DNA from: Terrabacter sp. MAHUQ-38
Lineage (GTDB): Bacteria > Actinomycetota > Actinomycetes > Actinomycetales > Dermatophilaceae
Direction: 5' to 3'
Assembly: GCF_014518425.1 (NCBI RefSeq)
Contig: NZ_JACVCU010000003.1
Coordinates: 62,001 to 126,000 of the forward strand
Length of the DNA stretch: 64,000 nt
In this document: piece by piece, positions 1 to 64,000 of the stretch
Numbering within the stretch: position 1 is the first letter of the stretch
Layout of the letters: each line of letters opens with the position of its first letter
Program-made: the position numbers and the translations under genes
The notes under the pieces: generated by a model
Databases searched by the model: none
What the model was told of the DNA's origin: nothing
The model's input: only the letters and a program-made list of their open reading frames with translations

Positions 1-223
1 TGATCTGGCGCGCCGCGAAGCCGGCCGCGTCGGCGTGGACCTCACCGAGCGCGTCGACCGACCCCGGTTCGATCGGAGCACCGACGAGTGCACGGGTGCC
101 GGCGCTCGCGACCTCCACACCCGTGCCGGCGAGCAGCTGGACGAGGCGCCGCTCGATGTAGGGCGAGCGACAGACGTTGCCGGTGCACACGACGAGGACC
201 CGGCCGGCGAGGGCGGTCGTCAC
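1..223 (-). CDS. low-molecular-weight protein-tyrosine phosphatase, 3' part outside window
   Basis: The first 74 residues are visible; the rest lies beyond the left edge. The P-loop CTGNVCRS begins at residue 13 and fits C-x5-R-S of low-molecular-weight tyrosine phosphatases, with C13 as nucleophile and R19 binding phosphate. This is a cytoplasmic enzyme. In exopolysaccharide loci such Wzb-like phosphatases act on tyrosine kinases that control polymer assembly, which suits the neighbouring sugar-nucleotide genes. That role is inferred from context, and no partner kinase is in view. The GTG start (223-221) overlaps the TGA of rmlC as GTGA, so it is probably translated by coupling to rmlC. Confidence 0.82.
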   Translation of the reverse strand, partial: MTTALAGRVLVVCTGNVCRSPYIERRLVQLLAGTGVEVASAGTRALVGAPIEPGSVDALGEVHADAAGFAARQI

Positions 224-828
224 GTGCGGCTCCCTGCGGCCAGCGAGGACGAGTACGCGAGGCACGCCTCGAGGGTGGGCAGCAGCCCGGCGTCGGCGGC
301 CTCGTCGAGGGTGGGCGCGGCGGCGTCCTTGGGTGACAGGAGCGGCACGAAGCCCTGGGGAAGGGCCAGGGCGATGCGTGGGTCGAGCGGGTTGACGCCG
401 CGCTCGATCGCCGGGGTGAACACCTCGGAGCACAGGTAGACGGCGGTCCCGCCCTCGATGCAGGCGAGGGCGTGCCCCAGCCCCTCGGCGACGTAGACGG
501 CCCGCCGGTCGACCGTGTCGAGCACGACCGAGTCCCAATCGCCGAACGTCGGCGAGCCGACCCGGACGTCGACGACGAAGTCGATGAAGACGCCGCCGGT
601 CGCCGTGACGTACTTGGCCTGCGAGGGCGGCACGTCGGCGAAGTGGATGCCACGCACGACGCCCGGCCCCGACACCGAGACGTTCGTCTGCCGCACCTGC
701 ATCTCGTGGCCGATGGCCTCGGCGAGGTGGTCGACGCGGAAGCCCTCGGCGAAGACCCCACGCTCGTCGTGCATCTGCCGCGGCGTGACCTCGAAGGCGC
801 CGGCGACCTTCAGCGGGCGGATGTCCAT
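220..828 (-). CDS. rmlC: dTDP-4-dehydrorhamnose 3,5-epimerase
   Basis: Third step of dTDP-L-rhamnose synthesis: epimerises dTDP-4-keto-6-deoxyglucose at C3 and C5 in the cytoplasm. The 202-residue protein has the family's usual length and cupin core. RGIHF supplies the catalytic His at residue 62, PPSQAKYV a conserved Lys at 72, and VYLCS the catalytic Tyr at 131. A second Tyr found a few residues later in many relatives is Phe here (SEVFTP). The ATG lies 13 bases after the rmlA stop, with a GAGGA ribosome site in the gap, so rmlA and rmlC are one transcript. The stop overlaps the phosphatase start. RmlB and RmlD are encoded about 38 kb away. Confidence 0.93.
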   Translation of the reverse strand: MDIRPLKVAGAFEVTPRQMHDERGVFAEGFRVDHLAEAIGHEMQVRQTNVSVSGPGVVRGIHFADVPPSQAKYVTATGGVFIDFVVDVRVGSPTFGDWDSVVLDTVDRRAVYVAEGLGHALACIEGGTAVYLCSEVFTPAIERGVNPLDPRIALALPQGFVPLLSPKDAAAPTLDEAADAGLLPTLEACLAYSSSLAAGSRT

Positions 829-841
829 GACGTCCTCGCCT

Positions 842-1720
842 TCACGGGGTGTCCCTGCCCTCGGCGAGCAGGGCGTGCAGGTAGAGACCGTAGCCACTCC
901 GGGCCTGGTCGTCGGCGTGCCCGCGCATGGCGTCGTCGTCGAGCCAGCCGTTGCGCCACGCGACCTCCTCGACGCAGCCGATCTTCTGGCCCTGCCGGGC
1001 CTCGACGACGTGGACGTACTGGCTCGCCTCGATGAGCCCCTCGAAGGTCCCCGTGTCGAACCAGGCGGTGCCGCGCGGGAGCACGCTGACCGACAAGGTG
1101 CCACGGCGGAGGTACTCGTCGTTGACCGCCGTGATCTCGAGCTCGCCGCGCGAGCTCGGGCGCAGCCCCCCGGCGATGGCCACGACGTCGTTGTCGTAGA
1201 AGTAGAGGCCGGGCACGGCGTAGCTCGACTTCGGCTCCGCCGGCTTCTCCTCGATGGAGATGACGCGTCCGTCGGGGCCGAACTCGACGACGCCGTATGC
1301 CGTGGGGTCGGCGACGCGGTACGCGAACACGTGCCCGCCCTCGACGTCGGTGTGGTCGGCGAGGCGGGTGCCGAGGCCGGGCCCGAAGAAGATGTTGTCG
1401 CCGAGGACGAGGCCGACGCGGTCCTCCCCGATGAAGTCGGCGCCGAGCACGAACGCCTGGGCGATCCCCTCGGGACGCGGCTGGACGGCATACGTGATCG
1501 TCATGCCCCACTGCGAGCCGTCGCCGAGAAGGCGTCGGAACTGCTCGACGTCCACGGGGGTGGTGATGACGAGGACCTCGCGGATGCCCGCCATCATCAG
1601 GGTCGAGAGCGGGTAGTAGACCATCGGCTTGTCGTAGACGGGCATCAGCTGCTTGCTGATGCCCCGTGTGATCGGGTGCAGCCGGCTGCCCGTCCCCCCG
1701 GCGAGGATGATCCCCTTCAT
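842..1720 (-). CDS. rmlA: glucose-1-phosphate thymidylyltransferase
   Basis: Makes dTDP-glucose from dTTP and glucose-1-phosphate, the entry step to dTDP-rhamnose. The 292-residue protein shows the nucleotidyltransferase loop [11 protein letters not shown] at residues 6-16, [11 protein letters not shown] at 23-33, the metal-binding GDN at 107-109, EEKP at 157-160 and a second metal Asp near 222. I start it at the ATG before KGIILAGG; upstream in-frame residues do not look like this family. No ribosome site precedes this ATG. A TAGGCT hexamer ends 7 bases before it, so the message may be leaderless or nearly so. First gene of the rmlA-rmlC-phosphatase unit, 75 bases downstream of ugd on the same strand. 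Confidence 0.95.
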
Positions 1721-1733
1721 GGCAGGGAGCCTA
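1721..1733 (-). promoter_or_regulatory. possible leaderless promoter of rmlA
   Basis: On the minus strand TAGGCT (1733-1728) fits the actinobacterial -10 form TAnnnT and is followed by 7 bases and the rmlA ATG, which lacks a Shine-Dalgarno. The spacing would start transcription within one base of the start codon. No -35 box is convincing. Confidence 0.3.
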
Positions 1734-1795
1734 GGTGCTGCGTCGACGCGCCGCCCGGGAGACGGCAGAAGGCGCAAACCGGACGCCTCGCCGCC

Positions 1796-3136
1796 TCACC
1801 AGGTCGACGCGGTGCGCCCCATCCCGCGGTAGTCCCAGCCGGCGTCGGCCCAGGCGTGCGCGTCGAGGACGTTGCGCCCGTCGATGATCCGCGGCGTGGC
1901 GACGAGCGACTTGGCGTGGGCGGGGTCGATGGCGAGGTAGTCGTTCCACGCCGTGAGGAGCATGACGAGGTCGGCACCCTCGAGGGCCTCGTCGGCCGTG
2001 TCGACGATGTGCAGGTCGGGGCGCTGGCTGCGCACGGCGGCCGCGCCCGCGGGGTCGGTCGCCACGACATTGGCGCCGCGGCCCCAGAGGCGGCCCGCGA
2101 TGTCGAGGGCCGGAGAGTCGCGCACGTCGTCGCTGTCGGGCTTGAACGTCAGGCCGAGCACAGCGACCTTGACGCCGACGAGGCGTCCACCGGCCATGCT
2201 CGTCGCGAGGTCGACGGCGTGGTCGCGCCGACGCATGTTGATCGAGTCGACCTCGCGAAGGAACGTCAGCGACTGGTCGACGCCGAGCTCGCCGGCCCGG
2301 GCCATGAAGGCACGGATGTCCTTCGGCAGGCAGCCGCCGCCGAAGCCGATGCCGGCCTGGAGGAACTTCGGTCCGATGCGCTCGTCGTGGCCGATCGCCT
2401 CGGCGAGCCGCGTGACGTCGGCGCCCGCCGCGTCGCACAGCTCGGCCATCGAGTTGATGAAGGAGATCTTCGTCGCGAGGAAGGAGTTGGCGGCGACCTT
2501 GACGAGCTCGGCCGTCGCGTAGTTGACGAGCAGGCGCGGGATGCCGGCGGCGATGATCGGCGCGTAGACCTCGTCGAGCACCGCACGGCCGGTGTCGCCG
2601 GCCCGCGCGTCCTCGGGCAGCCCGTAGACGACACGGTCCGGGGTCTGGGTGTCCTGGACGGCGAAGCCCTCGCGCAGGAACTCGGGGTTCCACACGACGA
2701 CGGCGTCCAGCCCGGCCTCCGCCACGCGGTCGGCGATCGCCTGCGCCGTGCCGACCGGGACCGTCGACTTGCCGACGATGACGAGCGGCCCGTCGGCGTG
2801 CGGCCGGGCGTGGGTGAGGATGTCGTCGACGGCGGTCCAGACGTAGCTCAGGTCGGCCGCGTAGCTGCCACCGCCCTGCGGCGTGCCCACGGCGATGAAG
2901 TGGACCCGGGCGTCGCCGATGGCGCTCTTGTCGGTCGTGAACCGGAGCCCGCCCGACTCGACACCCTTGCGCAGCACCGGCTCGAGGCCCGGCTCGTGGA
3001 AGGAGGGGACCCCCGCAGCGAGCCGGTCGATCTTGGTCTGGTCGATGTCGACCCCCACGACGTCGTGACCGAAGTCGGCCATGCACGCGGCGTGGACCGC
3101 ACCGAGGTATCCGCAACCGATCACCGAGATTCGCAC
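1796..3136 (-). CDS. ugd: UDP-glucose 6-dehydrogenase
   Basis: Oxidises UDP-glucose to UDP-glucuronate with two NAD+, giving an acidic sugar donor. The 446-residue protein has the family length. The Rossmann motif GCGYLG is at residues 7-12, the active-site Lys region AELVKVAANSF near 209-219, and the catalytic Cys at about 269 in GFGGGCLPKD; GLTFKPDSDD lies in the C-terminal UDP-binding domain. I use the GTG at 3136, which starts directly on the Rossmann strand; a longer frame exists but adds 22 residues unlike the family. TATGCT sits 6 bases before this GTG, pointing to a leaderless message. The wecC product at 34.4-35.7 kb is a related dehydrogenase with a different substrate. Confidence 0.94.
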   Translation of the reverse strand: MRISVIGCGYLGAVHAACMADFGHDVVGVDIDQTKIDRLAAGVPSFHEPGLEPVLRKGVESGGLRFTTDKSAIGDARVHFIAVGTPQGGGSYAADLSYVWTAVDDILTHARPHADGPLVIVGKSTVPVGTAQAIADRVAEAGLDAVVVWNPEFLREGFAVQDTQTPDRVVYGLPEDARAGDTGRAVLDEVYAPIIAAGIPRLLVNYATAELVKVAANSFLATKISFINSMAELCDAAGADVTRLAEAIGHDERIGPKFLQAGIGFGGGCLPKDIRAFMARAGELGVDQSLTFLREVDSINMRRRDHAVDLATSMAGGRLVGVKVAVLGLTFKPDSDDVRDSPALDIAGRLWGRGANVVATDPAGAAAVRSQRPDLHIVDTADEALEGADLVMLLTAWNDYLAIDPAHAKSLVATPRIIDGRNVLDAHAWADAGWDYRGMGRTASTW

Positions 3137-3148
3137 GGGGGAAGCATA
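3137..3148 (-). promoter_or_regulatory. leaderless promoter of ugd
   Basis: TATGCT on the minus strand (3148-3143), then six bases, then the GTG of ugd. The expected transcription start is the first base of the start codon. There is no Shine-Dalgarno; the gap reads TCCCCC. Confidence 0.42.
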
Positions 3149-3219
3149 CGCAGGGCGGTCGCCGCGGAAATGGCGCGCGAGTGAACGCCACCGCACGAAC
3201 ACGCATGTTTCTGTGCCAG

Positions 3220-3250
3220 TTCACAGGTTGGACCCATCTCTGGATAAACT
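3220..3250 (+). promoter_or_regulatory. possible promoter of the glycosyltransferase-exporter operon
   Basis: In the 189-base divergent gap, TTCACA (3220-3225) is five of six to the -35 consensus. TAAACT (3245-3250), a TAnnnT-type -10, follows after 19 bases. The expected start near 3257 would leave a leader of about 70 bases before the ATG at 3326. The stretch is clearly more AT-rich than its surroundings. Confidence 0.35.
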
Positions 3251-3325
3251 TGCCCGGTTAGCCCGATTCAGGGGACTCGAGCGGACGAGACGAGAGTGCG
3301 TGCGTGTCCGTAGGGCGGTCGTGAG

Positions 3326-4582
3326 ATGAGGATCCTGCTCCTCACTCACCACTACGAACCAGAGCTGGGCGCCCCGCAGCAACGCTGGGGGGCGATGGTT
3401 CGACGCTTCACCCGTGCGGGGCATGACGTCGTCGTCGTCGCCCCCTCTCCGCACTACTCGTTCGGCGGGCTCATGGACGACGCAGAGCAGATGCGGCCGG
3501 GTTCCGTGCACCGGGGTGCGTACGGCGAGTCCGTCCACCGCGTTGCGTTCCGTCCCCACACCGGTCGACTGGGCTCGCGTCTTCTCGACCAGGTCGTCAG
3601 CTCGCTCGACTCCACCCGCACCGTCCTGACCCGCGTGCGCCGCATCCGTCCCGACGTCATCATCGCGACGGCCCCGGCCCTGCCCACGCTCTTCTCCGGC
3701 GCCCTGCTCGCCCGCACCATCGACGTACCCCTCGTCACCGAGATGCGCGACGCGTGGCCCGACCTGCTGGCCGTCGCAGACGACTGGAACGCCGCCGCGG
3801 TGCCCGCCCCCTCGAGGCGCGCCGCGGTGTTCCGGCCGCCCGTGCTGCACGCCGCGGGCGCACTCATGACCGCGCTGCAGCGCCGTTCGGCGGCTGTCGT
3901 GACGACGACCGAGAGCTTCGCCTCGGCGCTGCGGTCCCGGGGCGTGCGCAGCGTCCACGTCGTGCGCAACGGGGCCCACGAGCTGCCCGGCTACCGGGTG
4001 CATTCCCCTCGAGACCCCGACGGCGAGCTGCGGGTGCTCTACCTCGGCACGGTCGGACGAGCTCAAGGCCTCGGCACCGCCGTCGTCGCCGCCCGGCTGG
4101 CCCATGCCGCGGGGGTGTCGGTGCGCCTGCGCATCGTCGGGGCCGGCGCGGAGCACGAGGCCGTCGCCGCGATGGCCTCCAAGGGCGACGTGCCCATCGA
4201 GATCCTCGGACAGGTGCCCAAGGCGCAAGTAGCCGACCACTACGCCTGGGCCGACACGCTCCTCGTCGCGCTCCGGCCGTGGGCGCCCCTCGAGCTGACC
4301 GTCCCCTCGAAGCTCTACGAGGCGATGTCGATCGGCATCCACGTCACCGGGATGGTGGACGGCGAGGCCGCCGCGATCCTACGGACCGCGGGCATGGGCG
4401 CGATCGTCCCGCCCGGCGATGCCAACTCCCTCGCCGAGACGTGGGCCAAGCTCGCCAACGACCCGTCGCAGCTCTACGTCGGCGACTCCGGACGCGAGTG
4501 GACCGACGAGCACGCCAACGACGACCGGCTGGCCGAGCGCTACCTGTCCATCCTCGAGGACGTCGTGGCACAGCATGCGTGA
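3326..4582 (+). CDS. GT4-family glycosyltransferase
   Basis: A 418-residue cytoplasmic glycosyltransferase of the GT-B fold, family 4 type. The N-terminal domain opens with MRILLLTHHYEPELG, a typical first strand plus acceptor-side loop. The C-terminal domain has LRVLYLGTVGRAQG near residue 240 and the nucleotide-binding region PSKLYEAMSIG near 330, where the Glu of the E-x7-E type motif sits. It probably adds one sugar of the exported polymer; donor and acceptor cannot be read from sequence. It heads a five-gene plus-strand operon. Its stop overlaps the next start by 8 bases. Confidence 0.88.
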   Translation: MRILLLTHHYEPELGAPQQRWGAMVRRFTRAGHDVVVVAPSPHYSFGGLMDDAEQMRPGSVHRGAYGESVHRVAFRPHTGRLGSRLLDQVVSSLDSTRTVLTRVRRIRPDVIIATAPALPTLFSGALLARTIDVPLVTEMRDAWPDLLAVADDWNAAAVPAPSRRAAVFRPPVLHAAGALMTALQRRSAAVVTTTESFASALRSRGVRSVHVVRNGAHELPGYRVHSPRDPDGELRVLYLGTVGRAQGLGTAVVAARLAHAAGVSVRLRIVGAGAEHEAVAAMASKGDVPIEILGQVPKAQVADHYAWADTLLVALRPWAPLELTVPSKLYEAMSIGIHVTGMVDGEAAAILRTAGMGAIVPPGDANSLAETWAKLANDPSQLYVGDSGREWTDEHANDDRLAERYLSILEDVVAQHA

Positions 4583-6398
4583 CCGCCGGACCTCGTCCGG
4601 CAGGGGCGTCTCAGGCCTCGCAGGGCGCACGCGCTCGACCCTGCGCAACCTCGCCATCCTCGCGCGCGTCGGAGCCCGGCACTTCGAGGACGACCCGGCG
4701 CTGCTCGCGGTCCAGACCCTCCGCCGCCTGCCCGCCCCGGTCCGCCACGGGCTCGCCGGTGCGGTCGCGGCCGGCGCCCGCCTCTCGAGCAGGACCGCAG
4801 GCGCACCCGTCGTCGGCACCGCCCTCGCGGAGTTCCTCGCCGACCGGCCCGCAGCTGCGCGTGCCTCGTTGGCCGGCGTCGCGCCGACGCGACGGTCCAC
4901 GCGGCGCCTGCACGCCGAGCTCGCCGTCGCCCTCGGGGACGAGCCACCGGCGGATGCCCCCGACCCCGTCCGCGCTCGGGCCCTGTGGCGGCGAGGACGC
5001 ATCGGCGAGGCCATCACCGCGCTGCCGGCCGGCGTCTCCGGCAGCGTCGGCCGCCAACGCGCCCGCCTCGAGTCCGAACGCGCGATCCTCGAACCCGGCT
5101 TCCGCCTCGTCGCCGCCCCGTCGCCGCGCCCGACGGGTGCAGGTCTCCTGAGCCCGCCGGACGGCATCCGCGCCCTGCACCTGCTCACCAACTCGCTGCC
5201 CTGGACCCAGTCCGGCTACTCGTTGCGCTCGCACGCCGTCCTGCAGGCGCAGGCCGCCGAGGGGATCGCCGTCGAGGCGGTGACCCGGATCGGCTACCCC
5301 GTCACCGTCGGCCTGCCGCACGCGCCCGACACCGACGTCGTCGACGGCGTGCGCTACCGACGCCTCATGCCCTGGTCGATGGCCGACACGCAGGTCGAGC
5401 GGCTCCGTCAGACGGCCGCCCTGCTCGCGCGCGAGGCGCACCGCTTCGAGGCGACCGTGCTGCACACGACGACGCACTACCCCAACGCTGTCGTGGCTGC
5501 GGGTGTCGCGGCGACGACCGGCCTGCCCTGGGTGTACGAGGTGCGCGGCCAACTCGAGAAGACGTGGGCCGGCTCGCTGCCCGTGCACGAGCAGCAGGAG
5601 GCGCACCGCAGCGAGCGCTACCGCCTGTGGCACGCACGCGAGGCCGAGCTGGCCCGTGAGGCCGACCACGTCGTGACGCTCTCGCGGGCCCTGCGCGACG
5701 ACCTCGTGGCCCGCGGCGTGCCCACCGAGCGCATCACCATCGTGCCCAACGCCGTCGACGACGCGCTCGTCGCGTCGGGGGCCGACGACGACGCCTCCCC
5801 CGCAGATGCGCGGCGACGCCTGGGCCTGCCGAGTGGGGGGTTCTGGGTCGGCACGGTCTCCTCGATCGTCGCCTACGAGGGCCTCGACCTGCTGCTCGAG
5901 TCGGTCGCCCTGCTGCGGGGCGACGGCCACGACGTGCGCTGTGCCATCGTCGGCGACGGCGTGGCGCGGGCCGAACTCGCCGCGCTGACGACCCGTCTCG
6001 GGCTCGACGGCGTCGTCGTCATGCCCGGCCGGGTGGCGCGCAGCGAGGCGCCTCTCTGGCATCGCGCGCTGGACGCGTTCGTCGTCCCGCGGCGTGACCT
6101 CGGGGTGTGCCGCACGGTCACACCCCTCAAGCCGATCGAGGCCATGGCGCTCGGACGCCCCGTCGTCGTGTCCGACCTGCCTGCCCTGTCGGAGATCACC
6201 GTCGAGCCGGGCTCGGGCCTGGCCTTCGCGCCGGGAGACGCCGCCGCGCTCGCGACTACACTGCACACCTTGTACGCGGACGGCGACCTCCGGGGCACCC
6301 TTGCCACGCGTGGGCGCGAGTTCGCGGCGACGCGCACGTGGCGGGCGCAGGCCGCGGCGTACCGGGACATCTACGAACGGCTGAGAGGCACGGCATGA
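4575..6398 (+). CDS. GT4-family glycosyltransferase with helical N-terminal extension
   Basis: A 607-residue protein. Residues 1 to about 195 are Ala/Arg-rich, look helical and match nothing I recognise. The GT4 enzyme runs from LHLLTNSLPWTQSGYSL (about 199) to the end, with WVYEVRGQLEKTW, IVPNAVDD, and TPLKPIEAMALG as the donor-binding Glu region. The same block order (NGYSLR, GYP, VYEVRG, SPLKPLEAL) recurs in the first enzyme module of the 1515-residue protein at 22809-27356, so the two are paralogous subfamily members. The ATG at 4575 overlaps the upstream stop by 8 bases. The stop overlaps the permease start as ATGA. Substrates unknown. Confidence 0.87.
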   Translation: MRDRRTSSGRGVSGLAGRTRSTLRNLAILARVGARHFEDDPALLAVQTLRRLPAPVRHGLAGAVAAGARLSSRTAGAPVVGTALAEFLADRPAAARASLAGVAPTRRSTRRLHAELAVALGDEPPADAPDPVRARALWRRGRIGEAITALPAGVSGSVGRQRARLESERAILEPGFRLVAAPSPRPTGAGLLSPPDGIRALHLLTNSLPWTQSGYSLRSHAVLQAQAAEGIAVEAVTRIGYPVTVGLPHAPDTDVVDGVRYRRLMPWSMADTQVERLRQTAALLAREAHRFEATVLHTTTHYPNAVVAAGVAATTGLPWVYEVRGQLEKTWAGSLPVHEQQEAHRSERYRLWHAREAELAREADHVVTLSRALRDDLVARGVPTERITIVPNAVDDALVASGADDDASPADARRRLGLPSGGFWVGTVSSIVAYEGLDLLLESVALLRGDGHDVRCAIVGDGVARAELAALTTRLGLDGVVVMPGRVARSEAPLWHRALDAFVVPRRDLGVCRTVTPLKPIEAMALGRPVVVSDLPALSEITVEPGSGLAFAPGDAAALATTLHTLYADGDLRGTLATRGREFAATRTWRAQAAAYRDIYERLRGTA

Positions 6399-7294
6399 GC
6401 AGGGAGACCACCCGCCTGCGCTCCCCGCTCGTCGAGATCGACGACATCAACCTCGAGTCCGTCGACGTCAGCCGCCTCCAGCCCGTCGGCCAGCGCCCCC
6501 CGCTCGGCGTGTACGTCCGCTCCCTCTGGGACCGTCGGCACTTCATCGTCGCCGACTCGCGAGCGCGGGCCTTCTCCGGCAACCGCGACACGCTGCTCGG
6601 CAACGCGTGGCTCGTGGGCCGCCCGATCCTCGACGGCGCCGCCTACTTCATCATCTTCGGGGTGCTGCTCGGCACGTCCCGCGGCGTCGACAACTTCATC
6701 GGGTTCCTGCTCGTCGGCGTCTTCATGTTCTCCTTCACCTCGCGCTGCCTCACCGGCGGCGCGGGCGTCATGTCGTCCGGCAAGAACCTCATCCGCGCGT
6801 TCTCGTTCCCTCGGGCGGCCATCCCGATCGCGATGGTGCTGCGCGAGACGATCTCGATGCTCCCCGTCATCGCGACGATGCTCGTCATGGTCGTGGCGAT
6901 CCCGCCGCACGCGAGCATCACGTGGCGCTGGGCGCTCTTCCCGCTCGTCTTCCTGCTGCAGGTGATGTTCAACGCCGGGCTCGTCTTCTACGCCGCCCGC
7001 ATCACCAGTGCGATCCCGGACCTGCGGATGGTGCTCGGCTTCGTCTCGCGCTTCTGGCTCTACGGCTCGGGCGTCATGTTCTCGCTCGAGCGCTTCATCA
7101 CCCACCCGACGGTGCTCGAGGTCATCCAGTTCAACCCGGCGTACTGCGTGCTCGAGCTGTCTCGTGACCTGCTCGTCTACGGCCAGACCCCCGAGCTGAC
7201 GCTGTGGCTGACGCTCGGCGCGTGGGCCGTCGCGACTCCGGTCCTCGGCTTCCTCTACTTCTGGCAGGCGGAGGAGGACTACGGCCGTGAGTGA
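6395..7294 (+). CDS. ABC-2 type polysaccharide export permease (Wzm/TagG-like)
   Basis: A 299-residue inner-membrane protein with about six hydrophobic segments between residues 65 and 290, including the stretches around AAYFIIFGVLLG, FLLVGVFMFSF and LLQVMFNAGLVF. Length, layout and the adjacent ATPase gene fit the Wzm/TagG permeases that export finished capsule, O-antigen or teichoic-acid chains. The first 45 residues are cytosolic and polar. The ATG overlaps the preceding stop (ATGA), and the ATPase gene overlaps its end by 8 bases, so the three genes are translationally linked. Chains are presumably completed on lipid in the cytoplasm before export, consistent with no Wzy or Wzx being visible. 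Confidence 0.92.
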   Translation: MSRETTRLRSPLVEIDDINLESVDVSRLQPVGQRPPLGVYVRSLWDRRHFIVADSRARAFSGNRDTLLGNAWLVGRPILDGAAYFIIFGVLLGTSRGVDNFIGFLLVGVFMFSFTSRCLTGGAGVMSSGKNLIRAFSFPRAAIPIAMVLRETISMLPVIATMLVMVVAIPPHASITWRWALFPLVFLLQVMFNAGLVFYAARITSAIPDLRMVLGFVSRFWLYGSGVMFSLERFITHPTVLEVIQFNPAYCVLELSRDLLVYGQTPELTLWLTLGAWAVATPVLGFLYFWQAEEDYGRE

Positions 7295-8276
7295 GGCAGT
7301 GAACGACGTCGTGAACCACGACGTGAGCGCGCCGGGCGGGCCGGCCGGGTCCGAGGGAGACCCCGATGCCCCCGACGCACCGAAGAAGGGCATCGAGGTC
7401 CCGGTCGGCGACCCGACCGTCCTCGTCAACCACCTGTCGGTGCACTACCGCGTGCCCAGCAGTGAGCGCGCCCGCGGCGCGCAGAGCCGGGCCGCGCGGA
7501 TGCTGGCCCGCTTCGGGTGGAGCCGCACCGTCACCGTCAAGGCCGTCCGCGACGTCACGTTCGTCGCGCGCGCCGGAGAGTCCATCGGTGTCGTCGGGCA
7601 CAACGGGTCGGGCAAGAGCACGCTGCTGCGCGTCATCGCGGGCCTCGAGACGCCGACCGCCGGCACCGTGCTCGCCTCGGCCACCCCTTCCTTCCTCGGT
7701 GTCAACGCGGCCCTCCTCCCCGAGATGTCAGGCATGGCCAACGTCCGACTCGGGCTGCTGGCGATGGGCATGACGCCGGCCCGGGTCAAGGACACCATCC
7801 CGGAGGTCCTCGAGCTCGCGGGCCTCGGCTCGTCGATCCACCTGCCGATGAAGACCTACTCGTCGGGCATGGGCGCCCGGCTGCGTTTCGCGATCTCGGC
7901 CGCGGCCCGACCCGAGATCCTGCTCATCGACGAGGCCCTCGCCACGGGCGATGCCGCCACGAAGCAGCGCAGCGAGGCCAAGATGGCGGACATCCGCAAG
8001 CAGGCGGGCACCGTCTTCCTCGTCTCCCACGCCGCGCAGACCATCGAGGAGATGTGCACCCGGGCGATCTGGCTGCACGAGGGCGAGATGGTCCTCGACG
8101 GTCCCGCCTACGAGACGGCGCGGGCCTACCGGTGGTGGGCCTGGAACGTCGCCAAGGGCGAGCACCGCAAAGCCGAGGGCCTGCTCGAGGACGCCCGCGC
8201 CCAGCTGCGCGCCACGCACGTGGCCGCCCACGACAGCACGACCCAGCGCTACATCGCGCGGCACCGACACATCTAG
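7287..8276 (+). CDS. ABC transporter ATPase for polysaccharide export (Wzt/TagH-like)
   Basis: Energises the permease encoded just upstream. The 329-residue protein has Walker A GHNGSGKST at 104-112, the signature as YSSGM at 191-195 (the usual form in polysaccharide-export ATPases), and Walker B ILLIDE at 211-216 followed by ALATGD. A polar extension of about 45 residues precedes the domain. After the ATPase core only about 40-50 residues remain, so the large carbohydrate-binding C-terminal domain of some Wzt proteins is absent and recognition should not depend on a terminal cap. GTG start at 7287 overlaps the permease gene by 8 bases. Confidence 0.93.
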   Translation: MSEAVNDVVNHDVSAPGGPAGSEGDPDAPDAPKKGIEVPVGDPTVLVNHLSVHYRVPSSERARGAQSRAARMLARFGWSRTVTVKAVRDVTFVARAGESIGVVGHNGSGKSTLLRVIAGLETPTAGTVLASATPSFLGVNAALLPEMSGMANVRLGLLAMGMTPARVKDTIPEVLELAGLGSSIHLPMKTYSSGMGARLRFAISAAARPEILLIDEALATGDAATKQRSEAKMADIRKQAGTVFLVSHAAQTIEEMCTRAIWLHEGEMVLDGPAYETARAYRWWAWNVAKGEHRKAEGLLEDARAQLRATHVAAHDSTTQRYIARHRHI

Positions 8277-8290
8277 AGGACAGTGAAGAG

Positions 8291-9433
8291 ATGACGACGA
8301 AGGTCATGACCGTGTACGGGACGCGTCCCGAGGCGATCAAGGTGGCGCCCGTGGTCAAGGCGCTCGAGGCCTGTCCCGACTTCGAGTCGACGACGGTCGT
8401 GACGGGTCAGCACCGCGAGATGCTCGACCAGGTCAACGCCATCTTCGGGATCACGCCCGACCACGACCTCGACGTCTTCGCCCACGGCCAGACCCTCAAC
8501 TCGATCATGGCCAAGGTCTTCGACCGGCTCGACCCGGTGCTCGTGCAGGAACGTCCCGACGCGGTCGTCGTCCAGGGCGACACCTCGACGGTGGCCGCGG
8601 CCTCGATCGCGGCCTTCTACCGGCAGATCCCGGTCGTGCACATCGAGGCCGGCCTGCGCAGCGGTGACATCTCCTCGCCCTTCCCCGAGGAGGCCAATCG
8701 GAAGCTGACGAGCCAGGTCACCGCCCTGCACCTCGCGCCCACCTCCACCTCACGCGACAACCTCGTGCGCGAGGACATCGACGCGGCCACCGTCGCCGTG
8801 ACCGGCAACACCGTCATCGACGCGCTGCTGCACACGGTCGAGCAGCAGATCCCCTTCACCGACGCACGGCTCGCGGAGGCCGAGCGGTCCGGCCGCTCGG
8901 TCCTGCTCGTGACCACCCATCGCCGCGAGAACTGGGGCGGCGCCATGGAGGGGGTCGGCCGCGCGCTCAAGGCGCTGGCGCTGCGCTACCCCGAGCAGCT
9001 GCTCGTGCTCCCGGCCCACCGCAACCCGATCGTGCGCCAGGCCGTGCTGCCCTACCTCGCGGGCCTCGACAACGTCCTCGTCACCGAGCCGCTCGCCTAC
9101 GGCGAGTTCACCCGGCTCATGGCGGCCTCGAAGATCGTCCTCACCGACTCCGGCGGCGTCCAGGAGGAGGCCCCGTCGCTCGGCAAGCCGGTGCTCGTCA
9201 TGCGCGACAACACCGAGCGTCCCGAGGCGGTCGAGGCCGGCACGGTGCGGCTCATCGGGACCGACGAGGAGCGCATCGTCGACGAGGTGAGCCGCCTCAT
9301 GGACGACGAGAGCCACTACGCGAGCATGGCCAACGCCGTGAACCCGTACGGCGACGGTCGCGCGGCCGAACGGTCCGTGGCCGCCGTGCGCCAGCTCTTC
9401 GGGCTCGGCGAGCGCATCGCCGACTTCGAGTGA
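8291..9433 (+). CDS. wecB: UDP-N-acetylglucosamine 2-epimerase (non-hydrolysing)
   Basis: Interconverts UDP-GlcNAc and UDP-ManNAc in the cytoplasm. The 380-residue protein begins with VYGTRPEAIKVAPVV. It carries the conserved acidic residues in VVQGDTST (D near 97), HIEAGLRSG (E near 119) and FPEEANR, the His in VTTHRREN near 210, and TDSGGVQEEAP in the UDP-binding half. It is the last gene of the operon, 14 bases after the ATPase gene. Its product is the substrate of WecC, encoded at 34.4-35.7 kb, so the locus should make ManNAcA. It meets the next gene tail to tail with a 21-base gap. Confidence 0.94.
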   Translation: MTTKVMTVYGTRPEAIKVAPVVKALEACPDFESTTVVTGQHREMLDQVNAIFGITPDHDLDVFAHGQTLNSIMAKVFDRLDPVLVQERPDAVVVQGDTSTVAAASIAAFYRQIPVVHIEAGLRSGDISSPFPEEANRKLTSQVTALHLAPTSTSRDNLVREDIDAATVAVTGNTVIDALLHTVEQQIPFTDARLAEAERSGRSVLLVTTHRRENWGGAMEGVGRALKALALRYPEQLLVLPAHRNPIVRQAVLPYLAGLDNVLVTEPLAYGEFTRLMAASKIVLTDSGGVQEEAPSLGKPVLVMRDNTERPEAVEAGTVRLIGTDEERIVDEVSRLMDDESHYASMANAVNPYGDGRAAERSVAAVRQLFGLGERIADFE

Positions 9434-9454
9434 GTACTACCTCCCCGACTGTCG

Positions 9455-12436
9455 TCACAGCCGAGGTGTGATCCAGCGCAGGGCGGTGCCTGCCGCGTAG
9501 TAGATGCGGCTGCCCACGACCGCCAGCTGCCGGCTCGTCAGGCCGCTCGCGACCGGCGAGCTGACCCGCAGTGTCAGGGGGTCGATGGCGTACACCTTGC
9601 CCGCGGCCAGGTAGAGCAGGCCCCCGGAGTACACCAGATCGGCGTTCTTGTACGTCACCTCCTGACGCACCTGCTCGGGGTAGACCATGACCTGACGCCG
9701 TGTCGCCCCCGTCCGGGGATCGAGCTCGACCAACCGCGTGCCCGATGCCGCCCACAGGGTCGAGCCGGGGCCGAGTACGAGACCCCCGTATGCCTGCGCG
9801 CCGGAGAGGGGCTTGGCGGTCCAGAGCAGCTTGCGCTGCACGAAGTCATAGGCGAACACGGCGGCTGTGGACTGGGTCGGAGTGGCCCCGATCCCGCCCC
9901 ACCGAGTCGTCCCGCCGTACACGACGTTGCCGGATACGGCGAGGCTGACGATCCCCTGGTCCACGACCGGGCTGGGCACCACCTGGGGCAGGGAGGAGTC
10001 GTCGGGGATGATGCCGAGGGCGCCCCCCAACACCCCGTACCGTGGGACGGTGCCGAAGAACGTCCGGTCGCCCGAGGAAGTCCAGGCCAGAGGACGGTCC
10101 TGCTGGAGGGTGGTTCCGAGGTTCGCGAGCAGACGGGGGTTGGATCCCTCGACCCAGGGCTGCGCAGGGTCGTATCGGAAGATCTTCCCGTCGTTGTACG
10201 TGCCGAGGTACTGCACGGGTCCGTGCGCGTGCGACCCCTCCAGCTCACCGATCGCGTCGGAAGCCGAAGAGGGGGCACCCGGGTACTGGGCTCGCGCTCC
10301 CGTGGCGGGGTCCACGACGCTGAGGCTGCTCCCGCCGAAGCCCCCGACGAAGAGGCGGCCGCCGACGCCCTCGTCGATCGCCTTCACGGGCATCTTGGTG
10401 GGGGCAAACGTCACGGTGTAGGCCCGCTCGGCATACGTCGCCAGGTCGATGGCGCCGACGGTTCCGACCGGGTCGTAGGAGAGCAGCCATTCGCTCGTGA
10501 CGCCGCCCAGGGTTCCGCGATAGACGAGACGATCCCGTCCCATCGGCGTGGTCACGCGCGCTGCCGAGACCTTGGCGCCCGTCGTGGAGTCCACGGCCCA
10601 GACCTGCTGGTAGCTGATGTAGTAGAAGCTGCCGCGCGAGTCCAGGCCGCTGGGAGTCTGGGTGTAGAGGTTCGCCGGCACGTCCCAGGTTCGGTTCCGC
10701 AGGTCGTAGAGGCGGCGCTCGCCGGAATAGGTGGCGCCCGAGGCGGTGATCCCGGAGGGGGTCTGGACGAGCAGGTAACGGCCCAGGGCCTCGACGGCCG
10801 TGACCCGCCCTGCGGAGACCGGCACCGGCAGCGAGATCCGCTGCCGGTCCGTGGGGTCGGCCAGGGAGACGCGCACCAGGCAGGGGTCCGTCGAGCCGAC
10901 GCCGACGTAGGCGTAGTCGCCCACGATGGCCAGGCTGCGGGCGTACTCGTCGGTCGAGCTCACCGCGCCGAGGTCCGTGGAGGTGCCGGTGCTGGGGTCG
11001 TAGACCGCCAGGTGCGCGTCCGGGTAGGTGGCGACGACGATGCGCCCAGCGCCGTCGACCTCGAGGTCCCAGATCATGCTGGCACCTGCGGCCGGTTTGC
11101 CGACGTCGCGAGCGGGGCCACCAGCCGGGTCCACCTCGTAGAGGTGCCCGCCCGTGCCTGCCGCGTAGATCAGGCCGTTGGGGGCCTGCGCGAGCCCCCA
11201 CCCGACGCTGAGACCGGGGAGCGGGACGCGACGGGTCACCACTCCGCTCTGCACGTCCGCGAACTGCAGCTCGGCGGGCTCACCGGCGACGATGCCGAAC
11301 AGCGTGGCGCGCCCGCCGATCGTCGTCGCGTCCAAGGTCGTCGAGTTCGCGAAGCTGTCGAGCGGCTCACCCAGGCTCCCGGACGTCCACGACGTGACGG
11401 GCGACCCTGCGGTCGGGGTGAGCTGCACGTCGTCCGCGCGGGCGGTCGACGTCCCGGCTGAGCTGGTCGAGAGGACAACGCGTGCTGTCGTGGCGCCGTA
11501 CGGGGCGGTGACCCGGGCGTAGACCTGGCTCCACGACCGTGGCGATGTGGGCGAAGGCACCGTCGTGGAGCCGAGGTACGCGGCGGCGGGGCCGTACCAC
11601 TTCACGGCGATGCCCACGGACCCGGCGTTTGCCAGCACCCAGACCCTCACGTCGTGAGAGACACCCGGGAACACAGAGATGGGCGCGCTCGTGGCTGCGG
11701 CCGAGAGGACCGAGGAACTGTCCTGCAGCACCAGAGCGCTCGCGCCGACGCGGCCCGGGCTGCTCGACGCCGCACTCACGCCGACGCCCGCAGTGGTTGT
11801 CCACTGCGGCACGGGCGCGGTCAGAGTTCGGGGTAGCTCGAACCCACCATTGGGCACGATCGGCGCGAGGAGCATGACCGCGTCCCAGTACATCTGCCCC
11901 GTGGCTGCGGCGGACGAGGAGATCTGGATCGACGCGCTGCGTGCCGTGGCGGGAGCGACCGCCCGGGTCTCGACACGGGACCACACCATCGAGGCACCTG
12001 TGCTCGCGACGCTGGAGCGGCCCACGACGGTTCCGGCCGCGTCGAAGAACACGAGGGACAACGCCTGCGCTCCGGAGACCGTGTAGGAGTAGCCCTGGAG
12101 ATGGTACTGGCGACCTGCAGTCACGGCGAACTTCGGTTGCGCCACCAGAACGCCCGTCGAGGAGCTGCTGTCGGTGACCTTCAGAGCGCGGGACCCCGAG
12201 ATGGCTGTCGAGGTGACGACGACGGCCGAGTTGGGGCTGGGAGCCTGCACCGTCCACCCCTGCGGCGCCAGACCAAGGGCCTCGAAGTCCCCGACGCTTG
12301 ACGTGATGACACGCTCGAGCGCGCTCGCCGGATTCGGCGACGACGCCACGGTAGGCAGACACAGTGCCACGACGGCGCACGCCATCGCCATCACTCGCCA
12401 CAGTGGCCCAGGACGCTCCGCTCTTAGCACACGCAC
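9455..12436 (-). CDS. secreted beta-propeller protein, head-to-head paralogue A
   Basis: A 993-residue protein with a signal peptide (core MAMACAVVALCLPTVASS, cleavage probably after ASA near residue 40), so exported. Residues of about 45-330 look like two carbohydrate-binding-type beta-sandwich modules, each ending in a WDAVML or ADDVQL strand. The rest is built of repeated four-strand blades of PQQ/Kelch-like type, such as LVVYAGGTGGHLYEVDPAGG-like units and FRYDPAQPW. No catalytic site is evident. It is closely related to the divergent neighbour at 12578; shared stretches include EYAR.LA and FGTVP.YGV.GGA. A surface lectin or scaffold role for the polysaccharide is inference. GTG at 12436 lacks a ribosome site; TACATT lies 6 bases upstream. 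ATG alternatives lie inside the signal peptide. Confidence 0.8.
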   Translation of the reverse strand: MRVLRAERPGPLWRVMAMACAVVALCLPTVASSPNPASALERVITSSVGDFEALGLAPQGWTVQAPSPNSAVVVTSTAISGSRALKVTDSSSSTGVLVAQPKFAVTAGRQYHLQGYSYTVSGAQALSLVFFDAAGTVVGRSSVASTGASMVWSRVETRAVAPATARSASIQISSSAAATGQMYWDAVMLLAPIVPNGGFELPRTLTAPVPQWTTTAGVGVSAASSSPGRVGASALVLQDSSSVLSAAATSAPISVFPGVSHDVRVWVLANAGSVGIAVKWYGPAAAYLGSTTVPSPTSPRSWSQVYARVTAPYGATTARVVLSTSSAGTSTARADDVQLTPTAGSPVTSWTSGSLGEPLDSFANSTTLDATTIGGRATLFGIVAGEPAELQFADVQSGVVTRRVPLPGLSVGWGLAQAPNGLIYAAGTGGHLYEVDPAGGPARDVGKPAAGASMIWDLEVDGAGRIVVATYPDAHLAVYDPSTGTSTDLGAVSSTDEYARSLAIVGDYAYVGVGSTDPCLVRVSLADPTDRQRISLPVPVSAGRVTAVEALGRYLLVQTPSGITASGATYSGERRLYDLRNRTWDVPANLYTQTPSGLDSRGSFYYISYQQVWAVDSTTGAKVSAARVTTPMGRDRLVYRGTLGGVTSEWLLSYDPVGTVGAIDLATYAERAYTVTFAPTKMPVKAIDEGVGGRLFVGGFGGSSLSVVDPATGARAQYPGAPSSASDAIGELEGSHAHGPVQYLGTYNDGKIFRYDPAQPWVEGSNPRLLANLGTTLQQDRPLAWTSSGDRTFFGTVPRYGVLGGALGIIPDDSSLPQVVPSPVVDQGIVSLAVSGNVVYGGTTRWGGIGATPTQSTAAVFAYDFVQRKLLWTAKPLSGAQAYGGLVLGPGSTLWAASGTRLVELDPRTGATRRQVMVYPEQVRQEVTYKNADLVYSGGLLYLAAGKVYAIDPLTLRVSSPVASGLTSRQLAVVGSRIYYAAGTALRWITPRL

Positions 12437-12577
12437 TCTTCAAATGTACGTCGCGAATCGCCACTTTTACGGAGAATTCCGACATTGTTGGCATCGGACC
12501 CGGACGCCCAACCAGCTTCCTCTCCTCGGTCACACCCGTCGTCGCCCGAGGGGCGCCCGTGAGGCAGACTCGACCCC
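12437..12577. promoter_or_regulatory. shared divergent promoter region of the two beta-propeller genes
   Basis: A 141-base gap between head-to-head paralogues, AT-rich for this genome around 12436-12490. On the minus strand TACATT (12448-12443) followed by 6 bases and the GTG of paralogue A fits a leaderless promoter. No comparable box was fixed for the plus-strand gene. A weak CAGACT at 12565-12570 is the nearest candidate. Confidence 0.4.
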
Positions 12578-15500
12578 ATGCCTGGCCGGAGCCGAGTGCC
12601 GCCCGCGCGGCGCGGGCTCCGCGCCGTTCTCGTGGTGATGCTGCTGGCTGCGGGGGTGGCGCTCACGACCTCCTCGCCGCCCGACAGATCCTCCTCGGTC
12701 CGCGTCCCGTCGGCCACGGTGCTCGGGTCGTTCGACACCGATGAGACGCCGCCACCCGGCTGGACCGTGACGCCGGCGCGTGCCGCGAGCGGGCTTCGAC
12801 CTACCGCCCCCGAGGCCCAGGACGGCCCCAGGGCCCTTCGCGTCACCGGGCCGGAGGCCGGCTCCGCCCTGAACCTGGTACGCGAGGTCGGATCCACCCG
12901 GGGCGGCGACCGGTACGCCGTCGCTGCTCTCGTGCGCCCCCTCGATGGCTCCCAGCAGCTGATTCTGACGTTTCTCGACGCCTCGGGTGCACCAGTGCAG
13001 CGGGTCACGAGCACTACGCCGCCCACCAACACGTGGACAAGGACCGCAGTCGCCGGACGGGCGCCCGGTTCGGCCACCCGTGTGGTCGTCACGATCGTCG
13101 CACCCCCGTCATCGGCAGCGATCTGGGACGACGTGCTCGGGCTCGCGCCCCTCCCCCACGACCCGGGGTTCGAGTCGAGCTCACCCCTGGGCGTCGACTG
13201 GGCCGTCGACGCGCGAGGTGGCGGCAGCATCAGACGTTCGGCGGACGCGCACTCCGGTTCGTCAGCAGCCGAGCTGAGCGTGCCCGCGGGGCACGTCGTG
13301 TGGCTTCGCAGCCGGCTCGTTGCCGCATTTCCGGGCGTGGCACACAGGTTCGGAGCCTGGGTCCGCGCCACCGAGGGAGCAGTGGTCCTGACCGTCGAGT
13401 GGTACGCCGCGGACGGCAGGGTCGTCCGGTCGTCCCGCCACCAGGTCGCGGCGACGGCCCGATGGGGGCGCGTCACCGCAGACGACCTGGCACCGGAGGG
13501 CGCGACCGCGGTCTCGGTCGGCGTGTCGACGACATCCGACCGGGCCACGCACGCCTGGGTCGACGACGTCACGATCGACTCTGCGGCCGCTCGACCTCCG
13601 AGTCCCGGGGCACCCACGCGGCTCGCCGAGCTCGCCGGCTTTGTCACGACGACGACGTCCCAGATCGCCACCGTGGCCGGCCGGGCACAGCTGATGACCG
13701 TCGTGTCGGGCCAGCCTGCGACCTTCCAGGTCTTCGACCTCGAGTCGGGCCGACGCCTCGTGACCCGCCCGCTGGGCGGCGGGACCAACGGCTGGGCCCT
13801 GACCAAAGGCACGACCGACCGCGACGTGTACGTGGGTGGCGGCGACGGTCACGTCTGGCACTACGACACCACCTCGCAGGCGTTCACCGACCTCGGGCGG
13901 GCGACCCCGGAGGCGACCCTGGTCTGGGGGCTCGCGACCGACGACGAGGGTGTCGTCTGGGGCGCGAGCTACCCCGGCGGCCAGCTGTGGCGCTACGACC
14001 CAAGCCTGCGAAGGTTCTCCACGTGGGGGCGGGTCGACCCGACGGCCGAGTACGCCCGTGGTCTGGCCGTCGACACCGATGCCGTCTACGTCGGCACGGG
14101 ATCGGTCCGCCCCCACATCGTCGTCGTCCCACGTGACGGGAGCCCGACCCGGCGCATCGACCCTCCGGTGCCGATGCGGCAAGGATTCGTCAAGCAGCTG
14201 CAGCGCAGCGGTCGGTTCCTGCTCGCCCGCTTCACCTCGAACATCACCGGGGTCTACGACCTGAGGGCTTCGCGGTGGGTGACGTTGCCCGGACCCCCGC
14301 CCGTCACTCCGCGTGCCATGCCGAGCACGGCTCCACCGGACGACTCGTTCTATTTCGTGTCGGGTGGGCGCATCTGGAAGATCGCCGGTTCCGGGCCCCA
14401 GTCCGCCCGGCCCGTGGCCATAGCGACCGCGGCGCTCGATCCGGCTCGCGACAGCGCCGTCGTCCCGACCACGATCGCGGGTCGCGCCGGCGTCTGGCTC
14501 GTCTCGTTCGACGGCGTCGACCTGGTCCAGGCCGTCGAGCTGTCGAGCGTGCGGCACGTCGTCAGTCGACCTCTCACCGCAGCGCCCGTCACCAGAGTCC
14601 GTCTCGAGCCGTTGGCCTCGTCACTGCGCATCAAGTCGCTGGTCGCGGACGGGGACCGCATCCATCTCGGTGGGTTCGGTGGCCCCAGCTTCGCCACGGT
14701 CGACCGGTCGGGGCGCTTCCTCTTCCGCTACCCGACGGACCTGGACGCCTTGGACGTCGCGATCGGCGAGATCGAGGGCATGGCGGTCAACGACAGCCGC
14801 GTCTACATGGGCAGCTACACGGGGGCGCGGATCCTGCGGTACGACCCCGCGCAACCGTGGCGGGCGGCGCGAAACCCCGTGCAGGTCGGGTCGCTGGGAC
14901 CGTCGTACCTGCAGGACCGCCCCCAGGCGTGGGCCGTCGACGGCAGCCGCACCTACTTCGGGACGGTGCCGACCTACGGCGTGCGAGGGGGCGCGTTCGG
15001 CTGGGTCGACGGCCCGGACGGCGCGGTCGTCGCCGTGCGCACACCAGTCCGCGACCAGAGCGTCACCAGCATCGCCGGCCGGGACGGCATTGCCTACGTC
15101 GGCACGTCACGATGGGGTGGTCTCGGGATCAGCCCGACCACCGACGGCGCCTCGGTGTTCGCCTACGACACGAAACGCCGTCGGATGCTGTGGAGGACCC
15201 AGCCGGGCTCGGGGGTCCAGTCCGTGGGCGCCCTGGTCCTGACTCGAGAGGGGGAGCTCTACGGGCTCGCCGACGGCACCCTGATCCAGCTGGACCCCGG
15301 TACCGGGCAACGACTGCGCTCGTTCCGGCTCTCGACCGAGCCCGCGCCCAGCGTCACGACGTGGTCGAACAGCCAGCTCGTGCAGGTGGGGACGACGTTG
15401 TACGCGGCGTTCCGTGGCGGGGTCTACGCGATCAACCCCCAGTCGTTGGCCGTCGTGGCGGTGACGACGTCGGGAGCCTCACCGAACAAGCTCGCGACCG

Positions 15501-15589
15501 ACGGCCAGGTTCTCTACTACCCGTCCGGATCGCGCCTCATGGTTGCAGCGGTCCGAGGCCCGGCCGGAGCCTCGGCACGAAACGGATAA
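12578..15589 (+). CDS. secreted beta-propeller protein, head-to-head paralogue B
   Basis: A 1003-residue exported protein: signal peptide with RRGLRAVLVVMLLAAGVAL and a likely cleavage in the following Thr/Ser/Pro stretch. As in paralogue A, the first 330 residues resemble two beta-sandwich sugar-binding modules (WDDVLGL and WVDDVTID ends). The remainder is beta-propeller blades, with WHYDTTSQAF, LWRYDPSLRR, LRYDPAQPW, FGTVPTYGVRGG and VFAYDTKRR as blade strands. The match with A runs through the whole length, so the pair arose by inverted duplication or a very old split. It starts an operon with the next two genes, 10 bases apart. No enzyme motif seen; polysaccharide binding at the surface is the best guess. 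Confidence 0.8.
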   Translation: MPGRSRVPPARRGLRAVLVVMLLAAGVALTTSSPPDRSSSVRVPSATVLGSFDTDETPPPGWTVTPARAASGLRPTAPEAQDGPRALRVTGPEAGSALNLVREVGSTRGGDRYAVAALVRPLDGSQQLILTFLDASGAPVQRVTSTTPPTNTWTRTAVAGRAPGSATRVVVTIVAPPSSAAIWDDVLGLAPLPHDPGFESSSPLGVDWAVDARGGGSIRRSADAHSGSSAAELSVPAGHVVWLRSRLVAAFPGVAHRFGAWVRATEGAVVLTVEWYAADGRVVRSSRHQVAATARWGRVTADDLAPEGATAVSVGVSTTSDRATHAWVDDVTIDSAAARPPSPGAPTRLAELAGFVTTTTSQIATVAGRAQLMTVVSGQPATFQVFDLESGRRLVTRPLGGGTNGWALTKGTTDRDVYVGGGDGHVWHYDTTSQAFTDLGRATPEATLVWGLATDDEGVVWGASYPGGQLWRYDPSLRRFSTWGRVDPTAEYARGLAVDTDAVYVGTGSVRPHIVVVPRDGSPTRRIDPPVPMRQGFVKQLQRSGRFLLARFTSNITGVYDLRASRWVTLPGPPPVTPRAMPSTAPPDDSFYFVSGGRIWKIAGSGPQSARPVAIATAALDPARDSAVVPTTIAGRAGVWLVSFDGVDLVQAVELSSVRHVVSRPLTAAPVTRVRLEPLASSLRIKSLVADGDRIHLGGFGGPSFATVDRSGRFLFRYPTDLDALDVAIGEIEGMAVNDSRVYMGSYTGARILRYDPAQPWRAARNPVQVGSLGPSYLQDRPQAWAVDGSRTYFGTVPTYGVRGGAFGWVDGPDGAVVAVRTPVRDQSVTSIAGRDGIAYVGTSRWGGLGISPTTDGASVFAYDTKRRRMLWRTQPGSGVQSVGALVLTREGELYGLADGTLIQLDPGTGQRLRSFRLSTEPAPSVTTWSNSQLVQVGTTLYAAFRGGVYAINPQSLAVVAVTTSGASPNKLATDGQVLYYPSGSRLMVAAVRGPAGASARNG

Positions 15590-15599
15590 AGTTGCGGCC
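15587..15599 (+). promoter_or_regulatory. possible internal promoter before the SGNH-like gene
   Basis: TAAAGT (15587-15592) overlaps the TAA stop of the preceding gene and is followed by 7 bases and the ATG at 15600. It fits TAnnnT-type leaderless spacing within one base. No Shine-Dalgarno is visible before that ATG. Confidence 0.28.
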
Positions 15600-17357
15600 A
15601 TGCCCACGGCCCTGAGACTCGGAGTTCTCGGGAGCTGTGTCAGCCGTGACATGGCCGCCCTGCACCGCGAGTGCGCTGTCGTCCTCTACGTGGCCCGGCA
15701 GTCGTTCATCAGCGCCGTCTCCCCCGGCGTGTCCGTCGCGCCGGGAGCGGGCCTCACCTCGCCGTTCCAGCAGCGCATGCTCGAGTCCGACCTCGGCTCA
15801 ACGGGTCTCGAGCTCCTGCAGCGCCACGCGCCGGAACTCGACCTGTTGGTCATAGACCTCGTCGACGAGCGTCTCGGCGTCGTGCCGCTCGCCGGAGGCT
15901 CGTACGTCACGGACTCCCAAGAGCTAAAGGAGTCCGGCACCAAAGACCTGCTCGAGGTCGTCGGGGACGACCTCGAGCTCGGCACGCCGGAGCACTTCCG
16001 GCGGTGGTGCGGTGCTGCTGGGCGGGTGGTCGACGTCCTGCGCCGGACGGGCCTGCTCGAGCGCACCGTGGTGCTGCGCGTCCCGTTCGCCCAGACCACT
16101 GCAGACGGTTCGCCCGTGGCCGCGTTCATGGGGCGGTCCGCCCTGGAGTGGGACGAGCTCTATGCGCCGTACTACGAACACCTGCAGCACTTGGGACTTC
16201 CGGTGGTCGCCCTCCCCAGGGCCTTGGCCGTGAGTGACTCCGCGCACCGCTGGGGTCCGGCCCCGTACCACTACAACCCCGAGGCCTACGGGTGGTTGCT
16301 CGATGCCGCTCGACGAGCGGTTCGGGTTCACGACGATCCAGTGCTCGCACCGCTGCCGCGCAGCCATGTGCGCATGCCGTTGAGCGTGCCTGTCGTCGGG
16401 ATAGCGAACCCAGCCACGGCCGGGAGCATCCGGTTCCCGGTCGAGCTGGCGGCCGACGTGCGACGCTGGCGCCTGCGCGTGCGCAACCTCGACCAGCGCA
16501 CGGGTCGATCGCTCGCGGGACGCGTGGACCTGACTGGCCTGTGGCTGGGCGTCGATGCCGGCAACGGGGCGCTGGCCGCGCAGCCAGTCCGCCTCATGAG
16601 CGCGCGCACCCTGCCGTCCGGTGGACGGGAGCTGGTGACAGCGTGGTTCGATCGTCCGCTGGCCGCGGGGCGCTGGTCGCTTTCGGCAGGGTGGCGGGCC
16701 GAGACCGCCAGGGCCGTGGTCGTCTCCCTCGCCGACACCTATCGCTCCCCCGATCCCGACGCCGCGGGCGAGTCCGGCGCAGAGGGGTTCTCGGCCTCGA
16801 GGTACACGCCGCTGACCTGGGCGCTCGAGCTCGAGGTGCCCGAGACCGTTCCAGTGGTCGTCGGTTGGGGCGACGAACGCCTGCTGTCCCGCGACCCCGG
16901 GGCCGAGCTGTCCAGCTCGCCTGTCTCCCGCGCGGCGCACGACATCGCCGGGGTCCCGGTGCACGTCGTGCACCCCGGGACCGGGCTGGCGCTCTGGAAC
17001 GGCTACAGCTCCCAGTGGAGCGATGCGGCGCTTCCCGAGCCAGCGCACGAGGTCTTCCACGCGATGGGGACGCGCGACGTCCTGGCAGGCACACCCGTGG
17101 AGCAGCTGCGCACGATGTTCACCGACACCCTCGCGAAGGTGCGCCGCGGCTGGGGCCCCCATGTCACAGCCGTGCTCGTCGACGACGGGACCATCAGCGA
17201 GCCCACGCACGCCGAGTCGGCCCGCGCCTTCAACCGCTGGCTGCTCGACACGCACCCTGGGCCGGTCGCGCGCATCCGCGACGGGGCGTTCGAGCGAGTG
17301 CGACCCGCGCTGGAGCGCGCTGCACCCGACTCGACCCCCCGACAGGTGAACGCGTGA
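15600..17357 (+). CDS. GSCVSRD-domain (DUF6270-like, SGNH-type) protein with extra C-terminal region
   Basis: A 585-residue cytoplasmic protein without signal peptide. Residues 5-260 form the GSCVSRD domain: GSCVSRD at 11-17, YVARQS at 30-35, FQQRM at 56-60, LVIDLVDERLG near 83-92 and HRWGPAPYHY near 216-225. This is the block order of the family I recall as DUF6270. The N-terminal GSC and late D..HRWG look like the nucleophile and DxxH blocks of SGNH hydrolases, so esterase or acyl transfer on a sugar is inferred. Residues of about 280-420 look beta-rich; 430-585 is unassigned. Two more copies of the domain lie at 19.3-21.0 and 27.6-29.4 kb. Its stop overlaps the next start as GTGA. Confidence 0.75.
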   Translation: MPTALRLGVLGSCVSRDMAALHRECAVVLYVARQSFISAVSPGVSVAPGAGLTSPFQQRMLESDLGSTGLELLQRHAPELDLLVIDLVDERLGVVPLAGGSYVTDSQELKESGTKDLLEVVGDDLELGTPEHFRRWCGAAGRVVDVLRRTGLLERTVVLRVPFAQTTADGSPVAAFMGRSALEWDELYAPYYEHLQHLGLPVVALPRALAVSDSAHRWGPAPYHYNPEAYGWLLDAARRAVRVHDDPVLAPLPRSHVRMPLSVPVVGIANPATAGSIRFPVELAADVRRWRLRVRNLDQRTGRSLAGRVDLTGLWLGVDAGNGALAAQPVRLMSARTLPSGGRELVTAWFDRPLAAGRWSLSAGWRAETARAVVVSLADTYRSPDPDAAGESGAEGFSASRYTPLTWALELEVPETVPVVVGWGDERLLSRDPGAELSSSPVSRAAHDIAGVPVHVVHPGTGLALWNGYSSQWSDAALPEPAHEVFHAMGTRDVLAGTPVEQLRTMFTDTLAKVRRGWGPHVTAVLVDDGTISEPTHAESARAFNRWLLDTHPGPVARIRDGAFERVRPALERAAPDSTPRQVNA

Positions 17358-19180
17358 CACGTTTCTCCGAGGACGCCGCCCGGGCCCAAGCCATCGGTTC
17401 GCACTTCTCTGCGCTGGCGCACGACCGACGCCTCTGCGACGAGCTGCTCAGCGGATCCTTGACCCTGCCGCCCCACGCCGCGTGGAGGCTGCCCGCCGAA
17501 CTGGCCTGGAACGAGAACCCCTTCCGCGAGATCAACTGGACCGCGCAGCTGCACATGCTCCGCTGGATCGACCCGCTGCGGCGCCGCGCCGACACAGGCG
17601 ACCTCCGCGGCGTCGACCTGTGGGTGCGGACAGTGCGTTCGTGGATCGCGGCCAACCCGCCCGGTCGCGGCCGGGCGCAGTACGCGTGGGGTGACATGGT
17701 CGAGGCCGTCCGGGCCATGGTGATGTGCTTCGGTCTGCCGATGCTGCGCGACCACGCCCCCGATCACCTCGACGCGGTGCTTGCGTCGGTCACGGAGCAC
17801 GGCGAATGGCTCGCCGACCCCGCCCGCATCCGCATCGGCAACCACGCCCTCCAGCAGCACCAGGGCCTGCTCGTCATCGGTGCCGTGCTCGAGCGCGACG
17901 CCTGGGTCGATCTCGCCATCGAGCGCATGGTGACGATGCTGCGCTCGGCCTACGACGAGGACGGCATCAACGAGGAGGGCGCGGTGCAGTACCACCAGAT
18001 CAACTACTCCTGGTGGAGCCTGACCAAGCGCCGGGTCGAGCTCGTGCGCGGACGGGCCCCCGACGAGTTCTCCCGCATCGACAAGGCGCCAGTGGGGCTG
18101 GCCCACGCCACTCGTCCCGACGGCACCTACGAGCTGATCGGTGACACGGAGGTGTACTCGCTCCGCGGAATACCGCATCCGGCAGTCACCTGGGTGGCCA
18201 CGGGCGGCGACGCCGGGGCACCCCCTCCGGAGCGCGTGAAGGTCTACGGGTCGGGCTACGTCTTCGGGCGCAGCGGGTGGGGTGATGCCCAGAGGCCCTT
18301 CTCCCAACAGGGCTACTACACGTTGCGCTTCGGTCCGCAGAACCGGATACACGGGCACGAGGACGGTGCCGCGCTGACGTTCTACCACCGCGGCCGCTCG
18401 GTCCTCGTCGACGGTGGCAAGTATGCGTACGACGCCAAGGACCCCCTGCGCGCCCACCTGCTGTCGCGGCCGGCGCACAACGCCGTACACCTGCGGGGTG
18501 AGGCGTATGACCGGACGACGAGCGTGGAGCTGACCCGCAGCACGCTGCGCGAGCACGGCGAGGACTTCGAGTTCGTCGACCGGGGCTACGCCGGTGCGGT
18601 GCTGCGTCGACGCGTCGTCGTCATGTGGGACCTCGAGGCGGTCATCGTGACCGACGATGTGGAGTCCGACCATGACACCGAGGCCGTGCAGGTGTGGCAC
18701 CTGGATCCGAGCGCTGGGCACCGCGTCGAGGCCGGCACCGTCCTGGCCCTCCAGCGCGACGAGGGGTCGCTGCACACGTGGTTCTCGTCCCTGCAGGGCG
18801 GCACGTCGCTCTCCGTGGTGCGCGGTCGCCGCGACCCATGGCAGGGTTGGACCTCTCCTCGGTGGCGCGAGCGGGTCGAGACCCGCACGATCGAGATCTC
18901 CGCGACCGGCCGTTCGCTGCGGCTGTCGACACTCATCGACCTGTCCGACCGCCCGACACGACCGTCGGTGGAGGTCGTCACGGTGCCGTCCTGCCGGGCG
19001 GCCGACCCGTCGGCCGTTGACGCGGCAGGCGCGGTGGACGAGGTGGACGTCGTGAGGTGGTCCACGACGGACGGGGTGGTGCGCTCGGTGGCCCTCGGCG
19101 CGGACTGGTTCGTGACCGACCGCCGTGGCACGTCCGCGGAGGACGTCGCCCGCCTCGGCCGCGACAGCTTCGGCCGCTGA
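17354..19180 (+). CDS. heparinase II/III-family protein
   Basis: A 608-residue protein with the two-part heparinase II/III plan: an alpha-helical toroid at about 1-270 and a beta-sandwich from about 290. Family-type active-site segments are present: IGNHALQQHQG (Asn-His) near 170, EEGAVQYHQINYSWW (Tyr) near 210, and IHGHEDGAALTFYHRG (His) near 335, followed by VDGGKYAYD. The family cleaves uronate-containing glycans by beta-elimination, which suits the UDP-glucuronate and ManNAcA genes here. No signal peptide is visible, so it may act in the cytoplasm or leave by an unseen route. GTG overlaps the previous stop (GTGA). Homologues are often encoded in capsule and slime loci. Confidence 0.83.
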   Translation: MTRFSEDAARAQAIGSHFSALAHDRRLCDELLSGSLTLPPHAAWRLPAELAWNENPFREINWTAQLHMLRWIDPLRRRADTGDLRGVDLWVRTVRSWIAANPPGRGRAQYAWGDMVEAVRAMVMCFGLPMLRDHAPDHLDAVLASVTEHGEWLADPARIRIGNHALQQHQGLLVIGAVLERDAWVDLAIERMVTMLRSAYDEDGINEEGAVQYHQINYSWWSLTKRRVELVRGRAPDEFSRIDKAPVGLAHATRPDGTYELIGDTEVYSLRGIPHPAVTWVATGGDAGAPPPERVKVYGSGYVFGRSGWGDAQRPFSQQGYYTLRFGPQNRIHGHEDGAALTFYHRGRSVLVDGGKYAYDAKDPLRAHLLSRPAHNAVHLRGEAYDRTTSVELTRSTLREHGEDFEFVDRGYAGAVLRRRVVVMWDLEAVIVTDDVESDHDTEAVQVWHLDPSAGHRVEAGTVLALQRDEGSLHTWFSSLQGGTSLSVVRGRRDPWQGWTSPRWRERVETRTIEISATGRSLRLSTLIDLSDRPTRPSVEVVTVPSCRAADPSAVDAAGAVDEVDVVRWSTTDGVVRSVALGADWFVTDRRGTSAEDVARLGRDSFGR

Positions 19181-19206
19181 GGTCCGTCGCGGTGAAGCCC
19201 CGGACC
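19181..19206 (+). terminator. weak hairpin after the heparinase gene
   Basis: GGTCCG (19181-19186) and CGGACC (19201-19206) can pair across a 14-base loop directly after the stop codon. There is no T run, so this is only a candidate terminator for the operon ending here. Confidence 0.25.
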
Positions 19207-19260
19207 ACGACGGCGCGAGCGCGGGGAGTGCTCGACGCTGGTGAGGTCACTCCGCAGGGC

Positions 19261-20961
19261 TCAGCCGACCTCGGTCGCCGGGACGGCACCCCAGCGTCGC
19301 GCCAACGCAGCCCAGTCCCCGTCGACCGGTGCCACGTCCTGCATGAGCGAGCGCAGCTCGCGGGCGGTGGGGGGAACATGTCCGCGGCCCCACTCACGAA
19401 GCAGCAGGTGGACACCGTCGTGCGTCGGTAGTGCTTGCAGCCACGGCCGCAGCTGCGTGGTCACGTGGGCGTCCTGGGAGTTCTGCAGGTAGATGACGCT
19501 GTTGTCGAACCCGCCCGCGTACACCCTGCGCAGGTCGGCCCGCGGGTGCGCGTCGAGCGCCGCGAGGGCCGCCTCTGCGCCCACCGCTCCGAGGCAGGCG
19601 GCCGCGAAGGCCTGCCAGGCCGGTGGGTGGTAGTCGGCGATCCGTGTCTGCGCGTTGACGGGCACGGCGAGCGATCCGGGGAAGGTGTGGGACAGGTTGA
19701 GCGAGGCAAAACCGCCCCCGGACATCCCGAAGAAGACGAGATGACGGGCGCCGAACCCGACCTGGATGGCGCTGATGGCATCGTGGAGCAGGCGGGTGAG
19801 GTCGAGCCCGGTCCCGCCGAGGTACCAACCGAGCTTGAGCTCGGGGTCGAGGCAGAGGCTGGCATCGGACACGAAGATGCGGTTGACGGGCAGTCCTTCG
19901 GTCACGGAGCGACCGGTGAAGATCGGGAGGTCCATGGGCTTCTGGCCCATCGACGCGTGCAGGCTGACGACAGTCGTCGAGGCCTGGTTGTCCTCGACGA
20001 GCAGATCGACCGGGGCCGCTTCCGTGATCAGGGTGACGAGCCCGTTCCGTGGCCGGGCACCCGCAAGGTCCCTGACCGAGCCGAAGATCTGCGCCTCACC
20101 CCACGTGCTGGGATCGCGACGTCCCACCTCGGTGAAGGCGTTGACGGAGACTGGTTCTGCGGCGGGCGAGATCGCCTCTGTCTGCAATGGTTCGGCCCTT
20201 TGGGGCGCAGCGGCGAAGGCCGCGATGCCATCGGCCAGGTGGCGGTAGGCAGGCTCCATGTAGTGGAACGGACTCGGTCCCCAGCGATGGTCGAGGGGTG
20301 AGCGCGCGAGGTCTTCGGGCAGGTCGATGACCGTCAGGCCGAGCCGTTCCACGTGCTCGAAGTAGCGCTGGTAGAGGCGGTTGGCCGTGTCCGGAGCGGT
20401 CATCCAGCTCGGGATCGGGATCGGGCTCCCGTCCGGTGCGAGTTTCGCCCAAGGGGTGCGCAGGACGACGGTCCGTTTCTTGAGGCCCAGACGGTTCAGG
20501 TGCCCGACCACGGCCTCGAAGGACCCCGACCAGGCGTCGAAGTGCTCGTTGGTGCCGAACTCGAGCAGCGGGATCCCGGCGGTGACCTCCCGCCCTCCGG
20601 CACTCCACAGCTCGGCGAGCTTTGTCACGAAGCCGCCTCCGATGGGAACGACACCGCCGCGCTCGTCGATGAGGTCGATGAGCACCAGGTCGACGTCCTG
20701 GGCGTTGCGCTCGAGCACGGCGGGCAGGTCGCCGCGCACGTCGCCGCCGACCATCCGGTTCTGGAACGCGGACGGCAGCTGCTTGAGCCGGGTGAGTACC
20801 CCGTCGGCGGGCGCCCCGGCACTGATGGCGGACTGCCGGGCGACGTAGGTGACGAGTCGGTAGGTGTCCGGCAGGAACTCGAACGTGTCACGCGAGACGC
20901 AGCTGCCGTAGATCAGCGTCCGCGTCTCGTCACGCTCGTCGTCGAGCGGCGTGTCGGTCAT
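19261..20961 (-). CDS. GSCVSRD-domain protein fused to an Asp2-like alpha/beta hydrolase
   Basis: A 566-residue two-domain protein. Residues 14-250 are the GSCVSRD domain: GSCVSRD 19-25, YVARQS 39-44, FQNRM 66-70, LVLIDLIDERGG near 92-103, HRWGPSPFHY 225-234. Residues of about 270-545 form an alpha/beta hydrolase with nucleophile elbow GMSGGG at 412-417 (Ser in the centre) and a candidate His in GRGHVPP near 528. The second half recalls the accessory-Sec protein Asp2, a sugar O-acetyltransferase relative. Two acyl-handling domains in one chain suggest O-acetylation or de-acetylation of the polymer; this is inference. The ATG overlaps the stop of the asparagine-synthetase-like gene (ATGA). It converges on the heparinase operon with an 80-base gap. 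Confidence 0.76.
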   Translation of the reverse strand: MTDTPLDDERDETRTLIYGSCVSRDTFEFLPDTYRLVTYVARQSAISAGAPADGVLTRLKQLPSAFQNRMVGGDVRGDLPAVLERNAQDVDLVLIDLIDERGGVVPIGGGFVTKLAELWSAGGREVTAGIPLLEFGTNEHFDAWSGSFEAVVGHLNRLGLKKRTVVLRTPWAKLAPDGSPIPIPSWMTAPDTANRLYQRYFEHVERLGLTVIDLPEDLARSPLDHRWGPSPFHYMEPAYRHLADGIAAFAAAPQRAEPLQTEAISPAAEPVSVNAFTEVGRRDPSTWGEAQIFGSVRDLAGARPRNGLVTLITEAAPVDLLVEDNQASTTVVSLHASMGQKPMDLPIFTGRSVTEGLPVNRIFVSDASLCLDPELKLGWYLGGTGLDLTRLLHDAISAIQVGFGARHLVFFGMSGGGFASLNLSHTFPGSLAVPVNAQTRIADYHPPAWQAFAAACLGAVGAEAALAALDAHPRADLRRVYAGGFDNSVIYLQNSQDAHVTTQLRPWLQALPTHDGVHLLLREWGRGHVPPTARELRSLMQDVAPVDGDWAALARRWGAVPATEVG

Positions 20962-22805
20962 GCGTCGGGGACCTCGATCTCGATGGTGTCCGGTGAAGCG
21001 GGCCTCTCGCCGAGCCAGCCGTTGTTCAGGGTGTACTGCGCCGAGAAGAGCGCCCAGGCTGCCGGGGCGCGGTATCGGCTCCCGCCGAGCATCTTCTCGA
21101 CACTGCCCCTGTCGATCACGTCGAAGAGCAGGCTGGACGGTTGGTCCAGGACGTACGACGTGAAGTACTGCGCAAGAGCCGGGGTATAGCTGACCCGCCA
21201 GTTGAAGTTGGCCCGCGGCACGTTGGTGGCCGTGTATGGCTCGCGGGACTCCCAGCCCTGTGGGTCGTGGAAGCCGCTCGGCCCCTTCGCCTCGAAGGCC
21301 CAGCGATCCCGGAAGAGGGGGAGGTCTGCGACCCCGGGGATGATCGTGTTCATCACGCGGTGGGCCAGCCGCTCCTCGACCAGCGTCTCGTCCGGCGCAG
21401 CCAGGATGCGGCGCACCATGCGGTTGTTGATGAGCAGCGTCGCGTGGGGTGCCACGACGGACTCGCCGTGGCGCATCGTCGCGAGCCAGCGCCCCGTGCG
21501 GTCGCGTACGTAGGCGTCGAGCATGCCCCGGACGGGGACGTTGCTCACCCGCTGGAAGCTGGCGGAGAGGTCTCGGTGGACCGCCTCGGTGGCCAAGGGC
21601 GACAGGAGGTCAGCGTTGTTGAACCACAGGGTGTTGAGCAGGCGCAGGGCGCTGTCGCGGCCATGGTCGGTGCCGGCGAGAGATCTGGCCCAGCCGCCGC
21701 GGATGATCTCGCCACCCTGACCGCCGAGGTTGACGGAAGAGGTGATGAGCACGTGCTTCTTGGCCGGATCGGGCAAGGTGGTGAAGGCGTTTCCGAGACC
21801 GCCGGTCGAGCGCAGGGTCATCCATGCCTGCAGTTCCGGCTGGACCGGCAGGACGGTCCTTCCGGAAGGCGCCGTGGTCAGCACCGGACGGTTGGTGCGG
21901 TGCTCGGCGCCGAGCAACGCCGCGACCTGCCTGCCCACGAGGACCTCGCCGCTCTCATCGAGCCCGTTCGTGTAGGCCGTGAACGGGATGCCGGCCGCGG
22001 TCAACGCGGAAGTCACGAGGCGGCTGTCCTTGCCACCGGTGATGGCGGCCATGACCGTCTCGGCGCCGCCCGCAATGGTCCTCGCGTAGTCGACCAGGCT
22101 CTCCGCGACCGACGAAGCGATCTCGTCGAGACCGGCGTCGGCGTCCGCCTTCCAGATGTAGTGGTCCTCGACGCGCAGGTCGTGGCGCTCGTCGCAGACC
22201 AGCCGGGAGCCGGGTGGGGCGATGCGCACGTCAGCGAAAACGGTCGTGTTCGTGACCGGCAGCCCGTGCACGATCGCTCCCGCGAGCCCGAGTGCGCTGT
22301 AGACGGGTGACCTGGAGCCGTGCCGCACGAGGTTGAGGACCGCCGCGGAGTTGCTGAAGAGGACCGCGTCGTCGACCTCGGCGTAGTACATGGCCTCGCT
22401 GCGGTGCACGTTCGTGAAGACGCGGAGCGTGTCGGGTCTCGCACCGATCATGGCGAAGCTGCCGATCGCGTCGTCGACTGCCGCCGCGACGGGTTCACGG
22501 GTGTGGTCGCCCGCACGGAGGACGGGAAGCAGCTCCTCGCCCACGACCCCGGTCCACGCCCAGGCGCGAGCCTTGTTCCCGATCCAGCCGGCCCGGGTCG
22601 CGGTCGACTCCGGCTCGTTGCTCCGCACGAGCATGCCGACGCGGCCGGCGTTGGGCGTCCAGCGCAGGTCGGTGATGGTGTGCTCGGACGGCCATGGCGT
22701 GACGGCGTCGAGGGCCGTGACGGCACGACTCATGACCCGTTTGAAGCCTGCCACCTCGCCGGCGGGCACGTGGTTCTTCAGACGTGCCGCGAAGATCAGG
22801 CGCAC
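20958..22805 (-). CDS. asparagine-synthetase-like amidotransferase without the glutaminase cysteine
   Basis: A 615-residue protein. The synthetase half carries the PP-loop as ITGGKDSRLV (TGGKDS at 256-261), which binds ATP and activates a carboxylate by adenylation. The preceding 250 residues keep the fold pattern of class II amidotransferases (for example FSNSAAVLNLV near 150), but the protein begins VRLIFAARL, with no Cys at position 2, so glutamine cannot be hydrolysed the usual way. It may use ammonia or another amine. In a glycan locus the likely target is a uronic acid carboxylate, giving an amide; this is inference. GTG start 3 bases after the giant glycosyltransferase gene; the end overlaps the next gene. 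Confidence 0.78.
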   Translation of the reverse strand: MRLIFAARLKNHVPAGEVAGFKRVMSRAVTALDAVTPWPSEHTITDLRWTPNAGRVGMLVRSNEPESTATRAGWIGNKARAWAWTGVVGEELLPVLRAGDHTREPVAAAVDDAIGSFAMIGARPDTLRVFTNVHRSEAMYYAEVDDAVLFSNSAAVLNLVRHGSRSPVYSALGLAGAIVHGLPVTNTTVFADVRIAPPGSRLVCDERHDLRVEDHYIWKADADAGLDEIASSVAESLVDYARTIAGGAETVMAAITGGKDSRLVTSALTAAGIPFTAYTNGLDESGEVLVGRQVAALLGAEHRTNRPVLTTAPSGRTVLPVQPELQAWMTLRSTGGLGNAFTTLPDPAKKHVLITSSVNLGGQGGEIIRGGWARSLAGTDHGRDSALRLLNTLWFNNADLLSPLATEAVHRDLSASFQRVSNVPVRGMLDAYVRDRTGRWLATMRHGESVVAPHATLLINNRMVRRILAAPDETLVEERLAHRVMNTIIPGVADLPLFRDRWAFEAKGPSGFHDPQGWESREPYTATNVPRANFNWRVSYTPALAQYFTSYVLDQPSSLLFDVIDRGSVEKMLGGSRYRAPAAWALFSAQYTLNNGWLGERPASPDTIEIEVPDA

Positions 22806-22808
22806 GGC

Positions 22809-25800
22809 TCAGCCCGCCCCGATGGGCGCGGCCACGTCGGTCACGGCCCGTCCTGTCGTCAGGCTCACCAGGCGCGCCAGCACGCCGCCGCTGTCGAAGC
22901 GTTCGCGGGCCACGGCGTGCCAGCCGTCGGGGTCGGCCTCGTCCTCCGCGATACGCCGGACGAGGTCATCGACGTCGGCCGAGATCCACTCGCGGGGGTA
23001 GATGAGGTCGGACCCGGCCCAGGCCAGCAGGGCCGGCATCGCGCCGGATGCGGCGCCGTCGGCGATGGTGAGGTGGAACGACTCGAAGTCGCTGACGGAA
23101 AGCACGATCCCGATCTGCTGGTACCACTGCGCCATGTCGTCGCCGTGTCCGTCGAGCAGTACGGAGCCGGGGCGGACGCGATTGATGCGCTCGATCCGCG
23201 CGAACTGCTCGTCGTAGTAGGCAGACTCCTCGGGCCGGTTGGCCATCCACGGGTAGTCGGCCGGCGTCTTGCCCTTGATCCGCAGCCGGTGGTCCAGGCC
23301 CCTGGCGTGCAGTCCTTCGAGGACATCGAGCGCGAGGTCGAGCCTCTTGCGCGCCGGGACGATGCCGACCAGCCCCAGGGTCCGTGCGGCCTCGTCGACC
23401 TTCGGCCGCCGCAGCAGCTGTGTGTCCACGGCGTTCGCCACCACGTGGGCCTTGTCCGACGGGACGCCGTGCCCGAGGACGGCAGCCTCGCGGATGAGGT
23501 CACCGACGAAGACGTACGCGTCGACGTTCTCGTGCTCGACCCGGGCGAGGTAGGGCCGCTGCAGCTCCTGCAGGTGCACCCGAACCACCAGACGCTGCTC
23601 GGGACGCACGTGCCGCGAATACCAGACCGCGTTGCCGAGACCCCACTCGCAGAACACCACGTCCGCCTCAGCGAGGAGGGCGCGGGACCGCGCCTCGTCG
23701 TGCTCACTGTGCGAGCGCCAGACGTCCGTCGTGACCACGGCACCCTGTTGCCGCAGCTCTTCCAGCAGGCCGGTCGCGAACTTCAGGTCGTGGCCGGCCA
23801 CGAGCACACGCTGACCTCGGACGGAGGCGGGGTCGAGGTCGATGCGCGAATCCTGTGCCGCTGCCGCGCCGTCGAGGCGCGTGGCCGGCACCGGAGCGGC
23901 GCCGCCCGTCGGCACGAGCAGACGCACGCCGTTGACGCCATCGGAGCGCAACGCCAGGTCCAGGTCACCGTGCTCGTCCAGGAGCCCACGGCGCACGAGC
24001 CCGGCGAGCGAGTGCGTTCCGTTGATCGGGGTGGCGATCGGCTCACCCATGCTCGGCACGTCCGTGCTCGGCACGATCCGGTCCCACGGGCCGTAGAGAT
24101 CGGCGAGCAGCAGGTCCTCGAACCACGTCCGTCCGATGGGCTCGTCGACGCGTGCGACGAAGTCACATGCGGTAGCCGTCAGCGACTCCCGCGACGAGTC
24201 GCGCACGGCGACTGTCGTTCCCGCGAGGGCGGCGCGCACGCCGTCCAGGTCACCCTCACACCAGATCTCGCGTGGCGGAACCGACTGTGCCGCAACGGAC
24301 TCGGCCACCTCCGGGCGGGCTGGGTCGAGCAGCACGGCATACGTGGGCAGGGAAAGGGCGGCCACGGGGACACCCGCGGTCCTGGCGAGGATCGTCATCG
24401 CCGCGTCGACCGTGTGGGATCGCAGCACGGTGCGCATCTGCAGCCAGGACTCCGCGAGGCGCGCGGCGGGGTCGGTGGCCCACGACCGCAGCAGGGCTCG
24501 CCAGACGAGTGGGTCCGAGCTCGTTGGGACGGCGGACCCGAGCGTCTCGGTGATGCCGCGCCCTGCGCCCGAGAGCACGACGCCGCCACATGCCGCGACC
24601 TCGATGACCCGTCGCGAGAACATCGTCGGCGACGACGTCACCGAGTTGACGTTGAGGTTGACGAGGTGCGCCTTGTAGCTGTCGACGACGTCGGCGTAGG
24701 GCAGCGACCCGCGTACGTATGGTGCGAGCGTGCTCGGGAACCGGTAGGGCGAGTCGGGTACGTCGGCCTGGCGGTCGTAGATGGCCAGGCCGAACGGGCG
24801 CGCCGTCTCGAGCAGCTGCGACAGCTCCTGCGACCGCGTGGCATAACGCTCCCCGTAGTACGTCCCCGCGTAGGAGGCGGTCGTCTCGAACGGGCGGCCA
24901 CCCGGCAGCGGGTTGTGCAGGCGCGGCTGGGCATAGAACGGCAGCGACGCGACCGACCGGACCGTGCCGACGCCGGCCGCCGCGTAGTCGACGATCTTGT
25001 CGGCGTCGGTCGTGAACACGTGGTCACACAGCGACGCGGTGCGCACGAACCGGTCGAAGTGGATCGGGTCCTCCTTGTTCCAGAACACCGAGGGGATGCC
25101 CTGATCGCGCGCGCTCGAGAGCAGCTCGGCCAGGTCGCGGTGCTCCTCAGGTGAGTAGTAGCCCACCCCGCGGTGCCACTCGCCGCCGTTGCCCTTCCAT
25201 GCCGACTCGACGAGAACGAGGTCGAGACCCTCCAGCTGGTCGCGCCAGTGCGCTCGGTCGAGCGGGCGGACCGCGTACGAGGCCGAGAGCGTCGCGGTCG
25301 TGAACTCGTCTGCGACCAGCCCGATGCGCAGGTCTTCCAGCCGGACCGTCCGTTGGGCCGCCAGCGTCGCCGCGGCCCGTCCGACCGCACCCTCATGCGC
25401 CTGGACCAAAGTCGCGCCGAGCCTCGACCACGTCCGCTCGTCGAGGCACCAGAGCCGGCCGGCTCGGCCGAGGCCGACCCGCCGGTCAGGTTCGCGCACG
25501 AGCCGCTCCAGCACATCGGCGAGCGAGTCCGCGTCACCAGCGCGGAAGAGGGCGGCGCGACGCTCGTCACCTCCGGCGATGTCGAGGTGCGGTGCGACGT
25601 CGGACAGCACCACGGCCTTCGCGCTGCTCAGGGCCTCGAGCGGCTTCAGCGGCGAGACCATCTGGGTGACGGGCACCGAGATGCGCGGACACGGCATGAT
25701 GTCGAAGCAGCTGATGAGGCGAGGCACGTCGGCCGCGGGAACCCGGCCCAGGAACGTCACTCGGTCCTCCAGCGCGCGCTCGAGCACCTGCTCCTTCAGG

Positions 25801-27356
25801 GCCGCCTCGGCACTCCCCGACCCGGCGAGGGCGACCTGCACGTCGACCCGACGGTCCCGTAGCACGGACACGGCGTCGATGAGGACGTCGAGGCCCTCGT
25901 AGGGCACCATGCTGCCCGCGAAGCCGATCACGGGCACGTCTGGACGCAGCCCCAGCTGGGCGGCATACGACTCGTCGCGCGGCAGCGGCACGAACTCCGC
26001 GGTGTCGACGGCGTTCGCCGCCACCGTGATCTTCTCGGCCGCCACACCACGTCGGACGAGCTCGTCCCGCGTCTGGGGCGTGATCGCGAGGACCGCGTCG
26101 GCCTCACGCGCGACGAGCGTCTCGAGCTCGGCCTGCAGGCGGTAGCGCTGGGTGGACTCCCAGCCAGGCTTGTCGGAGGCCTCGGTGATCTCCCAGAGCC
26201 CGCGCACCTCGTAGACGAACGGGACGCCGAGCCGGCGCGCCGCGATCAGGGCCGACAGGCCGACGCGGTAGTTGGACGCGGCCTGGATCACGCCGGGCCG
26301 ACGCATCCGGGCCTCTCGCACGAAGGCGTCGGCGCACTGCTGGATGTAGTGGTCGGTCGGCGTGGGCGCGAGGGCGCGTCCCGGCAGGTGCACGTAGTCG
26401 ATCCCGTCGACCTCGACGACGTGGCGCACCTGCTTCGGCTTGGCCACGTCCGCCTTGCCGTCCCACGGGTAGCCGGCCCGGCCGACGACCACGACGTCGC
26501 GGCCCGCGTCGCGCAGACCCCGCGCCACGCCACGGGTACGCAGTGAGTAGCCGTTGGTGTTGAACGCCGGCGTGGAGTGGACGCAGTAGAGGACCCGCGA
26601 CGACTCCGCGACGTAGGCCGGCCCGGCACCACGTGCCGGCAGAGAGATGCCGTCACGACGGATGCGGTCGGCTGCCAGGATCCGCTCGGCGAGCTCGCGC
26701 TGGGACGCGTCCAGGTCGCCGACGATCTCTGGATGGGCGGCGATCATCGCCGCCGGCTCCTCGATGAGGCCCTGGTGATACCAGGCCCGCGTCAGCACGT
26801 GGCCCAGACGTCCGGGCGTCGGCGACTCCTGGAACCTGGCGATCAGCTCGTCGTAGGAGTAGTCACGCAGGCGCCTCTCGCCGGCCCCACCCGCGGGCAC
26901 CGCGGGTGACGACGCAGTGGTCACCGTCCCGGGCTCACGCGCGGTGGGCGCCGACACCCCGGACGCGTTCGTCGCCAGGGACTGCGCACGAGGTCGCAGG
27001 AGCGACGCAGGCCTGGCGATGACTCGAGCGAGCCGGTAGGTCCGCGAGCCCCGCACCCGCTTGAGGTCGGCCTTGAGGCGCGCGCTCTCGGCCCGGTACG
27101 CATCGAGGGCGGCGTTCGCACTGCCGAGACGCTGGGTGAGCTCCGCCTTCTCCCGGCGCAGCCGCTCGAGCTCCTTGCGGTTCTTGGCGGCCTCCTTGAG
27201 CTTCTTGCGCGAGGTACGGTCGCGCTGGTCCAGCTCGAGATACTTCGTCCAGAGGTTACTAGCGTCGCTCTTGACCTCGGCGAGCACGCGTCGCTCCAGA
27301 TCGCGCGGATCCCGCTGCTCGTCAGGGTGCATCACTTGTTTCTGCCGTTCTGTCAC
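22809..27356 (-). CDS. giant multi-module glycosyltransferase (coiled coil, GT4, CgeB-like, GT2-like remnant, GT4-like)
   Basis: A 1515-residue protein. Residues 1-125 are a charged coiled coil. About 255-660 is a GT4 enzyme (NTNGYSLRTRG, VYEVRGLWE, SPLKPLEALSS). About 680-1050 is a CgeB-like module with VESAWKGN, PSVFWNKEDPIHF and NLNVNSVTSSPTMFSRR. About 1055-1200 resembles a GT2 domain, but the metal-binding Asp cluster is gone (VARVDEPIG). About 1215-1510 is a third GT-B unit (VVANAVDT, VGIVPARKRLDLALDVL, SDFESFHLTIADG). One chain could add several sugars in order, as in polymerase-type capsule enzymes; that is inference. GTG start at 27356; an in-frame ATG lies 24 bases downstream. It heads a three-gene minus-strand operon. 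Confidence 0.85.
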   Translation of the reverse strand: MTERQKQVMHPDEQRDPRDLERRVLAEVKSDASNLWTKYLELDQRDRTSRKKLKEAAKNRKELERLRREKAELTQRLGSANAALDAYRAESARLKADLKRVRGSRTYRLARVIARPASLLRPRAQSLATNASGVSAPTAREPGTVTTASSPAVPAGGAGERRLRDYSYDELIARFQESPTPGRLGHVLTRAWYHQGLIEEPAAMIAAHPEIVGDLDASQRELAERILAADRIRRDGISLPARGAGPAYVAESSRVLYCVHSTPAFNTNGYSLRTRGVARGLRDAGRDVVVVGRAGYPWDGKADVAKPKQVRHVVEVDGIDYVHLPGRALAPTPTDHYIQQCADAFVREARMRRPGVIQAASNYRVGLSALIAARRLGVPFVYEVRGLWEITEASDKPGWESTQRYRLQAELETLVAREADAVLAITPQTRDELVRRGVAAEKITVAANAVDTAEFVPLPRDESYAAQLGLRPDVPVIGFAGSMVPYEGLDVLIDAVSVLRDRRVDVQVALAGSGSAEAALKEQVLERALEDRVTFLGRVPAADVPRLISCFDIMPCPRISVPVTQMVSPLKPLEALSSAKAVVLSDVAPHLDIAGGDERRAALFRAGDADSLADVLERLVREPDRRVGLGRAGRLWCLDERTWSRLGATLVQAHEGAVGRAAATLAAQRTVRLEDLRIGLVADEFTTATLSASYAVRPLDRAHWRDQLEGLDLVLVESAWKGNGGEWHRGVGYYSPEEHRDLAELLSSARDQGIPSVFWNKEDPIHFDRFVRTASLCDHVFTTDADKIVDYAAAGVGTVRSVASLPFYAQPRLHNPLPGGRPFETTASYAGTYYGERYATRSQELSQLLETARPFGLAIYDRQADVPDSPYRFPSTLAPYVRGSLPYADVVDSYKAHLVNLNVNSVTSSPTMFSRRVIEVAACGGVVLSGAGRGITETLGSAVPTSSDPLVWRALLRSWATDPAARLAESWLQMRTVLRSHTVDAAMTILARTAGVPVAALSLPTYAVLLDPARPEVAESVAAQSVPPREIWCEGDLDGVRAALAGTTVAVRDSSRESLTATACDFVARVDEPIGRTWFEDLLLADLYGPWDRIVPSTDVPSMGEPIATPINGTHSLAGLVRRGLLDEHGDLDLALRSDGVNGVRLLVPTGGAAPVPATRLDGAAAAQDSRIDLDPASVRGQRVLVAGHDLKFATGLLEELRQQGAVVTTDVWRSHSEHDEARSRALLAEADVVFCEWGLGNAVWYSRHVRPEQRLVVRVHLQELQRPYLARVEHENVDAYVFVGDLIREAAVLGHGVPSDKAHVVANAVDTQLLRRPKVDEAARTLGLVGIVPARKRLDLALDVLEGLHARGLDHRLRIKGKTPADYPWMANRPEESAYYDEQFARIERINRVRPGSVLLDGHGDDMAQWYQQIGIVLSVSDFESFHLTIADGAASGAMPALLAWAGSDLIYPREWISADVDDLVRRIAEDEADPDGWHAVARERFDSGGVLARLVSLTTGRAVTDVAAPIGAG

Positions 27357-27483
27357 ATTGTGTCCGCCGACAGTCTAGGCAGCGAGCGGATTTGCCTCGA
27401 CACGCTTCGCCGGCATTGGCCGGTATAGCCTGTCATGGCCTCAGACCCGGTCGGGCGCGGCCGGCCCGAGAAGGAGACATTCG

Positions 27484-27585
27484 ATGTCCGAGCTTCAAGA
27501 CGGCGGTCCTAGCCGGCTCATGCATCACGCGGGGTGTTGCACAGCCAGCCTGAATCGTCGCCGCCGGATCAATGGACCGGCGTGA
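27484..27585 (+). CDS. possible 33-residue leader peptide or start of a frameshifted gene
   Basis: AAGGAG at 27471-27476, 7 bases before an ATG, is one of the best ribosome sites in the window. Yet the frame it opens (MSELQDGG...) stops after 33 codons. Its TGA (27583-27585) overlaps a GTG of the large downstream frame as GTGA, the coupling arrangement used repeatedly in this locus. It is either a real leader peptide coupling translation of the next gene, or evidence of a frameshift or sequence error in that gene's start. The peptide matches nothing I know. Confidence 0.4.
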   Translation: MSELQDGGPSRLMHHAGCCTASLNRRRRINGPA

Positions 27586-29390
27586 CCAGCGACGCACTCA
27601 TGCCGCGCCTGACCTCTCAGGGCGGGTCGGTGACCCTGTCGAGCGGACGACGTCTCGGGATCAAGATCGACCTCCTTGGCGACGTTGAGGGGCTGCAGGA
27701 CGGAGGGGCCGTTCCCGTGTGGCTGGTCCCTGGTTCGCGCATGGTTGGCCATGGCATCCCGGCTCGCAACAGTGGTCCACAGCCGGAGGACGTTGCGCTC
27801 CCAGCGGTAGTCGTCACGTTCGAGCCCTGCGAGGTCGACTCTGCCTCTGAGCAAGGCGAACTCACCGACGTCCTCGCCCGCCTTTGCGACCGGCTTGGGC
27901 GAGAGATCGTCCTACTCGGGCAGGACGAGACTGCCGAGGAGGCGCTCGCGCAGGCCGCCGCCCTGGGGCAAGCCGCCAGTTGCCTGGTGTGGTCGCTCCC
28001 GCGCCGGGACGCCGGGGATGGAGCCCCCCTTTCCCCCGGAAATACATCATGGGGACGGCGTACGGTCATCCTGCAGGACGCCGCCGACCCCGGCATCCGC
28101 ACCGGCCTCGGGCCCCGAATGCGGGCCCTTGGCTATGTCCACCGCGGGCGTGGACTGCACACGACCGCAACAGGTCATTGCGCGATCATCCTTCGGTTCG
28201 GCACCGATGACCACACCCCCTCTCCGACGTTGCTCAGGGTCGCCCTCGGCTCTCTCCTCGATCCAGGGCGGCCCGCCCGCAGCGTCTTCGAGGCGCTCCA
28301 GGGCGCGGGCTTCATCGACGCCGCGTCGGCGCTGGCGCTCCCCCGCGACCTGAGACGTGAGGCGTGGTCACTGCTGGCCGATGCGGCCCTCGAGGCCGAG
28401 CCGGTTGCCTCTGATCGGCAGTCCGTTCGCATGAGCGGAGTCAAGACCGGAGTCGGCGGTCTGACTTTCGAGTTCAGTCTCACCTGCGACGCAGACGACC
28501 CGACGGACGCGCCGCTCCGAGTCATCACCGCCTCGCCCTCAGCCACACTGCGCACCGAATGTCCAGGCACCCTCAAGGTGGCGGTGGTCGACGGGCTGGG
28601 TAACCGCCTGCAGACGCTCTGGTCACGCTGGCCGATCGCCGACAGCGGCGCGCAACGTTCCCTCGCGCCGGTCGTGTTCGTCTACGGCAGCTGTGTCACC
28701 CGCGACGCCTTTGCGCTTAGCGGGGCGCCGCCACTCGCCGACTACATCGCGCGGTCGCCACTCGGCAGCGCCTTCTCGCCGCCCCCCGATGCGCAAGACC
28801 TCATCCGGCTCGAGGACAACCCCTCAGCGTTCCAGCGGCGCATGGTCGACGTGGACCTCAACAAGGGGTTGGCCACGCTGCTCGAAAGCACAAGATTTGA
28901 CCTGCTCGTGCTCGACTTCATCGACGAACGACTATCGATGGTTCGCACGGGCTCGGGCTTCGTTACGTACTCACCTGAGGCAGAACGATGCGGCCTGAGG
29001 CCGGACACGGCAGACCTGGTGAGTCCGGGTTCAGCCGAGCACGTCGCGGCGTTCACGTCGGGGCTCGACGCGCTCATCGCGGTGGTCCCCTCAGACCGGA
29101 TACTCGTCAACAAGGTGTATTGGGCCACGACGACAGCCGACGGGGAGCCGCTCGCCCACGCCGACTCGATCCGCCAGAACAACGAGACGCTGGACGCCCT
29201 GTATACCCTCTCGGCCGATCGGGACCTGCGCTTCCTCCACTACCCCGAACGCGTCTTCGTCTCCGATCCTGCTCACAAGTGGGGCCTGTCGCCCTTTCAT
29301 TACGCAGGCACCCTTTACGACCACACCCTGCGAGGAATTGCAGGGGCCTTTTCGGATCTCTCTGTTCACGCGACAGCATCCCGCCGTTAG
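27582..29390 (+). CDS. protein with C-terminal GSCVTRD (DUF6270-like, SGNH-type) domain
   Basis: About 602 residues from the GTG chosen. The GSCVTRD domain is at the C-terminal end (about 365-602), with YGSCVTRD near 368, YIARS, FQRRMVDVD, LLVLDFIDERLS and DPAHKWGLSPFHY close to the terminus. The D..HKWG block matches the DxxH layout of SGNH enzymes. The first 360 residues are unassigned alpha/beta sequence with no motif I recognise. The start is uncertain: GTG 27534, GTG 27582 and ATG 27600 are in frame. I prefer 27582 because it overlaps the stop of the short frame that has the good ribosome site. The gene is alone on its strand, facing a divergent glycosyltransferase and converging with the next gene 16 bases on. 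Confidence 0.72.
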   Translation: MTSDALMPRLTSQGGSVTLSSGRRLGIKIDLLGDVEGLQDGGAVPVWLVPGSRMVGHGIPARNSGPQPEDVALPAVVVTFEPCEVDSASEQGELTDVLARLCDRLGREIVLLGQDETAEEALAQAAALGQAASCLVWSLPRRDAGDGAPLSPGNTSWGRRTVILQDAADPGIRTGLGPRMRALGYVHRGRGLHTTATGHCAIILRFGTDDHTPSPTLLRVALGSLLDPGRPARSVFEALQGAGFIDAASALALPRDLRREAWSLLADAALEAEPVASDRQSVRMSGVKTGVGGLTFEFSLTCDADDPTDAPLRVITASPSATLRTECPGTLKVAVVDGLGNRLQTLWSRWPIADSGAQRSLAPVVFVYGSCVTRDAFALSGAPPLADYIARSPLGSAFSPPPDAQDLIRLEDNPSAFQRRMVDVDLNKGLATLLESTRFDLLVLDFIDERLSMVRTGSGFVTYSPEAERCGLRPDTADLVSPGSAEHVAAFTSGLDALIAVVPSDRILVNKVYWATTTADGEPLAHADSIRQNNETLDALYTLSADRDLRFLHYPERVFVSDPAHKWGLSPFHYAGTLYDHTLRGIAGAFSDLSVHATASRR

Positions 29391-29406
29391 ACGACGGCGT
29401 GCCAAC

Positions 29407-32400
29407 TTAGCGCCGGAACAGTTCGATCTCCTTCGGCACAATGACATCGGCAGCCGTCTGCTTCTCTACCCGCCGCGCTGCCGCCCGGGACATTGACGCG
29501 AAGAGCTCTTCATCGTGGGCAAGAGTCCAGATCGCCTCTGCCAGGCCAGCCGCATCCTCGCCCTCCGCCATGAAACCGCACTGCGTGTCGACGAACTCCG
29601 GAACCGCAGCGACCGCCGAAGTGACCGGCACGAGACCCGAGGCCATCGCCTCGTCACGGGACACCCCTTGAGCATCCATGCGTGTGGGTGTGAGGAAAAC
29701 ACCAAAGTCCTTGTGGATGCGCGCGATCTCTTGGTGCGTGAGGAACTGGCGGCGAATCTCCACGTTCTCCAAGCCACGCAACGGGGCTAGCGTTTCCTCG
29801 AACAACGGCCCGTCGCCGATAAAGCAGAATTGGATATCGCTGAAACCCTCGCGGTCACTGAGAAGCCGGACTGCCTCGACGCTAAGGTCATTGGCGTACT
29901 TACGCGAGGCGTAGGGGCGGATCGTGAGGACGCGTCGGCGCTGCTCCGGCCGCTTCGGAACGTAGGTGAAGATTGACGTGTCGATGGGATTGTGGATTAT
30001 CGAGAAGCGGTCCTCAGGAAGCCTGATACCAACATCCTCGAAAACTTCCTCCGCAAAATATCGGGACACGAAGATGAAATGCATGTTGTCAGGTGCCTCG
30101 CGGAAGACCTCTTGCCAGAAGGACATTCGCGCGTCCGAGGCCATCTTTGCCGTGGCGAGCTCGTCCTCGTCCTTGAAGTTGTACTCGCGGCGCCACCATG
30201 GCTGAACTTCGGAGCCATGCACCCAGACGTAAACACCCTTGAGGTTCGACTGCTGCCGAAGGGCCTGCCAGATGAGCGGGTCAAGGAAATGAACTAGCGC
30301 GTTGTCGACGTCGCCGCTGCGCAGGCACGCGCTCAGATCGTCGATCGGCACCTCGGCCACGTCGACGTCTTCGAACTCCCGGAAGGTCGAGCGCGAGGTC
30401 CGGCTCGGCAAGAGAACCTCGACTTTCCGACCGTGCTCCCGATAGGCCCGGACGCGGGTGTGGATAAAGCCGTTGCGGTACAGGTTGTCGTAGGAGGGAT
30501 AGACGTTGGTCACGACGAGGTCCCGTGCGCGGGTGAGGACGCCCGAGTTGGCCTCGTGGTGGTGGTGAGGGATGAACCGCTTGACGGTTGCGCGGCCCGG
30601 ACCAAGCACCCGCAGTCCCACACAAAGCTCTACGGTGCCCGGGGGGAGGTCGATGCCGACGTTGATGAGGTTAGGCACCATGACGTGCCCCAGCCGCTGG
30701 CCGTTACTCCCCATGAAGAGAAAGGTCAGGGTCAGGTCCAGACCGGGCGCACACTCGAAGTACACGAACCGGTCTCGCGCAAGATCGAGCACGTTGGGCT
30801 GAAGCCGCTTGCTGCTGTACACATAGCGGTGCTTGCCCGGGGCCAACGTGGAGATGATTGTGGGCAGCGGGCCAGTCGTGTCTACCCGGATCTCCCCCGA
30901 CCGGCCCTCAAGCCCGTCGAGCAGCTCAGACACGGCGATCCCGAGGTTGTCGTCCACGTCGACGGTCGCGAGCGCAGCGTGTCGTCGCATGTCGTCGAGG
31001 CCGTGCCCTCGGTCCAGCTCGAGGTCGAGCACGTCCGCCATCCTCTCGACTGGAAGCGCGGCACCGCCGCGGCAGTAGTTGAAAGGGTCGATCGCCAAGC
31101 CTTCCATCGTGATCGCATCGATCCGTTGCGCGCTGAAGTAACTGGGCAGGGCGGACAGCCGGATTACAGACGCCCGCGCCGGGAGTGTTGGGTGTGACGT
31201 GAACGAACCCGTGTCGGAGGAGAGCATCGGCCCCTGGGTCGTGGCCGCAAAGTGCCGCCCCTTACCTGCCGCAGGCAGCGAACTCCAACCAAGCGCCAAC
31301 GTAGCGTCCGTCACATAGTTGGGGCCGTAGTAGTCGGACGGGTCAAAGACGCTGACGAACTCGCATCCGGCCTTCTCGGCTGTGACCTGCACCGTCGCAG
31401 GATCCATGGAGGAGAGAAGCACCAGCTCCGCGTTGGCCCAGCCGCCGAGCACCTCATCGCGGGCCTTCTCGGCTGCCAGGGCACCGTTAGCGTGAACCGC
31501 CACCTTCAGCGGCTTCCACGTCTGACGGTTGACCGCCTCGCGGACCGACTCCAGTTCAGTGACGTTGGCAACGTCGGCGACGACCAGTACGCCAGCATCG
31601 ACCCTCGACTGGGTTGCCACGTTGTTGACGCGCGCTATGAACGCCAGCCGCTCGCCGTACGTGTGGTCCGAAAGCACCTTGCGTAGTGCAGCCGCGCGCA
31701 CCCGCTCGACTCCGTGCGGTATTCGCTCGAGGCGGTCGAGGACGCGGGCTACCTCAGCCGCGCTATCCGTTGCAACCACAAGGTCACCGAACATCGACCT
31801 CAGTCCTCGCGAGAAGTTGCTGACGACGAGCGTGTTCGAGGCCATGAGTTCGTAGACCCGGCGAGCGAACATCGATTGCGACTGCTTGACGGAGTTGAGG
31901 TTGAGATTGTAGGTGTAACCCTTGTACGCGACGCCGATTTCGTGGGGTGCGAGGCCTCCAACGATCTCGTCGTGAAACTCCTCGGGAAACGCATACTCCG
32001 CGATCTGCTTGGCATGGTTTCGGTCGTAGATGGCGAGCGGCCCACGGCGACGCAAAGCCCGAGAGAGGGCGTCGAGATCAGCGGTGCGTTCGGGATACCG
32101 CCGGTAATACGCGCCGGCGAACGCCGTACCGTCGGTGCGTTCGAACGACTCGAGCGGGTTGTGCAGCGCTGGCTGCGCCGCGAACGGCAAGAAGTGGACC
32201 CGCTCGTGCCCAAGGCGTGCCTTGTAGAGAGGAACGCAATCCATGTCGGTGGTGAACACGCTGTCGAACTCGGCGGCAACGGTGAGGAAGGTCGCGAAAT
32301 GAACCGGGTCTTCCTTGTTCCAGAAGGCTGTAGGCACGCCCCTCTCACGGCACCACGCAAGAATCCCCTGAAGCTCGGGGTCGAGCCTCGGTATGGTGTT

Positions 32401-32658
32401 CCACCACAACTCCCGGTGACCACGCCAAGCCGACTCCACGAGCAACAGATCCGGCTGACTTGCGCACAGCTCGACTTCCCAGTTCTTGGGAGTGAGCGGC
32501 ACGAAGTCGGCTTCGGGGCTGAAGCACTGTGCACTGAATTCGTCGAGAATGCAGGCGACGACCAAGCGATCATTCGCTCGAGCTCTGGCGAGCAACTGTT
32601 GCTCGTCAAAGAGCATTTCGGGCCGCTGCGGGGTCTGACGCTCTGCTGTCGTGGTCAA
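29407..32658 (-). CDS. modular glycosyltransferase (CgeB-like, inactive GT2-like, GT4)
   Basis: A 1083-residue protein. About 1-365 is the CgeB-like module: LLLVESAWRGH, TAFWNKEDPVHF, FTTDMD, LPFAAQPALHNPL, NLNLNSVKQSQSMFARR. About 365-520 follows the GT2 pattern, but the expected Asp cluster reads VFDPSDYYG, so metal binding is doubtful. A beta-rich stretch follows. About 710-1083 is a GT4 enzyme with VVTNVYPSYDNLYRNGF, VHGSEVQPWW, HNPIDTSIF, LTIRPYASRKYANDLSVEA and RDEAMASGL. The TTG start overlaps the preceding gene's TGA (TTGA) and has AGGAG 8 bases upstream. G+C is visibly lower than in the flanks. Sugar specificity unknown. Confidence 0.83.
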   Translation of the reverse strand: MTTTAERQTPQRPEMLFDEQQLLARARANDRLVVACILDEFSAQCFSPEADFVPLTPKNWEVELCASQPDLLLVESAWRGHRELWWNTIPRLDPELQGILAWCRERGVPTAFWNKEDPVHFATFLTVAAEFDSVFTTDMDCVPLYKARLGHERVHFLPFAAQPALHNPLESFERTDGTAFAGAYYRRYPERTADLDALSRALRRRGPLAIYDRNHAKQIAEYAFPEEFHDEIVGGLAPHEIGVAYKGYTYNLNLNSVKQSQSMFARRVYELMASNTLVVSNFSRGLRSMFGDLVVATDSAAEVARVLDRLERIPHGVERVRAAALRKVLSDHTYGERLAFIARVNNVATQSRVDAGVLVVADVANVTELESVREAVNRQTWKPLKVAVHANGALAAEKARDEVLGGWANAELVLLSSMDPATVQVTAEKAGCEFVSVFDPSDYYGPNYVTDATLALGWSSLPAAGKGRHFAATTQGPMLSSDTGSFTSHPTLPARASVIRLSALPSYFSAQRIDAITMEGLAIDPFNYCRGGAALPVERMADVLDLELDRGHGLDDMRRHAALATVDVDDNLGIAVSELLDGLEGRSGEIRVDTTGPLPTIISTLAPGKHRYVYSSKRLQPNVLDLARDRFVYFECAPGLDLTLTFLFMGSNGQRLGHVMVPNLINVGIDLPPGTVELCVGLRVLGPGRATVKRFIPHHHHEANSGVLTRARDLVVTNVYPSYDNLYRNGFIHTRVRAYREHGRKVEVLLPSRTSRSTFREFEDVDVAEVPIDDLSACLRSGDVDNALVHFLDPLIWQALRQQSNLKGVYVWVHGSEVQPWWRREYNFKDEDELATAKMASDARMSFWQEVFREAPDNMHFIFVSRYFAEEVFEDVGIRLPEDRFSIIHNPIDTSIFTYVPKRPEQRRRVLTIRPYASRKYANDLSVEAVRLLSDREGFSDIQFCFIGDGPLFEETLAPLRGLENVEIRRQFLTHQEIARIHKDFGVFLTPTRMDAQGVSRDEAMASGLVPVTSAVAAVPEFVDTQCGFMAEGEDAAGLAEAIWTLAHDEELFASMSRAAARRVEKQTAADVIVPKEIELFRR

Positions 32659-34445
32659 CGACGGGACTCCTTCGCTGCTCGATAAGCACGCCGCATTTCG
32701 GGAATCAGTCGGAACAGGCCGCGAGGTGACCGCGCGTCGCGCAGCGCGGCGCCGAGGATGTAGGTCCCACTGTTGCGCAGCCCGACGAGGGTTCGACGGT
32801 ACGAGTCACGCTCCGCCTGCGTTACGCAATGGCGCGACGCCTCCTCGTGCAGTTCCTCGCGAAGCGCCGCCTCGATGTCACCGTGGCGCGACGCCTCCTC
32901 GTGCAGTTCCTCGCGAAGCGCCCTCTCGATGTTGTTGTGGCGCGAGCGCTCAAGGGTCACTTCCTCGCGAAGCGCCGTCTCCAGGTCACTGTGGCGCGAG
33001 CGCTCAACGCTCAGATCCTCGCGGGCCTTGACCTCGGCGGCATTGAGACGGCGTGCCTCTTCCTCCTGAGCCTCAATGTGCCGACGAACGACTTTGAGGT
33101 CGCTCCTGACCCGCTCGTGCCGGGCAACGAGGCTTGCCACCTTTACCCGCAGCTCGTCGGCCACATCGATCTGCGCACGAAGGCGGTTCTGTGCCTCGGC
33201 TCCCGCCCGCTCCAGCTCGCTCGCTTGCAGCTTCCAATCGGCCGCAAGTCTTTCGTTCGACGCGCAGCGCCCCTCCGCCTTCTCGAGGGCCACAAGACGC
33301 TCGTCCAGAGTGGACCGCAGGCGAGCCTGCTCGGCCACTTCTCTTGTCAACTGCCGGTTCAATGTCTCCGCGCGCTCGCGTTCGGCAGCCAAGTCTCGCC
33401 GCAAGTCGGCGGCGGCCTCTCTCGCCTCGACCAACTGCAGGCCCAGGTCGCGCACGGCCCAAGTGGCTCGGGCGTGACTGGTGTCTAGACGCCGGGCGAG
33501 CTCAGACTGCGTAGAGGCAAGCTGCTTCGTGAGTTGTTCGAGCTGAAGTCGGGTGCCCTCAGCCGTGGAGAGCATCACCTGCATATCGCCAGCGCGAGAC
33601 TCGCCAGGGCCCGAAACCGCCTGGGCGAGTGACCGGTATTGCATGTTCGCCTGGTCTAGCCGCTGGCGGTCGCTCCGCGACTGCTCGAGCAGTGCGTAGT
33701 GAGCCAGGGCTACCTCTCGCAGTCGCGACCGCAGTCCCTCGATCTCCGACAGTTGTTCGAGGTGGACGAAGCAGTGAGTGGGTGAAGCATTCCAGACCCC
33801 AATCCAGATGTAGTCGTGGTCATCGAGCGTCGACTCGACGAGTTCGAAATCGGCTTCGTTCAGACACTCGACGTAAACGAGAGGACGGTCCTGCTGAAGG
33901 AGCGCCGAGGCGCCGCGAAGCACATCCACCTCCGCTCCCTCGACATCGATCTTTACGAGGCGCACGGGGGCGTCGAAAGTCACGCTGTCGAGAGTGACTA
34001 CTTCGACAGAGGGACCGTGGTCTCCCTCAGGGGCAACCCGCTGACCGCCGAGGTTGGACGGGTCGTCACATACGAGCACACCCTTGCCGTGGGAGGCTCC
34101 GACCGCGACGCGGTGGATTTGCACCAACTGCTGCACGCCGTTGCGTTCGGCCGACTCGTCGATGGCCTGCGTCAGGTGCTCGTCGGGCTCGAAGGCCTCG
34201 ACGCGGCATCCCAGCACGCAGGCCATGAAGAGCGTGTGGTTGCCGACGTTGGCGCCGACGTCCAGTGCGAGATCACCTGGTCGCAGGCGCCTGGCGAACT
34301 CCGCGAGCAACTCCTCCTCGTAGGGGGCGCCCTCCTTGAGAACTCGGCCCTGGATGTAGTCGGTCTCCGCATCGGGAACACGCAGATGGTAGGCGGCATC
34401 ACGCCACCGGACCTCCGCCCACCCCGAGGAGGCTTGGTCGGTCAA
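32655..34445 (-). CDS. FkbM-type methyltransferase with long C-terminal coiled coil
   Basis: A 596-residue protein. Residues of about 10-235 are an FkbM S-adenosylmethionine methyltransferase: ALDVGANVGNHTLFMA is the cofactor loop, VEAFEPD the second strand, and VRLVKIDVEGAEVDVLRGA the family hallmark. Residues of about 235-550 are almost pure coiled coil, including an 18-residue repeat (RHGDIEAALREELHEEAS type) encoded by a 54-bp DNA repeat. A basic tail follows. It probably O-methylates a sugar of the polymer, with the coiled coil tethering it to other enzymes or measuring chain length, as in WbdD-like proteins; that function is inference. The TTG start overlaps the wecC stop as TTGA. Confidence 0.83.
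   Translation of the reverse strand: MTDQASSGWAEVRWRDAAYHLRVPDAETDYIQGRVLKEGAPYEEELLAEFARRLRPGDLALDVGANVGNHTLFMACVLGCRVEAFEPDEHLTQAIDESAERNGVQQLVQIHRVAVGASHGKGVLVCDDPSNLGGQRVAPEGDHGPSVEVVTLDSVTFDAPVRLVKIDVEGAEVDVLRGASALLQQDRPLVYVECLNEADFELVESTLDDHDYIWIGVWNASPTHCFVHLEQLSEIEGLRSRLREVALAHYALLEQSRSDRQRLDQANMQYRSLAQAVSGPGESRAGDMQVMLSTAEGTRLQLEQLTKQLASTQSELARRLDTSHARATWAVRDLGLQLVEAREAAADLRRDLAAERERAETLNRQLTREVAEQARLRSTLDERLVALEKAEGRCASNERLAADWKLQASELERAGAEAQNRLRAQIDVADELRVKVASLVARHERVRSDLKVVRRHIEAQEEEARRLNAAEVKAREDLSVERSRHSDLETALREEVTLERSRHNNIERALREELHEEASRHGDIEAALREELHEEASRHCVTQAERDSYRRTLVGLRNSGTYILGAALRDARSPRGLFRLIPEMRRAYRAAKESRR
32830..33025. repeat. 54-bp tandem repeat, three full copies and one partial, inside the coiled-coil coding region
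   Basis: Units begin at 32830, 32884, 32938 and 32992, each opening TGGCGCGA and containing TCCTCGCGAAGCGCC. Units 1 and 2 are nearly identical, while units 3 and 4 are more diverged. Each unit encodes 18 residues of the FkbM protein's coiled coil, so copy-number change would alter coil length in frame. Confidence 0.85.
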
Positions 34446-35731
34446 CGCCAGATGCCCCGGGTGTCGATGACGGCCTTCTCCTCGAGGACCGAACGGTTGA
34501 GCCGCTTGAACTCCTTGTGGTCGACGAGGAGCACGACGATGTCGGCGGCCGTGATGCCGGCCATCGTGCCCTCGAGACGCACGTTGTCGAAGCCGGTCAG
34601 CGCCGTCGGCAGAGTGTCGACGTTCGGCTCGATCGCGAGGATCGTCGCGTCCGGGTGGCGCTGCGCGAGCTGCCGGGTGATCTCGAGCGCCGGCGACTCG
34701 CGCAGGTCGTCGATGTCCGGCTTGAAGGCCAGGCCGAGGGCGGCGATCACGGGTCGCTTGAACCGGTCGGCACGCTCCTTGACCCGACCGAGCACGACCT
34801 CGGGCTTGCGGTCGTTGACCTCGCGAGCCGTCCGGATGAGGCGGGCGTCCTCGGGCACCGCGCTCACGATGAACCACGGGTCGACAGCGATGCAGTGACC
34901 GCCGACGCCGGGACCGGGCTGGAGGATGTTGACGCGGGGGTGCTTGTTGGCGAGCTCGATCAGCTCGAAGACGTCGATGCCGAGGCGCTCGGCGATGATC
35001 GACAGCTCGTTGGCGAAGGCGATGTTGACGTCGCGGAACGAGTTCTCGGTCAGCTTGGCCATCTCGGCGGTCGTGGCGTCTGTGAGATGCAGCTCGGCGT
35101 CGCAGAAGATGCCGTAGAGGTCGCGGGCCCGCTCGGCGGCGCCACGGGTCAGGCCGCCGATGATGCGGTCGTTGGTGACGAGCTCGATCATGACGCGCCC
35201 CGGGAGCACCCGCTCGGGGCAGTGCGCGAACTCAACGACGGGACGGCCACCGGCGCCGTCGAGCGACAGGTCGGGGCGGGCGTCGAGGACGCGCTGGGCA
35301 AGGTGCTCGGTGGCGCCGGGCGGGGAGGTCGACTCGAGGATGATGAGCTCGCCGCCGGAGAGCTGCGGGACGATCGCGTCGGTCGCGGCGTCGATGTAGC
35401 TGAGGTCGGCTTCGTGACCGTCCTTGAAGGGGGTCGGGACGGCCACGATGTACGTGTTCGCCTTCGGCGTCTCCTTCTGCGCGCGCAGCAGGCCCTTGCT
35501 CACGGCGCCCGCGACGTGGGTCGCGAGGTCGGGCTCGACGAAGGGCACCTCACCACGGTTGACGGCGTCGACGTGGCGGTCGCTGACGTCGACCCCGATC
35601 ACCTCGACGCCGTTGCTCGCGAGGATCGCGGCCGTCGGCAGTCCGATGTAGCCCAGGCCGATGACGGCCACGGTCTGTGAGCCCACGGCCGATGCGGTGG
35701 GAGCGGGTGCGCTGAGGGTTTGCGCGGTCAC
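34442..35731 (-). CDS. wecC: UDP-N-acetyl-D-mannosamine dehydrogenase
   Basis: Oxidises UDP-ManNAc (from WecB) to UDP-ManNAcA with two NAD+. The 429-residue protein has Rossmann motif GLGYIG at about 25-30, the active-site segment TENSFRDVNIAFANEL at 228-243, catalytic Cys near 280 in GPGVGGHCIAVDPW, and GLAFKPDIDDLRESPA in the C-terminal domain. FRDVNIAFANEL and GHCIAVDPWF are typical of WecC/VipA-type enzymes rather than of UDP-glucose dehydrogenase. The GTG start has GAAGGGG upstream and lies 13 bases after the preceding glycosyltransferase. Its stop overlaps the FkbM start. GalNAc-derived substrates cannot be excluded, but the wecB gene nearby favours ManNAc. Confidence 0.9.
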   Translation of the reverse strand: MTAQTLSAPAPTASAVGSQTVAVIGLGYIGLPTAAILASNGVEVIGVDVSDRHVDAVNRGEVPFVEPDLATHVAGAVSKGLLRAQKETPKANTYIVAVPTPFKDGHEADLSYIDAATDAIVPQLSGGELIILESTSPPGATEHLAQRVLDARPDLSLDGAGGRPVVEFAHCPERVLPGRVMIELVTNDRIIGGLTRGAAERARDLYGIFCDAELHLTDATTAEMAKLTENSFRDVNIAFANELSIIAERLGIDVFELIELANKHPRVNILQPGPGVGGHCIAVDPWFIVSAVPEDARLIRTAREVNDRKPEVVLGRVKERADRFKRPVIAALGLAFKPDIDDLRESPALEITRQLAQRHPDATILAIEPNVDTLPTALTGFDNVRLEGTMAGITAADIVVLLVDHKEFKRLNRSVLEEKAVIDTRGIWR

Positions 35732-35744
35732 GGGTTCTGCCCCT

Positions 35745-37613
35745 TCAGAAGATGACGTGGTCCACCGCCCGTCCGTACGCGACGACACGGGAGTTGGCCA
35801 GCAGCTCCGCTGACGATGCCTCCCAGGTGTGCGCCCGGGTGGAGGACCGAATCTGGACGAAGCCGAACCTATCGCACGAATAAACCCGGAGCCCGCTGCC
35901 GACCACCCGGCGGAGGAAGGCCGTGTCCTCACCGCGGGCGACGTCCTCGAACGGGTGGGCCCGGGCCACCTCTCGGGGCGTCACGATGGTCGGCCCCATG
36001 ACGAAGTCGGTGAACTGGTGCTCACGCTCCGGGAAGCGCACCACCGTGACGTCCTGGGCCTCGAGGTACATGTGGTGGGCCTGCTTGCCGACGACGCCGG
36101 CGCCGGAGTAACCGAGGGCGTTCAGCTGGTCGCGCAGGTAGTGCGGACCGTAGACGTCGTCGTCGTCCATCTTCGCCACGACGTCGCCCTCCGCTGCCTC
36201 GACCAGACGGTTGAGACACGCGCCGAGGCTCGTGTCGGACGGGGCCGTGAGCGTCCGGAACGACGCGAGCCCGAGGTCACTGGCCAACCCCGCCAGGCCG
36301 ACGGGCGCCTCGAAGCCGTGCGTGAGCAGGACGAGCTCGACGTCGACGTCCTGCTGCGCCGCGACGGTGCGCACGACGTGCTCGAGCTGGCCGGGCCGGT
36401 TCGACGACACGAGTGCCGACACCGAACGCGGCCGCACGACGTGGACCCCCAGCCCGACGGCACCGAGCACGTCGTCGACCCGGTGGGCGTACGTGTGGCC
36501 GCGCCAGATCCGTCGCTGCGCCGAGTGGACCATCCGGTCACGCAGCTCAGGGCTGTTCACGAGCGCCCGCAGCGTCCACTCGGCCTCCTGCGCCTCGCCG
36601 ACCTGGGGCACCTCGTCGGAGGGGAAGAACGCGCCGATCGCGGGGCTCGGGGTCGACACAACGGGCGTGCCGCACGCCGTGATCTCGAAGATGCGCCGCG
36701 CGCACATGCTCGGGCTGCCGACCACGCTGTTGACGTTGAGGAACACCTTGTACGCCCGGTATGCCGTGAGCATCTGCGCATACGTCAGCGACCCCACGAC
36801 GCGCTCGCCCAGCTCGCCGGGGAACTGGTAGCGCTCGTCGCCCCCGAGGTAGCGTGAGAAGATCTCCAGGCCGTACGGCATACGCCCGGAGACCTGTGCG
36901 GCCGCGCCGAGGAGCAAGTCCATCTGCTCACGCCGCTCCGGGTGGCGGTGCGCGAAGTACATGCCGGCGAACGCGATGTCCCGCGCCTGGTGCCCCACGA
37001 TCGGCCGCACGGGATTGTGGATTGCCGGCTGCGCGGCGAACGCCATCACGCCGACGCGGTCGTGGCCGAGGTCGCGACGGTAGTCGGGCAGCCGGTCGCT
37101 GTCGGTCGTTCGGACATGGTCGAAGAGCCGCGCGGTCTCGAGGAAGTCCGCGTAGTGGCTCGGGTCCTCCTTGTTCCAGAAGACGGTCGGCACGCCAGCC
37201 TCACGGCAGGATGCGACGAGCTCGACGAGGTCGGCGCGCGGCGCGGACGGGCCGGTCAGGGCGTACTGCCAGGCGTCGGAGTTGCCGTGCCACGCCGACT
37301 CGACGAAGAGCAGGTCGAGTCCGGCGACCTGCTCGCGCCACGTCGAGGGGCGCAGCACGACCTGGTGCCACTCCGGCGCGAACGCCGTCCGGCTGAAGTC
37401 GTCGAGGATGACACCGACGCGCAGGGCCGGCCGCGCCGGGCGGCGTTCGGGCGTCGGCCACGGCTCGAACGCCGCGGGGTCGAACGCGTCGCCGCGCGCC
37501 TGCCCGCGGCGGATGGACCGGCGCGAGAGGAACGTGCGCAGCTGCGGGAGGCCGCCGCGGCGCAGGTGCCAGAGGGCCTTGCGCAGGTCCCCTCGGGGAG
37601 TCGCCGTCGGCAT
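35745..37613 (-). CDS. two-module glycosyltransferase (CgeB-like plus GT2)
   Basis: A 622-residue protein. About 50-400 is the CgeB-like module: VESAWHGN, TVFWNKEDPSHY, AFAAQPAIHNPV, FLNVNSVVGSPSMCARR. About 405-622 is a GT2-type enzyme that keeps its Asp cluster in VVAKMDDDDVYGPHY and has EDTAFLRRVVGSG further on, the usual catalytic-base region. It is the smallest and most intact of three related proteins; in the other two the GT2 Asp cluster is lost. ATG at 37613 follows a purine-rich GAGAGCG. It is the first gene of a four-gene minus-strand operon with wecC, the FkbM gene and the 1083-residue glycosyltransferase. Confidence 0.85.
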   Translation of the reverse strand: MPTATPRGDLRKALWHLRRGGLPQLRTFLSRRSIRRGQARGDAFDPAAFEPWPTPERRPARPALRVGVILDDFSRTAFAPEWHQVVLRPSTWREQVAGLDLLFVESAWHGNSDAWQYALTGPSAPRADLVELVASCREAGVPTVFWNKEDPSHYADFLETARLFDHVRTTDSDRLPDYRRDLGHDRVGVMAFAAQPAIHNPVRPIVGHQARDIAFAGMYFAHRHPERREQMDLLLGAAAQVSGRMPYGLEIFSRYLGGDERYQFPGELGERVVGSLTYAQMLTAYRAYKVFLNVNSVVGSPSMCARRIFEITACGTPVVSTPSPAIGAFFPSDEVPQVGEAQEAEWTLRALVNSPELRDRMVHSAQRRIWRGHTYAHRVDDVLGAVGLGVHVVRPRSVSALVSSNRPGQLEHVVRTVAAQQDVDVELVLLTHGFEAPVGLAGLASDLGLASFRTLTAPSDTSLGACLNRLVEAAEGDVVAKMDDDDVYGPHYLRDQLNALGYSGAGVVGKQAHHMYLEAQDVTVVRFPEREHQFTDFVMGPTIVTPREVARAHPFEDVARGEDTAFLRRVVGSGLRVYSCDRFGFVQIRSSTRAHTWEASSAELLANSRVVAYGRAVDHVIF

Positions 37614-37756
37614 CGCTCTCGCAGTCCTGTGTCGTCGGGCGTCGGCCGGGAGGCCTCCCGGGCGACCGCTGGCCGGGCGCCAATCTAGCCCACGGCGCGC
37701 CCGGCGACCCTCGGACGTTTGGGTGAACTCTGTCCTGCTATTGCACAATTGGGCCC

Positions 37757-38686
37757 ATGCGACGGTCCAGGACGAAGAGTGCCCTCCTGGGCCTCGTCAT
37801 CCTCCTGGTCAACGTCTCCATCGTCGTCGCCGTCGTCTCGCTGACCGGCGGCGGCCCCGACGGCACACCCGAGCTGCCGCCGTCGGCGGGCGCGAAGACG
37901 TCGAGCTCCGGCACCCCGGTCCCCGGCACGAAGCCGCCGTCGGGCACGACACCGGCGGCCACGGCGCTGGCCGCCCAGGCTGCGGGCCTCGTGGGCTCGG
38001 GGCGCGGCCTCACGATCGCGGTGCTGGGCGACGGCACCGGCGACGAGGACGGCGAGTGGGTCCAGGTCATGGCGAAGCTGCTCGGCCAGACCCATCAGGT
38101 CAAGCTGCGCAACCTCAACGAGTCCGACCCCACGCGCTACGACGCCGCCGTCGACTACGGCACGTCGGGGCCGAAGGCCACCGTCTGGAACGGCAGTCGC
38201 CGCGACGTCGGGGCCGCGTATGCCGCCCGAAGGCTAGACTTCCTCGTCCCCGCGCGTCCTGACGTGGTGCTCCTCAGCTACGGGCGCAACAACACCGCCT
38301 CGACGATGCCGGGCGCGCTCAACAGCACGTATGCCGCCCTCCGTGCCAGGTGGCCGGCCGTCCCCGTCCTGGTCGTCCTCCAGGCCCAGGACCGCGACGA
38401 CGCCATCGGGCCCGTGCGGGTCGCCGCAGAGGACTGGGCGGCCACCAACGGCGTGCCGACGGTCGACGTCGCCGGCGCGTTCTCGGCCGCGGGCGACCCC
38501 AACCGGTTCGTCTCGGTCGTCGACCCGCCGAGCGTCAACTCGAAGGGTGGCCGTCTCTGGGCACGCACGGTGTTCGACGCCCTCGGCGGCGACGTGTCGG
38601 CCCTGCCCGCCGACGGCTCCCTGCCCGAGACCACGCCCCCCGCCGAGACCACGCCCGGCGCCGAGTCCGCGACCACCGAGGGCTGA
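37757..38686 (+). CDS. membrane-anchored SGNH-fold protein with degraded catalytic blocks
   Basis: A 309-residue protein with one N-terminal membrane helix (residues 9-29, ALLGLVILLVNVSIVVAVVS) and a Pro/Thr/Ser-rich linker to about 70. An extracytoplasmic SGNH-like domain follows, then a Pro/Thr-rich tail. Block I reads VLGDGTGD (91-95 GDGTG) where active enzymes have GDS. Block III is YGRNN at 175-179. Block V reads DPPSVNSKGGRLWA near 256-269 where DxxH is expected, so both nucleophile Ser and catalytic His appear replaced. It may bind sugars without hydrolysis, or use Thr94. It stands divergent from the glycosyltransferase operon (143-base gap) and precedes rmlB. Confidence 0.72.
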   Translation: MRRSRTKSALLGLVILLVNVSIVVAVVSLTGGGPDGTPELPPSAGAKTSSSGTPVPGTKPPSGTTPAATALAAQAAGLVGSGRGLTIAVLGDGTGDEDGEWVQVMAKLLGQTHQVKLRNLNESDPTRYDAAVDYGTSGPKATVWNGSRRDVGAAYAARRLDFLVPARPDVVLLSYGRNNTASTMPGALNSTYAALRARWPAVPVLVVLQAQDRDDAIGPVRVAAEDWAATNGVPTVDVAGAFSAAGDPNRFVSVVDPPSVNSKGGRLWARTVFDALGGDVSALPADGSLPETTPPAETTPGAESATTEG

Positions 38687-38741
38687 GCCCGCCGCGGGTG
38701 GCGAGCCGACCGAACTCCCGGCCGCACGCCGAGGCGGAGGC

Positions 38742-40624
<1,883 letters not shown>

Positions 40625-40737
40625 CGGCCCGCGGCGCGCACGTCTGCCGCCCGTTCCGGCGGGTGCCCGTCGACTACGCTGCGAGCACCGGGAGTCTCCC
40701 GGGTGGTCCGACGTCGACGTCCTGCTGGAGGAGCCCG

Positions 40738-41553
40738 ATGTACACCCCCAAGCTGAGCTCACGGCTCGCGGTCGAGGCGCTCGGCACCTTCTGGCTCGTC
40801 TTCATCGGGTGCGGCTCGGCGATCTTCAACGGCAAGTTCGTGCGCCAGGCGCTGTCCGACGAGACCCCCGTCCAGCTCGGCATCGGCCACCTCGGCGTCG
40901 CGATCGCGTTCGGTCTGGCCGTCACGACCATGGCGTACGCCGTCGGCCACGTCTCCGGGGCGCACTTCAACCCGGCGGTGACGATCGGCATCGCGGTCGC
41001 GAAGCGGTTCCAGTGGCGCGAGGTGCCCGCCTACGTCGGGGCCCAGCTCGTCGGCGGCCTGCTCGCCGGCGGCGCGCTCGCCGGGCTCGTGTCGTCCAAG
41101 GGCCTCGCGACGACGGGCAACCTCGCGGCCAACGGCTACGGTGCGCACTCGCCCGGCGGCTTCGGGCTCGGTGGCGTCCTGGTCGTCGAGGCGCTCGTGA
41201 CGGCATTCTTCGTCTACATCATCCTCGGCGCGACGAAGGACGACGCCCCGAAGGGCTTCGCGCCCCTCGCCATCGGCTTCGGCCTGCTGCTCGCGCACCT
41301 CGTCGCCATCCCGATCAGCAACGCGTCGATCAACCCGGCCCGGTCCACAGCCGTCGCCTTCTTCAACGGCAACGACGCGGTCGGCCAGCTCTGGGCCTTC
41401 TGGGTCGCGCCGGTCGTCGGTGGGCTCATCGCCGGCGCCACCTACGCCTGGATCACCGGCGAGGAGAAGGAGCACCTCGACATCAGCGGCTCCACGGACA
41501 CCGTCTCCAACGCCGCCCTGGACGACGAGGGACGACCGGTTCTCGACAGTTGA
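40738..41553 (+). CDS. aqpZ: aquaporin Z-type water channel
   Basis: A 271-residue membrane channel with six helices and two NPA half-helices: SGAHFNPAVT (NPA 78-80) and SINPARSTAVA (NPA 199-201). The His in LLAHLVAIP near 187 and the Arg right after the second NPA are the selectivity-filter residues of water-selective aquaporins, so water rather than glycerol is expected. A 40-residue loop (120-150) rich in Gly/Asn lies between helices 3 and 4, and the tail is acidic. GGAGGAG seven bases upstream supports the ATG. The gene has no obvious tie to the polysaccharide locus. Confidence 0.93.
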   Translation: MYTPKLSSRLAVEALGTFWLVFIGCGSAIFNGKFVRQALSDETPVQLGIGHLGVAIAFGLAVTTMAYAVGHVSGAHFNPAVTIGIAVAKRFQWREVPAYVGAQLVGGLLAGGALAGLVSSKGLATTGNLAANGYGAHSPGGFGLGGVLVVEALVTAFFVYIILGATKDDAPKGFAPLAIGFGLLLAHLVAIPISNASINPARSTAVAFFNGNDAVGQLWAFWVAPVVGGLIAGATYAWITGEEKEHLDISGSTDTVSNAALDDEGRPVLDS

Positions 41554-43241
41554 CGACCGCAACGCGGACGGACAGGGCGGTCCACCGACACAGCCACTCC
41601 CGGGTGGCGGCGACCGGTCTGGGAGCGGCCGCTCTCGCGACCATCGGCATCTCCGCCTGGCTGGCCACCCGGGGGTTCGACCGCACCGACGAGGGCTTCT
41701 ACCTCAACTCCATCGCGCACCCCGGCGACGACCGGTCAACCATCCTGCTCTTCGGCTACGCCTACCATCCGCTCTACGTGCTGGTCGGCGGTGATGTCGT
41801 GCTGCTCCGCTGGGCAGGGATGCTGCTGTCGGTCGTCGCGGTCGGGTCGCTGGCCTGGGTGGCGCTGGGCACCCCTGCTCTCGTCGGCCTCCGCACCGTG
41901 CCACCGGCGCTCCGGGCTGCCGCAAGCCTCGGTCTCGGCGCGACTGCCCTGACGACGATGGCCCAGATGCCCTCGACGCCGAGCTACAACACGCTCGCTC
42001 TGCAGGGGCTGTCGCTGACCGCGACCGCACTCGTGTCGGCCGTCACCCGTGCCGGCAGGGCCGGCATCGTCGGAGCAGGCCTGGTCGGCGTCGGCGGATG
42101 GGTCACGTTCCTGGCGAAGCCGACGACGGCCGCCCTCCTCGCCGCCATCGTGGTGGCCGCGGCGATCGCCCTGCCCGGAGCGTGGCGGCGCCGGGCCTGG
42201 GCCACGATCGTCGCTGCCGTCGCCTCCGCCGCCCTCACCCTGCTCCTTGCCCGGGTCAGCCCGGCCGGGATCATCGAGGTGCTGTCCAACGGGCTGGCGA
42301 CCTCCACGGCGCTGGGTGGGCACGAGGACCTCGTCCGGTGGGACACCTTCCCGCTCCGAGGCACGGCGTTCACGGCCGCCGTCGGAGCCGCGACGATCCT
42401 CGCTGCCTGCGGCGCCGGCCTCGTCGCCGTCATGGTCGCGTCCCTGGTCCGGGCGCGCCGGTCCGTGGTCACCGGCGCCGGCAGGGGCTCGGACCGCCCT
42501 CACTCCCATCGGATCGGGCCCACGCTCGTCGGGCTGCTCATCCTCCTGCCCCCGGCCTACGCCCTGGGCACGAACCTCAACCTCTGGACCGCCCAGGGAC
42601 GGGCCGGCTCCTTCTGGCTCGTGGCGCTCTGTGTGCTGCTGACCCGTTACTCCGGCCCCTCAACCACTCCCTTCCTCTGGACGGCACCGGTGGCCGCCAC
42701 CCTCGCCCTGCTGTTCGCGATGCTCGTGGCGACGGCCGCCGCGCCCTACCGCTACCAACCGCTGCGCACCGCCACGACGCCCACCCAGGTGGGGTCCGGC
42801 ACGGTCCGCCTGACACCGGCCGACCACGAGCGCGTGGCGGAGCTGGCCGCCCTGGGCCAACGGCTGGGTGTCGACGAGCACACGCGCGTGCTGGACCTCA
42901 CCGGCGACTCACCGGGCTCGATCTTCCTCCTCGGTGCGCGTCCTGTCGGCCAGGCATGGATCCTCGGCGGCTACCCGGGCAGCGAGTCGGCGGCCCGACT
43001 CGCCATCGAGCACGACCGATGCAGCATGCGTGGTGCGCTGCTCTTCGTGGCGGAGGGGGCACCTCGGGCACTTCCCGCCGGCGTGCTCGACACGGTCGGA
43101 CTCGAGCTCGACCGTGACTACGAGGTCGTCGGCGTCTTCCAGCGCGAGCGGTCCAGCTGGGCCCGCAGCTGGGCAACGGTCGACGCCGTGACCGTCCATC
43201 GGCCACGCGAGGGTGTGACCATCCCCGGGTGCAGTCCATGA
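41550..43241 (+). CDS. polytopic membrane protein, GT-C glycosyltransferase-like
   Basis: About 563 residues if the TTG overlapping the aquaporin stop (TTGA) is the start; a GTG near 41604 is an alternative. Around ten hydrophobic segments lie between residues 15 and 420, then a soluble extracytoplasmic domain of about 140 residues. Just after the first helix comes RGFDRTDEGFYLN, whose acidic pair resembles the first external loop of GT-C enzymes such as ArnT and protein mannosyltransferases that use lipid-linked sugars. I do not recognise the subfamily, and the function as a transferase is inference from topology and that motif. A chain of GTG codons and high Ala content fit native DNA. Confidence 0.65.
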   Translation: MTTATRTDRAVHRHSHSRVAATGLGAAALATIGISAWLATRGFDRTDEGFYLNSIAHPGDDRSTILLFGYAYHPLYVLVGGDVVLLRWAGMLLSVVAVGSLAWVALGTPALVGLRTVPPALRAAASLGLGATALTTMAQMPSTPSYNTLALQGLSLTATALVSAVTRAGRAGIVGAGLVGVGGWVTFLAKPTTAALLAAIVVAAAIALPGAWRRRAWATIVAAVASAALTLLLARVSPAGIIEVLSNGLATSTALGGHEDLVRWDTFPLRGTAFTAAVGAATILAACGAGLVAVMVASLVRARRSVVTGAGRGSDRPHSHRIGPTLVGLLILLPPAYALGTNLNLWTAQGRAGSFWLVALCVLLTRYSGPSTTPFLWTAPVAATLALLFAMLVATAAAPYRYQPLRTATTPTQVGSGTVRLTPADHERVAELAALGQRLGVDEHTRVLDLTGDSPGSIFLLGARPVGQAWILGGYPGSESAARLAIEHDRCSMRGALLFVAEGAPRALPAGVLDTVGLELDRDYEVVGVFQRERSSWARSWATVDAVTVHRPREGVTIPGCSP

Positions 43242-43258
43242 CTTCATTTCCGCCAAAA

Positions 43259-43275
43259 GAAGATATGATCTTCAT
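43259..43275 (+). promoter_or_regulatory. leaderless promoter embedded in a palindrome before the SatD gene
   Basis: GAAGAT-ATG-ATCTTC (43259-43273) is a perfect 6+6 inverted repeat in a notably AT-rich patch. It contains TATGAT (43264-43269), five of six to the -10 consensus, exactly six bases before the ATG at 43276. A regulator bound here would cover the -10 box. Confidence 0.5.
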
Positions 43276-43926
43276 ATGCCTGATCTGAAGGTGAATCCTT
43301 CACCCGTCGTGCTCATCGGCGACATCGTGGAGTCCCGGACGCACCGGGACCGCCAGGCACTGCACGACCTGATCGAGGAGGCGCTCGCGCACGTCAACTC
43401 CACCGTGCCGGTCGACGATCCGGCCGTCATCACACTGGGTGACGAGTTCCAGGGCGTCTACCCCACGCTCGGCGCGGCCGCCCAGGCCAGCTTCCTGATC
43501 CGCGCCGACCTGCACCCCGGGGCCGACGTGCGCTTCGGCCTGGGTCGCGGCAGGGTCACCACGCTGGATCCCGAACGCGGCATCCACGACGGACCCGGCT
43601 ACTGGGCGGCCCGCGACGCCATCGTCCTGGCGGAGGACCGCGCGGACCGCGCGCAGACCCGCACGTCGCGGACGGCATACCTCGCCCCCGACGAACCGCC
43701 AGGGCAGGTCGCGGCCGTGCAGGCCGCCCTCGACTGTCTGGACTTCATGGTTGGCTCGCTGTCGACCACCTCACGCGAGATCCTCGGAGGACTCATGCAC
43801 GGCCAGGCCCAGCACGACCTCGCCGACCGCGTCGGCATCAGCCCGTCCGCGGTGTCGCAGCGGGTGCGGCGCGACGGCATCGGCGTCGCGCTCGAGGCCA
43901 TGACGGCGCTCGGGGGACTGCCGTGA
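43276..43926 (+). CDS. SatD-family protein with C-terminal helix-turn-helix
   Basis: A 216-residue protein. Residues 10-130 match the SatD pattern: VVLIGDIVESR at the start, ITLGDEFQGVY near 55, RFGLGRGRVTT, and DGPGYWAARDAI. The C-terminal 60 residues look like a helix-turn-helix (EILGGLMHGQAQHDLADRVGISPSAVSQRVRRDG), so DNA binding is likely. The biochemical role of SatD proteins is not settled to my knowledge. Expression is probably from the leaderless promoter overlapping a perfect palindrome right before the ATG, which suggests autoregulation. The stop overlaps the next start as GTGA, and a membrane-protein partner is usual for this family. Confidence 0.82.
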   Translation: MPDLKVNPSPVVLIGDIVESRTHRDRQALHDLIEEALAHVNSTVPVDDPAVITLGDEFQGVYPTLGAAAQASFLIRADLHPGADVRFGLGRGRVTTLDPERGIHDGPGYWAARDAIVLAEDRADRAQTRTSRTAYLAPDEPPGQVAAVQAALDCLDFMVGSLSTTSREILGGLMHGQAQHDLADRVGISPSAVSQRVRRDGIGVALEAMTALGGLP

Positions 43927-44783
43927 CGTGGCTCTCGATCGCCCTCGTCGGCATCGGCGTCGGCGACGTCGTGCGCTCGATGGCGTGGCGGCCCGGGCGG
44001 CTGGTGGCCCACGTCGCCACACCGGTGGTGATCCTCGCCGTCGGGCTCCTCGCCGGCCTGCACACGGCAGTCGACCTCGTCGCGCTCCTCGTCGCGGCTG
44101 CGGTCGGCGCGCTCTGGGCCGAGCTGGCCCGCCACACGCAGCAGACCGGACGCCGCGCGCTCGCACCGCTCACCGCGTTCGCCGTCCTGGTGGTCGGGCT
44201 CCTGGCCTTCTCGGGGGCCGCCAGCCCCGCCGGCGGTCCGCTCGCGACGTGGCTCGCCTGGGCCGACCTGCCCGGCAACGGCGGCCTGCCCCCCGGGCGC
44301 GTCCTGCTCCTCGTCGGGCTCGTGCTGTTCAACGTCGCGACGGCCAACACCATCGTTCGTCTCGTCCTGCTCGCCATCGGAGCGCTGCGGCCCTCCGACG
44401 TGACGGCCGCCAACGCCGCGGCGGCAGCAGCCGCGTCGCTCACCGGGCGGGCCGCTCCCCCGGTCTCGGGGCAGCCGGCCGACCGTCTCAAGGGTGGCCG
44501 GCTCCTCGGCCCCATGGAGCGCATCGTCATCCTCGGCCTCGGGCTCGCGGGAGAGTTCGGAGCCGCCGGCCTCGTCATCGCCGCGAAGGGGCTGCTCCGC
44601 TTTCCCGAGATCCAGGCCGCGGCGCGCAGCGCTTCCGGCGACCCAGCCGACCCGGCCAACCCCACGCTGGCCGCGTCGTACCCCGGTGGCCCGGCCGGCA
44701 TCGACGACGTCACCGAGTACTTCCTCGTCGGCAGCTTCGTCAGCTGGCTCGTCGCACTGGGGTCCCTCGCCCTGACGGCCTGA
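43923..44783 (+). CDS. polytopic membrane protein partnered with SatD
   Basis: A 286-residue hydrophobic protein with about seven membrane segments (for example LVAHVATPVVILAVGLLAG, VLLLVGLVLFNVA and RIVILGLGLAG). A cytosolic Gly/Pro loop at about 160-190 ends in RLKGGRLLGPMERIVIL, a stretch also typical of DUF3307-type proteins that accompany SatD. No transport or enzyme motif is visible. GTG start at 43923 overlaps the SatD stop, so production is coupled. A hydrophilic loop (about 215-255) precedes the last helix. Confidence 0.75.
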   Translation: MTWLSIALVGIGVGDVVRSMAWRPGRLVAHVATPVVILAVGLLAGLHTAVDLVALLVAAAVGALWAELARHTQQTGRRALAPLTAFAVLVVGLLAFSGAASPAGGPLATWLAWADLPGNGGLPPGRVLLLVGLVLFNVATANTIVRLVLLAIGALRPSDVTAANAAAAAAASLTGRAAPPVSGQPADRLKGGRLLGPMERIVILGLGLAGEFGAAGLVIAAKGLLRFPEIQAAARSASGDPADPANPTLAASYPGGPAGIDDVTEYFLVGSFVSWLVALGSLALTA

Positions 44784-44925
44784 CCCGAGCCGGCCTGCGC
44801 CGCGGGGGTCCTCGTGTCCGGCTCGCGGGCACCGGGCGTGATCGTCGTCACCCGGTCCGCCGGGCATGCGGGAAGCACGTCGCGAGCACGGGCACCCCTC
44901 CGGCCGCGCACACGCGCACTGATAG

Positions 44926-45957
<1,032 letters not shown>

Positions 45958-45979
45958 CGGCTTCCAGCCTGACGTCGAG

Positions 45980-46013
45980 GGGCGCCGGTCACCGCGTGGT
46001 GGCCGGCGCCCTT
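45980..46013 (+). terminator. terminator of mdh
   Basis: GGGCGCCGG (45980-45988) pairs with CCGGCGCCC (46003-46011). The loop contains a second short stem (CACC/GGTG), and TT follows. Lying 23 bases after the mdh stop, between convergent genes, it may serve both strands. Confidence 0.7.
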
Positions 46014-46035
46014 CCGCATGTGTGCCCGCACCCGG

Positions 46036-47004
46036 TCAGCGGCGCCAGCCCAGACGTTCGGCCCGGGCTTTGAGCGCCTCGGTGAGGTTGGGCCGGTTGC
46101 TGCGTGGCCGCACGTGCGTGCCCCGCAGCCGCCAGAACTTCGCCTCGCCCCACTTCGTCACCTCGCCCGGGTGTCGCCACCAGAGGCGCACCAGACGTAC
46201 GCGGTGGACGAGCTTCTCGCGGAGGAGACGGGCCGCGGGCACGTGGCGGGCGTAGACGAGCTCGAGGTCGAACCGCTCGTTGACGACCCGCGGCGAGACG
46301 CGGGCGCCGACCGTCATGTTGAGCAGGTTGGTGCCGTGGATGACCTGCACCCACATCGGTGGCGCGCTCACCTCGCGCAGCGGCCCCCACTCACGAGCGC
46401 GTGCGTGTCTCGCCATGTACACCGTGCGGGGCGGGGTGCCCGGACGCCGCCCCTCGACGAGCGTCAGGAACGGGCTCGACAGCTGGTCGTAGAGGTACGT
46501 CGCGCCGCTGCGGTCGATCTGCACGCCGCGGGGGAAGTCGACGAAGAGCCCGTCGGTCGGCGTGAACTCCCGCTGCACCGCGGCCATGAAGTCGCGCGCG
46601 ATGCCGTCGTCGCTGTCGAGGCGGGTCGTGAGCAGCCAGGGCGCCGGGGCGACTCCGGGCGCCGTGAGGTCCTCGACTGCCCGGCCGAAGATCGCGGGCG
46701 ACCACGGCTCGTGCGACCAGACCGGGGTGAAGGTGCCCTCGGCGAGCGCCTCGACGTCCGCGCGGAAGCCGTCCGGGCAGCGGTCGTCGAACAGCACGAG
46801 CCAGGTGAAGTCGGCGCCGCGCTGACCGCGCACCGAGGACCAACAGGCGTCGACGAAGAAGCCGAGGCGGTAGCGCAGCCAGTCCTCCTGGGCTGGCACC
46901 GCCGGCGAGAATGCAGCGCTGAAGCGGGTCAGCAGGACGTGGTCGAAGTGCGCGCCGCTGAGCTCCCCGCCCCCTTCGCGCACTCCGCTCGACCTGGTCG
47001 GCAC
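46036..47004 (-). CDS. putative rhamnosyltransferase-like glycosyltransferase
   Basis: About 322 residues. DHVLLTRFSAAF at the start, RLGFFVDACWSSVRGQ, TWLVLFDDRCP and LLTTRLDSDDGIARDFM follow the order of the Pfam family annotated as putative rhamnosyl transferase. RLDSDDG is a likely metal/nucleotide-sugar site. The fold is GT-A-like and no membrane segment is seen. With dTDP-rhamnose made in this window, a rhamnose donor is plausible but not shown. The start is uncertain: GTG 47004 follows an AGGTGAG ribosome site at good spacing, and GTG 46983 is possible. It is the last gene of folD, DUF3017 and this gene, 10 bases after DUF3017. Confidence 0.75.
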   Translation of the reverse strand: MPTRSSGVREGGGELSGAHFDHVLLTRFSAAFSPAVPAQEDWLRYRLGFFVDACWSSVRGQRGADFTWLVLFDDRCPDGFRADVEALAEGTFTPVWSHEPWSPAIFGRAVEDLTAPGVAPAPWLLTTRLDSDDGIARDFMAAVQREFTPTDGLFVDFPRGVQIDRSGATYLYDQLSSPFLTLVEGRRPGTPPRTVYMARHARAREWGPLREVSAPPMWVQVIHGTNLLNMTVGARVSPRVVNERFDLELVYARHVPAARLLREKLVHRVRLVRLWWRHPGEVTKWGEAKFWRLRGTHVRPRSNRPNLTEALKARAERLGWRR

Positions 47005-47014
47005 GGTCGTCAGC

Positions 47015-47335
47015 TCACCTGACGGCGCTGCCGACCGCCGGGCGGTCGGGCACCTCGGCACGCACGTTGACCGTCGCCGACGCGATGAGCACCCCGAGAC
47101 CGAGGGCCAGCAGGATGAGGACGTCGAGGGCGCGGGAGCGCACGTTGAGGCCACCGGCCTTGCGCGAGGGGCGCGCGACGAGCCTGATCACGGCGCCGAC
47201 CAGGAACGCGCCGGCGACGATGCGCCCGCCCCAGCGGACGTCGAGGAAGGCGATGACGAGCACACCGACAGCCGCGATGCCGGCGACGAGGTACCACCAG
47301 CTGAGGACGACGAAGCCGCTACCTCGCCACTGCAT
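47015..47335 (-). CDS. DUF3017-type small membrane protein
   Basis: A 106-residue protein with three hydrophobic segments: WWYLVAGIAAVGVLVIAFLD, IVAGAFLVGAVIRLV and VLILLALGLGVLIASA. A basic loop (RPSRKAGGLNVRSR) lies between the second and third. This small protein typically follows folD in actinobacteria and is known as DUF3017; its function is unknown to me. The ATG starts 9 bases after the folD stop, so both are on one transcript. Confidence 0.85.
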   Translation of the reverse strand: MQWRGSGFVVLSWWYLVAGIAAVGVLVIAFLDVRWGGRIVAGAFLVGAVIRLVARPSRKAGGLNVRSRALDVLILLALGLGVLIASATVNVRAEVPDRPAVGSAVR

Positions 47336-47344
47336 CGAGGCTGC

Positions 47345-48208
47345 TCAGGAACCGGACGCAGCCGCGGAGGCGGCGGCCTCGGCTGCCTCGACGATGTTGC
47401 TGAGCAGGAGGGCTCGGGTCATCGGGCCGACCCCGCCGGGGTTGGGGCTGACCCAGCCGGCGACCTCGGCGACGTCCGGTGCGACGTCGCCCGCGATCCT
47501 GCCGTCGAGGCGGCTCACGCCGACGTCGAGCACGGCGGCGCCGGGCTTGACCATGTCCTTGGTGACGATGCCGGGGACACCGGCGGCGGCGATGACGATG
47601 TCGGCCTGGCGCACCTCGGCCGCGAGGTCCTTCGTGCCGGTGTGGCAGAGGGTGACCGTGGCGTTCTCGCTCTTGCGCGTGAGGATGAGCCCCAGCGGCC
47701 GTCCCACGGTCAGGCCACGGCCGACGACGACGACCTTGGCGCCCGCGATCGGCACGTCGTGGCGGCGCAGCAGCTCGATGCAGCCCATCGGCGTGCACGG
47801 CAGTGGCGCGCGCTTGCCGAGGACGAGCCAGCCGAGGTTCGTCGGGTGCAGGCCGTCGACGTCCTTGGCGGGGTCGACGCGCGAGAGCAGCGCCATCTCG
47901 TCGAGGCCGGTCGGCTGCTGCACGAGGAAGCCGGTGCAGGCGGGGTCGGCGTTGAGCTCGTCGATGACGGCCTCGACCTCGGCCTGGGTCGCCGTGGCGG
48001 GCAGGTCGCGGCGCAGGCTCGTGATGCCGATCTCGGCGCAGTCCTTGTGCTTGGCGTTGACGTACCAGTGGCTGCCGGGGTCGTCACCGACGAGCACGGT
48101 GCCGAGCCCAGGGACGACGCCCTGCTCGCGCAGCCGTGCGACCCGCTGGGTCAGCTCGACCTTGATGGCCTTGAGAGTGCTCTTGCCGTCGAGGATCTGT
48201 GCCGTCAC
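47345..48208 (-). CDS. folD: bifunctional methylenetetrahydrofolate dehydrogenase/cyclohydrolase
   Basis: Converts 5,10-methylene-THF to 10-formyl-THF through methenyl-THF with NADP+. The 287-residue protein has the catalytic Lys in [13 protein letters not shown], the folate-site [30 protein letters not shown], and the NADP loop [24 protein letters not shown] near the end is the usual signature. I start at GTG 48208 (VTAQILDGK, the common family start) because AGGA lies 8 bases upstream; an ATG three codons earlier sits too close to that site. The C-terminus has a short Ala-rich extension. Confidence 0.95.
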
Positions 48209-48253
48209 GGGGAACATCCTGCCACCCCGGGCGCGGTGCCCCGTGCCACGGTC

Positions 48254-49456
48254 TCAGTCCGCCAGCAGACCCATGAGGCGCTGGACGTTGTCCTCCCACG
48301 TCAGGGACTCCGCCCGCGCCCTGAGGGCCTGCCCCCTGCGACGTCGCTCGTCCGGCTGGGTCACGAGCGTGTGGAGGGCATCGGCAAGCTGCTCGGTGTC
48401 GCGCGGGTCGACGTAGACGCCGTCGGGCCCGAGGTACTCCGGTATGCCGCCGCTGCGGGCCGACACGACCGGCAGCCCCGAGGCCATCGCCTCGGTGACG
48501 ACCTGCCCCGCCGGCTCCTGCCACTCGACCGGCATGCAGAAGATGTCGGCTGCGCCGTAGACGGCGGGCAGCGTCCGACGGTCCACGAAGGGCGTGAACT
48601 CGACGACGTCGCCGAGCGGGCCCGCGGCCCGGCGCAGCTCGCGTTCGTAGTCCGAGAGCCCCTCGGCCGGTCGCAGGCCCGCCGACCCGACGATGCGCAC
48701 CCGGAACTCACGAGTCCTGCGAGCGAGCGCGTGTGCGGCAGCGACCAGGTGGTGAGCGCCCTTGTGGGGCACGACGTTTCCGACGAAGAGGATCGTCGGT
48801 GGGCCGTGTGATCCGCGTGCCGCCGGGCGGAAGGTCTCCGAGTCGACGCCGTTGCGCAGCACGTGCAGGTTGTCGGGCCGGAAACCGATGCGGTCGACGA
48901 TGGTGCCGGCGAGGTACTCGCTGACGGCGACCGTGACGTGTGTGCGCTCGATGACTCGCCGGATCTCCGCGGGACGCCACGACCGGAAGACCTCGTTGCC
49001 GAGATGCAGGACCACCTTGCCGCCGAAGCGGCGGATCCGCCTGCCGGTGAGCGCTCCGGCGTAGTTGTAGAGGACGAGGGCCTGTGCGTCCGCGGGTACG
49101 GCGTCGAGCGCCTCACGGTGGAACCGGGCGATGAGGGGGCGACTGCCGAACGCCAGGCCGCAGGCCGCGTCGACGCGGCGTTCGAGATCGGTGAACCACT
49201 CCCGCTTGGTCGACCTCGACGACGCGTATCGCACCAGGGTGCCCTCGTCGTAGTCGTGCTCCCGCCGGTCGCTGACGACGACGTACGTCTGCCCGCCGAG
49301 TGCCTCGTGGGCACGGGCCTGCGCGTTGATCTTCGTCGACATGGCGTTGCCGGTGCCGTGGGAGTACTCGGAGAAGACGTACGCGACCTGCGCGATGGGA
49401 CTGACGAGCGGAGCCGTGACCACGCGAGGGTCACCGGTCTCTCGTGCAGCCTCCAT
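48254..49456 (-). CDS. GT4-family glycosyltransferase
   Basis: A 400-residue GT-B enzyme. The N-terminal half has VFSEYSHGTGNAMSTKINAQ as the acceptor-side loop. The C-terminal half has ILFVGNVVPHKGAHHLV, VRIVGSAGL, FCMPVEWQEPAGQVVTEAM (the E-x7-E type donor site) and SGGIPEYLG. The ATG has GAGGA just upstream; an earlier in-frame ATG at 49553 would add 32 residues of basic sequence without family likeness. It is a single gene, 36 bases downstream-facing folD on the same strand. Its donor is unknown, and it may belong to a separate glycan from the main locus. Confidence 0.86.
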   Translation of the reverse strand: MEAARETGDPRVVTAPLVSPIAQVAYVFSEYSHGTGNAMSTKINAQARAHEALGGQTYVVVSDRREHDYDEGTLVRYASSRSTKREWFTDLERRVDAACGLAFGSRPLIARFHREALDAVPADAQALVLYNYAGALTGRRIRRFGGKVVLHLGNEVFRSWRPAEIRRVIERTHVTVAVSEYLAGTIVDRIGFRPDNLHVLRNGVDSETFRPAARGSHGPPTILFVGNVVPHKGAHHLVAAAHALARRTREFRVRIVGSAGLRPAEGLSDYERELRRAAGPLGDVVEFTPFVDRRTLPAVYGAADIFCMPVEWQEPAGQVVTEAMASGLPVVSARSGGIPEYLGPDGVYVDPRDTEQLADALHTLVTQPDERRRRGQALRARAESLTWEDNVQRLMGLLAD

Positions 49457-49614
49457 GGTCCTCGCTCCTGTGCCGGGCCCCGAGACGATGTGGCTCCGGG
49501 CAACGGTCCGAGCGTAGGAGACAACACGACGCCGCGGGACGAAAAAGGACATGACGGCGTCGCGCGGTGCGCGCGCGTCTGCGTGTGGACGCTGCCGGCG
49601 GTGTGCCGGTGGTG

Positions 49615-50874
49615 TCAGGTGAGGTCGGAGAGCGCGACGCCGGGGTCGGCGAGTCGGTCGCGGTCGACCACCGTGCGTTCGCGGACCAGACGCTGGACGT
49701 CGTCGATGGTGTCCCACACGTTGACGTGCATCCCGGCCAGCACGCGCACGCCGTCGTCCTGGGGCACGACCCAGAAGGCCATGAACTCGTTGCCGGCCGG
49801 GTCACCGCGCAGCACGACCTCGGCATTGCTGCCGCGGGGGACGTAGCCGGCGTACTCGAGCCCGATGTCGTACTGGTCCGAGAAGAAGAACGGGATGGGG
49901 TCGTAGGTGACGTCCTGCCCTGCCATCGACCGTCCCGCGGCCAGCCCGCCGTCCTGGGCGTTGGCCCAGTGCTCGACGCGCACGTTCGTGTCCAGGGTCG
50001 TGCTGCGCCAGTTCGCGACGTCGCCCGCGGCCCAGACCCCGTCGGATGACGTGCGCAGGGCCGGGTCGGTGACGATGCCGTTGTCGGTCGCGATCCCGGC
50101 GCGCTCGGCGAGCCCGGTGTTCGGCGTGATGCCGACGCCGACGACGACCGCGTCGGCCGCGAGGGTGTCGCCCGACTTCGTGACGACGCCGGTCACGGAC
50201 GTGTCACCCTCGATGCGCTCGACGCCGTCGCCGAAGCGGAACTCCACCCCGTGGGAGCGGTGCAGGTCGGCGAACCAGCCACCGACCTGCTCACCCATGA
50301 CGCCGAGCAGGGGCGCCGCCTGGGGCTCGATGACGGTCACCGTGCTCCCCGCCTCGCGTGCGGCAGCCGCGACCTCGAGGCCGATCCAGCCCGCACCGAC
50401 GATGACGATCCGGGCGCCGTCGGCGAGCTGCTCCTTGAGCGCCTCGGACTCCTGGATCTGACGCAGGTAGAGCACGCCGTCGAGGTCCGCGCCGGGCACC
50501 TGGAGAGTCCGTGGCGACGACCCGGTCGCCAGGAGCAGCCGCTCGTAGGCGATGACGTCGCCGTCGCCGACGGTCAGCTCGTGTTTCGCCACGTCGAGCG
50601 ACGTCGCTGGGCTGCCGAGGCGCAGGTCGACGCCCTGGTCCGAGTACCAGTCGCGGTCGTGGGTGAACACCGTGTCGATCGGGTCCTCGCCCTTCAGCAC
50701 GGACTTCGACAGTGGCGGCCGCTCATAGGGCAACCGGTCCTCCTCGGCGACCACCACGATGGCACCCTCGCGGTCGCTCTCACGGATGCCTTCGACCGCC
50801 TTCGCCACGGCGAGCCCGCCACCGACGAGGACGTATGCCGTGCGCTGCTGCTGTCCGGATGTGTCAGTGCTCAT
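49615..50874 (-). CDS. FAD-dependent ferredoxin/rubredoxin reductase-type oxidoreductase
   Basis: A 419-residue flavoprotein of the ferredoxin-NAD(P) reductase group that serves P450 and Rieske oxygenases. The FAD loop is VLVGGGLAVAKAVEG near residue 15, then LPYERPPLSKSVLKG, LLLATGSSPR, the NAD(P) loop VIVGAGWIGLEVAAAA near 145, and WAAGDVAN near 280 where FAD is closed off. The C-terminal about 95 residues fit the reductase tail domain. ATG at 50874 has AGGTGGGG upstream. No ferredoxin or oxygenase gene is adjacent, so its electron partner is unknown. Confidence 0.9.
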   Translation of the reverse strand: MSTDTSGQQQRTAYVLVGGGLAVAKAVEGIRESDREGAIVVVAEEDRLPYERPPLSKSVLKGEDPIDTVFTHDRDWYSDQGVDLRLGSPATSLDVAKHELTVGDGDVIAYERLLLATGSSPRTLQVPGADLDGVLYLRQIQESEALKEQLADGARIVIVGAGWIGLEVAAAAREAGSTVTVIEPQAAPLLGVMGEQVGGWFADLHRSHGVEFRFGDGVERIEGDTSVTGVVTKSGDTLAADAVVVGVGITPNTGLAERAGIATDNGIVTDPALRTSSDGVWAAGDVANWRSTTLDTNVRVEHWANAQDGGLAAGRSMAGQDVTYDPIPFFFSDQYDIGLEYAGYVPRGSNAEVVLRGDPAGNEFMAFWVVPQDDGVRVLAGMHVNVWDTIDDVQRLVRERTVVDRDRLADPGVALSDLT

Positions 50875-50961
50875 GTGCCCCACCTTCACATGCGGGCGGG
50901 TGCCCGTCGAGCCCGACGCGTGCCCTCGGCGGCCTGACCCGGGGCGGCGCGGCCGGCGTCG

Positions 50962-51618
50962 TCACATCAGGTAGAGGCCGACCGGCCGACTCGGGTCGAG
51001 CACCTCGTCCGGGCCACGACCGAAGACCGTGGCGCTGATCCGCCTCTCGAGCTCGCGGTCGAAGTCGTCGACCAGCACGAGCCCGCCCCTGGCCACGAGC
51101 CTGGCCGCCAGCGCGATGCTCGACGCCCGGCCGGGGGTGTCGGGGGCGAAGCCCATCGGCCCGTCGACGACGACAACGTCCCACTGCCGAGAGCTGATCT
51201 CCGGAGGCAGCGACGGGACAGGGATGTCTGACACCGACGTGTAGTCGGAGGTGTCGACGGTGGTCGCATACGAGATGAGGTGGACCTCCCGAGACGGCGC
51301 GAGCCGCCTGGACAGCTCGAGCCACTCGCTCAGGTCCTCGAGGAAGGCCGTGCGACCGTCCTCGTTGAGCTTCTCCCACGTCGAGGAGTCACGCCCGAGC
51401 CCGAACACGAGGACGCCGGAGCCCGCCGAGAGGTGGTCACCGACCCGGCGCATGGCGACCGTGGACATCTGGAACCCGCGGAGGCGGCGCACCGCCGGCA
51501 GCAGGACCATCGTCAGTCTGCGGGGCAGCCGGTCGAGCACCGGTGCCGCGCCCCGGCGGACCCCCGCGACGAGCGCATCGCGTGACGGCCTCCAGTGCCG
51601 CGGCGTCCCGAGGACCAT
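50962..51618 (-). CDS. protein resembling plant glucuronoxylan 4-O-methyltransferase (DUF579-like)
   Basis: A 218-residue protein. After a basic N-terminus it has VLVFGLGRDSSTW near 69-81, a short acidic segment with GRTAFLEDLSEW, WDVVVVDGPMGF near 146-157, TPGRASSI, and VLVDDFDRELER near 181-192. The order F-G-L-G-x-D-S, F-L-E-D, D-G-P-x-G, P-G-R, D-x-D-R-x-x-E follows the plant GXMT/IRX15 proteins (DUF579), which methylate O-4 of glucuronic acid with S-adenosylmethionine. UDP-glucuronate is made in this window, so a similar target is possible but inferred. The ATG at 51618 has GAGGGGAG 8 bases upstream. Monocistronic between two gaps. Confidence 0.68.
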   Translation of the reverse strand: MVLGTPRHWRPSRDALVAGVRRGAAPVLDRLPRRLTMVLLPAVRRLRGFQMSTVAMRRVGDHLSAGSGVLVFGLGRDSSTWEKLNEDGRTAFLEDLSEWLELSRRLAPSREVHLISYATTVDTSDYTSVSDIPVPSLPPEISSRQWDVVVVDGPMGFAPDTPGRASSIALAARLVARGGLVLVDDFDRELERRISATVFGRGPDEVLDPSRPVGLYLM

Positions 51619-51763
51619 CAACGGTGCTCCCCTCGCCTCAGTGGCTCCGCCCGACGTCGATGACGGCATCCGTCGGTGTCCCGGTGACGACTATGGCGCA
51701 TCCAGGTGCTCGCCGTCTCCCACGGCTTGCCGCTGCCCGCAGCACCTGTCCCGCCGGCGCTCG

Positions 51764-53785
51764 TCAGGAGGTCCAGGCGTGCCAGAGCGCGGCGTACTCG
51801 CCGTCGCGCTCGACGAGCTCGTCGTGGCTGCCGAGCTCGGCGACCCGGCCGTCGATGACGACGGCGATGCGGTCGGCGTCGTGGGCGGTGTGCAGCCGGT
51901 GCGCGATCGCGATGACCGTACGGCCGGTGAGCAACGCGTTCATCGAGCCCTCGAGGTGCCGGGCCGTGCGCGGGTCGATGAGCGAGGTGGCCTCGTCGAG
52001 CACGATGGTGTGCGGGTCGGCGAGGATGAGACGGGCGAGGGCGATCTGCTGGGCACGTCCCGGGGTGAGTGCCTGCTGGCCGGAGCCGAGCTTCGTGTCG
52101 AGGCCGTCGGGCAGCCGCTCGACCCAGTCAAGGGCGTCGACCGCCCGCAGTGCCTCGCGCACCTCCTCGTCGGTGGAGCCCTCGCGGGCGAGCACGACGT
52201 TGTCGCGCACCGAGCCGATGAAGACGTGGTGCTCCTGCGTGACGAGGGCCACCTCGGTGCGCAGCTGGTCGAGCGGCAGCGAGGTCAGCTCGACGCCACC
52301 GACCGTGACGGACCCGGTGCGCGGGCCGTGGATGCCGGACAGCAGTCGGCCGAGGGTCGACTTGCCGGAGCCGCTGGGCCCGACGACCGCGAGCCGCTCA
52401 CCGGTGTTGAGGCTCAGGTCGATGCCGTGCAGCACGTCGTGGTCGGCACGGTAGGCGTAGCGCAGGTCGCTGCCGACGAGCTCGCGCCCGGACGGTTGGG
52501 CGTCGCCGGCCACGCGGTCGGCGGGGACCGTCGCGATGCCGAGCAGACGCGTCGTCGACGCGATGCCGACCTGCACGCGGTCGACCGTGTGCACGAGCAT
52601 CTCGAACGGTCCCCACAGCGCCTCCGTGTAGAGGATCGCGGTCGTGATCTGTCCGAGCGTCGCCCAGCCCTGGGCATACCCGACGGCGCCGAGGAGCAGG
52701 ACGAGCACACGCGGGAGGCTGAACGCGACGTCCATGACGGCGAAGAGCAGGTTGCGCAGGGTCATGGTGTAGCGCTCGGCCTGGCCCGACACCTCGATGT
52801 CGTCGTCGCCGCGACGCAGCCGATGGCCCCCGAGCCCGAGTGCCTCGACGGTGCGGGCGCCCTCGACGGTCTCGGTGAGCGTCGTGTTGATGCGGGAGTA
52901 GGTGCCGCCCTCGGTGAGGTAGCCCTTCGGCGCGCGTCCGAGGTAGCGACGCACCTGGATCAGCGCCAGCGACATGAGCACGATCGACGGCAGCGCGAGC
53001 AGCGGCGAGTTGCTCACCATGGCCACGAGCGTGAGCACGACGGTGATGCTCGCGATGATCGACTCAGGCAGAGCCCAGCGCACGCTCTCGCTCATGGTCC
53101 CGACGTCGCGCGTGACCCTCGTGACGAGGTCGCCGGAGCTCGCACTCTCGACCCGGGACAGGGGCAGCCGCAGGATCGCCCGCACGACGTACTCGCGGGC
53201 ACTCGCGAGGACGCTCTGGCCCAGCACCGCCGAGGAGGTCTTCGCCGCGAGGGTGAAGACGCTCTGCAGCACCACGAGGCCGGCGACGACGAATGCTGCG
53301 GCGTTGGCGTTGGCGAGCGCCGCGTCGACCCGCCCCGCCTGCACGTCGCCGACGGTCGAGTCGACGAGCTCACCGAGGAGACGCGGGACGAGCAGCCCGG
53401 CCGTCGCGGCCAGGGCGTTGGCGAGCACCACGGCGACGACGAGGCGACGCTCACGGGTGAGCAGCCCGCCGATGAAACGCACCACTCGGCGGGTGTCGGC
53501 GATGGGCAGGCCGGTGCGGGCGTTCATCGTGTCGGCGACGAACTCCTGGGCCCGGCGCTCACGGAGCAGGTGCCGGCGGTGGAGCGCCGTGAGGCGCTCG
53601 CGCACCGACGCGGACGCCGGCGAGCGCAGCTCCTCCGGCACCGCGGGCACGTGCGTGGCCACGTCCCACGTGCGCGCGGACTCGGCGGCGAGCTCGGGCG
53701 TCAGCGGCGACGGGCGCGAGCGGCCCACGGCACCGTCGACGTCGACGTCACCCGGTGTGGTGACCGTGCTGTCGGCGCGGCTCAT
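51764..53785 (-). CDS. ABC exporter half with intact Walker motifs and altered signature
   Basis: A 673-residue membrane-ATPase fusion: an 85-residue polar N-terminus, six-helix membrane domain at about 105-405, nucleotide-binding domain at about 435-673. Walker A GPSGSGKST is at 469-477, Walker B TIVLDEATS at 594-602, and the switch His in AIAHRLH at 629. The signature reads LTPGRAQQ (573-577 LTPGR) instead of LSGGQ. It pairs with the upstream half, which has the opposite defects. ATG at 53785 overlaps that gene's stop (ATGA), so the two are made together and should form a heterodimer. Substrate unknown; there is no dedicated biosynthesis gene next to it. Confidence 0.9.
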   Translation of the reverse strand: MSRADSTVTTPGDVDVDGAVGRSRPSPLTPELAAESARTWDVATHVPAVPEELRSPASASVRERLTALHRRHLLRERRAQEFVADTMNARTGLPIADTRRVVRFIGGLLTRERRLVVAVVLANALAATAGLLVPRLLGELVDSTVGDVQAGRVDAALANANAAAFVVAGLVVLQSVFTLAAKTSSAVLGQSVLASAREYVVRAILRLPLSRVESASSGDLVTRVTRDVGTMSESVRWALPESIIASITVVLTLVAMVSNSPLLALPSIVLMSLALIQVRRYLGRAPKGYLTEGGTYSRINTTLTETVEGARTVEALGLGGHRLRRGDDDIEVSGQAERYTMTLRNLLFAVMDVAFSLPRVLVLLLGAVGYAQGWATLGQITTAILYTEALWGPFEMLVHTVDRVQVGIASTTRLLGIATVPADRVAGDAQPSGRELVGSDLRYAYRADHDVLHGIDLSLNTGERLAVVGPSGSGKSTLGRLLSGIHGPRTGSVTVGGVELTSLPLDQLRTEVALVTQEHHVFIGSVRDNVVLAREGSTDEEVREALRAVDALDWVERLPDGLDTKLGSGQQALTPGRAQQIALARLILADPHTIVLDEATSLIDPRTARHLEGSMNALLTGRTVIAIAHRLHTAHDADRIAVVIDGRVAELGSHDELVERDGEYAALWHAWTS

Positions 53786-55677
53786 CGGGACTCCTCCGAG
53801 GCGTGGGCGAGGACGGACGTGTCGCCCTCGCCGCGCACGACGACCGCGCGGTAGGCCGGCGAGTCGGCGAGCAGGTCGGCGTGGCGCCCCCGCGCGGTGG
53901 CCGTGCCGTTCTCGACGAGGATGATCTCGTCGGCGTGGTGCAGCAGCAGGGGTGATGCGGTCATGACGACAGTCGTGCGGCCGGCGCGGTGCTCGCCGAG
54001 GCGGGTCGCGATGAGGGCCTCGGTGTGGGCGTCGACGGCGGACGTGGGCTCGACGAGCACGAGGACGTCGGGGTCGGCGGCGAGCGCGCGCATGAGGACG
54101 AGGCGTTGGCGTTGGCCCCCGGAGAGCCCGCGCCCGCGCTCCTCGAGCTCGCCCTGCCAGCCCCCCGGCAAGGCGTCGAAGACGTCGTCGGCGGCCGCCG
54201 TGTAGAGGGCGCGTTCGGCCTCCTCGAGCGTGAGCCGTTCGAGCGGGTCGACGGCGGAGCGCAGGGTGCCGGCGAAGACCTGGGGCGAGGTGTCGCTGAC
54301 GAGGATGTGCCGGCGTACCTCGTCGAGCTCGACCCGCGAGAGGTCGACACCGCCGACCGTGACGCCCCAGGGCCGGCGGGCCCGCTCCTCGTCGCGGCGT
54401 GCCTGCTCCTCGCGGGCGCGTGCCCGTGCGGAGCGCTCGCGGCGCGCAGCGCGGCCCTTGAGCTCCTCGGAGATCTCGTCGCTGACGAGGGCACCCTCGT
54501 CGCTCGGCAGGTAGCGGCCGAGCCGGTCGGCGAGCGCGGCCGAGTCGTCCGGCACGGCCGAGACGACCATCGTCAGGATGCCTGGCCGGATGGTCGCGCC
54601 CGACTCGCCGTCGACGATGAGCCCGTCGCTCGACAGCGTGGAGGGCTGGTCGGGGTGCACCCACGGCGGCCGTTGGCCCAGGACGGCGACGGCCTTGCGG
54701 GCCGACACGACGGAGCGGGTCCACTTCTGTGCGAACTCGACGAAGGTGCGCATCGGCTGGATCAGGAAGAGTCCGTAGCCGAGGAAGCTGACGAGCTGGC
54801 CGACCGTGAGACGGCCCTGGGCGACCTCGCGGGTGCCGAGCCACATGAGCCCGACGACGAAGGCGCCCGAGAGCAGGACACCCACCGACTCGACCGCGGC
54901 CTGCCAGCGACCCGCGGCAACCCCGGACTGGCGCACACGCTGGGACTGGTCGGCGTAGTTGCCACCGAACGTCGCCTCGCCCCCGATGCCGCGCAGGATG
55001 CGCAGCCCACCGACGATGTCGGTCGCCATCGACGTCAGCTCCGAGTTGCGAGAACGCTCGACGCCCTGCCAGCGCTGCATCGGCCGCAGCAGGGGCGTGC
55101 CCAGCAGCACGAGGAGCGGCGCCGCCACGAGCACGAGCAGGCCCATGCGCACCGAGGTGCTGAGGACGATGCCGGCCACGACCAGGTAGGCGACGAGCTG
55201 CGAGACCGCGCGCGTCGTGATCTCCATGAGCGCGCCGAACTGGTCGCCGTCGCTGCCCGACACCGAGAGGACCTCGCCGGTGGGCGTGCGCCGCGTCAGC
55301 ACGTGGCCGAGCTGGAGCGCCTTGCGCGTCACGAGCTTCGTCGTGCCGTACAGCGCGATGAGCCACTCGCGGACGATGGCGGTGTGGTAGGCGATGCCAC
55401 TGCACGCCCCGAAGACGGTCACGGCGGCGAGGCCGAGCACCCAGCGGGTCGTCGCCGCCGAGTCGCCGGCCACGATGCCGGTGTCGATCGCCCGGCCGAC
55501 CATCCACGGCCCGACGGTCTGCGGGACCATCCAGATCAGCGCGGCGAGCAGACCGGCCCCGAAGAGGACGCCGTTCTGCCGGACCATCCACCACAGCAGC
55601 GCCCGCGGGGTACGCGTGTCGGGCACCTCGGCGTCGCGGTCGGTGTAGGCGCGGGTCTGGGGCGGGAAGTCTCGCAT
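53782..55677 (-). CDS. ABC exporter half with degenerate Walker motifs and intact signature
   Basis: A 631-residue membrane-ATPase fusion with six helices between about 35 and 320. Where Walker A should be, residues of about 366-385 read GILTMVVSAVPDDSAALA, with no Gly-Lys-Ser. Walker B reads LVLVEPTSAVD (539-549), with Val for the metal Asp. The switch His region reads VMTASPLL, without His. The signature GLSGGQRQR (517-525) is perfect. A charged Arg/Glu insertion lies at 402-437. This half cannot hydrolyse ATP on its own but completes the partner's site. Similar LVEPTSAVD halves occur, as far as I recall, in other actinobacterial pairs. The ATG has a TAGGGT box 9 bases upstream. Confidence 0.9.
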   Translation of the reverse strand: MRDFPPQTRAYTDRDAEVPDTRTPRALLWWMVRQNGVLFGAGLLAALIWMVPQTVGPWMVGRAIDTGIVAGDSAATTRWVLGLAAVTVFGACSGIAYHTAIVREWLIALYGTTKLVTRKALQLGHVLTRRTPTGEVLSVSGSDGDQFGALMEITTRAVSQLVAYLVVAGIVLSTSVRMGLLVLVAAPLLVLLGTPLLRPMQRWQGVERSRNSELTSMATDIVGGLRILRGIGGEATFGGNYADQSQRVRQSGVAAGRWQAAVESVGVLLSGAFVVGLMWLGTREVAQGRLTVGQLVSFLGYGLFLIQPMRTFVEFAQKWTRSVVSARKAVAVLGQRPPWVHPDQPSTLSSDGLIVDGESGATIRPGILTMVVSAVPDDSAALADRLGRYLPSDEGALVSDEISEELKGRAARRERSARARAREEQARRDEERARRPWGVTVGGVDLSRVELDEVRRHILVSDTSPQVFAGTLRSAVDPLERLTLEEAERALYTAAADDVFDALPGGWQGELEERGRGLSGGQRQRLVLMRALAADPDVLVLVEPTSAVDAHTEALIATRLGEHRAGRTTVVMTASPLLLHHADEIILVENGTATARGRHADLLADSPAYRAVVVRGEGDTSVLAHASEESR

Positions 55678-55747
55678 GGCTCAACCACCCTAGGTCGAGC
55701 GACCGACACCCACCCACCGATTTTCTCCCGGGGCGGAACGCTTTGCG

Positions 55748-58700
55748 TCAGGGCGCGACCGCCTCCGCGAGCGCGGCGAGCGCCTGGGTGAAGCACTGCT
55801 CCGGCGGCGTGACGAGGCCGGCGCCGACCTGACCCGTCCCGGCGACGCGTCCGGCCATGCCGGTGTTGATCTGCGGCAGGATCCCGGTGCGTGCGACGGC
55901 GGCGACGTCGATGCCGGTCGGCGTCCCCCGGAACTCGAGAATCGGCACCTGGTAGGCGGTGTGCTCCCCCACCGTGATCTCGTACATCGTCTGGGTCGCC
56001 CGCAGCGCGAACGGCACGTCGCCGCCGACGAATCGGACGATCGCCGGCGCGGCCGCCATGGCGAAGCCGCCGATGCCCGCCGTCTCGGTGATCGCCGAGT
56101 CGCCGATGTCGGGGTTGGCGTCGTCGGGGCCGTAGGAGCCGAGGAAGAGACCCTCGGGCGTGTTGGCCGGACCCGTGAACCATGCGTCGCCGGTACCCGA
56201 CACGCGGATGCCGAAGTCGGTGCCGTTGCGAGCCATCGTCGTCACCACCGACGAACCCGGGATGCCATGGGCTGCAAGGGTGCTCAGTTTGCAGGCCGGC
56301 ATCCCGAGGTTGAGGAAGAAGTGCTCGTTGGCGCCCGAGAAGCGCACCGCCTCTGCGATGTCGGTCGACGACGCGTCGGCCGTGATCATCGTGGGCAGCA
56401 GCTCCCGGAGGAGCATGAGCGAGCCGGCCCGGTTGCGGTTGTGGCCCTCGTCGCCCATCTGGAGCATCTGGGCGATGATCGCCTTGACGTCGATGCCACC
56501 CTCGCGGTCGACGCGGGCGCGCACGGCCTGCTGGAGGATCGGGCCGAGCACGGTGTTCATCCAGCGCAACCGGTCGATGACCTCAGGCCCGTAGGCCCCG
56601 TAGCGCAGCACCTTGCCGAGGCCCTCGTTGAGCGAGCACCACGACGTGTTGTCGTGCACCTCGTCGCGCAGCTCGTAGAGCCACATCGACGGGCTGATGA
56701 CGCCGGCCATCGGGCCCACGGCGTCGCGGTGGTGACAGGGGTCCAGGGTGATGCCGTCACCCTTGTGGAGCTTCGCCTCGGCCTCCTCGGCGGTGGCGGC
56801 GAGACCCTCGAAGAGCATCGCGCCGATGAGCGCCCCCCGGAGCGGCCCGGACGCCCGGTCGAACGCGATCGGTGGGCCGGCGTGCAGGAACGTGCCCCGC
56901 TCGAGACCGAGCGCCTCACTCGCGGGACGGACGTCGACGAGGTCGGCACCGGCTGCGACCATCCGCCGCAGCGCCTCGGCGTTCGCCGCGTCTCGACGTG
57001 GGTCGGCGAGCACCCGACCGAGGTTGCCTGCGGTGCCGGCGACGGGCGGCTGCCACGCCGCTTCGGTGACCGAGACCGCTTGCGCGCGAAGGGCGTCCGC
57101 GAACAGGGAGACACCGACCGCCGCGACCGTGATGTCACGGCCCAGCAGCCCGCCCAGCGGCTCGGCACCGTCCGCCGCGCGCTGCGCATCATCCGGAGCG
57201 TATGCCGTGTCGTGCATCGTGTGCTCGGCCTCCGGCACGTCGTGGCCGAGCAGCCGGACGGCGCGACGGGTCGCCTCGGCGTTCGACAGGAGCACCTCCG
57301 CCCCTGCCGCCACGAGCAGGTCGGCACTGCGAGCCGTTCCCTGCGGGTCAGCTTCCGTGGCCGTGAGCGACACGACGACCGGCAGGACGCGGCCTGCGGC
57401 GGCAGCCACTTCGCGGGCCGAACGGATCGCGTCGGCGAGCTCGGGCGCCGGGTCCGAGTGCGCGCCGTGGCCGAGCACGAGGTCGAGGAGCAGCACGCCG
57501 CACGTCGGGTCGCCGGCCTCGGTCGCGATCCGCTCGAGCCGCAGTGACGGGTCGATCATCGGGTGCGCGCGGCCCTGCGTCAGCGTGTCGTCGCCGAAGT
57601 CGATGACGACGTGGCCGGTGTCGCGCAGGTCCGGGCCGAGCGCCAGGTCGCGACGCAGTGGGATGTTCGAGCGGATGTCGCCGAGCACCGCACCGGCGAC
57701 GAGCATGGCCTCGTCGGCGAGGGTGCCGCCGCAGAAGAGCCCACGCAGCGAGTCTCCTTGCCGCACAGCACTCCTGAAAGCCGAGTCGACGGAAGGTTCG
57801 CCGTCGGCGTCTGGACGCCAAGACGGCCATCGACTGGGCACGCTGTGGCCGCCGGCGAGGATCACGGCCTCGACCGCGGCGGTGAGGTCGGGCCGACCCG
57901 TCCCGAGCGTGGCCCAGTGGACCGGCTTGCCGAGCCCGGCGGCATACGCCCGGAGGTCGGAGAGCACCTCGGCGGCCGGGGGCTTGGACACGACGACGAC
58001 GGACTCCGTCACGGGGTCGGCGGCCAGCGCCGCCAGGGCCTGCTTCGTCGAACGCGCGGCGACGGCCGAAGAGAGGTCGCGCCCGCCGACGCCGAGGCAG
58101 TGGCTTACGCCCACGCCCGCCGCGTCGAGCAGGCACATCACCTGCTGGGCACCGGTGCCTGAGGCTGCGACGATGCCGACGGGGCCCGGACGCACGACGT
58201 TGGCGAAGCCGAGCGCGACGCCACCGACGATGGCGGTGCCGCAGTCGGGCCCCATGACGAGCACCCCCGCATCGGCGGCGGCGTCCTTGAGCCGCACCTC
58301 GTCCTCGACCGGAACGTTGTCGGAGAACACCATGACGGAGACGCCGGCACGGATCGCGTCGAGGGCCTCCGTGACCGCGTGCTCGCCGGGCACCGAGACG
58401 AGGGCCAGGTCGGCGCCGGAGAGGCTGAGGGCCCCACCCAGCGTGCGCGGCGGCGGAGCCTCGCCCAGGCCGGCGGAAGCGCTTGCGGTGGAACGGTTCT
58501 GGGCCAGTGCCGCCTCGAGAGCCGACTGCCCCGCGGCGACGCCGCCGTCGTCGCCGCGGATGGCGATCACGAGGTCGTTGGGCGCGGCCGGCGGTACGTC
58601 GAAACCCATGCCGCGGATGACGTCGAGGTTGAGCTCGGTGGCCATCGCGACCTGGGCCGCCTCGACACCGGGCGCCGCCGCAACCGTGCGCGACACCTGC

Positions 58701-58756
58701 ATCAGGGTCACGGAGTCGAGGTAGGCACCGCTTCTCAGCTCGACGTGGTCAGCCAC
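55748..58756 (-). CDS. fdrA: FdrA-DUF1116 fusion, probable oxamate carbamoyltransferase subunits
   Basis: A 1002-residue fusion. Residues 1 to about 520 match FdrA, an acyl-CoA-synthetase-like protein: SGAYLDSVTLMQVS at the start, VMGPDCGTAIVGGVALGF at about 167-184, GIVAASGTGAQQV and FCGGTLADEA. Residues of about 540-1002 match DUF1116 (E. coli YlbE), with DPCHHRDAVGPMAGVISPSM near 672-691, GDEGHNRNRAGS and ANEHFFLNLGM. In E. coli these are separate proteins that, with the DUF2877 protein YlbF, have been linked to oxamate carbamoyl transfer in allantoin breakdown. GTG at 58756 has AAGGAG 6 bases upstream and overlaps the DUF2877 gene by 8 bases. Confidence 0.88.
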   Translation of the reverse strand: MADHVELRSGAYLDSVTLMQVSRTVAAAPGVEAAQVAMATELNLDVIRGMGFDVPPAAPNDLVIAIRGDDGGVAAGQSALEAALAQNRSTASASAGLGEAPPPRTLGGALSLSGADLALVSVPGEHAVTEALDAIRAGVSVMVFSDNVPVEDEVRLKDAAADAGVLVMGPDCGTAIVGGVALGFANVVRPGPVGIVAASGTGAQQVMCLLDAAGVGVSHCLGVGGRDLSSAVAARSTKQALAALAADPVTESVVVVSKPPAAEVLSDLRAYAAGLGKPVHWATLGTGRPDLTAAVEAVILAGGHSVPSRWPSWRPDADGEPSVDSAFRSAVRQGDSLRGLFCGGTLADEAMLVAGAVLGDIRSNIPLRRDLALGPDLRDTGHVVIDFGDDTLTQGRAHPMIDPSLRLERIATEAGDPTCGVLLLDLVLGHGAHSDPAPELADAIRSAREVAAAAGRVLPVVVSLTATEADPQGTARSADLLVAAGAEVLLSNAEATRRAVRLLGHDVPEAEHTMHDTAYAPDDAQRAADGAEPLGGLLGRDITVAAVGVSLFADALRAQAVSVTEAAWQPPVAGTAGNLGRVLADPRRDAANAEALRRMVAAGADLVDVRPASEALGLERGTFLHAGPPIAFDRASGPLRGALIGAMLFEGLAATAEEAEAKLHKGDGITLDPCHHRDAVGPMAGVISPSMWLYELRDEVHDNTSWCSLNEGLGKVLRYGAYGPEVIDRLRWMNTVLGPILQQAVRARVDREGGIDVKAIIAQMLQMGDEGHNRNRAGSLMLLRELLPTMITADASSTDIAEAVRFSGANEHFFLNLGMPACKLSTLAAHGIPGSSVVTTMARNGTDFGIRVSGTGDAWFTGPANTPEGLFLGSYGPDDANPDIGDSAITETAGIGGFAMAAAPAIVRFVGGDVPFALRATQTMYEITVGEHTAYQVPILEFRGTPTGIDVAAVARTGILPQINTGMAGRVAGTGQVGAGLVTPPEQCFTQALAALAEAVAP

Positions 58757-59660
58757 GAGGGGCTCCTTCCTTGGCGGGGTCGAGGACGTCGTGGGCGTCG
58801 ACGGCGCGAAGCGCCCCCGTGACACCGGACAACAGGTCGCGGCCGGACGTGTGCCCGATCGCGAGGACACGGGCGACCAGCTCGGCCATCCCGCCCGACG
58901 GGTCGACCGACAGGCTCGTCGGCCGGATGCCCGGATCATCCGGGCCTCCGGGGCCGTCGGTCCGGTTGGTTGACCCGGCCACGCAGCGGGTGACGAGGCG
59001 CACGACGTCGGGGACCGCGTACCCCTCGCCGGCGGCGGCGAGGAGCGCGGCGGACAGGCTGGTCGTCGCCGGGAGTGCGGCCCCCACGGCGGTTCGGACA
59101 GCCGACCGGGCGCGGCGCGCGCAGGGGGTGTCGACGGCGGCGAGCGTCAGCAGCACGCCGCACAGGGCGTCGTCGCCGCTCGGCGTGAGTCCGCGACCCG
59201 CGCCGATCAGCCCGCGTACCCCGCCCTCGACGGGACGGCCCGCGATCGCGGCCGACGTGAGGTCGCAGGCCAGGTCACCGAGGACCCCGGCCTCGGGCAG
59301 CCCGTCCGGGGAGCCGGCGCCACGTGTCGTCGGGCGCACCCGGGCAGGGCGCTGGAGCCGCGCGGCGACGACCTCGGCCCGCGGAAGGCGTACGCGCCCC
59401 TCCCCGACGACGACGAGCGCGCCGGGTTCGACACCCCACGACAGCTGGGCCGACCGCCTGGCGACGACGAGCCCGATGGGCAGGGCGACGGCGTCCGAGG
59501 CGAGCACCGCGAGCACCCGCTCGTGGGCGCCGAGGTCGAGGTAGAGGCACGTCGGGAACGCCGCCAGCACGCGGCAGCCCCGCGGCGCGCCCGCGACCTC
59601 CGCGGCGACGAGCGGCGACAGGGCCGCGGGCAGCAGCGTCAGGTCGAGCCCGTCGTCCAT
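58749..59660 (-). CDS. DUF2877 protein (YlbF-like), probable third oxamate carbamoyltransferase subunit
   Basis: A 303-residue protein with the DUF2877 hallmark LIGAGRGLTPSGDDALCG near 150-167 and the N-terminal LDLGAHERVLAVL. In E. coli the homologue works with FdrA and YlbE, and here it lies directly upstream of their fusion with an 8-base overlap. Expected role: part of the enzyme that exchanges carbamoyl between oxamate and phosphate, yielding carbamoyl phosphate for ATP via carbamate kinase. No carbamate kinase gene is visible in the window. ATG has GGAGGG upstream. It is divergent from the PucR-type regulator, with two inverted repeats in the 98-base gap. Confidence 0.85.
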   Translation of the reverse strand: MDDGLDLTLLPAALSPLVAAEVAGAPRGCRVLAAFPTCLYLDLGAHERVLAVLASDAVALPIGLVVARRSAQLSWGVEPGALVVVGEGRVRLPRAEVVAARLQRPARVRPTTRGAGSPDGLPEAGVLGDLACDLTSAAIAGRPVEGGVRGLIGAGRGLTPSGDDALCGVLLTLAAVDTPCARRARSAVRTAVGAALPATTSLSAALLAAAGEGYAVPDVVRLVTRCVAGSTNRTDGPGGPDDPGIRPTSLSVDPSGGMAELVARVLAIGHTSGRDLLSGVTGALRAVDAHDVLDPAKEGAPRG

Positions 59661-59685
59661 GCGCCCTCCGGCCGTGTGGAAGTTG

Positions 59686-59746
59686 CCCAGCGTGTCGTCT
59701 GCGGTCTGCCGACACAGACCGCTGCGGTGACGCTATCCACGCTGGG
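59686..59746. promoter_or_regulatory. two perfect inverted repeats between DUF2877 and PucR-type regulator genes
   Basis: GCGGTCTG-N6-CAGACCGC spans 59701-59722. CCCAGCGTG (59686-59694) is the exact complement of CACGCTGGG (59738-59746). The two dyads have different centres (59711.5 and 59716) and the inner lies inside the outer. The right outer arm ends one base before the TATGGT of the regulator's presumed -10. They are good operator candidates for the divergent PucR-type regulator. Confidence 0.6.
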
Positions 59747-59758
59747 TATGGTGCGCTC
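59747..59758 (+). promoter_or_regulatory. leaderless promoter of the PucR-type regulator gene
   Basis: TATGGT (59747-59752), six bases, then the ATG at 59759. No ribosome site is present, so transcription probably starts at the A of the start codon. The box abuts the inverted repeat ending at 59746. Confidence 0.42.
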
Positions 59759-61477
59759 ATGGTGAAAGTTGCCAATGATCCGGGCGTCGTCGAGGGTGAG
59801 TTGCCAGCGGTGAGCCGCCCCGGCGCCGCCGAGCCGGACGTGTCCGGCATCTCCCTGCGCCTCATCGCGGGCCTCGCCGCGACCGCCCACGGGGGCGTCC
59901 ACGCGAGCCCCCACCGCCTCGACGTCAGTGTCGACAGCACGACGCCGCTGCGGGCCGCGCTCCGCGACGCCGGCGCCGCGGTCCCGCTGACGCACCGGCT
60001 CGTCCTCGCCGACGCCGCCGCACTGGCAGAGGTCGGCGGCCCGGTCGGGGAGGTCGTCACGGACCTCGACCGGGCGGGCGCCGCGGGGCTCGTCGTCTCC
60101 GGTCTCGCCGACGACGCCGCGGAGGACGCCCGGCGGGCCGCCGACGCCACCGGACTACCGCTCATCGACGTGCCGCTCGACCACATCGCGACGTTCACGA
60201 CCGAGGTGCTGAGCGCGATCCTCGAGCACCAGACGGCGATCCTGCGCCGTCTCGAGGACGCTGACCGCGCCCTCGTGCAGATCGTCCTCGCGGGCGGCTC
60301 GCTCGACGAGCTGTGCGAGCAGGTCGTCGGCTTCCTCGACGGCGCGGCCATGGTCACGACCACCGACGGCCGGGTCATCGCCCGAGCCGGGTCCGCGCGC
60401 GAGCTCGAGCACGCCGAGCTGCTCGGGTGCTTCGACCGCACGGGCCGGCTGCTGACCGAGGCCGAGCCGATGGGTCCGCGCCCCGACGGGCCCACGGCCA
60501 ATCGCGCCGCCGTCCGGATCGTCGCCGGGCACCTCGACCACGGGGTTCTCATCGCGTTCTGCAGCCACCGGCGGCTCACCGTCGACGACGTGCGCCTGCT
60601 GGAGCGCGCCGCGACGGTCGCCGCCCTCGCCATCACGAAGGACCAGGCGGTCTCGGCGGTCGAGAGCAAGTACCGCGCCGAGTTCCTCCGCGACGCCCTC
60701 GCCGGACGCGCGGGCTCCCCCGTCGACGCCGTCGCCCACGCGAGCTCCCTCGGCTGGGACATCGACCGGCCGATGGTCGTCGTCGTGGCCGAGACCGACG
60801 AGGACGACGACCGCACCACCCGTGACGCGGAGGAGGTGCGCTTCCTCCAGCAGCGGTTCGCACGGGCCTGGACGCACGCCGTGGCCGTCCGCGACTCCCG
60901 GTCTCCGGTGATGGGGTTCAGCCGCGAGGTGGTCGCGCTCATCGGCGTGCCGGCCGACGCCGACACCGACCACGTCATGCGCATCGTCGGCGAGTACGTC
61001 CGCGTCGTCCGGGGCGACGGCGGCGGTGGTCGACGCAGCTTCTCCGCCGGGGTCTCGCGGCCGATCACGTCCGTCGCCGCGTTGCCCCAGGCATACGACG
61101 AGGCGCTGTCGGCCGTCACGGTCGGCCGGCAGATGAACGGCGACGGAGCCCTGACCCACGTCGACGGGCTCGGCATCTACCGCCTGCTCGCGCTGATCCC
61201 CGACGGGGTCGACCTGCGCCGGTTCGTCCACGAGTCACTGCGCGAGCTCGCCACCGACGACTCACCGGAGTACGCCGGCCTGCGCGAGACCCTCGGGGTC
61301 CTGCTCGACACGAACCTCAACGTCGCCGAGACCGCGCGCCTGCTCTTCTTCCACTACAACACCCTGCGCTACCGCATCGGCAAGCTCGAGAAGATCCTGG
61401 GGCCCTTCACAACGGACCCCGACCTGCGCCTCACCCTCGCCCTCGCCCTCAAGATCCACCGGATGCGCGGCATCTGA
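59759..61477 (+). CDS. PucR-family transcriptional regulator
   Basis: A 572-residue regulator. About 20-160 is an N-terminal PucR-like sensory domain (LRLIAGLAATAHGGVHASPHR-type start), about 170-300 is GAF-like, about 310-470 corresponds to the central CdaR/GGDEF-like segment, and the C-terminal 60 residues carry the PucR helix-turn-helix: LGVLLDTNLNVAETARLLFFHYNTLRYRIGKLE region at about 525-558. Relatives activate purine, allantoin or related nitrogen-catabolism genes. It is placed between the FdrA/DUF2877 genes and the permease/dehydrogenase genes, and probably controls both. The start is the ATG six bases after TATGGT. Confidence 0.86.
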   Translation: MVKVANDPGVVEGELPAVSRPGAAEPDVSGISLRLIAGLAATAHGGVHASPHRLDVSVDSTTPLRAALRDAGAAVPLTHRLVLADAAALAEVGGPVGEVVTDLDRAGAAGLVVSGLADDAAEDARRAADATGLPLIDVPLDHIATFTTEVLSAILEHQTAILRRLEDADRALVQIVLAGGSLDELCEQVVGFLDGAAMVTTTDGRVIARAGSARELEHAELLGCFDRTGRLLTEAEPMGPRPDGPTANRAAVRIVAGHLDHGVLIAFCSHRRLTVDDVRLLERAATVAALAITKDQAVSAVESKYRAEFLRDALAGRAGSPVDAVAHASSLGWDIDRPMVVVVAETDEDDDRTTRDAEEVRFLQQRFARAWTHAVAVRDSRSPVMGFSREVVALIGVPADADTDHVMRIVGEYVRVVRGDGGGGRRSFSAGVSRPITSVAALPQAYDEALSAVTVGRQMNGDGALTHVDGLGIYRLLALIPDGVDLRRFVHESLRELATDDSPEYAGLRETLGVLLDTNLNVAETARLLFFHYNTLRYRIGKLEKILGPFTTDPDLRLTLALALKIHRMRGI

Positions 61478-61625
61478 GGCCCGCGCCAGACTCGCCCCGG
61501 CTGTGTTGGCGTGCTCCAGACGCTCGATCCGGCCGCGCCGGTCCCGCCGCGGCTGAGTTGGCGCGGCTCGGTCGGGCCGGCCGCGGGTTGCGAGGCGGCG
61601 ACACGGCATACGTCATGACATGCCA

Positions 61626-61730
61626 GAGGGCAGCCCTCGGCGTGTATCAACGTTTGACGAACGCAATCCCCAGCGGTGGGAGTAGTTTTCGCCCATCCCG
61701 GAGTGGGATGTGAACCACATCCAGATGTGG
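61626..61730 (+). promoter_or_regulatory. three dyads upstream of the NCS2 permease gene
   Basis: This 270-base gap, the longest in the window, holds GAGGGC-A-GCCCTC (61626-61638), CATCCC-N5-GGGATG (61694-61710) and the perfect 16-base palindrome CCACATC-CA-GATGTGG (61715-61730). The last lies 17 bases before the permease ATG. The first could end the regulator's transcript; the others could be operator sites. The 59686-59746 repeats do not recur here. Confidence 0.45.
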
Positions 61731-61747
61731 CAACCATAGGAGTCGGA

Positions 61748-63238
61748 ATGGCTTTGGGCTGGAAACTGCACGGGGACGGCAAGACCATGGGCCCCGACGA
61801 CGTCGTCGCCCCCGACGAACGACTGTCCTGGGGCAAGACGATCGGCCTGGGGGCCCAGCACGTCGTGGCGATGTTCGGGGCCACGTTCGTCTTCCCCCTG
61901 ATCATGGGCCTCAACCCGCAGCTCGCGATCATGATGAGCGGCATCGCCACGATCTGCTTCCTGCTGATCGTGAACGGCAAGGTGCCCAGCTACCTCGGCA
62001 CGTCGGCAAGCTTCGTCGGAGCCGTGGCGGCGATCCGCGCCCAGGGCGGCACCTCCCAGGAGGTCACCGGAGCCATCCTCGTCGCCGGTCTCGTGCTCGC
62101 GCTGGTGGGTGTCGCGATCCACTTCCTCGGTTCGTCCGTGCTGCACAAGGTGCTGCCGCCGGTCGTCACGGGCGCGGTCGTCATGCTCATCGGGTTCAAC
62201 CTCGCGCCGGTCGTCGCGAACATCTACTGGCCGCAGGACCAGTGGGTGGCGCTGCTCGTCATGGCCTTCACGATCGTCTGCGCGGTGGCCTTCAAGGGCT
62301 TCGTCTCGCGCATCGCGGTCTTCCTGGCGCTGATCTTCGGCTACGTCATCTCGTGGCTCTTCGACAAGACGTTCGGCCAGATCACGTCGTTCGACGCCGG
62401 CGCCGGCAAGATCACGACGCACTTCAGGACGAACTTCGACAACATCGCCAGCCAACCGTGGTTCGGACTGCCGCCCTCGACCGGCACGCCCGGCCCCGAC
62501 GGCAAGGCCATGGTCGGCATCCACGCCCCGTCGTTCTCCATCGCCGCGATCCTGCTCGTGCTGCCTGCCGTGATCGCCCTCATCGCCGAGAACACCGGGC
62601 ACGTCAAGGCCGTCGCCGAGATGACCAAGGCCGACCTCGACCCGTACATGGGTCGCGCCATCGCCGCCGACGGCGTCGGCACCGCGCTCGCGTCCTCGGT
62701 CGGCGGCTCGCCGACGACGACGTACGCCGAGAACATCGGGGTCATGGCGGCCACCCGCGTCTACTCGACGGCCGCCTACTTCGTCGCCGCGGCCGTCGCG
62801 ATCGTCTTCGGTCTGTCGCCGAAGTTCGGGGCGCTGGTCGCCTCGGTCCCCGGCGGCGTGCTGGGCGGCATCACGGTGGTGCTGTACGGCATGATCGGCC
62901 TGCTCGGCGCCAAGATCTGGAAGGAGAACGGGGTCGACTTCGGCAACCCGATCAACCTCGTCCCGGTCGCGGCGGGCATCGTCATCGGCATCGGCAACGT
63001 CTCGCTCGTGTTCACCTCCGACTTCTCCCTCGCAGGCATCGCGCTCGGCACCATCGTCGCCGTCGTCGCGTACCACGTCGCCCGGGCGATCGCACCGGCC
63101 GACCTGCGGGAACGCTCCGACGCGGCCACGGGCACGATGAGCTCGCTCGGCGAACGCGAGGGGGCCTACGGCGATGCCGACGGCGTCGACGACCTGTACC
63201 AGGACAAGCCGGGCGGCCCGGACCGGCGCCGGCGCTGA
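61748..63238 (+). CDS. NCS2 (nucleobase:cation symporter) permease, uracil-type signature
   Basis: A 496-residue membrane transporter with about 14 helices, from QHVVAMFGATFVFPLIMGL near 40 to about 460, plus an acidic hydrophilic tail. SVGGSPTTTYAENIGVMAATRVYS near 318-341 is the family signature. The E-N-I-G form, rather than Q-N-x-G, is that of uracil permeases such as UraA; xanthine and urate carriers normally have Q. So uracil is the first guess from the motif, while the neighbours argue for a purine-pathway compound. ATG has AGGAG about 6 bases upstream. The stop lies in a 14-bp tandem repeat. Confidence 0.9.
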   Translation: MALGWKLHGDGKTMGPDDVVAPDERLSWGKTIGLGAQHVVAMFGATFVFPLIMGLNPQLAIMMSGIATICFLLIVNGKVPSYLGTSASFVGAVAAIRAQGGTSQEVTGAILVAGLVLALVGVAIHFLGSSVLHKVLPPVVTGAVVMLIGFNLAPVVANIYWPQDQWVALLVMAFTIVCAVAFKGFVSRIAVFLALIFGYVISWLFDKTFGQITSFDAGAGKITTHFRTNFDNIASQPWFGLPPSTGTPGPDGKAMVGIHAPSFSIAAILLVLPAVIALIAENTGHVKAVAEMTKADLDPYMGRAIAADGVGTALASSVGGSPTTTYAENIGVMAATRVYSTAAYFVAAAVAIVFGLSPKFGALVASVPGGVLGGITVVLYGMIGLLGAKIWKENGVDFGNPINLVPVAAGIVIGIGNVSLVFTSDFSLAGIALGTIVAVVAYHVARAIAPADLRERSDAATGTMSSLGEREGAYGDADGVDDLYQDKPGGPDRRRR

Positions 63239-63276
63239 GGCGTTCGCACTGAGGCGTCCGCACTGAGGCGTTCGCA
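63235..63276. repeat. 14-bp tandem repeat, three copies, spanning the permease stop codon
   Basis: CTGAGGCGTTCGCA at 63235-63248, a one-base variant (CTGAGGCGTCCGCA) at 63249-63262, and an exact copy at 63263-63276. The first copy includes the TGA of the permease gene. The array is not a CRISPR (no spacers). Confidence 0.8.
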
Positions 63277-63297
63277 CCACCAGGCGGGACGGCATAC

Positions 63298-63332
63298 CCG
63301 TGGGCCCTCGATGTCACATCGGGGGCCCACGG
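63298..63332. terminator. strong extended hairpin after the permease gene
   Basis: CCGTGGGCCC (63298-63307) pairs perfectly with GGGCCCACGG (63323-63332). Inside, CGATG (63309-63313) pairs with CATCG (63317-63321) around a TCA loop, giving 15 pairs with one internal mismatch. There is no T run, as is common for high-GC actinobacterial terminators. A GGCATAC heptamer directly precedes the stem. Confidence 0.75.
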
Positions 63333-63422
63333 CCGTTCAGGGCAGAAGTTGCCAAAAGCCCGTGGTCAGCCATGCACAACCATCACTAGTGCCACGCCGG
63401 ATCGGAAGGCAGGATCAGTTCG

Positions 63423-64000
63423 GTGAAGCCCGCACCCTTCGTGCACCACGCACCCGTCAGCGTCGAGGAGGCCGTCTCGGTCCTCGGCGAGGTCGGCCAT
63501 GACGGCAAGGTCCTCGCGGGCGGCCAGAGCCTCATCCCGATCCTCAACATGCGCCTCGCCTCCCCCGGCCACCTCGTCGACATCAACCGGGTGACCGGGC
63601 TCGACTCCGTCGAGGTGACACCCGAGGCCGTACGCGTCGGGGCCCTCGTGCGCCACGCCGGTCTCGAGCGCTCCGCGGAGGCGTATGCCGCCCTCCCCCT
63701 CCTGCGCCAGGCGCTCGTCAACGTCGCCCACCCGGCCATCCGCAACCGCGGCACGACGGTCGGCTCCATCGCCCACGCCGACGCGGCCGGTGAGATGCCC
63801 GCGATCCTGGCCTTGACCGACGGAGTCGTCGAAGTGGCAGGTCCGTCCGGGTCGCGCGAGGTCGCGTGGTCCGACTTCTTCCTCGGCGCCCTCGAGACGT
63901 CGCTCGCGGCCGAGGAGCTCGCCGTCGCGGTGCGCTTCGGCCGCTTCCCGGCCGGCACCGGCACGGCCTTCACCGAAGCAGCCAGACGTCACGGCGACTA
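63423..64000 (+). CDS. FAD-binding subunit of a xanthine-dehydrogenase-family enzyme, 3' end outside window
   Basis: The first 192 residues are visible, then the window ends. VLAGGQSLIPILNMRLASP near 35-53 and IRNRGTTVGSIAHADAAGEMP near 103-123 are the two FAD-contacting motifs of the CoxM/XdhB-type medium subunit. LVDINRV and VRVGALVRHAGLE also fit. In these complexes this subunit carries electrons between the iron-sulphur and nicotinamide sites; the molybdenum and Fe-S subunits should lie just beyond the edge. GTG start with AGGA 9 bases upstream. It sits behind the terminator after the permease, so it probably has its own promoter in 63333-63422. Confidence 0.88.
   Translation, partial: MKPAPFVHHAPVSVEEAVSVLGEVGHDGKVLAGGQSLIPILNMRLASPGHLVDINRVTGLDSVEVTPEAVRVGALVRHAGLERSAEAYAALPLLRQALVNVAHPAIRNRGTTVGSIAHADAAGEMPAILALTDGVVEVAGPSGSREVAWSDFFLGALETSLAAEELAVAVRFGRFPAGTGTAFTEAARRHGD

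Follow-up and report, generated by a model that had tools for sequence, protein, structure and literature searches.

Three proteins encoded in one polysaccharide locus of Terrabacter sp. MAHUQ-38 each carry a full-length domain of the Pfam family DUF6270 (PF19786), and the predicted structure of this domain has an SGNH-like fold in which a conserved cysteine, rather than the serine beside it, probably takes the place of the nucleophile. We favor, with slightly better than even confidence, the hypothesis that DUF6270 domains are cytoplasmic, cysteine-dependent, acyl-CoA-using glycan O-acyltransferases of SGNH fold, the three copies representing three old lineages. All coordinates are positions in the window, that is, the whole 64,000-nt stretch of contig NZ_JACVCU010000003.1 that was analysed (Table 1).

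Three DUF6270 proteins from three lineages

Each copy matched PF19786 over profile positions 1-222 of 222 (E-values of 2.1e-57, 1.5e-64 and 5e-52 for copies 1, 2 and 3, respectively; 177.5 to 218.4 bits vs. a curated cut-off of 27.5), these were the only matches in the 5.16-Mb genome, and no other family was reported for the three domains in a profile search at E 0.01. The preliminary description, which saw one domain three times in one locus, is thereby confirmed, and the motifs that it listed are present as given except for Y(V/I)ARxS, since copy 3 reads YIARSP. The Pfam entry describes the family only as being of unknown function, and a literature search for DUF6270 by name found no paper.

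An alignment query of genome contigs found 301 relatives, and the 80 best were retained (a query with the single whole copy 2 found none); among further matches only those turned into loci were examined. The three copies fall in three separate clades, each with relatives elsewhere, and therefore they are not one enzyme used three times, as had been proposed. DUF6270 is directly preceded by a homologue of the wecB-like gene in 24 of the 88 related loci, and the asparagine-synthetase-like neighbour of copy 2 is also present in two relatives (G079 and L041). Judged by sequence features, this gene of the window putatively encodes a UDP-GlcNAc 2-epimerase-like protein, and the gene before it a wzt-like ABC exporter ATPase. 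No DUF6270 match was found in phage records, and plasmid records gave one, in a Bacillota glycan locus.

Table 1. Positions of the three DUF6270 proteins, their predicted active-site residues and neighbouring genes in the window.
Feature	Position	Strand	Remarks
ABC exporter ATPase (wzt-like)	7287-8276	+	Putative label, from sequence features
UDP-GlcNAc 2-epimerase-like gene (wecB-like)	about 8291-9433	+	Putative label, from sequence features
Copy 1	15600..17357	+	DUF6270 about 15624-16274 (residues 9-225, PF19786); tail about 16365-17354
Copy 1, predicted nucleophile Cys13	15636..15638	+	Family conservation; structural mapping of the copy 2 domain
Copy 1, second His (H224)	16269-16271	+	Predicted, P-F-H-Y motif
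Heparinase II/III-like protein	17354..19180	+	PF07940, PF16889; 4-base overlap with the end of copy 1
Copy 2	19261..20961	-	DUF6270 about 20260-20913; CsaC/Asp2-like alpha/beta hydrolase about 19264-20121
Copy 2, putative catalytic set of the hydrolase	19378..19722	-	S414 19720-19722, Q438 19648-19650, D497 19471-19473, H528 19378-19380
Copy 2, predicted catalytic His233	20263..20265	-	P-F-H-Y motif; family conservation and structural mapping
Copy 2, H225	20287-20289	-	HRWG motif; second, nearly invariant His; conservation
Copy 2, predicted nucleophile Cys21	20899..20901	-	Family conservation and structural mapping
Asparagine-synthetase-like / macrolactam-cyclase-like protein	20958..22805	-	Immediate upstream neighbour of copy 2; NF033561 match below cut-off (E 3e-9)
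Multi-domain glycosyltransferase	22809..27356	-	1515 residues; PF13692, PF00534, PF13439, PF13524, PF13579
Copy 3	27582..29390	+	N-terminal apparently decayed alpha/beta hydrolase and linker to about 28649; C-terminal DUF6270 about 28680-29303
Copy 3, predicted nucleophile Cys (C371 counted from 27582)	28692..28694	+	Sequence position
Copy 3, second His (H573)	29298-29300	+	Predicted, P-F-H-Y motif

Predicted fold and active site of DUF6270

The DUF6270 domain of copy 2 was folded alone because matches to the alpha/beta-hydrolase domain took up the whole fold search when full-length copy 2 was used (the Foldseek list for the full-length protein was headed by esterase D). The AlphaFold2 model (pLDDT 96.2, pTM 0.91) was closest to PatB in the VIA search (7tlv; Z 12.8, rmsd 3.1, 174 aligned), with further matches to PatB 8tlb (Z 12.4) and OatA 6vjp (Z 10.1); the best 50 VIA rows were mostly SGNH/GDSL entries by title, three being designed scaffolds, and Foldseek gave modest TM-scores (0.36-0.50 across the first 20 rows, normalised by query length). 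Sequence comparison added little: the DUF6270 alignment profile reached E 1.5 at best against PDB sequences, whole copy 2 gave a single PDB match (E 0.071) that lies in the hydrolase domain and nothing useful for DUF6270, and hhalign of DUF6270 was insignificant against 28 GDSL sequences (probability 0.6%, P 0.099) as well as against 30 sequences of WcbI (probability 0.7%). Hence, distant homology of DUF6270 rests on structure and not on profiles. The predicted model, which scores with high confidence, gives DUF6270 an SGNH-like fold closest to that of PatB, which supports the SGNH assignment made earlier.

PatB and OatA are SGNH peptidoglycan O-acetyltransferases whose catalytic Ser and His (8tlb and 6vjp) fall on C21 and H233 of copy 2; DUF6270 differs from them in that Cys replaces the Ser, the block V Asp is mostly absent and the starts of the three copies show no obvious signal peptide (judged by eye), and identity in these VIA rows is 9-14%. 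More broadly, residues were mapped by aligned-range offsets, which assumes no gaps, for 9 of the best 50 VIA rows, those with known catalytic residues; for three entries the residues are general background, and 8gr2 is assumed to be numbered like 8tlb. In 7 of 8 rows the mapped Ser coincides with C21 (8gr2 is off by three at this residue) and the mapped His with H233, the second His in the P-F-H-Y motif, in 7 of 7, the remaining catalytic residues having been taken from titles, PMC5697884 and PMC12148441.

Conservation was assessed in two samples that overlap (several genomes are common to both). The motif-picked sample, whose loci were chosen by patterns including GSCV[ST]RD and H[RQK]WGx[AS]PFH and which is hence biased to those motifs, has the Cys of GSC in 91/91 sequences, with Ser beside it in 87/91 and Gly in 4/91; all four GGC sequences also carry Val at the second Asp of DxxDER, and they are spread over two separate clades. 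The Pfam-picked sample draws 67 rows, 63 of them distinct, from 60 loci (one distinct row does not reach the Cys), including the three copies described here and one plasmid locus found by tblastn; both Cys and H233 are kept in 62/62 distinct covering rows, and so is the Ser. Since Ser is nearly as conserved as Cys, what favors Cys is the four GGC sequences together with the structural register.

The HxWG His had been read, with an Asp three residues before it, as block V of an SGNH enzyme. This Asp is indeed present in copies 1 and 3 and replaced by Pro in copy 2, but it is found in 31/67 rows, and L204, a relative that retains the second His, has Ser in place of the HxWG His. Three residues before H233, 61/62 distinct rows have Ala or Ser (Ala, Ser and Ser in copies 1, 2 and 3, respectively), and one, an out-of-order relative (L033/L034, G357), has Asp. 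That is, the block I position, Ser in the GDS of SGNH enzymes, holds Cys, and at block V the His of Asp-x-x-His is kept with the Asp usually absent. Where blocks II (Gly) and III (Asn) may fall, an invariant Arg (R42) lies just after strand 2, and DxxDER, without Asn, follows strand 3. Taken together, the nucleophile of DUF6270 is probably the Cys of GSC and the block V His probably the second His, as judged from alignments and the model, and not the Ser and HxWG His named previously.

A cysteine in a comparable setting is found in WcbI (PF18588), a CoA-binding capsule enzyme whose relatives carry Gly-Asn-Cys; Cys14 of WcbI is reported to lie near His201 in the CoA site, and the protein is encoded in a capsule locus (PMC4104973). 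PF18588 has no match in this genome, and WcbI was absent among the best 50 VIA rows for DUF6270, which has no bearing on relatedness.

Partner domains of the three copies

The hydrolase domain fused to DUF6270 in copy 2 has no Pfam or NCBIfam match at E 0.01, and its profile (18 rows) finds copy 2 as the only match in this genome. The same profile matched Asp2 (6lnw) with E 2.9e-6 and CsaC (6yuo) with E 0.013, and the VIA search placed Gap2 (Z 18.9) and CsaC 6yuo (Z 18.5, rmsd 3.2, 227 aligned) first, with generic esterases close behind (Z 17.3 and below). CsaC/SacC is a capsule O-acetyltransferase of N. meningitidis serogroup A with a Ser-His-Asp triad plus Gln (PMC7501274). Copy 2 has a putative equivalent of each of these four residues, all in columns invariant in the 18-row alignment: S114 and Q138 of CsaC align with the family Ser and Gln, whereas for D497 and H528 the match is one of order and spacing (83 and 31 residues vs. 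84 and 30 in CsaC). Relatives of the domain also match the Asp2 and XcbB/CpsF models, below cut-off. The domain thus resembles CsaC in alpha/beta-hydrolase fold and active-site set at the level of sequence and model, and differs from it in being fused to DUF6270 and in the weak sequence match; it differs from Asp2/Gap2, of the accessory Sec system, in being encoded in a polysaccharide locus. Without a match to any Pfam or NCBIfam family at E 0.01, it is a candidate enzyme for O-acetylation in actinobacterial glycan loci.

DUF6270 and the copy-2-type hydrolase are fused in both orders or encoded nearby, and the hydrolase occurs in 17/25 genomes with DUF6270 vs. 6/161 others; fusions and common descent inflate this count, for which at most 12 candidates were scored per genome. 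In the fetched stretch of the Bacillota plasmid locus, the hydrolase model had no match at E 1.

The preliminary description was right about three architectures but left two partner regions unassigned, both of which are partly assignable. The tail of copy 1, which gave no Pfam match when searched alone, is by sequence comparison homologous to a GDSL protein, including the region before its GDSL domain; its GDSL part has neither GDS nor the block V end, and so it is a decayed GDSL domain as far as sequence can tell. In copy 3, the N-terminal region resembles a decayed version of the alpha/beta hydrolase of copy 2: similarity is strong over residues 174-362 of the 618-residue ORF and weak over the elbow (active-site) stretch (best E 0.0013), the overall alignment is collinear, and the hydrolase model itself gave no match to copy 3 at E 1e-3. 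The first in-frame start listed for copy 3 is at 27534. Both partners look dead, and therefore probably have binding or structural roles.

Proposed function and competing explanations

An acyl esterase or transferase had been suggested for the domain, and both the predicted fold and the context support this. Within that range, catalysis most likely depends on the Cys, the donor is most likely acyl-CoA, the acceptor a glycan, the reaction transfer rather than hydrolysis, and the place the cytoplasm. Under this hypothesis, the Cys, activated by the second His, would take an acyl group from acyl-CoA as a thioester, with the oxyanion stabilised by the backbone NH of the Cys and by the invariant Arg that follows strand 2. 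The acyl group would then be passed to a hydroxyl on the surface glycan that the locus produces, prior to its ABC export. The CsaC/Asp2-type hydrolase fused in copy 2 (Ser-Asp-His-Gln) would be a second acyltransferase. The three copies represent old separate lineages and therefore probably act on different positions or sugars.

The pairing in copy 2 also fits a different division of labor, in which DUF6270, as a Cys-dependent deacylase (esterase or thioesterase), removes acyl groups added by the fused CsaC-like acetyltransferase, the pair editing the acylation pattern. Many of the structural neighbours of DUF6270 are esterases; however, the best single fold match, PatB, is an acetyltransferase, and 55/88 related loci have no copy-2-type hydrolase at 40 bits or more in the fetched flank (a threshold that counts L075, L083 and L098 among these 55 despite weaker matches of 25-33 bits). 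Further, a Cys acyl-enzyme would be expected to favor transfer over hydrolysis of an ester. We regard the deacylase as unlikely.

Rather unlikely, too, is the transfer of a non-acyl group (e.g., a phospho-linked or amino substituent), or amide or thioester formation, by the Cys-His pair. DxxDER without Asn after strand 3, along with the extra, nearly invariant His, would make the DUF6270 pocket unlike usual SGNH sites, and the ten fusion-like relatives scanned include sulfotransferase domains in two and a GT2 domain in one, a mixed chemistry. Against it, context and partner indicate acylation, and no non-acyl SGNH reaction appeared in the literature consulted.

It is improbable that DUF6270 is mainly a glycan- or protein-binding module derived from an SGNH enzyme, as the decayed GDSL domain and the apparently decayed hydrolase adjoining it in this locus might suggest, given that the Cys, second His, Asp and Arg positions stay unchanged across deeply diverged sequences and that DUF6270 often stands alone. 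Least probable is the serine esterase or transferase originally envisaged, with the GSC Ser as nucleophile and the HxWG His as block V: the SGNH-like fold, the Asp in two of three copies and the uniform Ser of the Pfam-picked sample agree with it, while the Gly substitutions, the patchy Asp, the lost His of L204 and the offsets favor Cys and the second His.

If glycan acylation by DUF6270 is correct, a large family with SGNH fold and invariant Cys would offer a new handle on cytoplasmic polymer acylation. Tentatively, and at somewhat less than even confidence, we propose a cysteine branch of SGNH enzymes that acylates glycans via an intracellular thioester and that, with the CsaC/Asp2-like hydrolase, makes up an acylation system with two active sites, encoded in the surface-polymer loci of many Micrococcales. 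Literature searches found nothing on SGNH enzymes with a cysteine nucleophile and polysaccharide, and for SGNH enzymes with a catalytic cysteine they found one paper, on a thioesterase; the SGNH enzymes that determine how many bacterial surface sugars are acylated are described as using serine (PMC9487903). The hypothesis gives the uncharacterised DUF6270 a specific, testable function. Because Cys and the second His map to the active site, the Ser-to-Ala mutant suggested earlier would probably probe the wrong residue, and point mutation of Cys vs. Ser is the direct test.

Fold and active site of DUF6270

The three open reading frames named in the preliminary description each hold a whole DUF6270 domain (PF19786; E 5e-52 to 1.5e-64), and the motifs listed for them are present in general, with one inexact in that copy 3 reads YIARSP. 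AlphaFold2, run on the copy 2 domain alone with 68 sequences, gave a model with pLDDT 96.2 and pTM 0.91, for which the top VIA-align match was the peptidoglycan O-acetyltransferase PatB (7tlv; Z 12.8, rmsd 3.1, 174 residues aligned), followed by many SGNH/GDSL esterases, with OatA at Z 10.1; three of the 50 matches listed are designed scaffolds. Foldseek was consistent with VIA-align, although its TM-scores were modest (0.36-0.50 over the first 20 rows, taken by query length). Hence, model confidence and both sets of matches support an SGNH fold for DUF6270.

The same description had proposed a serine esterase or transferase using the Ser of GSC and the His of HxWG. To place the active residues, we used the 9 of the 50 listed VIA-align rows with known catalytic residues and their first and last aligned residues only, i.e., the mapping assumes no gap up to the active residues. 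For MsAcT, TesA and SsEst we used what we take to be the catalytic residues; those of Axe2 (S15 and H194) and 5b5l (S10) came from structure-entry titles. Excerpts of the literature provided S453 and H578 for S. aureus OatA (PMC5697884) and S138 and H310 for CjPatB (PMC12148441). With these gap-free range offsets, 7 of 8 rows put the catalytic Ser at C21 of copy 2, the exception being 8gr2 (numbering assumed equal to 8tlb), which was three residues off, and 7 of 7 put the catalytic His at H233, in P-F-H-Y. Further, the Ser133-to-His305 spacing of 172 given for NgPatB in an excerpt of PMC12148441 matches that of the residues under C21 and H233 (25 and 197). On this model-based mapping, the Cys, the third letter of GSC, would occupy the place of the Ser in GDS and the His of P-F-H-Y would be the block V His.

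The HxWG His, eight residues before this second His, is thus disfavored as the block V His: it is Ser in one relative locus (L204) that keeps the second His, and 31 of 67 rows have Asp three positions before it. In the sample picked with the Pfam model, 61 of the 62 distinct rows carry Ala or Ser at position -3 of H233; the one distinct row with Asp, from a genome outside the order (G357, seen as loci L033 and L034), therefore has a regular D-x-x-H ending at the second His. The DUF6270 match of this relative is split between two frames.

The Cys of GSC was invariant in our first conservation sample (91/91 sequences from 88 loci plus the window), while the Ser was replaced by Gly in four (L059, L109, L110 and L114), always alongside a change of the second Asp in DxxDER to Val (DxxVER). 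These four are split between two distinct regions of the tree, suggesting from covariation that the Ser and the second Asp may be in contact. The Pfam-picked sample alone cannot choose between Cys and Ser, since both are found in 62/62 distinct covering rows. Both samples also show an invariant Arg directly after strand 2. DUF6270's departures have precedents, since the SGNH review (PMC9487903, in part) describes a block II Arg serving the oxyanion hole in PatB1 as well as enzymes that work with a dyad lacking the acid; that portion describes no Cys nucleophile. DUF6270 has the fold yet is not a canonical SGNH hydrolase by strict membership, because the nucleophile position holds Cys instead of Ser and the block V position lacks its Asp in all but one distinct row.

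Partner domains and proposed acyl transfer

Relatives of the C-terminal hydrolase of copy 2 occur as fusions on either side of DUF6270 or as separate genes; in the flanking sequence retrieved, 33 of the 88 loci contain one scoring at least 40 bits (11 being fusions), and the other 55 contain none. A profile of 18 such sequences matches Asp2 (6lnw, E 2.9e-6), reportedly tied to glycoprotein O-acetylation (PMC5578698, PMC7948813), and, more weakly, CsaC/SacC (6yuo, E 0.013). The full-length copy 2 model (pLDDT 86.6, pTM 0.58) best matched Gap2 (Z 18.9) and CsaC (Z 18.5) by VIA-align, with generic esterases from Z 17.3, and esterase D headed the Foldseek list. The active residues of CsaC are S114, D198, H228 and, unusually, Q138 (PMC7501274, in part). 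The invariant Ser and Gln of the copy 2 hydrolase family line up with S114 and Q138, and the spacing of D497 and H528 in copy 2 is nearly that of the CsaC Asp and His. The 18-sequence profile finds the domain once in this genome. Across genomes, the domain occurs in 17 of 25 with DUF6270 vs. 6 of 161 others (Fisher p 1.6e-13, which ignores shared ancestry, with fusions counted and at most 12 candidates scored per genome). In Cellulomonas telluris (L060:10415-13501), a heparinase II/III-like protein is fused to a CsaC/Asp2-like hydrolase; the heparinase gene of the window sits between copies 1 and 2.

Alongside the computed fold, residue identity and partner resemblance, we infer that an acyl group would pass from acyl-CoA to a cysteinyl thioester on DUF6270 and from there to a glycan. 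A functional parallel only is offered by the capsule enzyme WcbI, which binds CoA and has a Cys-His pair (PMC4104973, in part), the profile comparison with DUF6270 having found no relation.

In copy 3, the region ahead of DUF6270 resembles fusions of this hydrolase kind in five relative loci (L049, L055, L024, L016 and L078; E 1.1e-15 to 2.1e-8). Its strong matches span roughly the hydrolase end and linker, those over the elbow stretch being weak (best E 0.0013); the hydrolase model gave no match to it at E 1e-3. Since the Ser elbow and Gln are absent in a collinear alignment, this region, if it is the hydrolase domain, should be inactive. The copy 1 tail is homologous to a PF13472 GDSL protein (L041:12385-13749, E 4.4e-8) and to the tail of the corresponding gene in a relative genome (G079); it has neither GDS nor the block V end, and a Pfam search of the tail by itself gave no match. 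Among ten fusion-like relatives scanned, two carry a sulfotransferase domain and one a GT2 domain; the other seven comprise one sub-cut-off sulfotransferase match and six with DUF6270 only.

Distribution, lineages and neighbourhood

A whole-genome search found DUF6270 in the three window copies and nowhere else. Counting this genome, the domain is carried by 25 of 186 genomes of the family, 83 of 396 of the order and 2 of 396 in a phylum-wide sample. At least two matches occur in 11 of the 25 family genomes, mostly near one another, so local multiplicity recurs; the third match in two genomes (G063 and G065) covers part of the profile, and the two in another (G112) lie ~92 kb apart. DUF6270 genes also occur on contigs filed as viral (L115-L122), the L122 copy being fused to the hydrolase; annotated phage records gave no match.

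In a tree of 105 domains the window copies fall in three separate clades, copy 3 with a weakly supported nearest neighbour and a starred wider group. G079 keeps the block of exporter ATPase, epimerase-like gene, PQQ-like gene (one vs. two in the window), copy-1 type and heparinase and, on the facing side, copy-2 type, asparagine-synthetase-like gene and large glycosyltransferase; the third DUF6270 gene of G079 is shorter (277-residue frame) and lies farther away. Hence, the copies appear to be of long standing and to have been inherited independently rather than recently duplicated. An epimerase-like homologue is directly upstream in 24 of 88 loci and an exporter ATPase in 8; the setting is that of a surface glycan with ABC-type export. 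Window gene names beyond Pfam matches are by-eye readings.

DUF6270 copies and neighbouring features of the window
Feature	Coordinates	Strand	Remark
DUF6270 copy 1	15600-17357	+	
DUF6270 copy 2	19261-20961	-	
DUF6270 copy 3	27582-29390	+	
Asparagine-synthetase/macrolactam-cyclase-like protein	20958-22805	-	Adjoins copy 2 also in G079 and L041
Large protein, divergent pair	9455-12436	-	Matches the same relatives as its partner
Large protein, divergent pair	12578-15589	+	Matches the same relatives as its partner
Protein with hydrophobic start (by eye) and SGNH-like stretch	37757-38686	+	GDG at the expected GDS

The two divergent large proteins look homologous by sequence; the sole Pfam match of the plus-strand one is SMP-30-like, below cut-off. 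The GDG protein (PF13472 at 30.4 bits, below the cut-off of 32.9) is likely another decayed SGNH protein of the locus.
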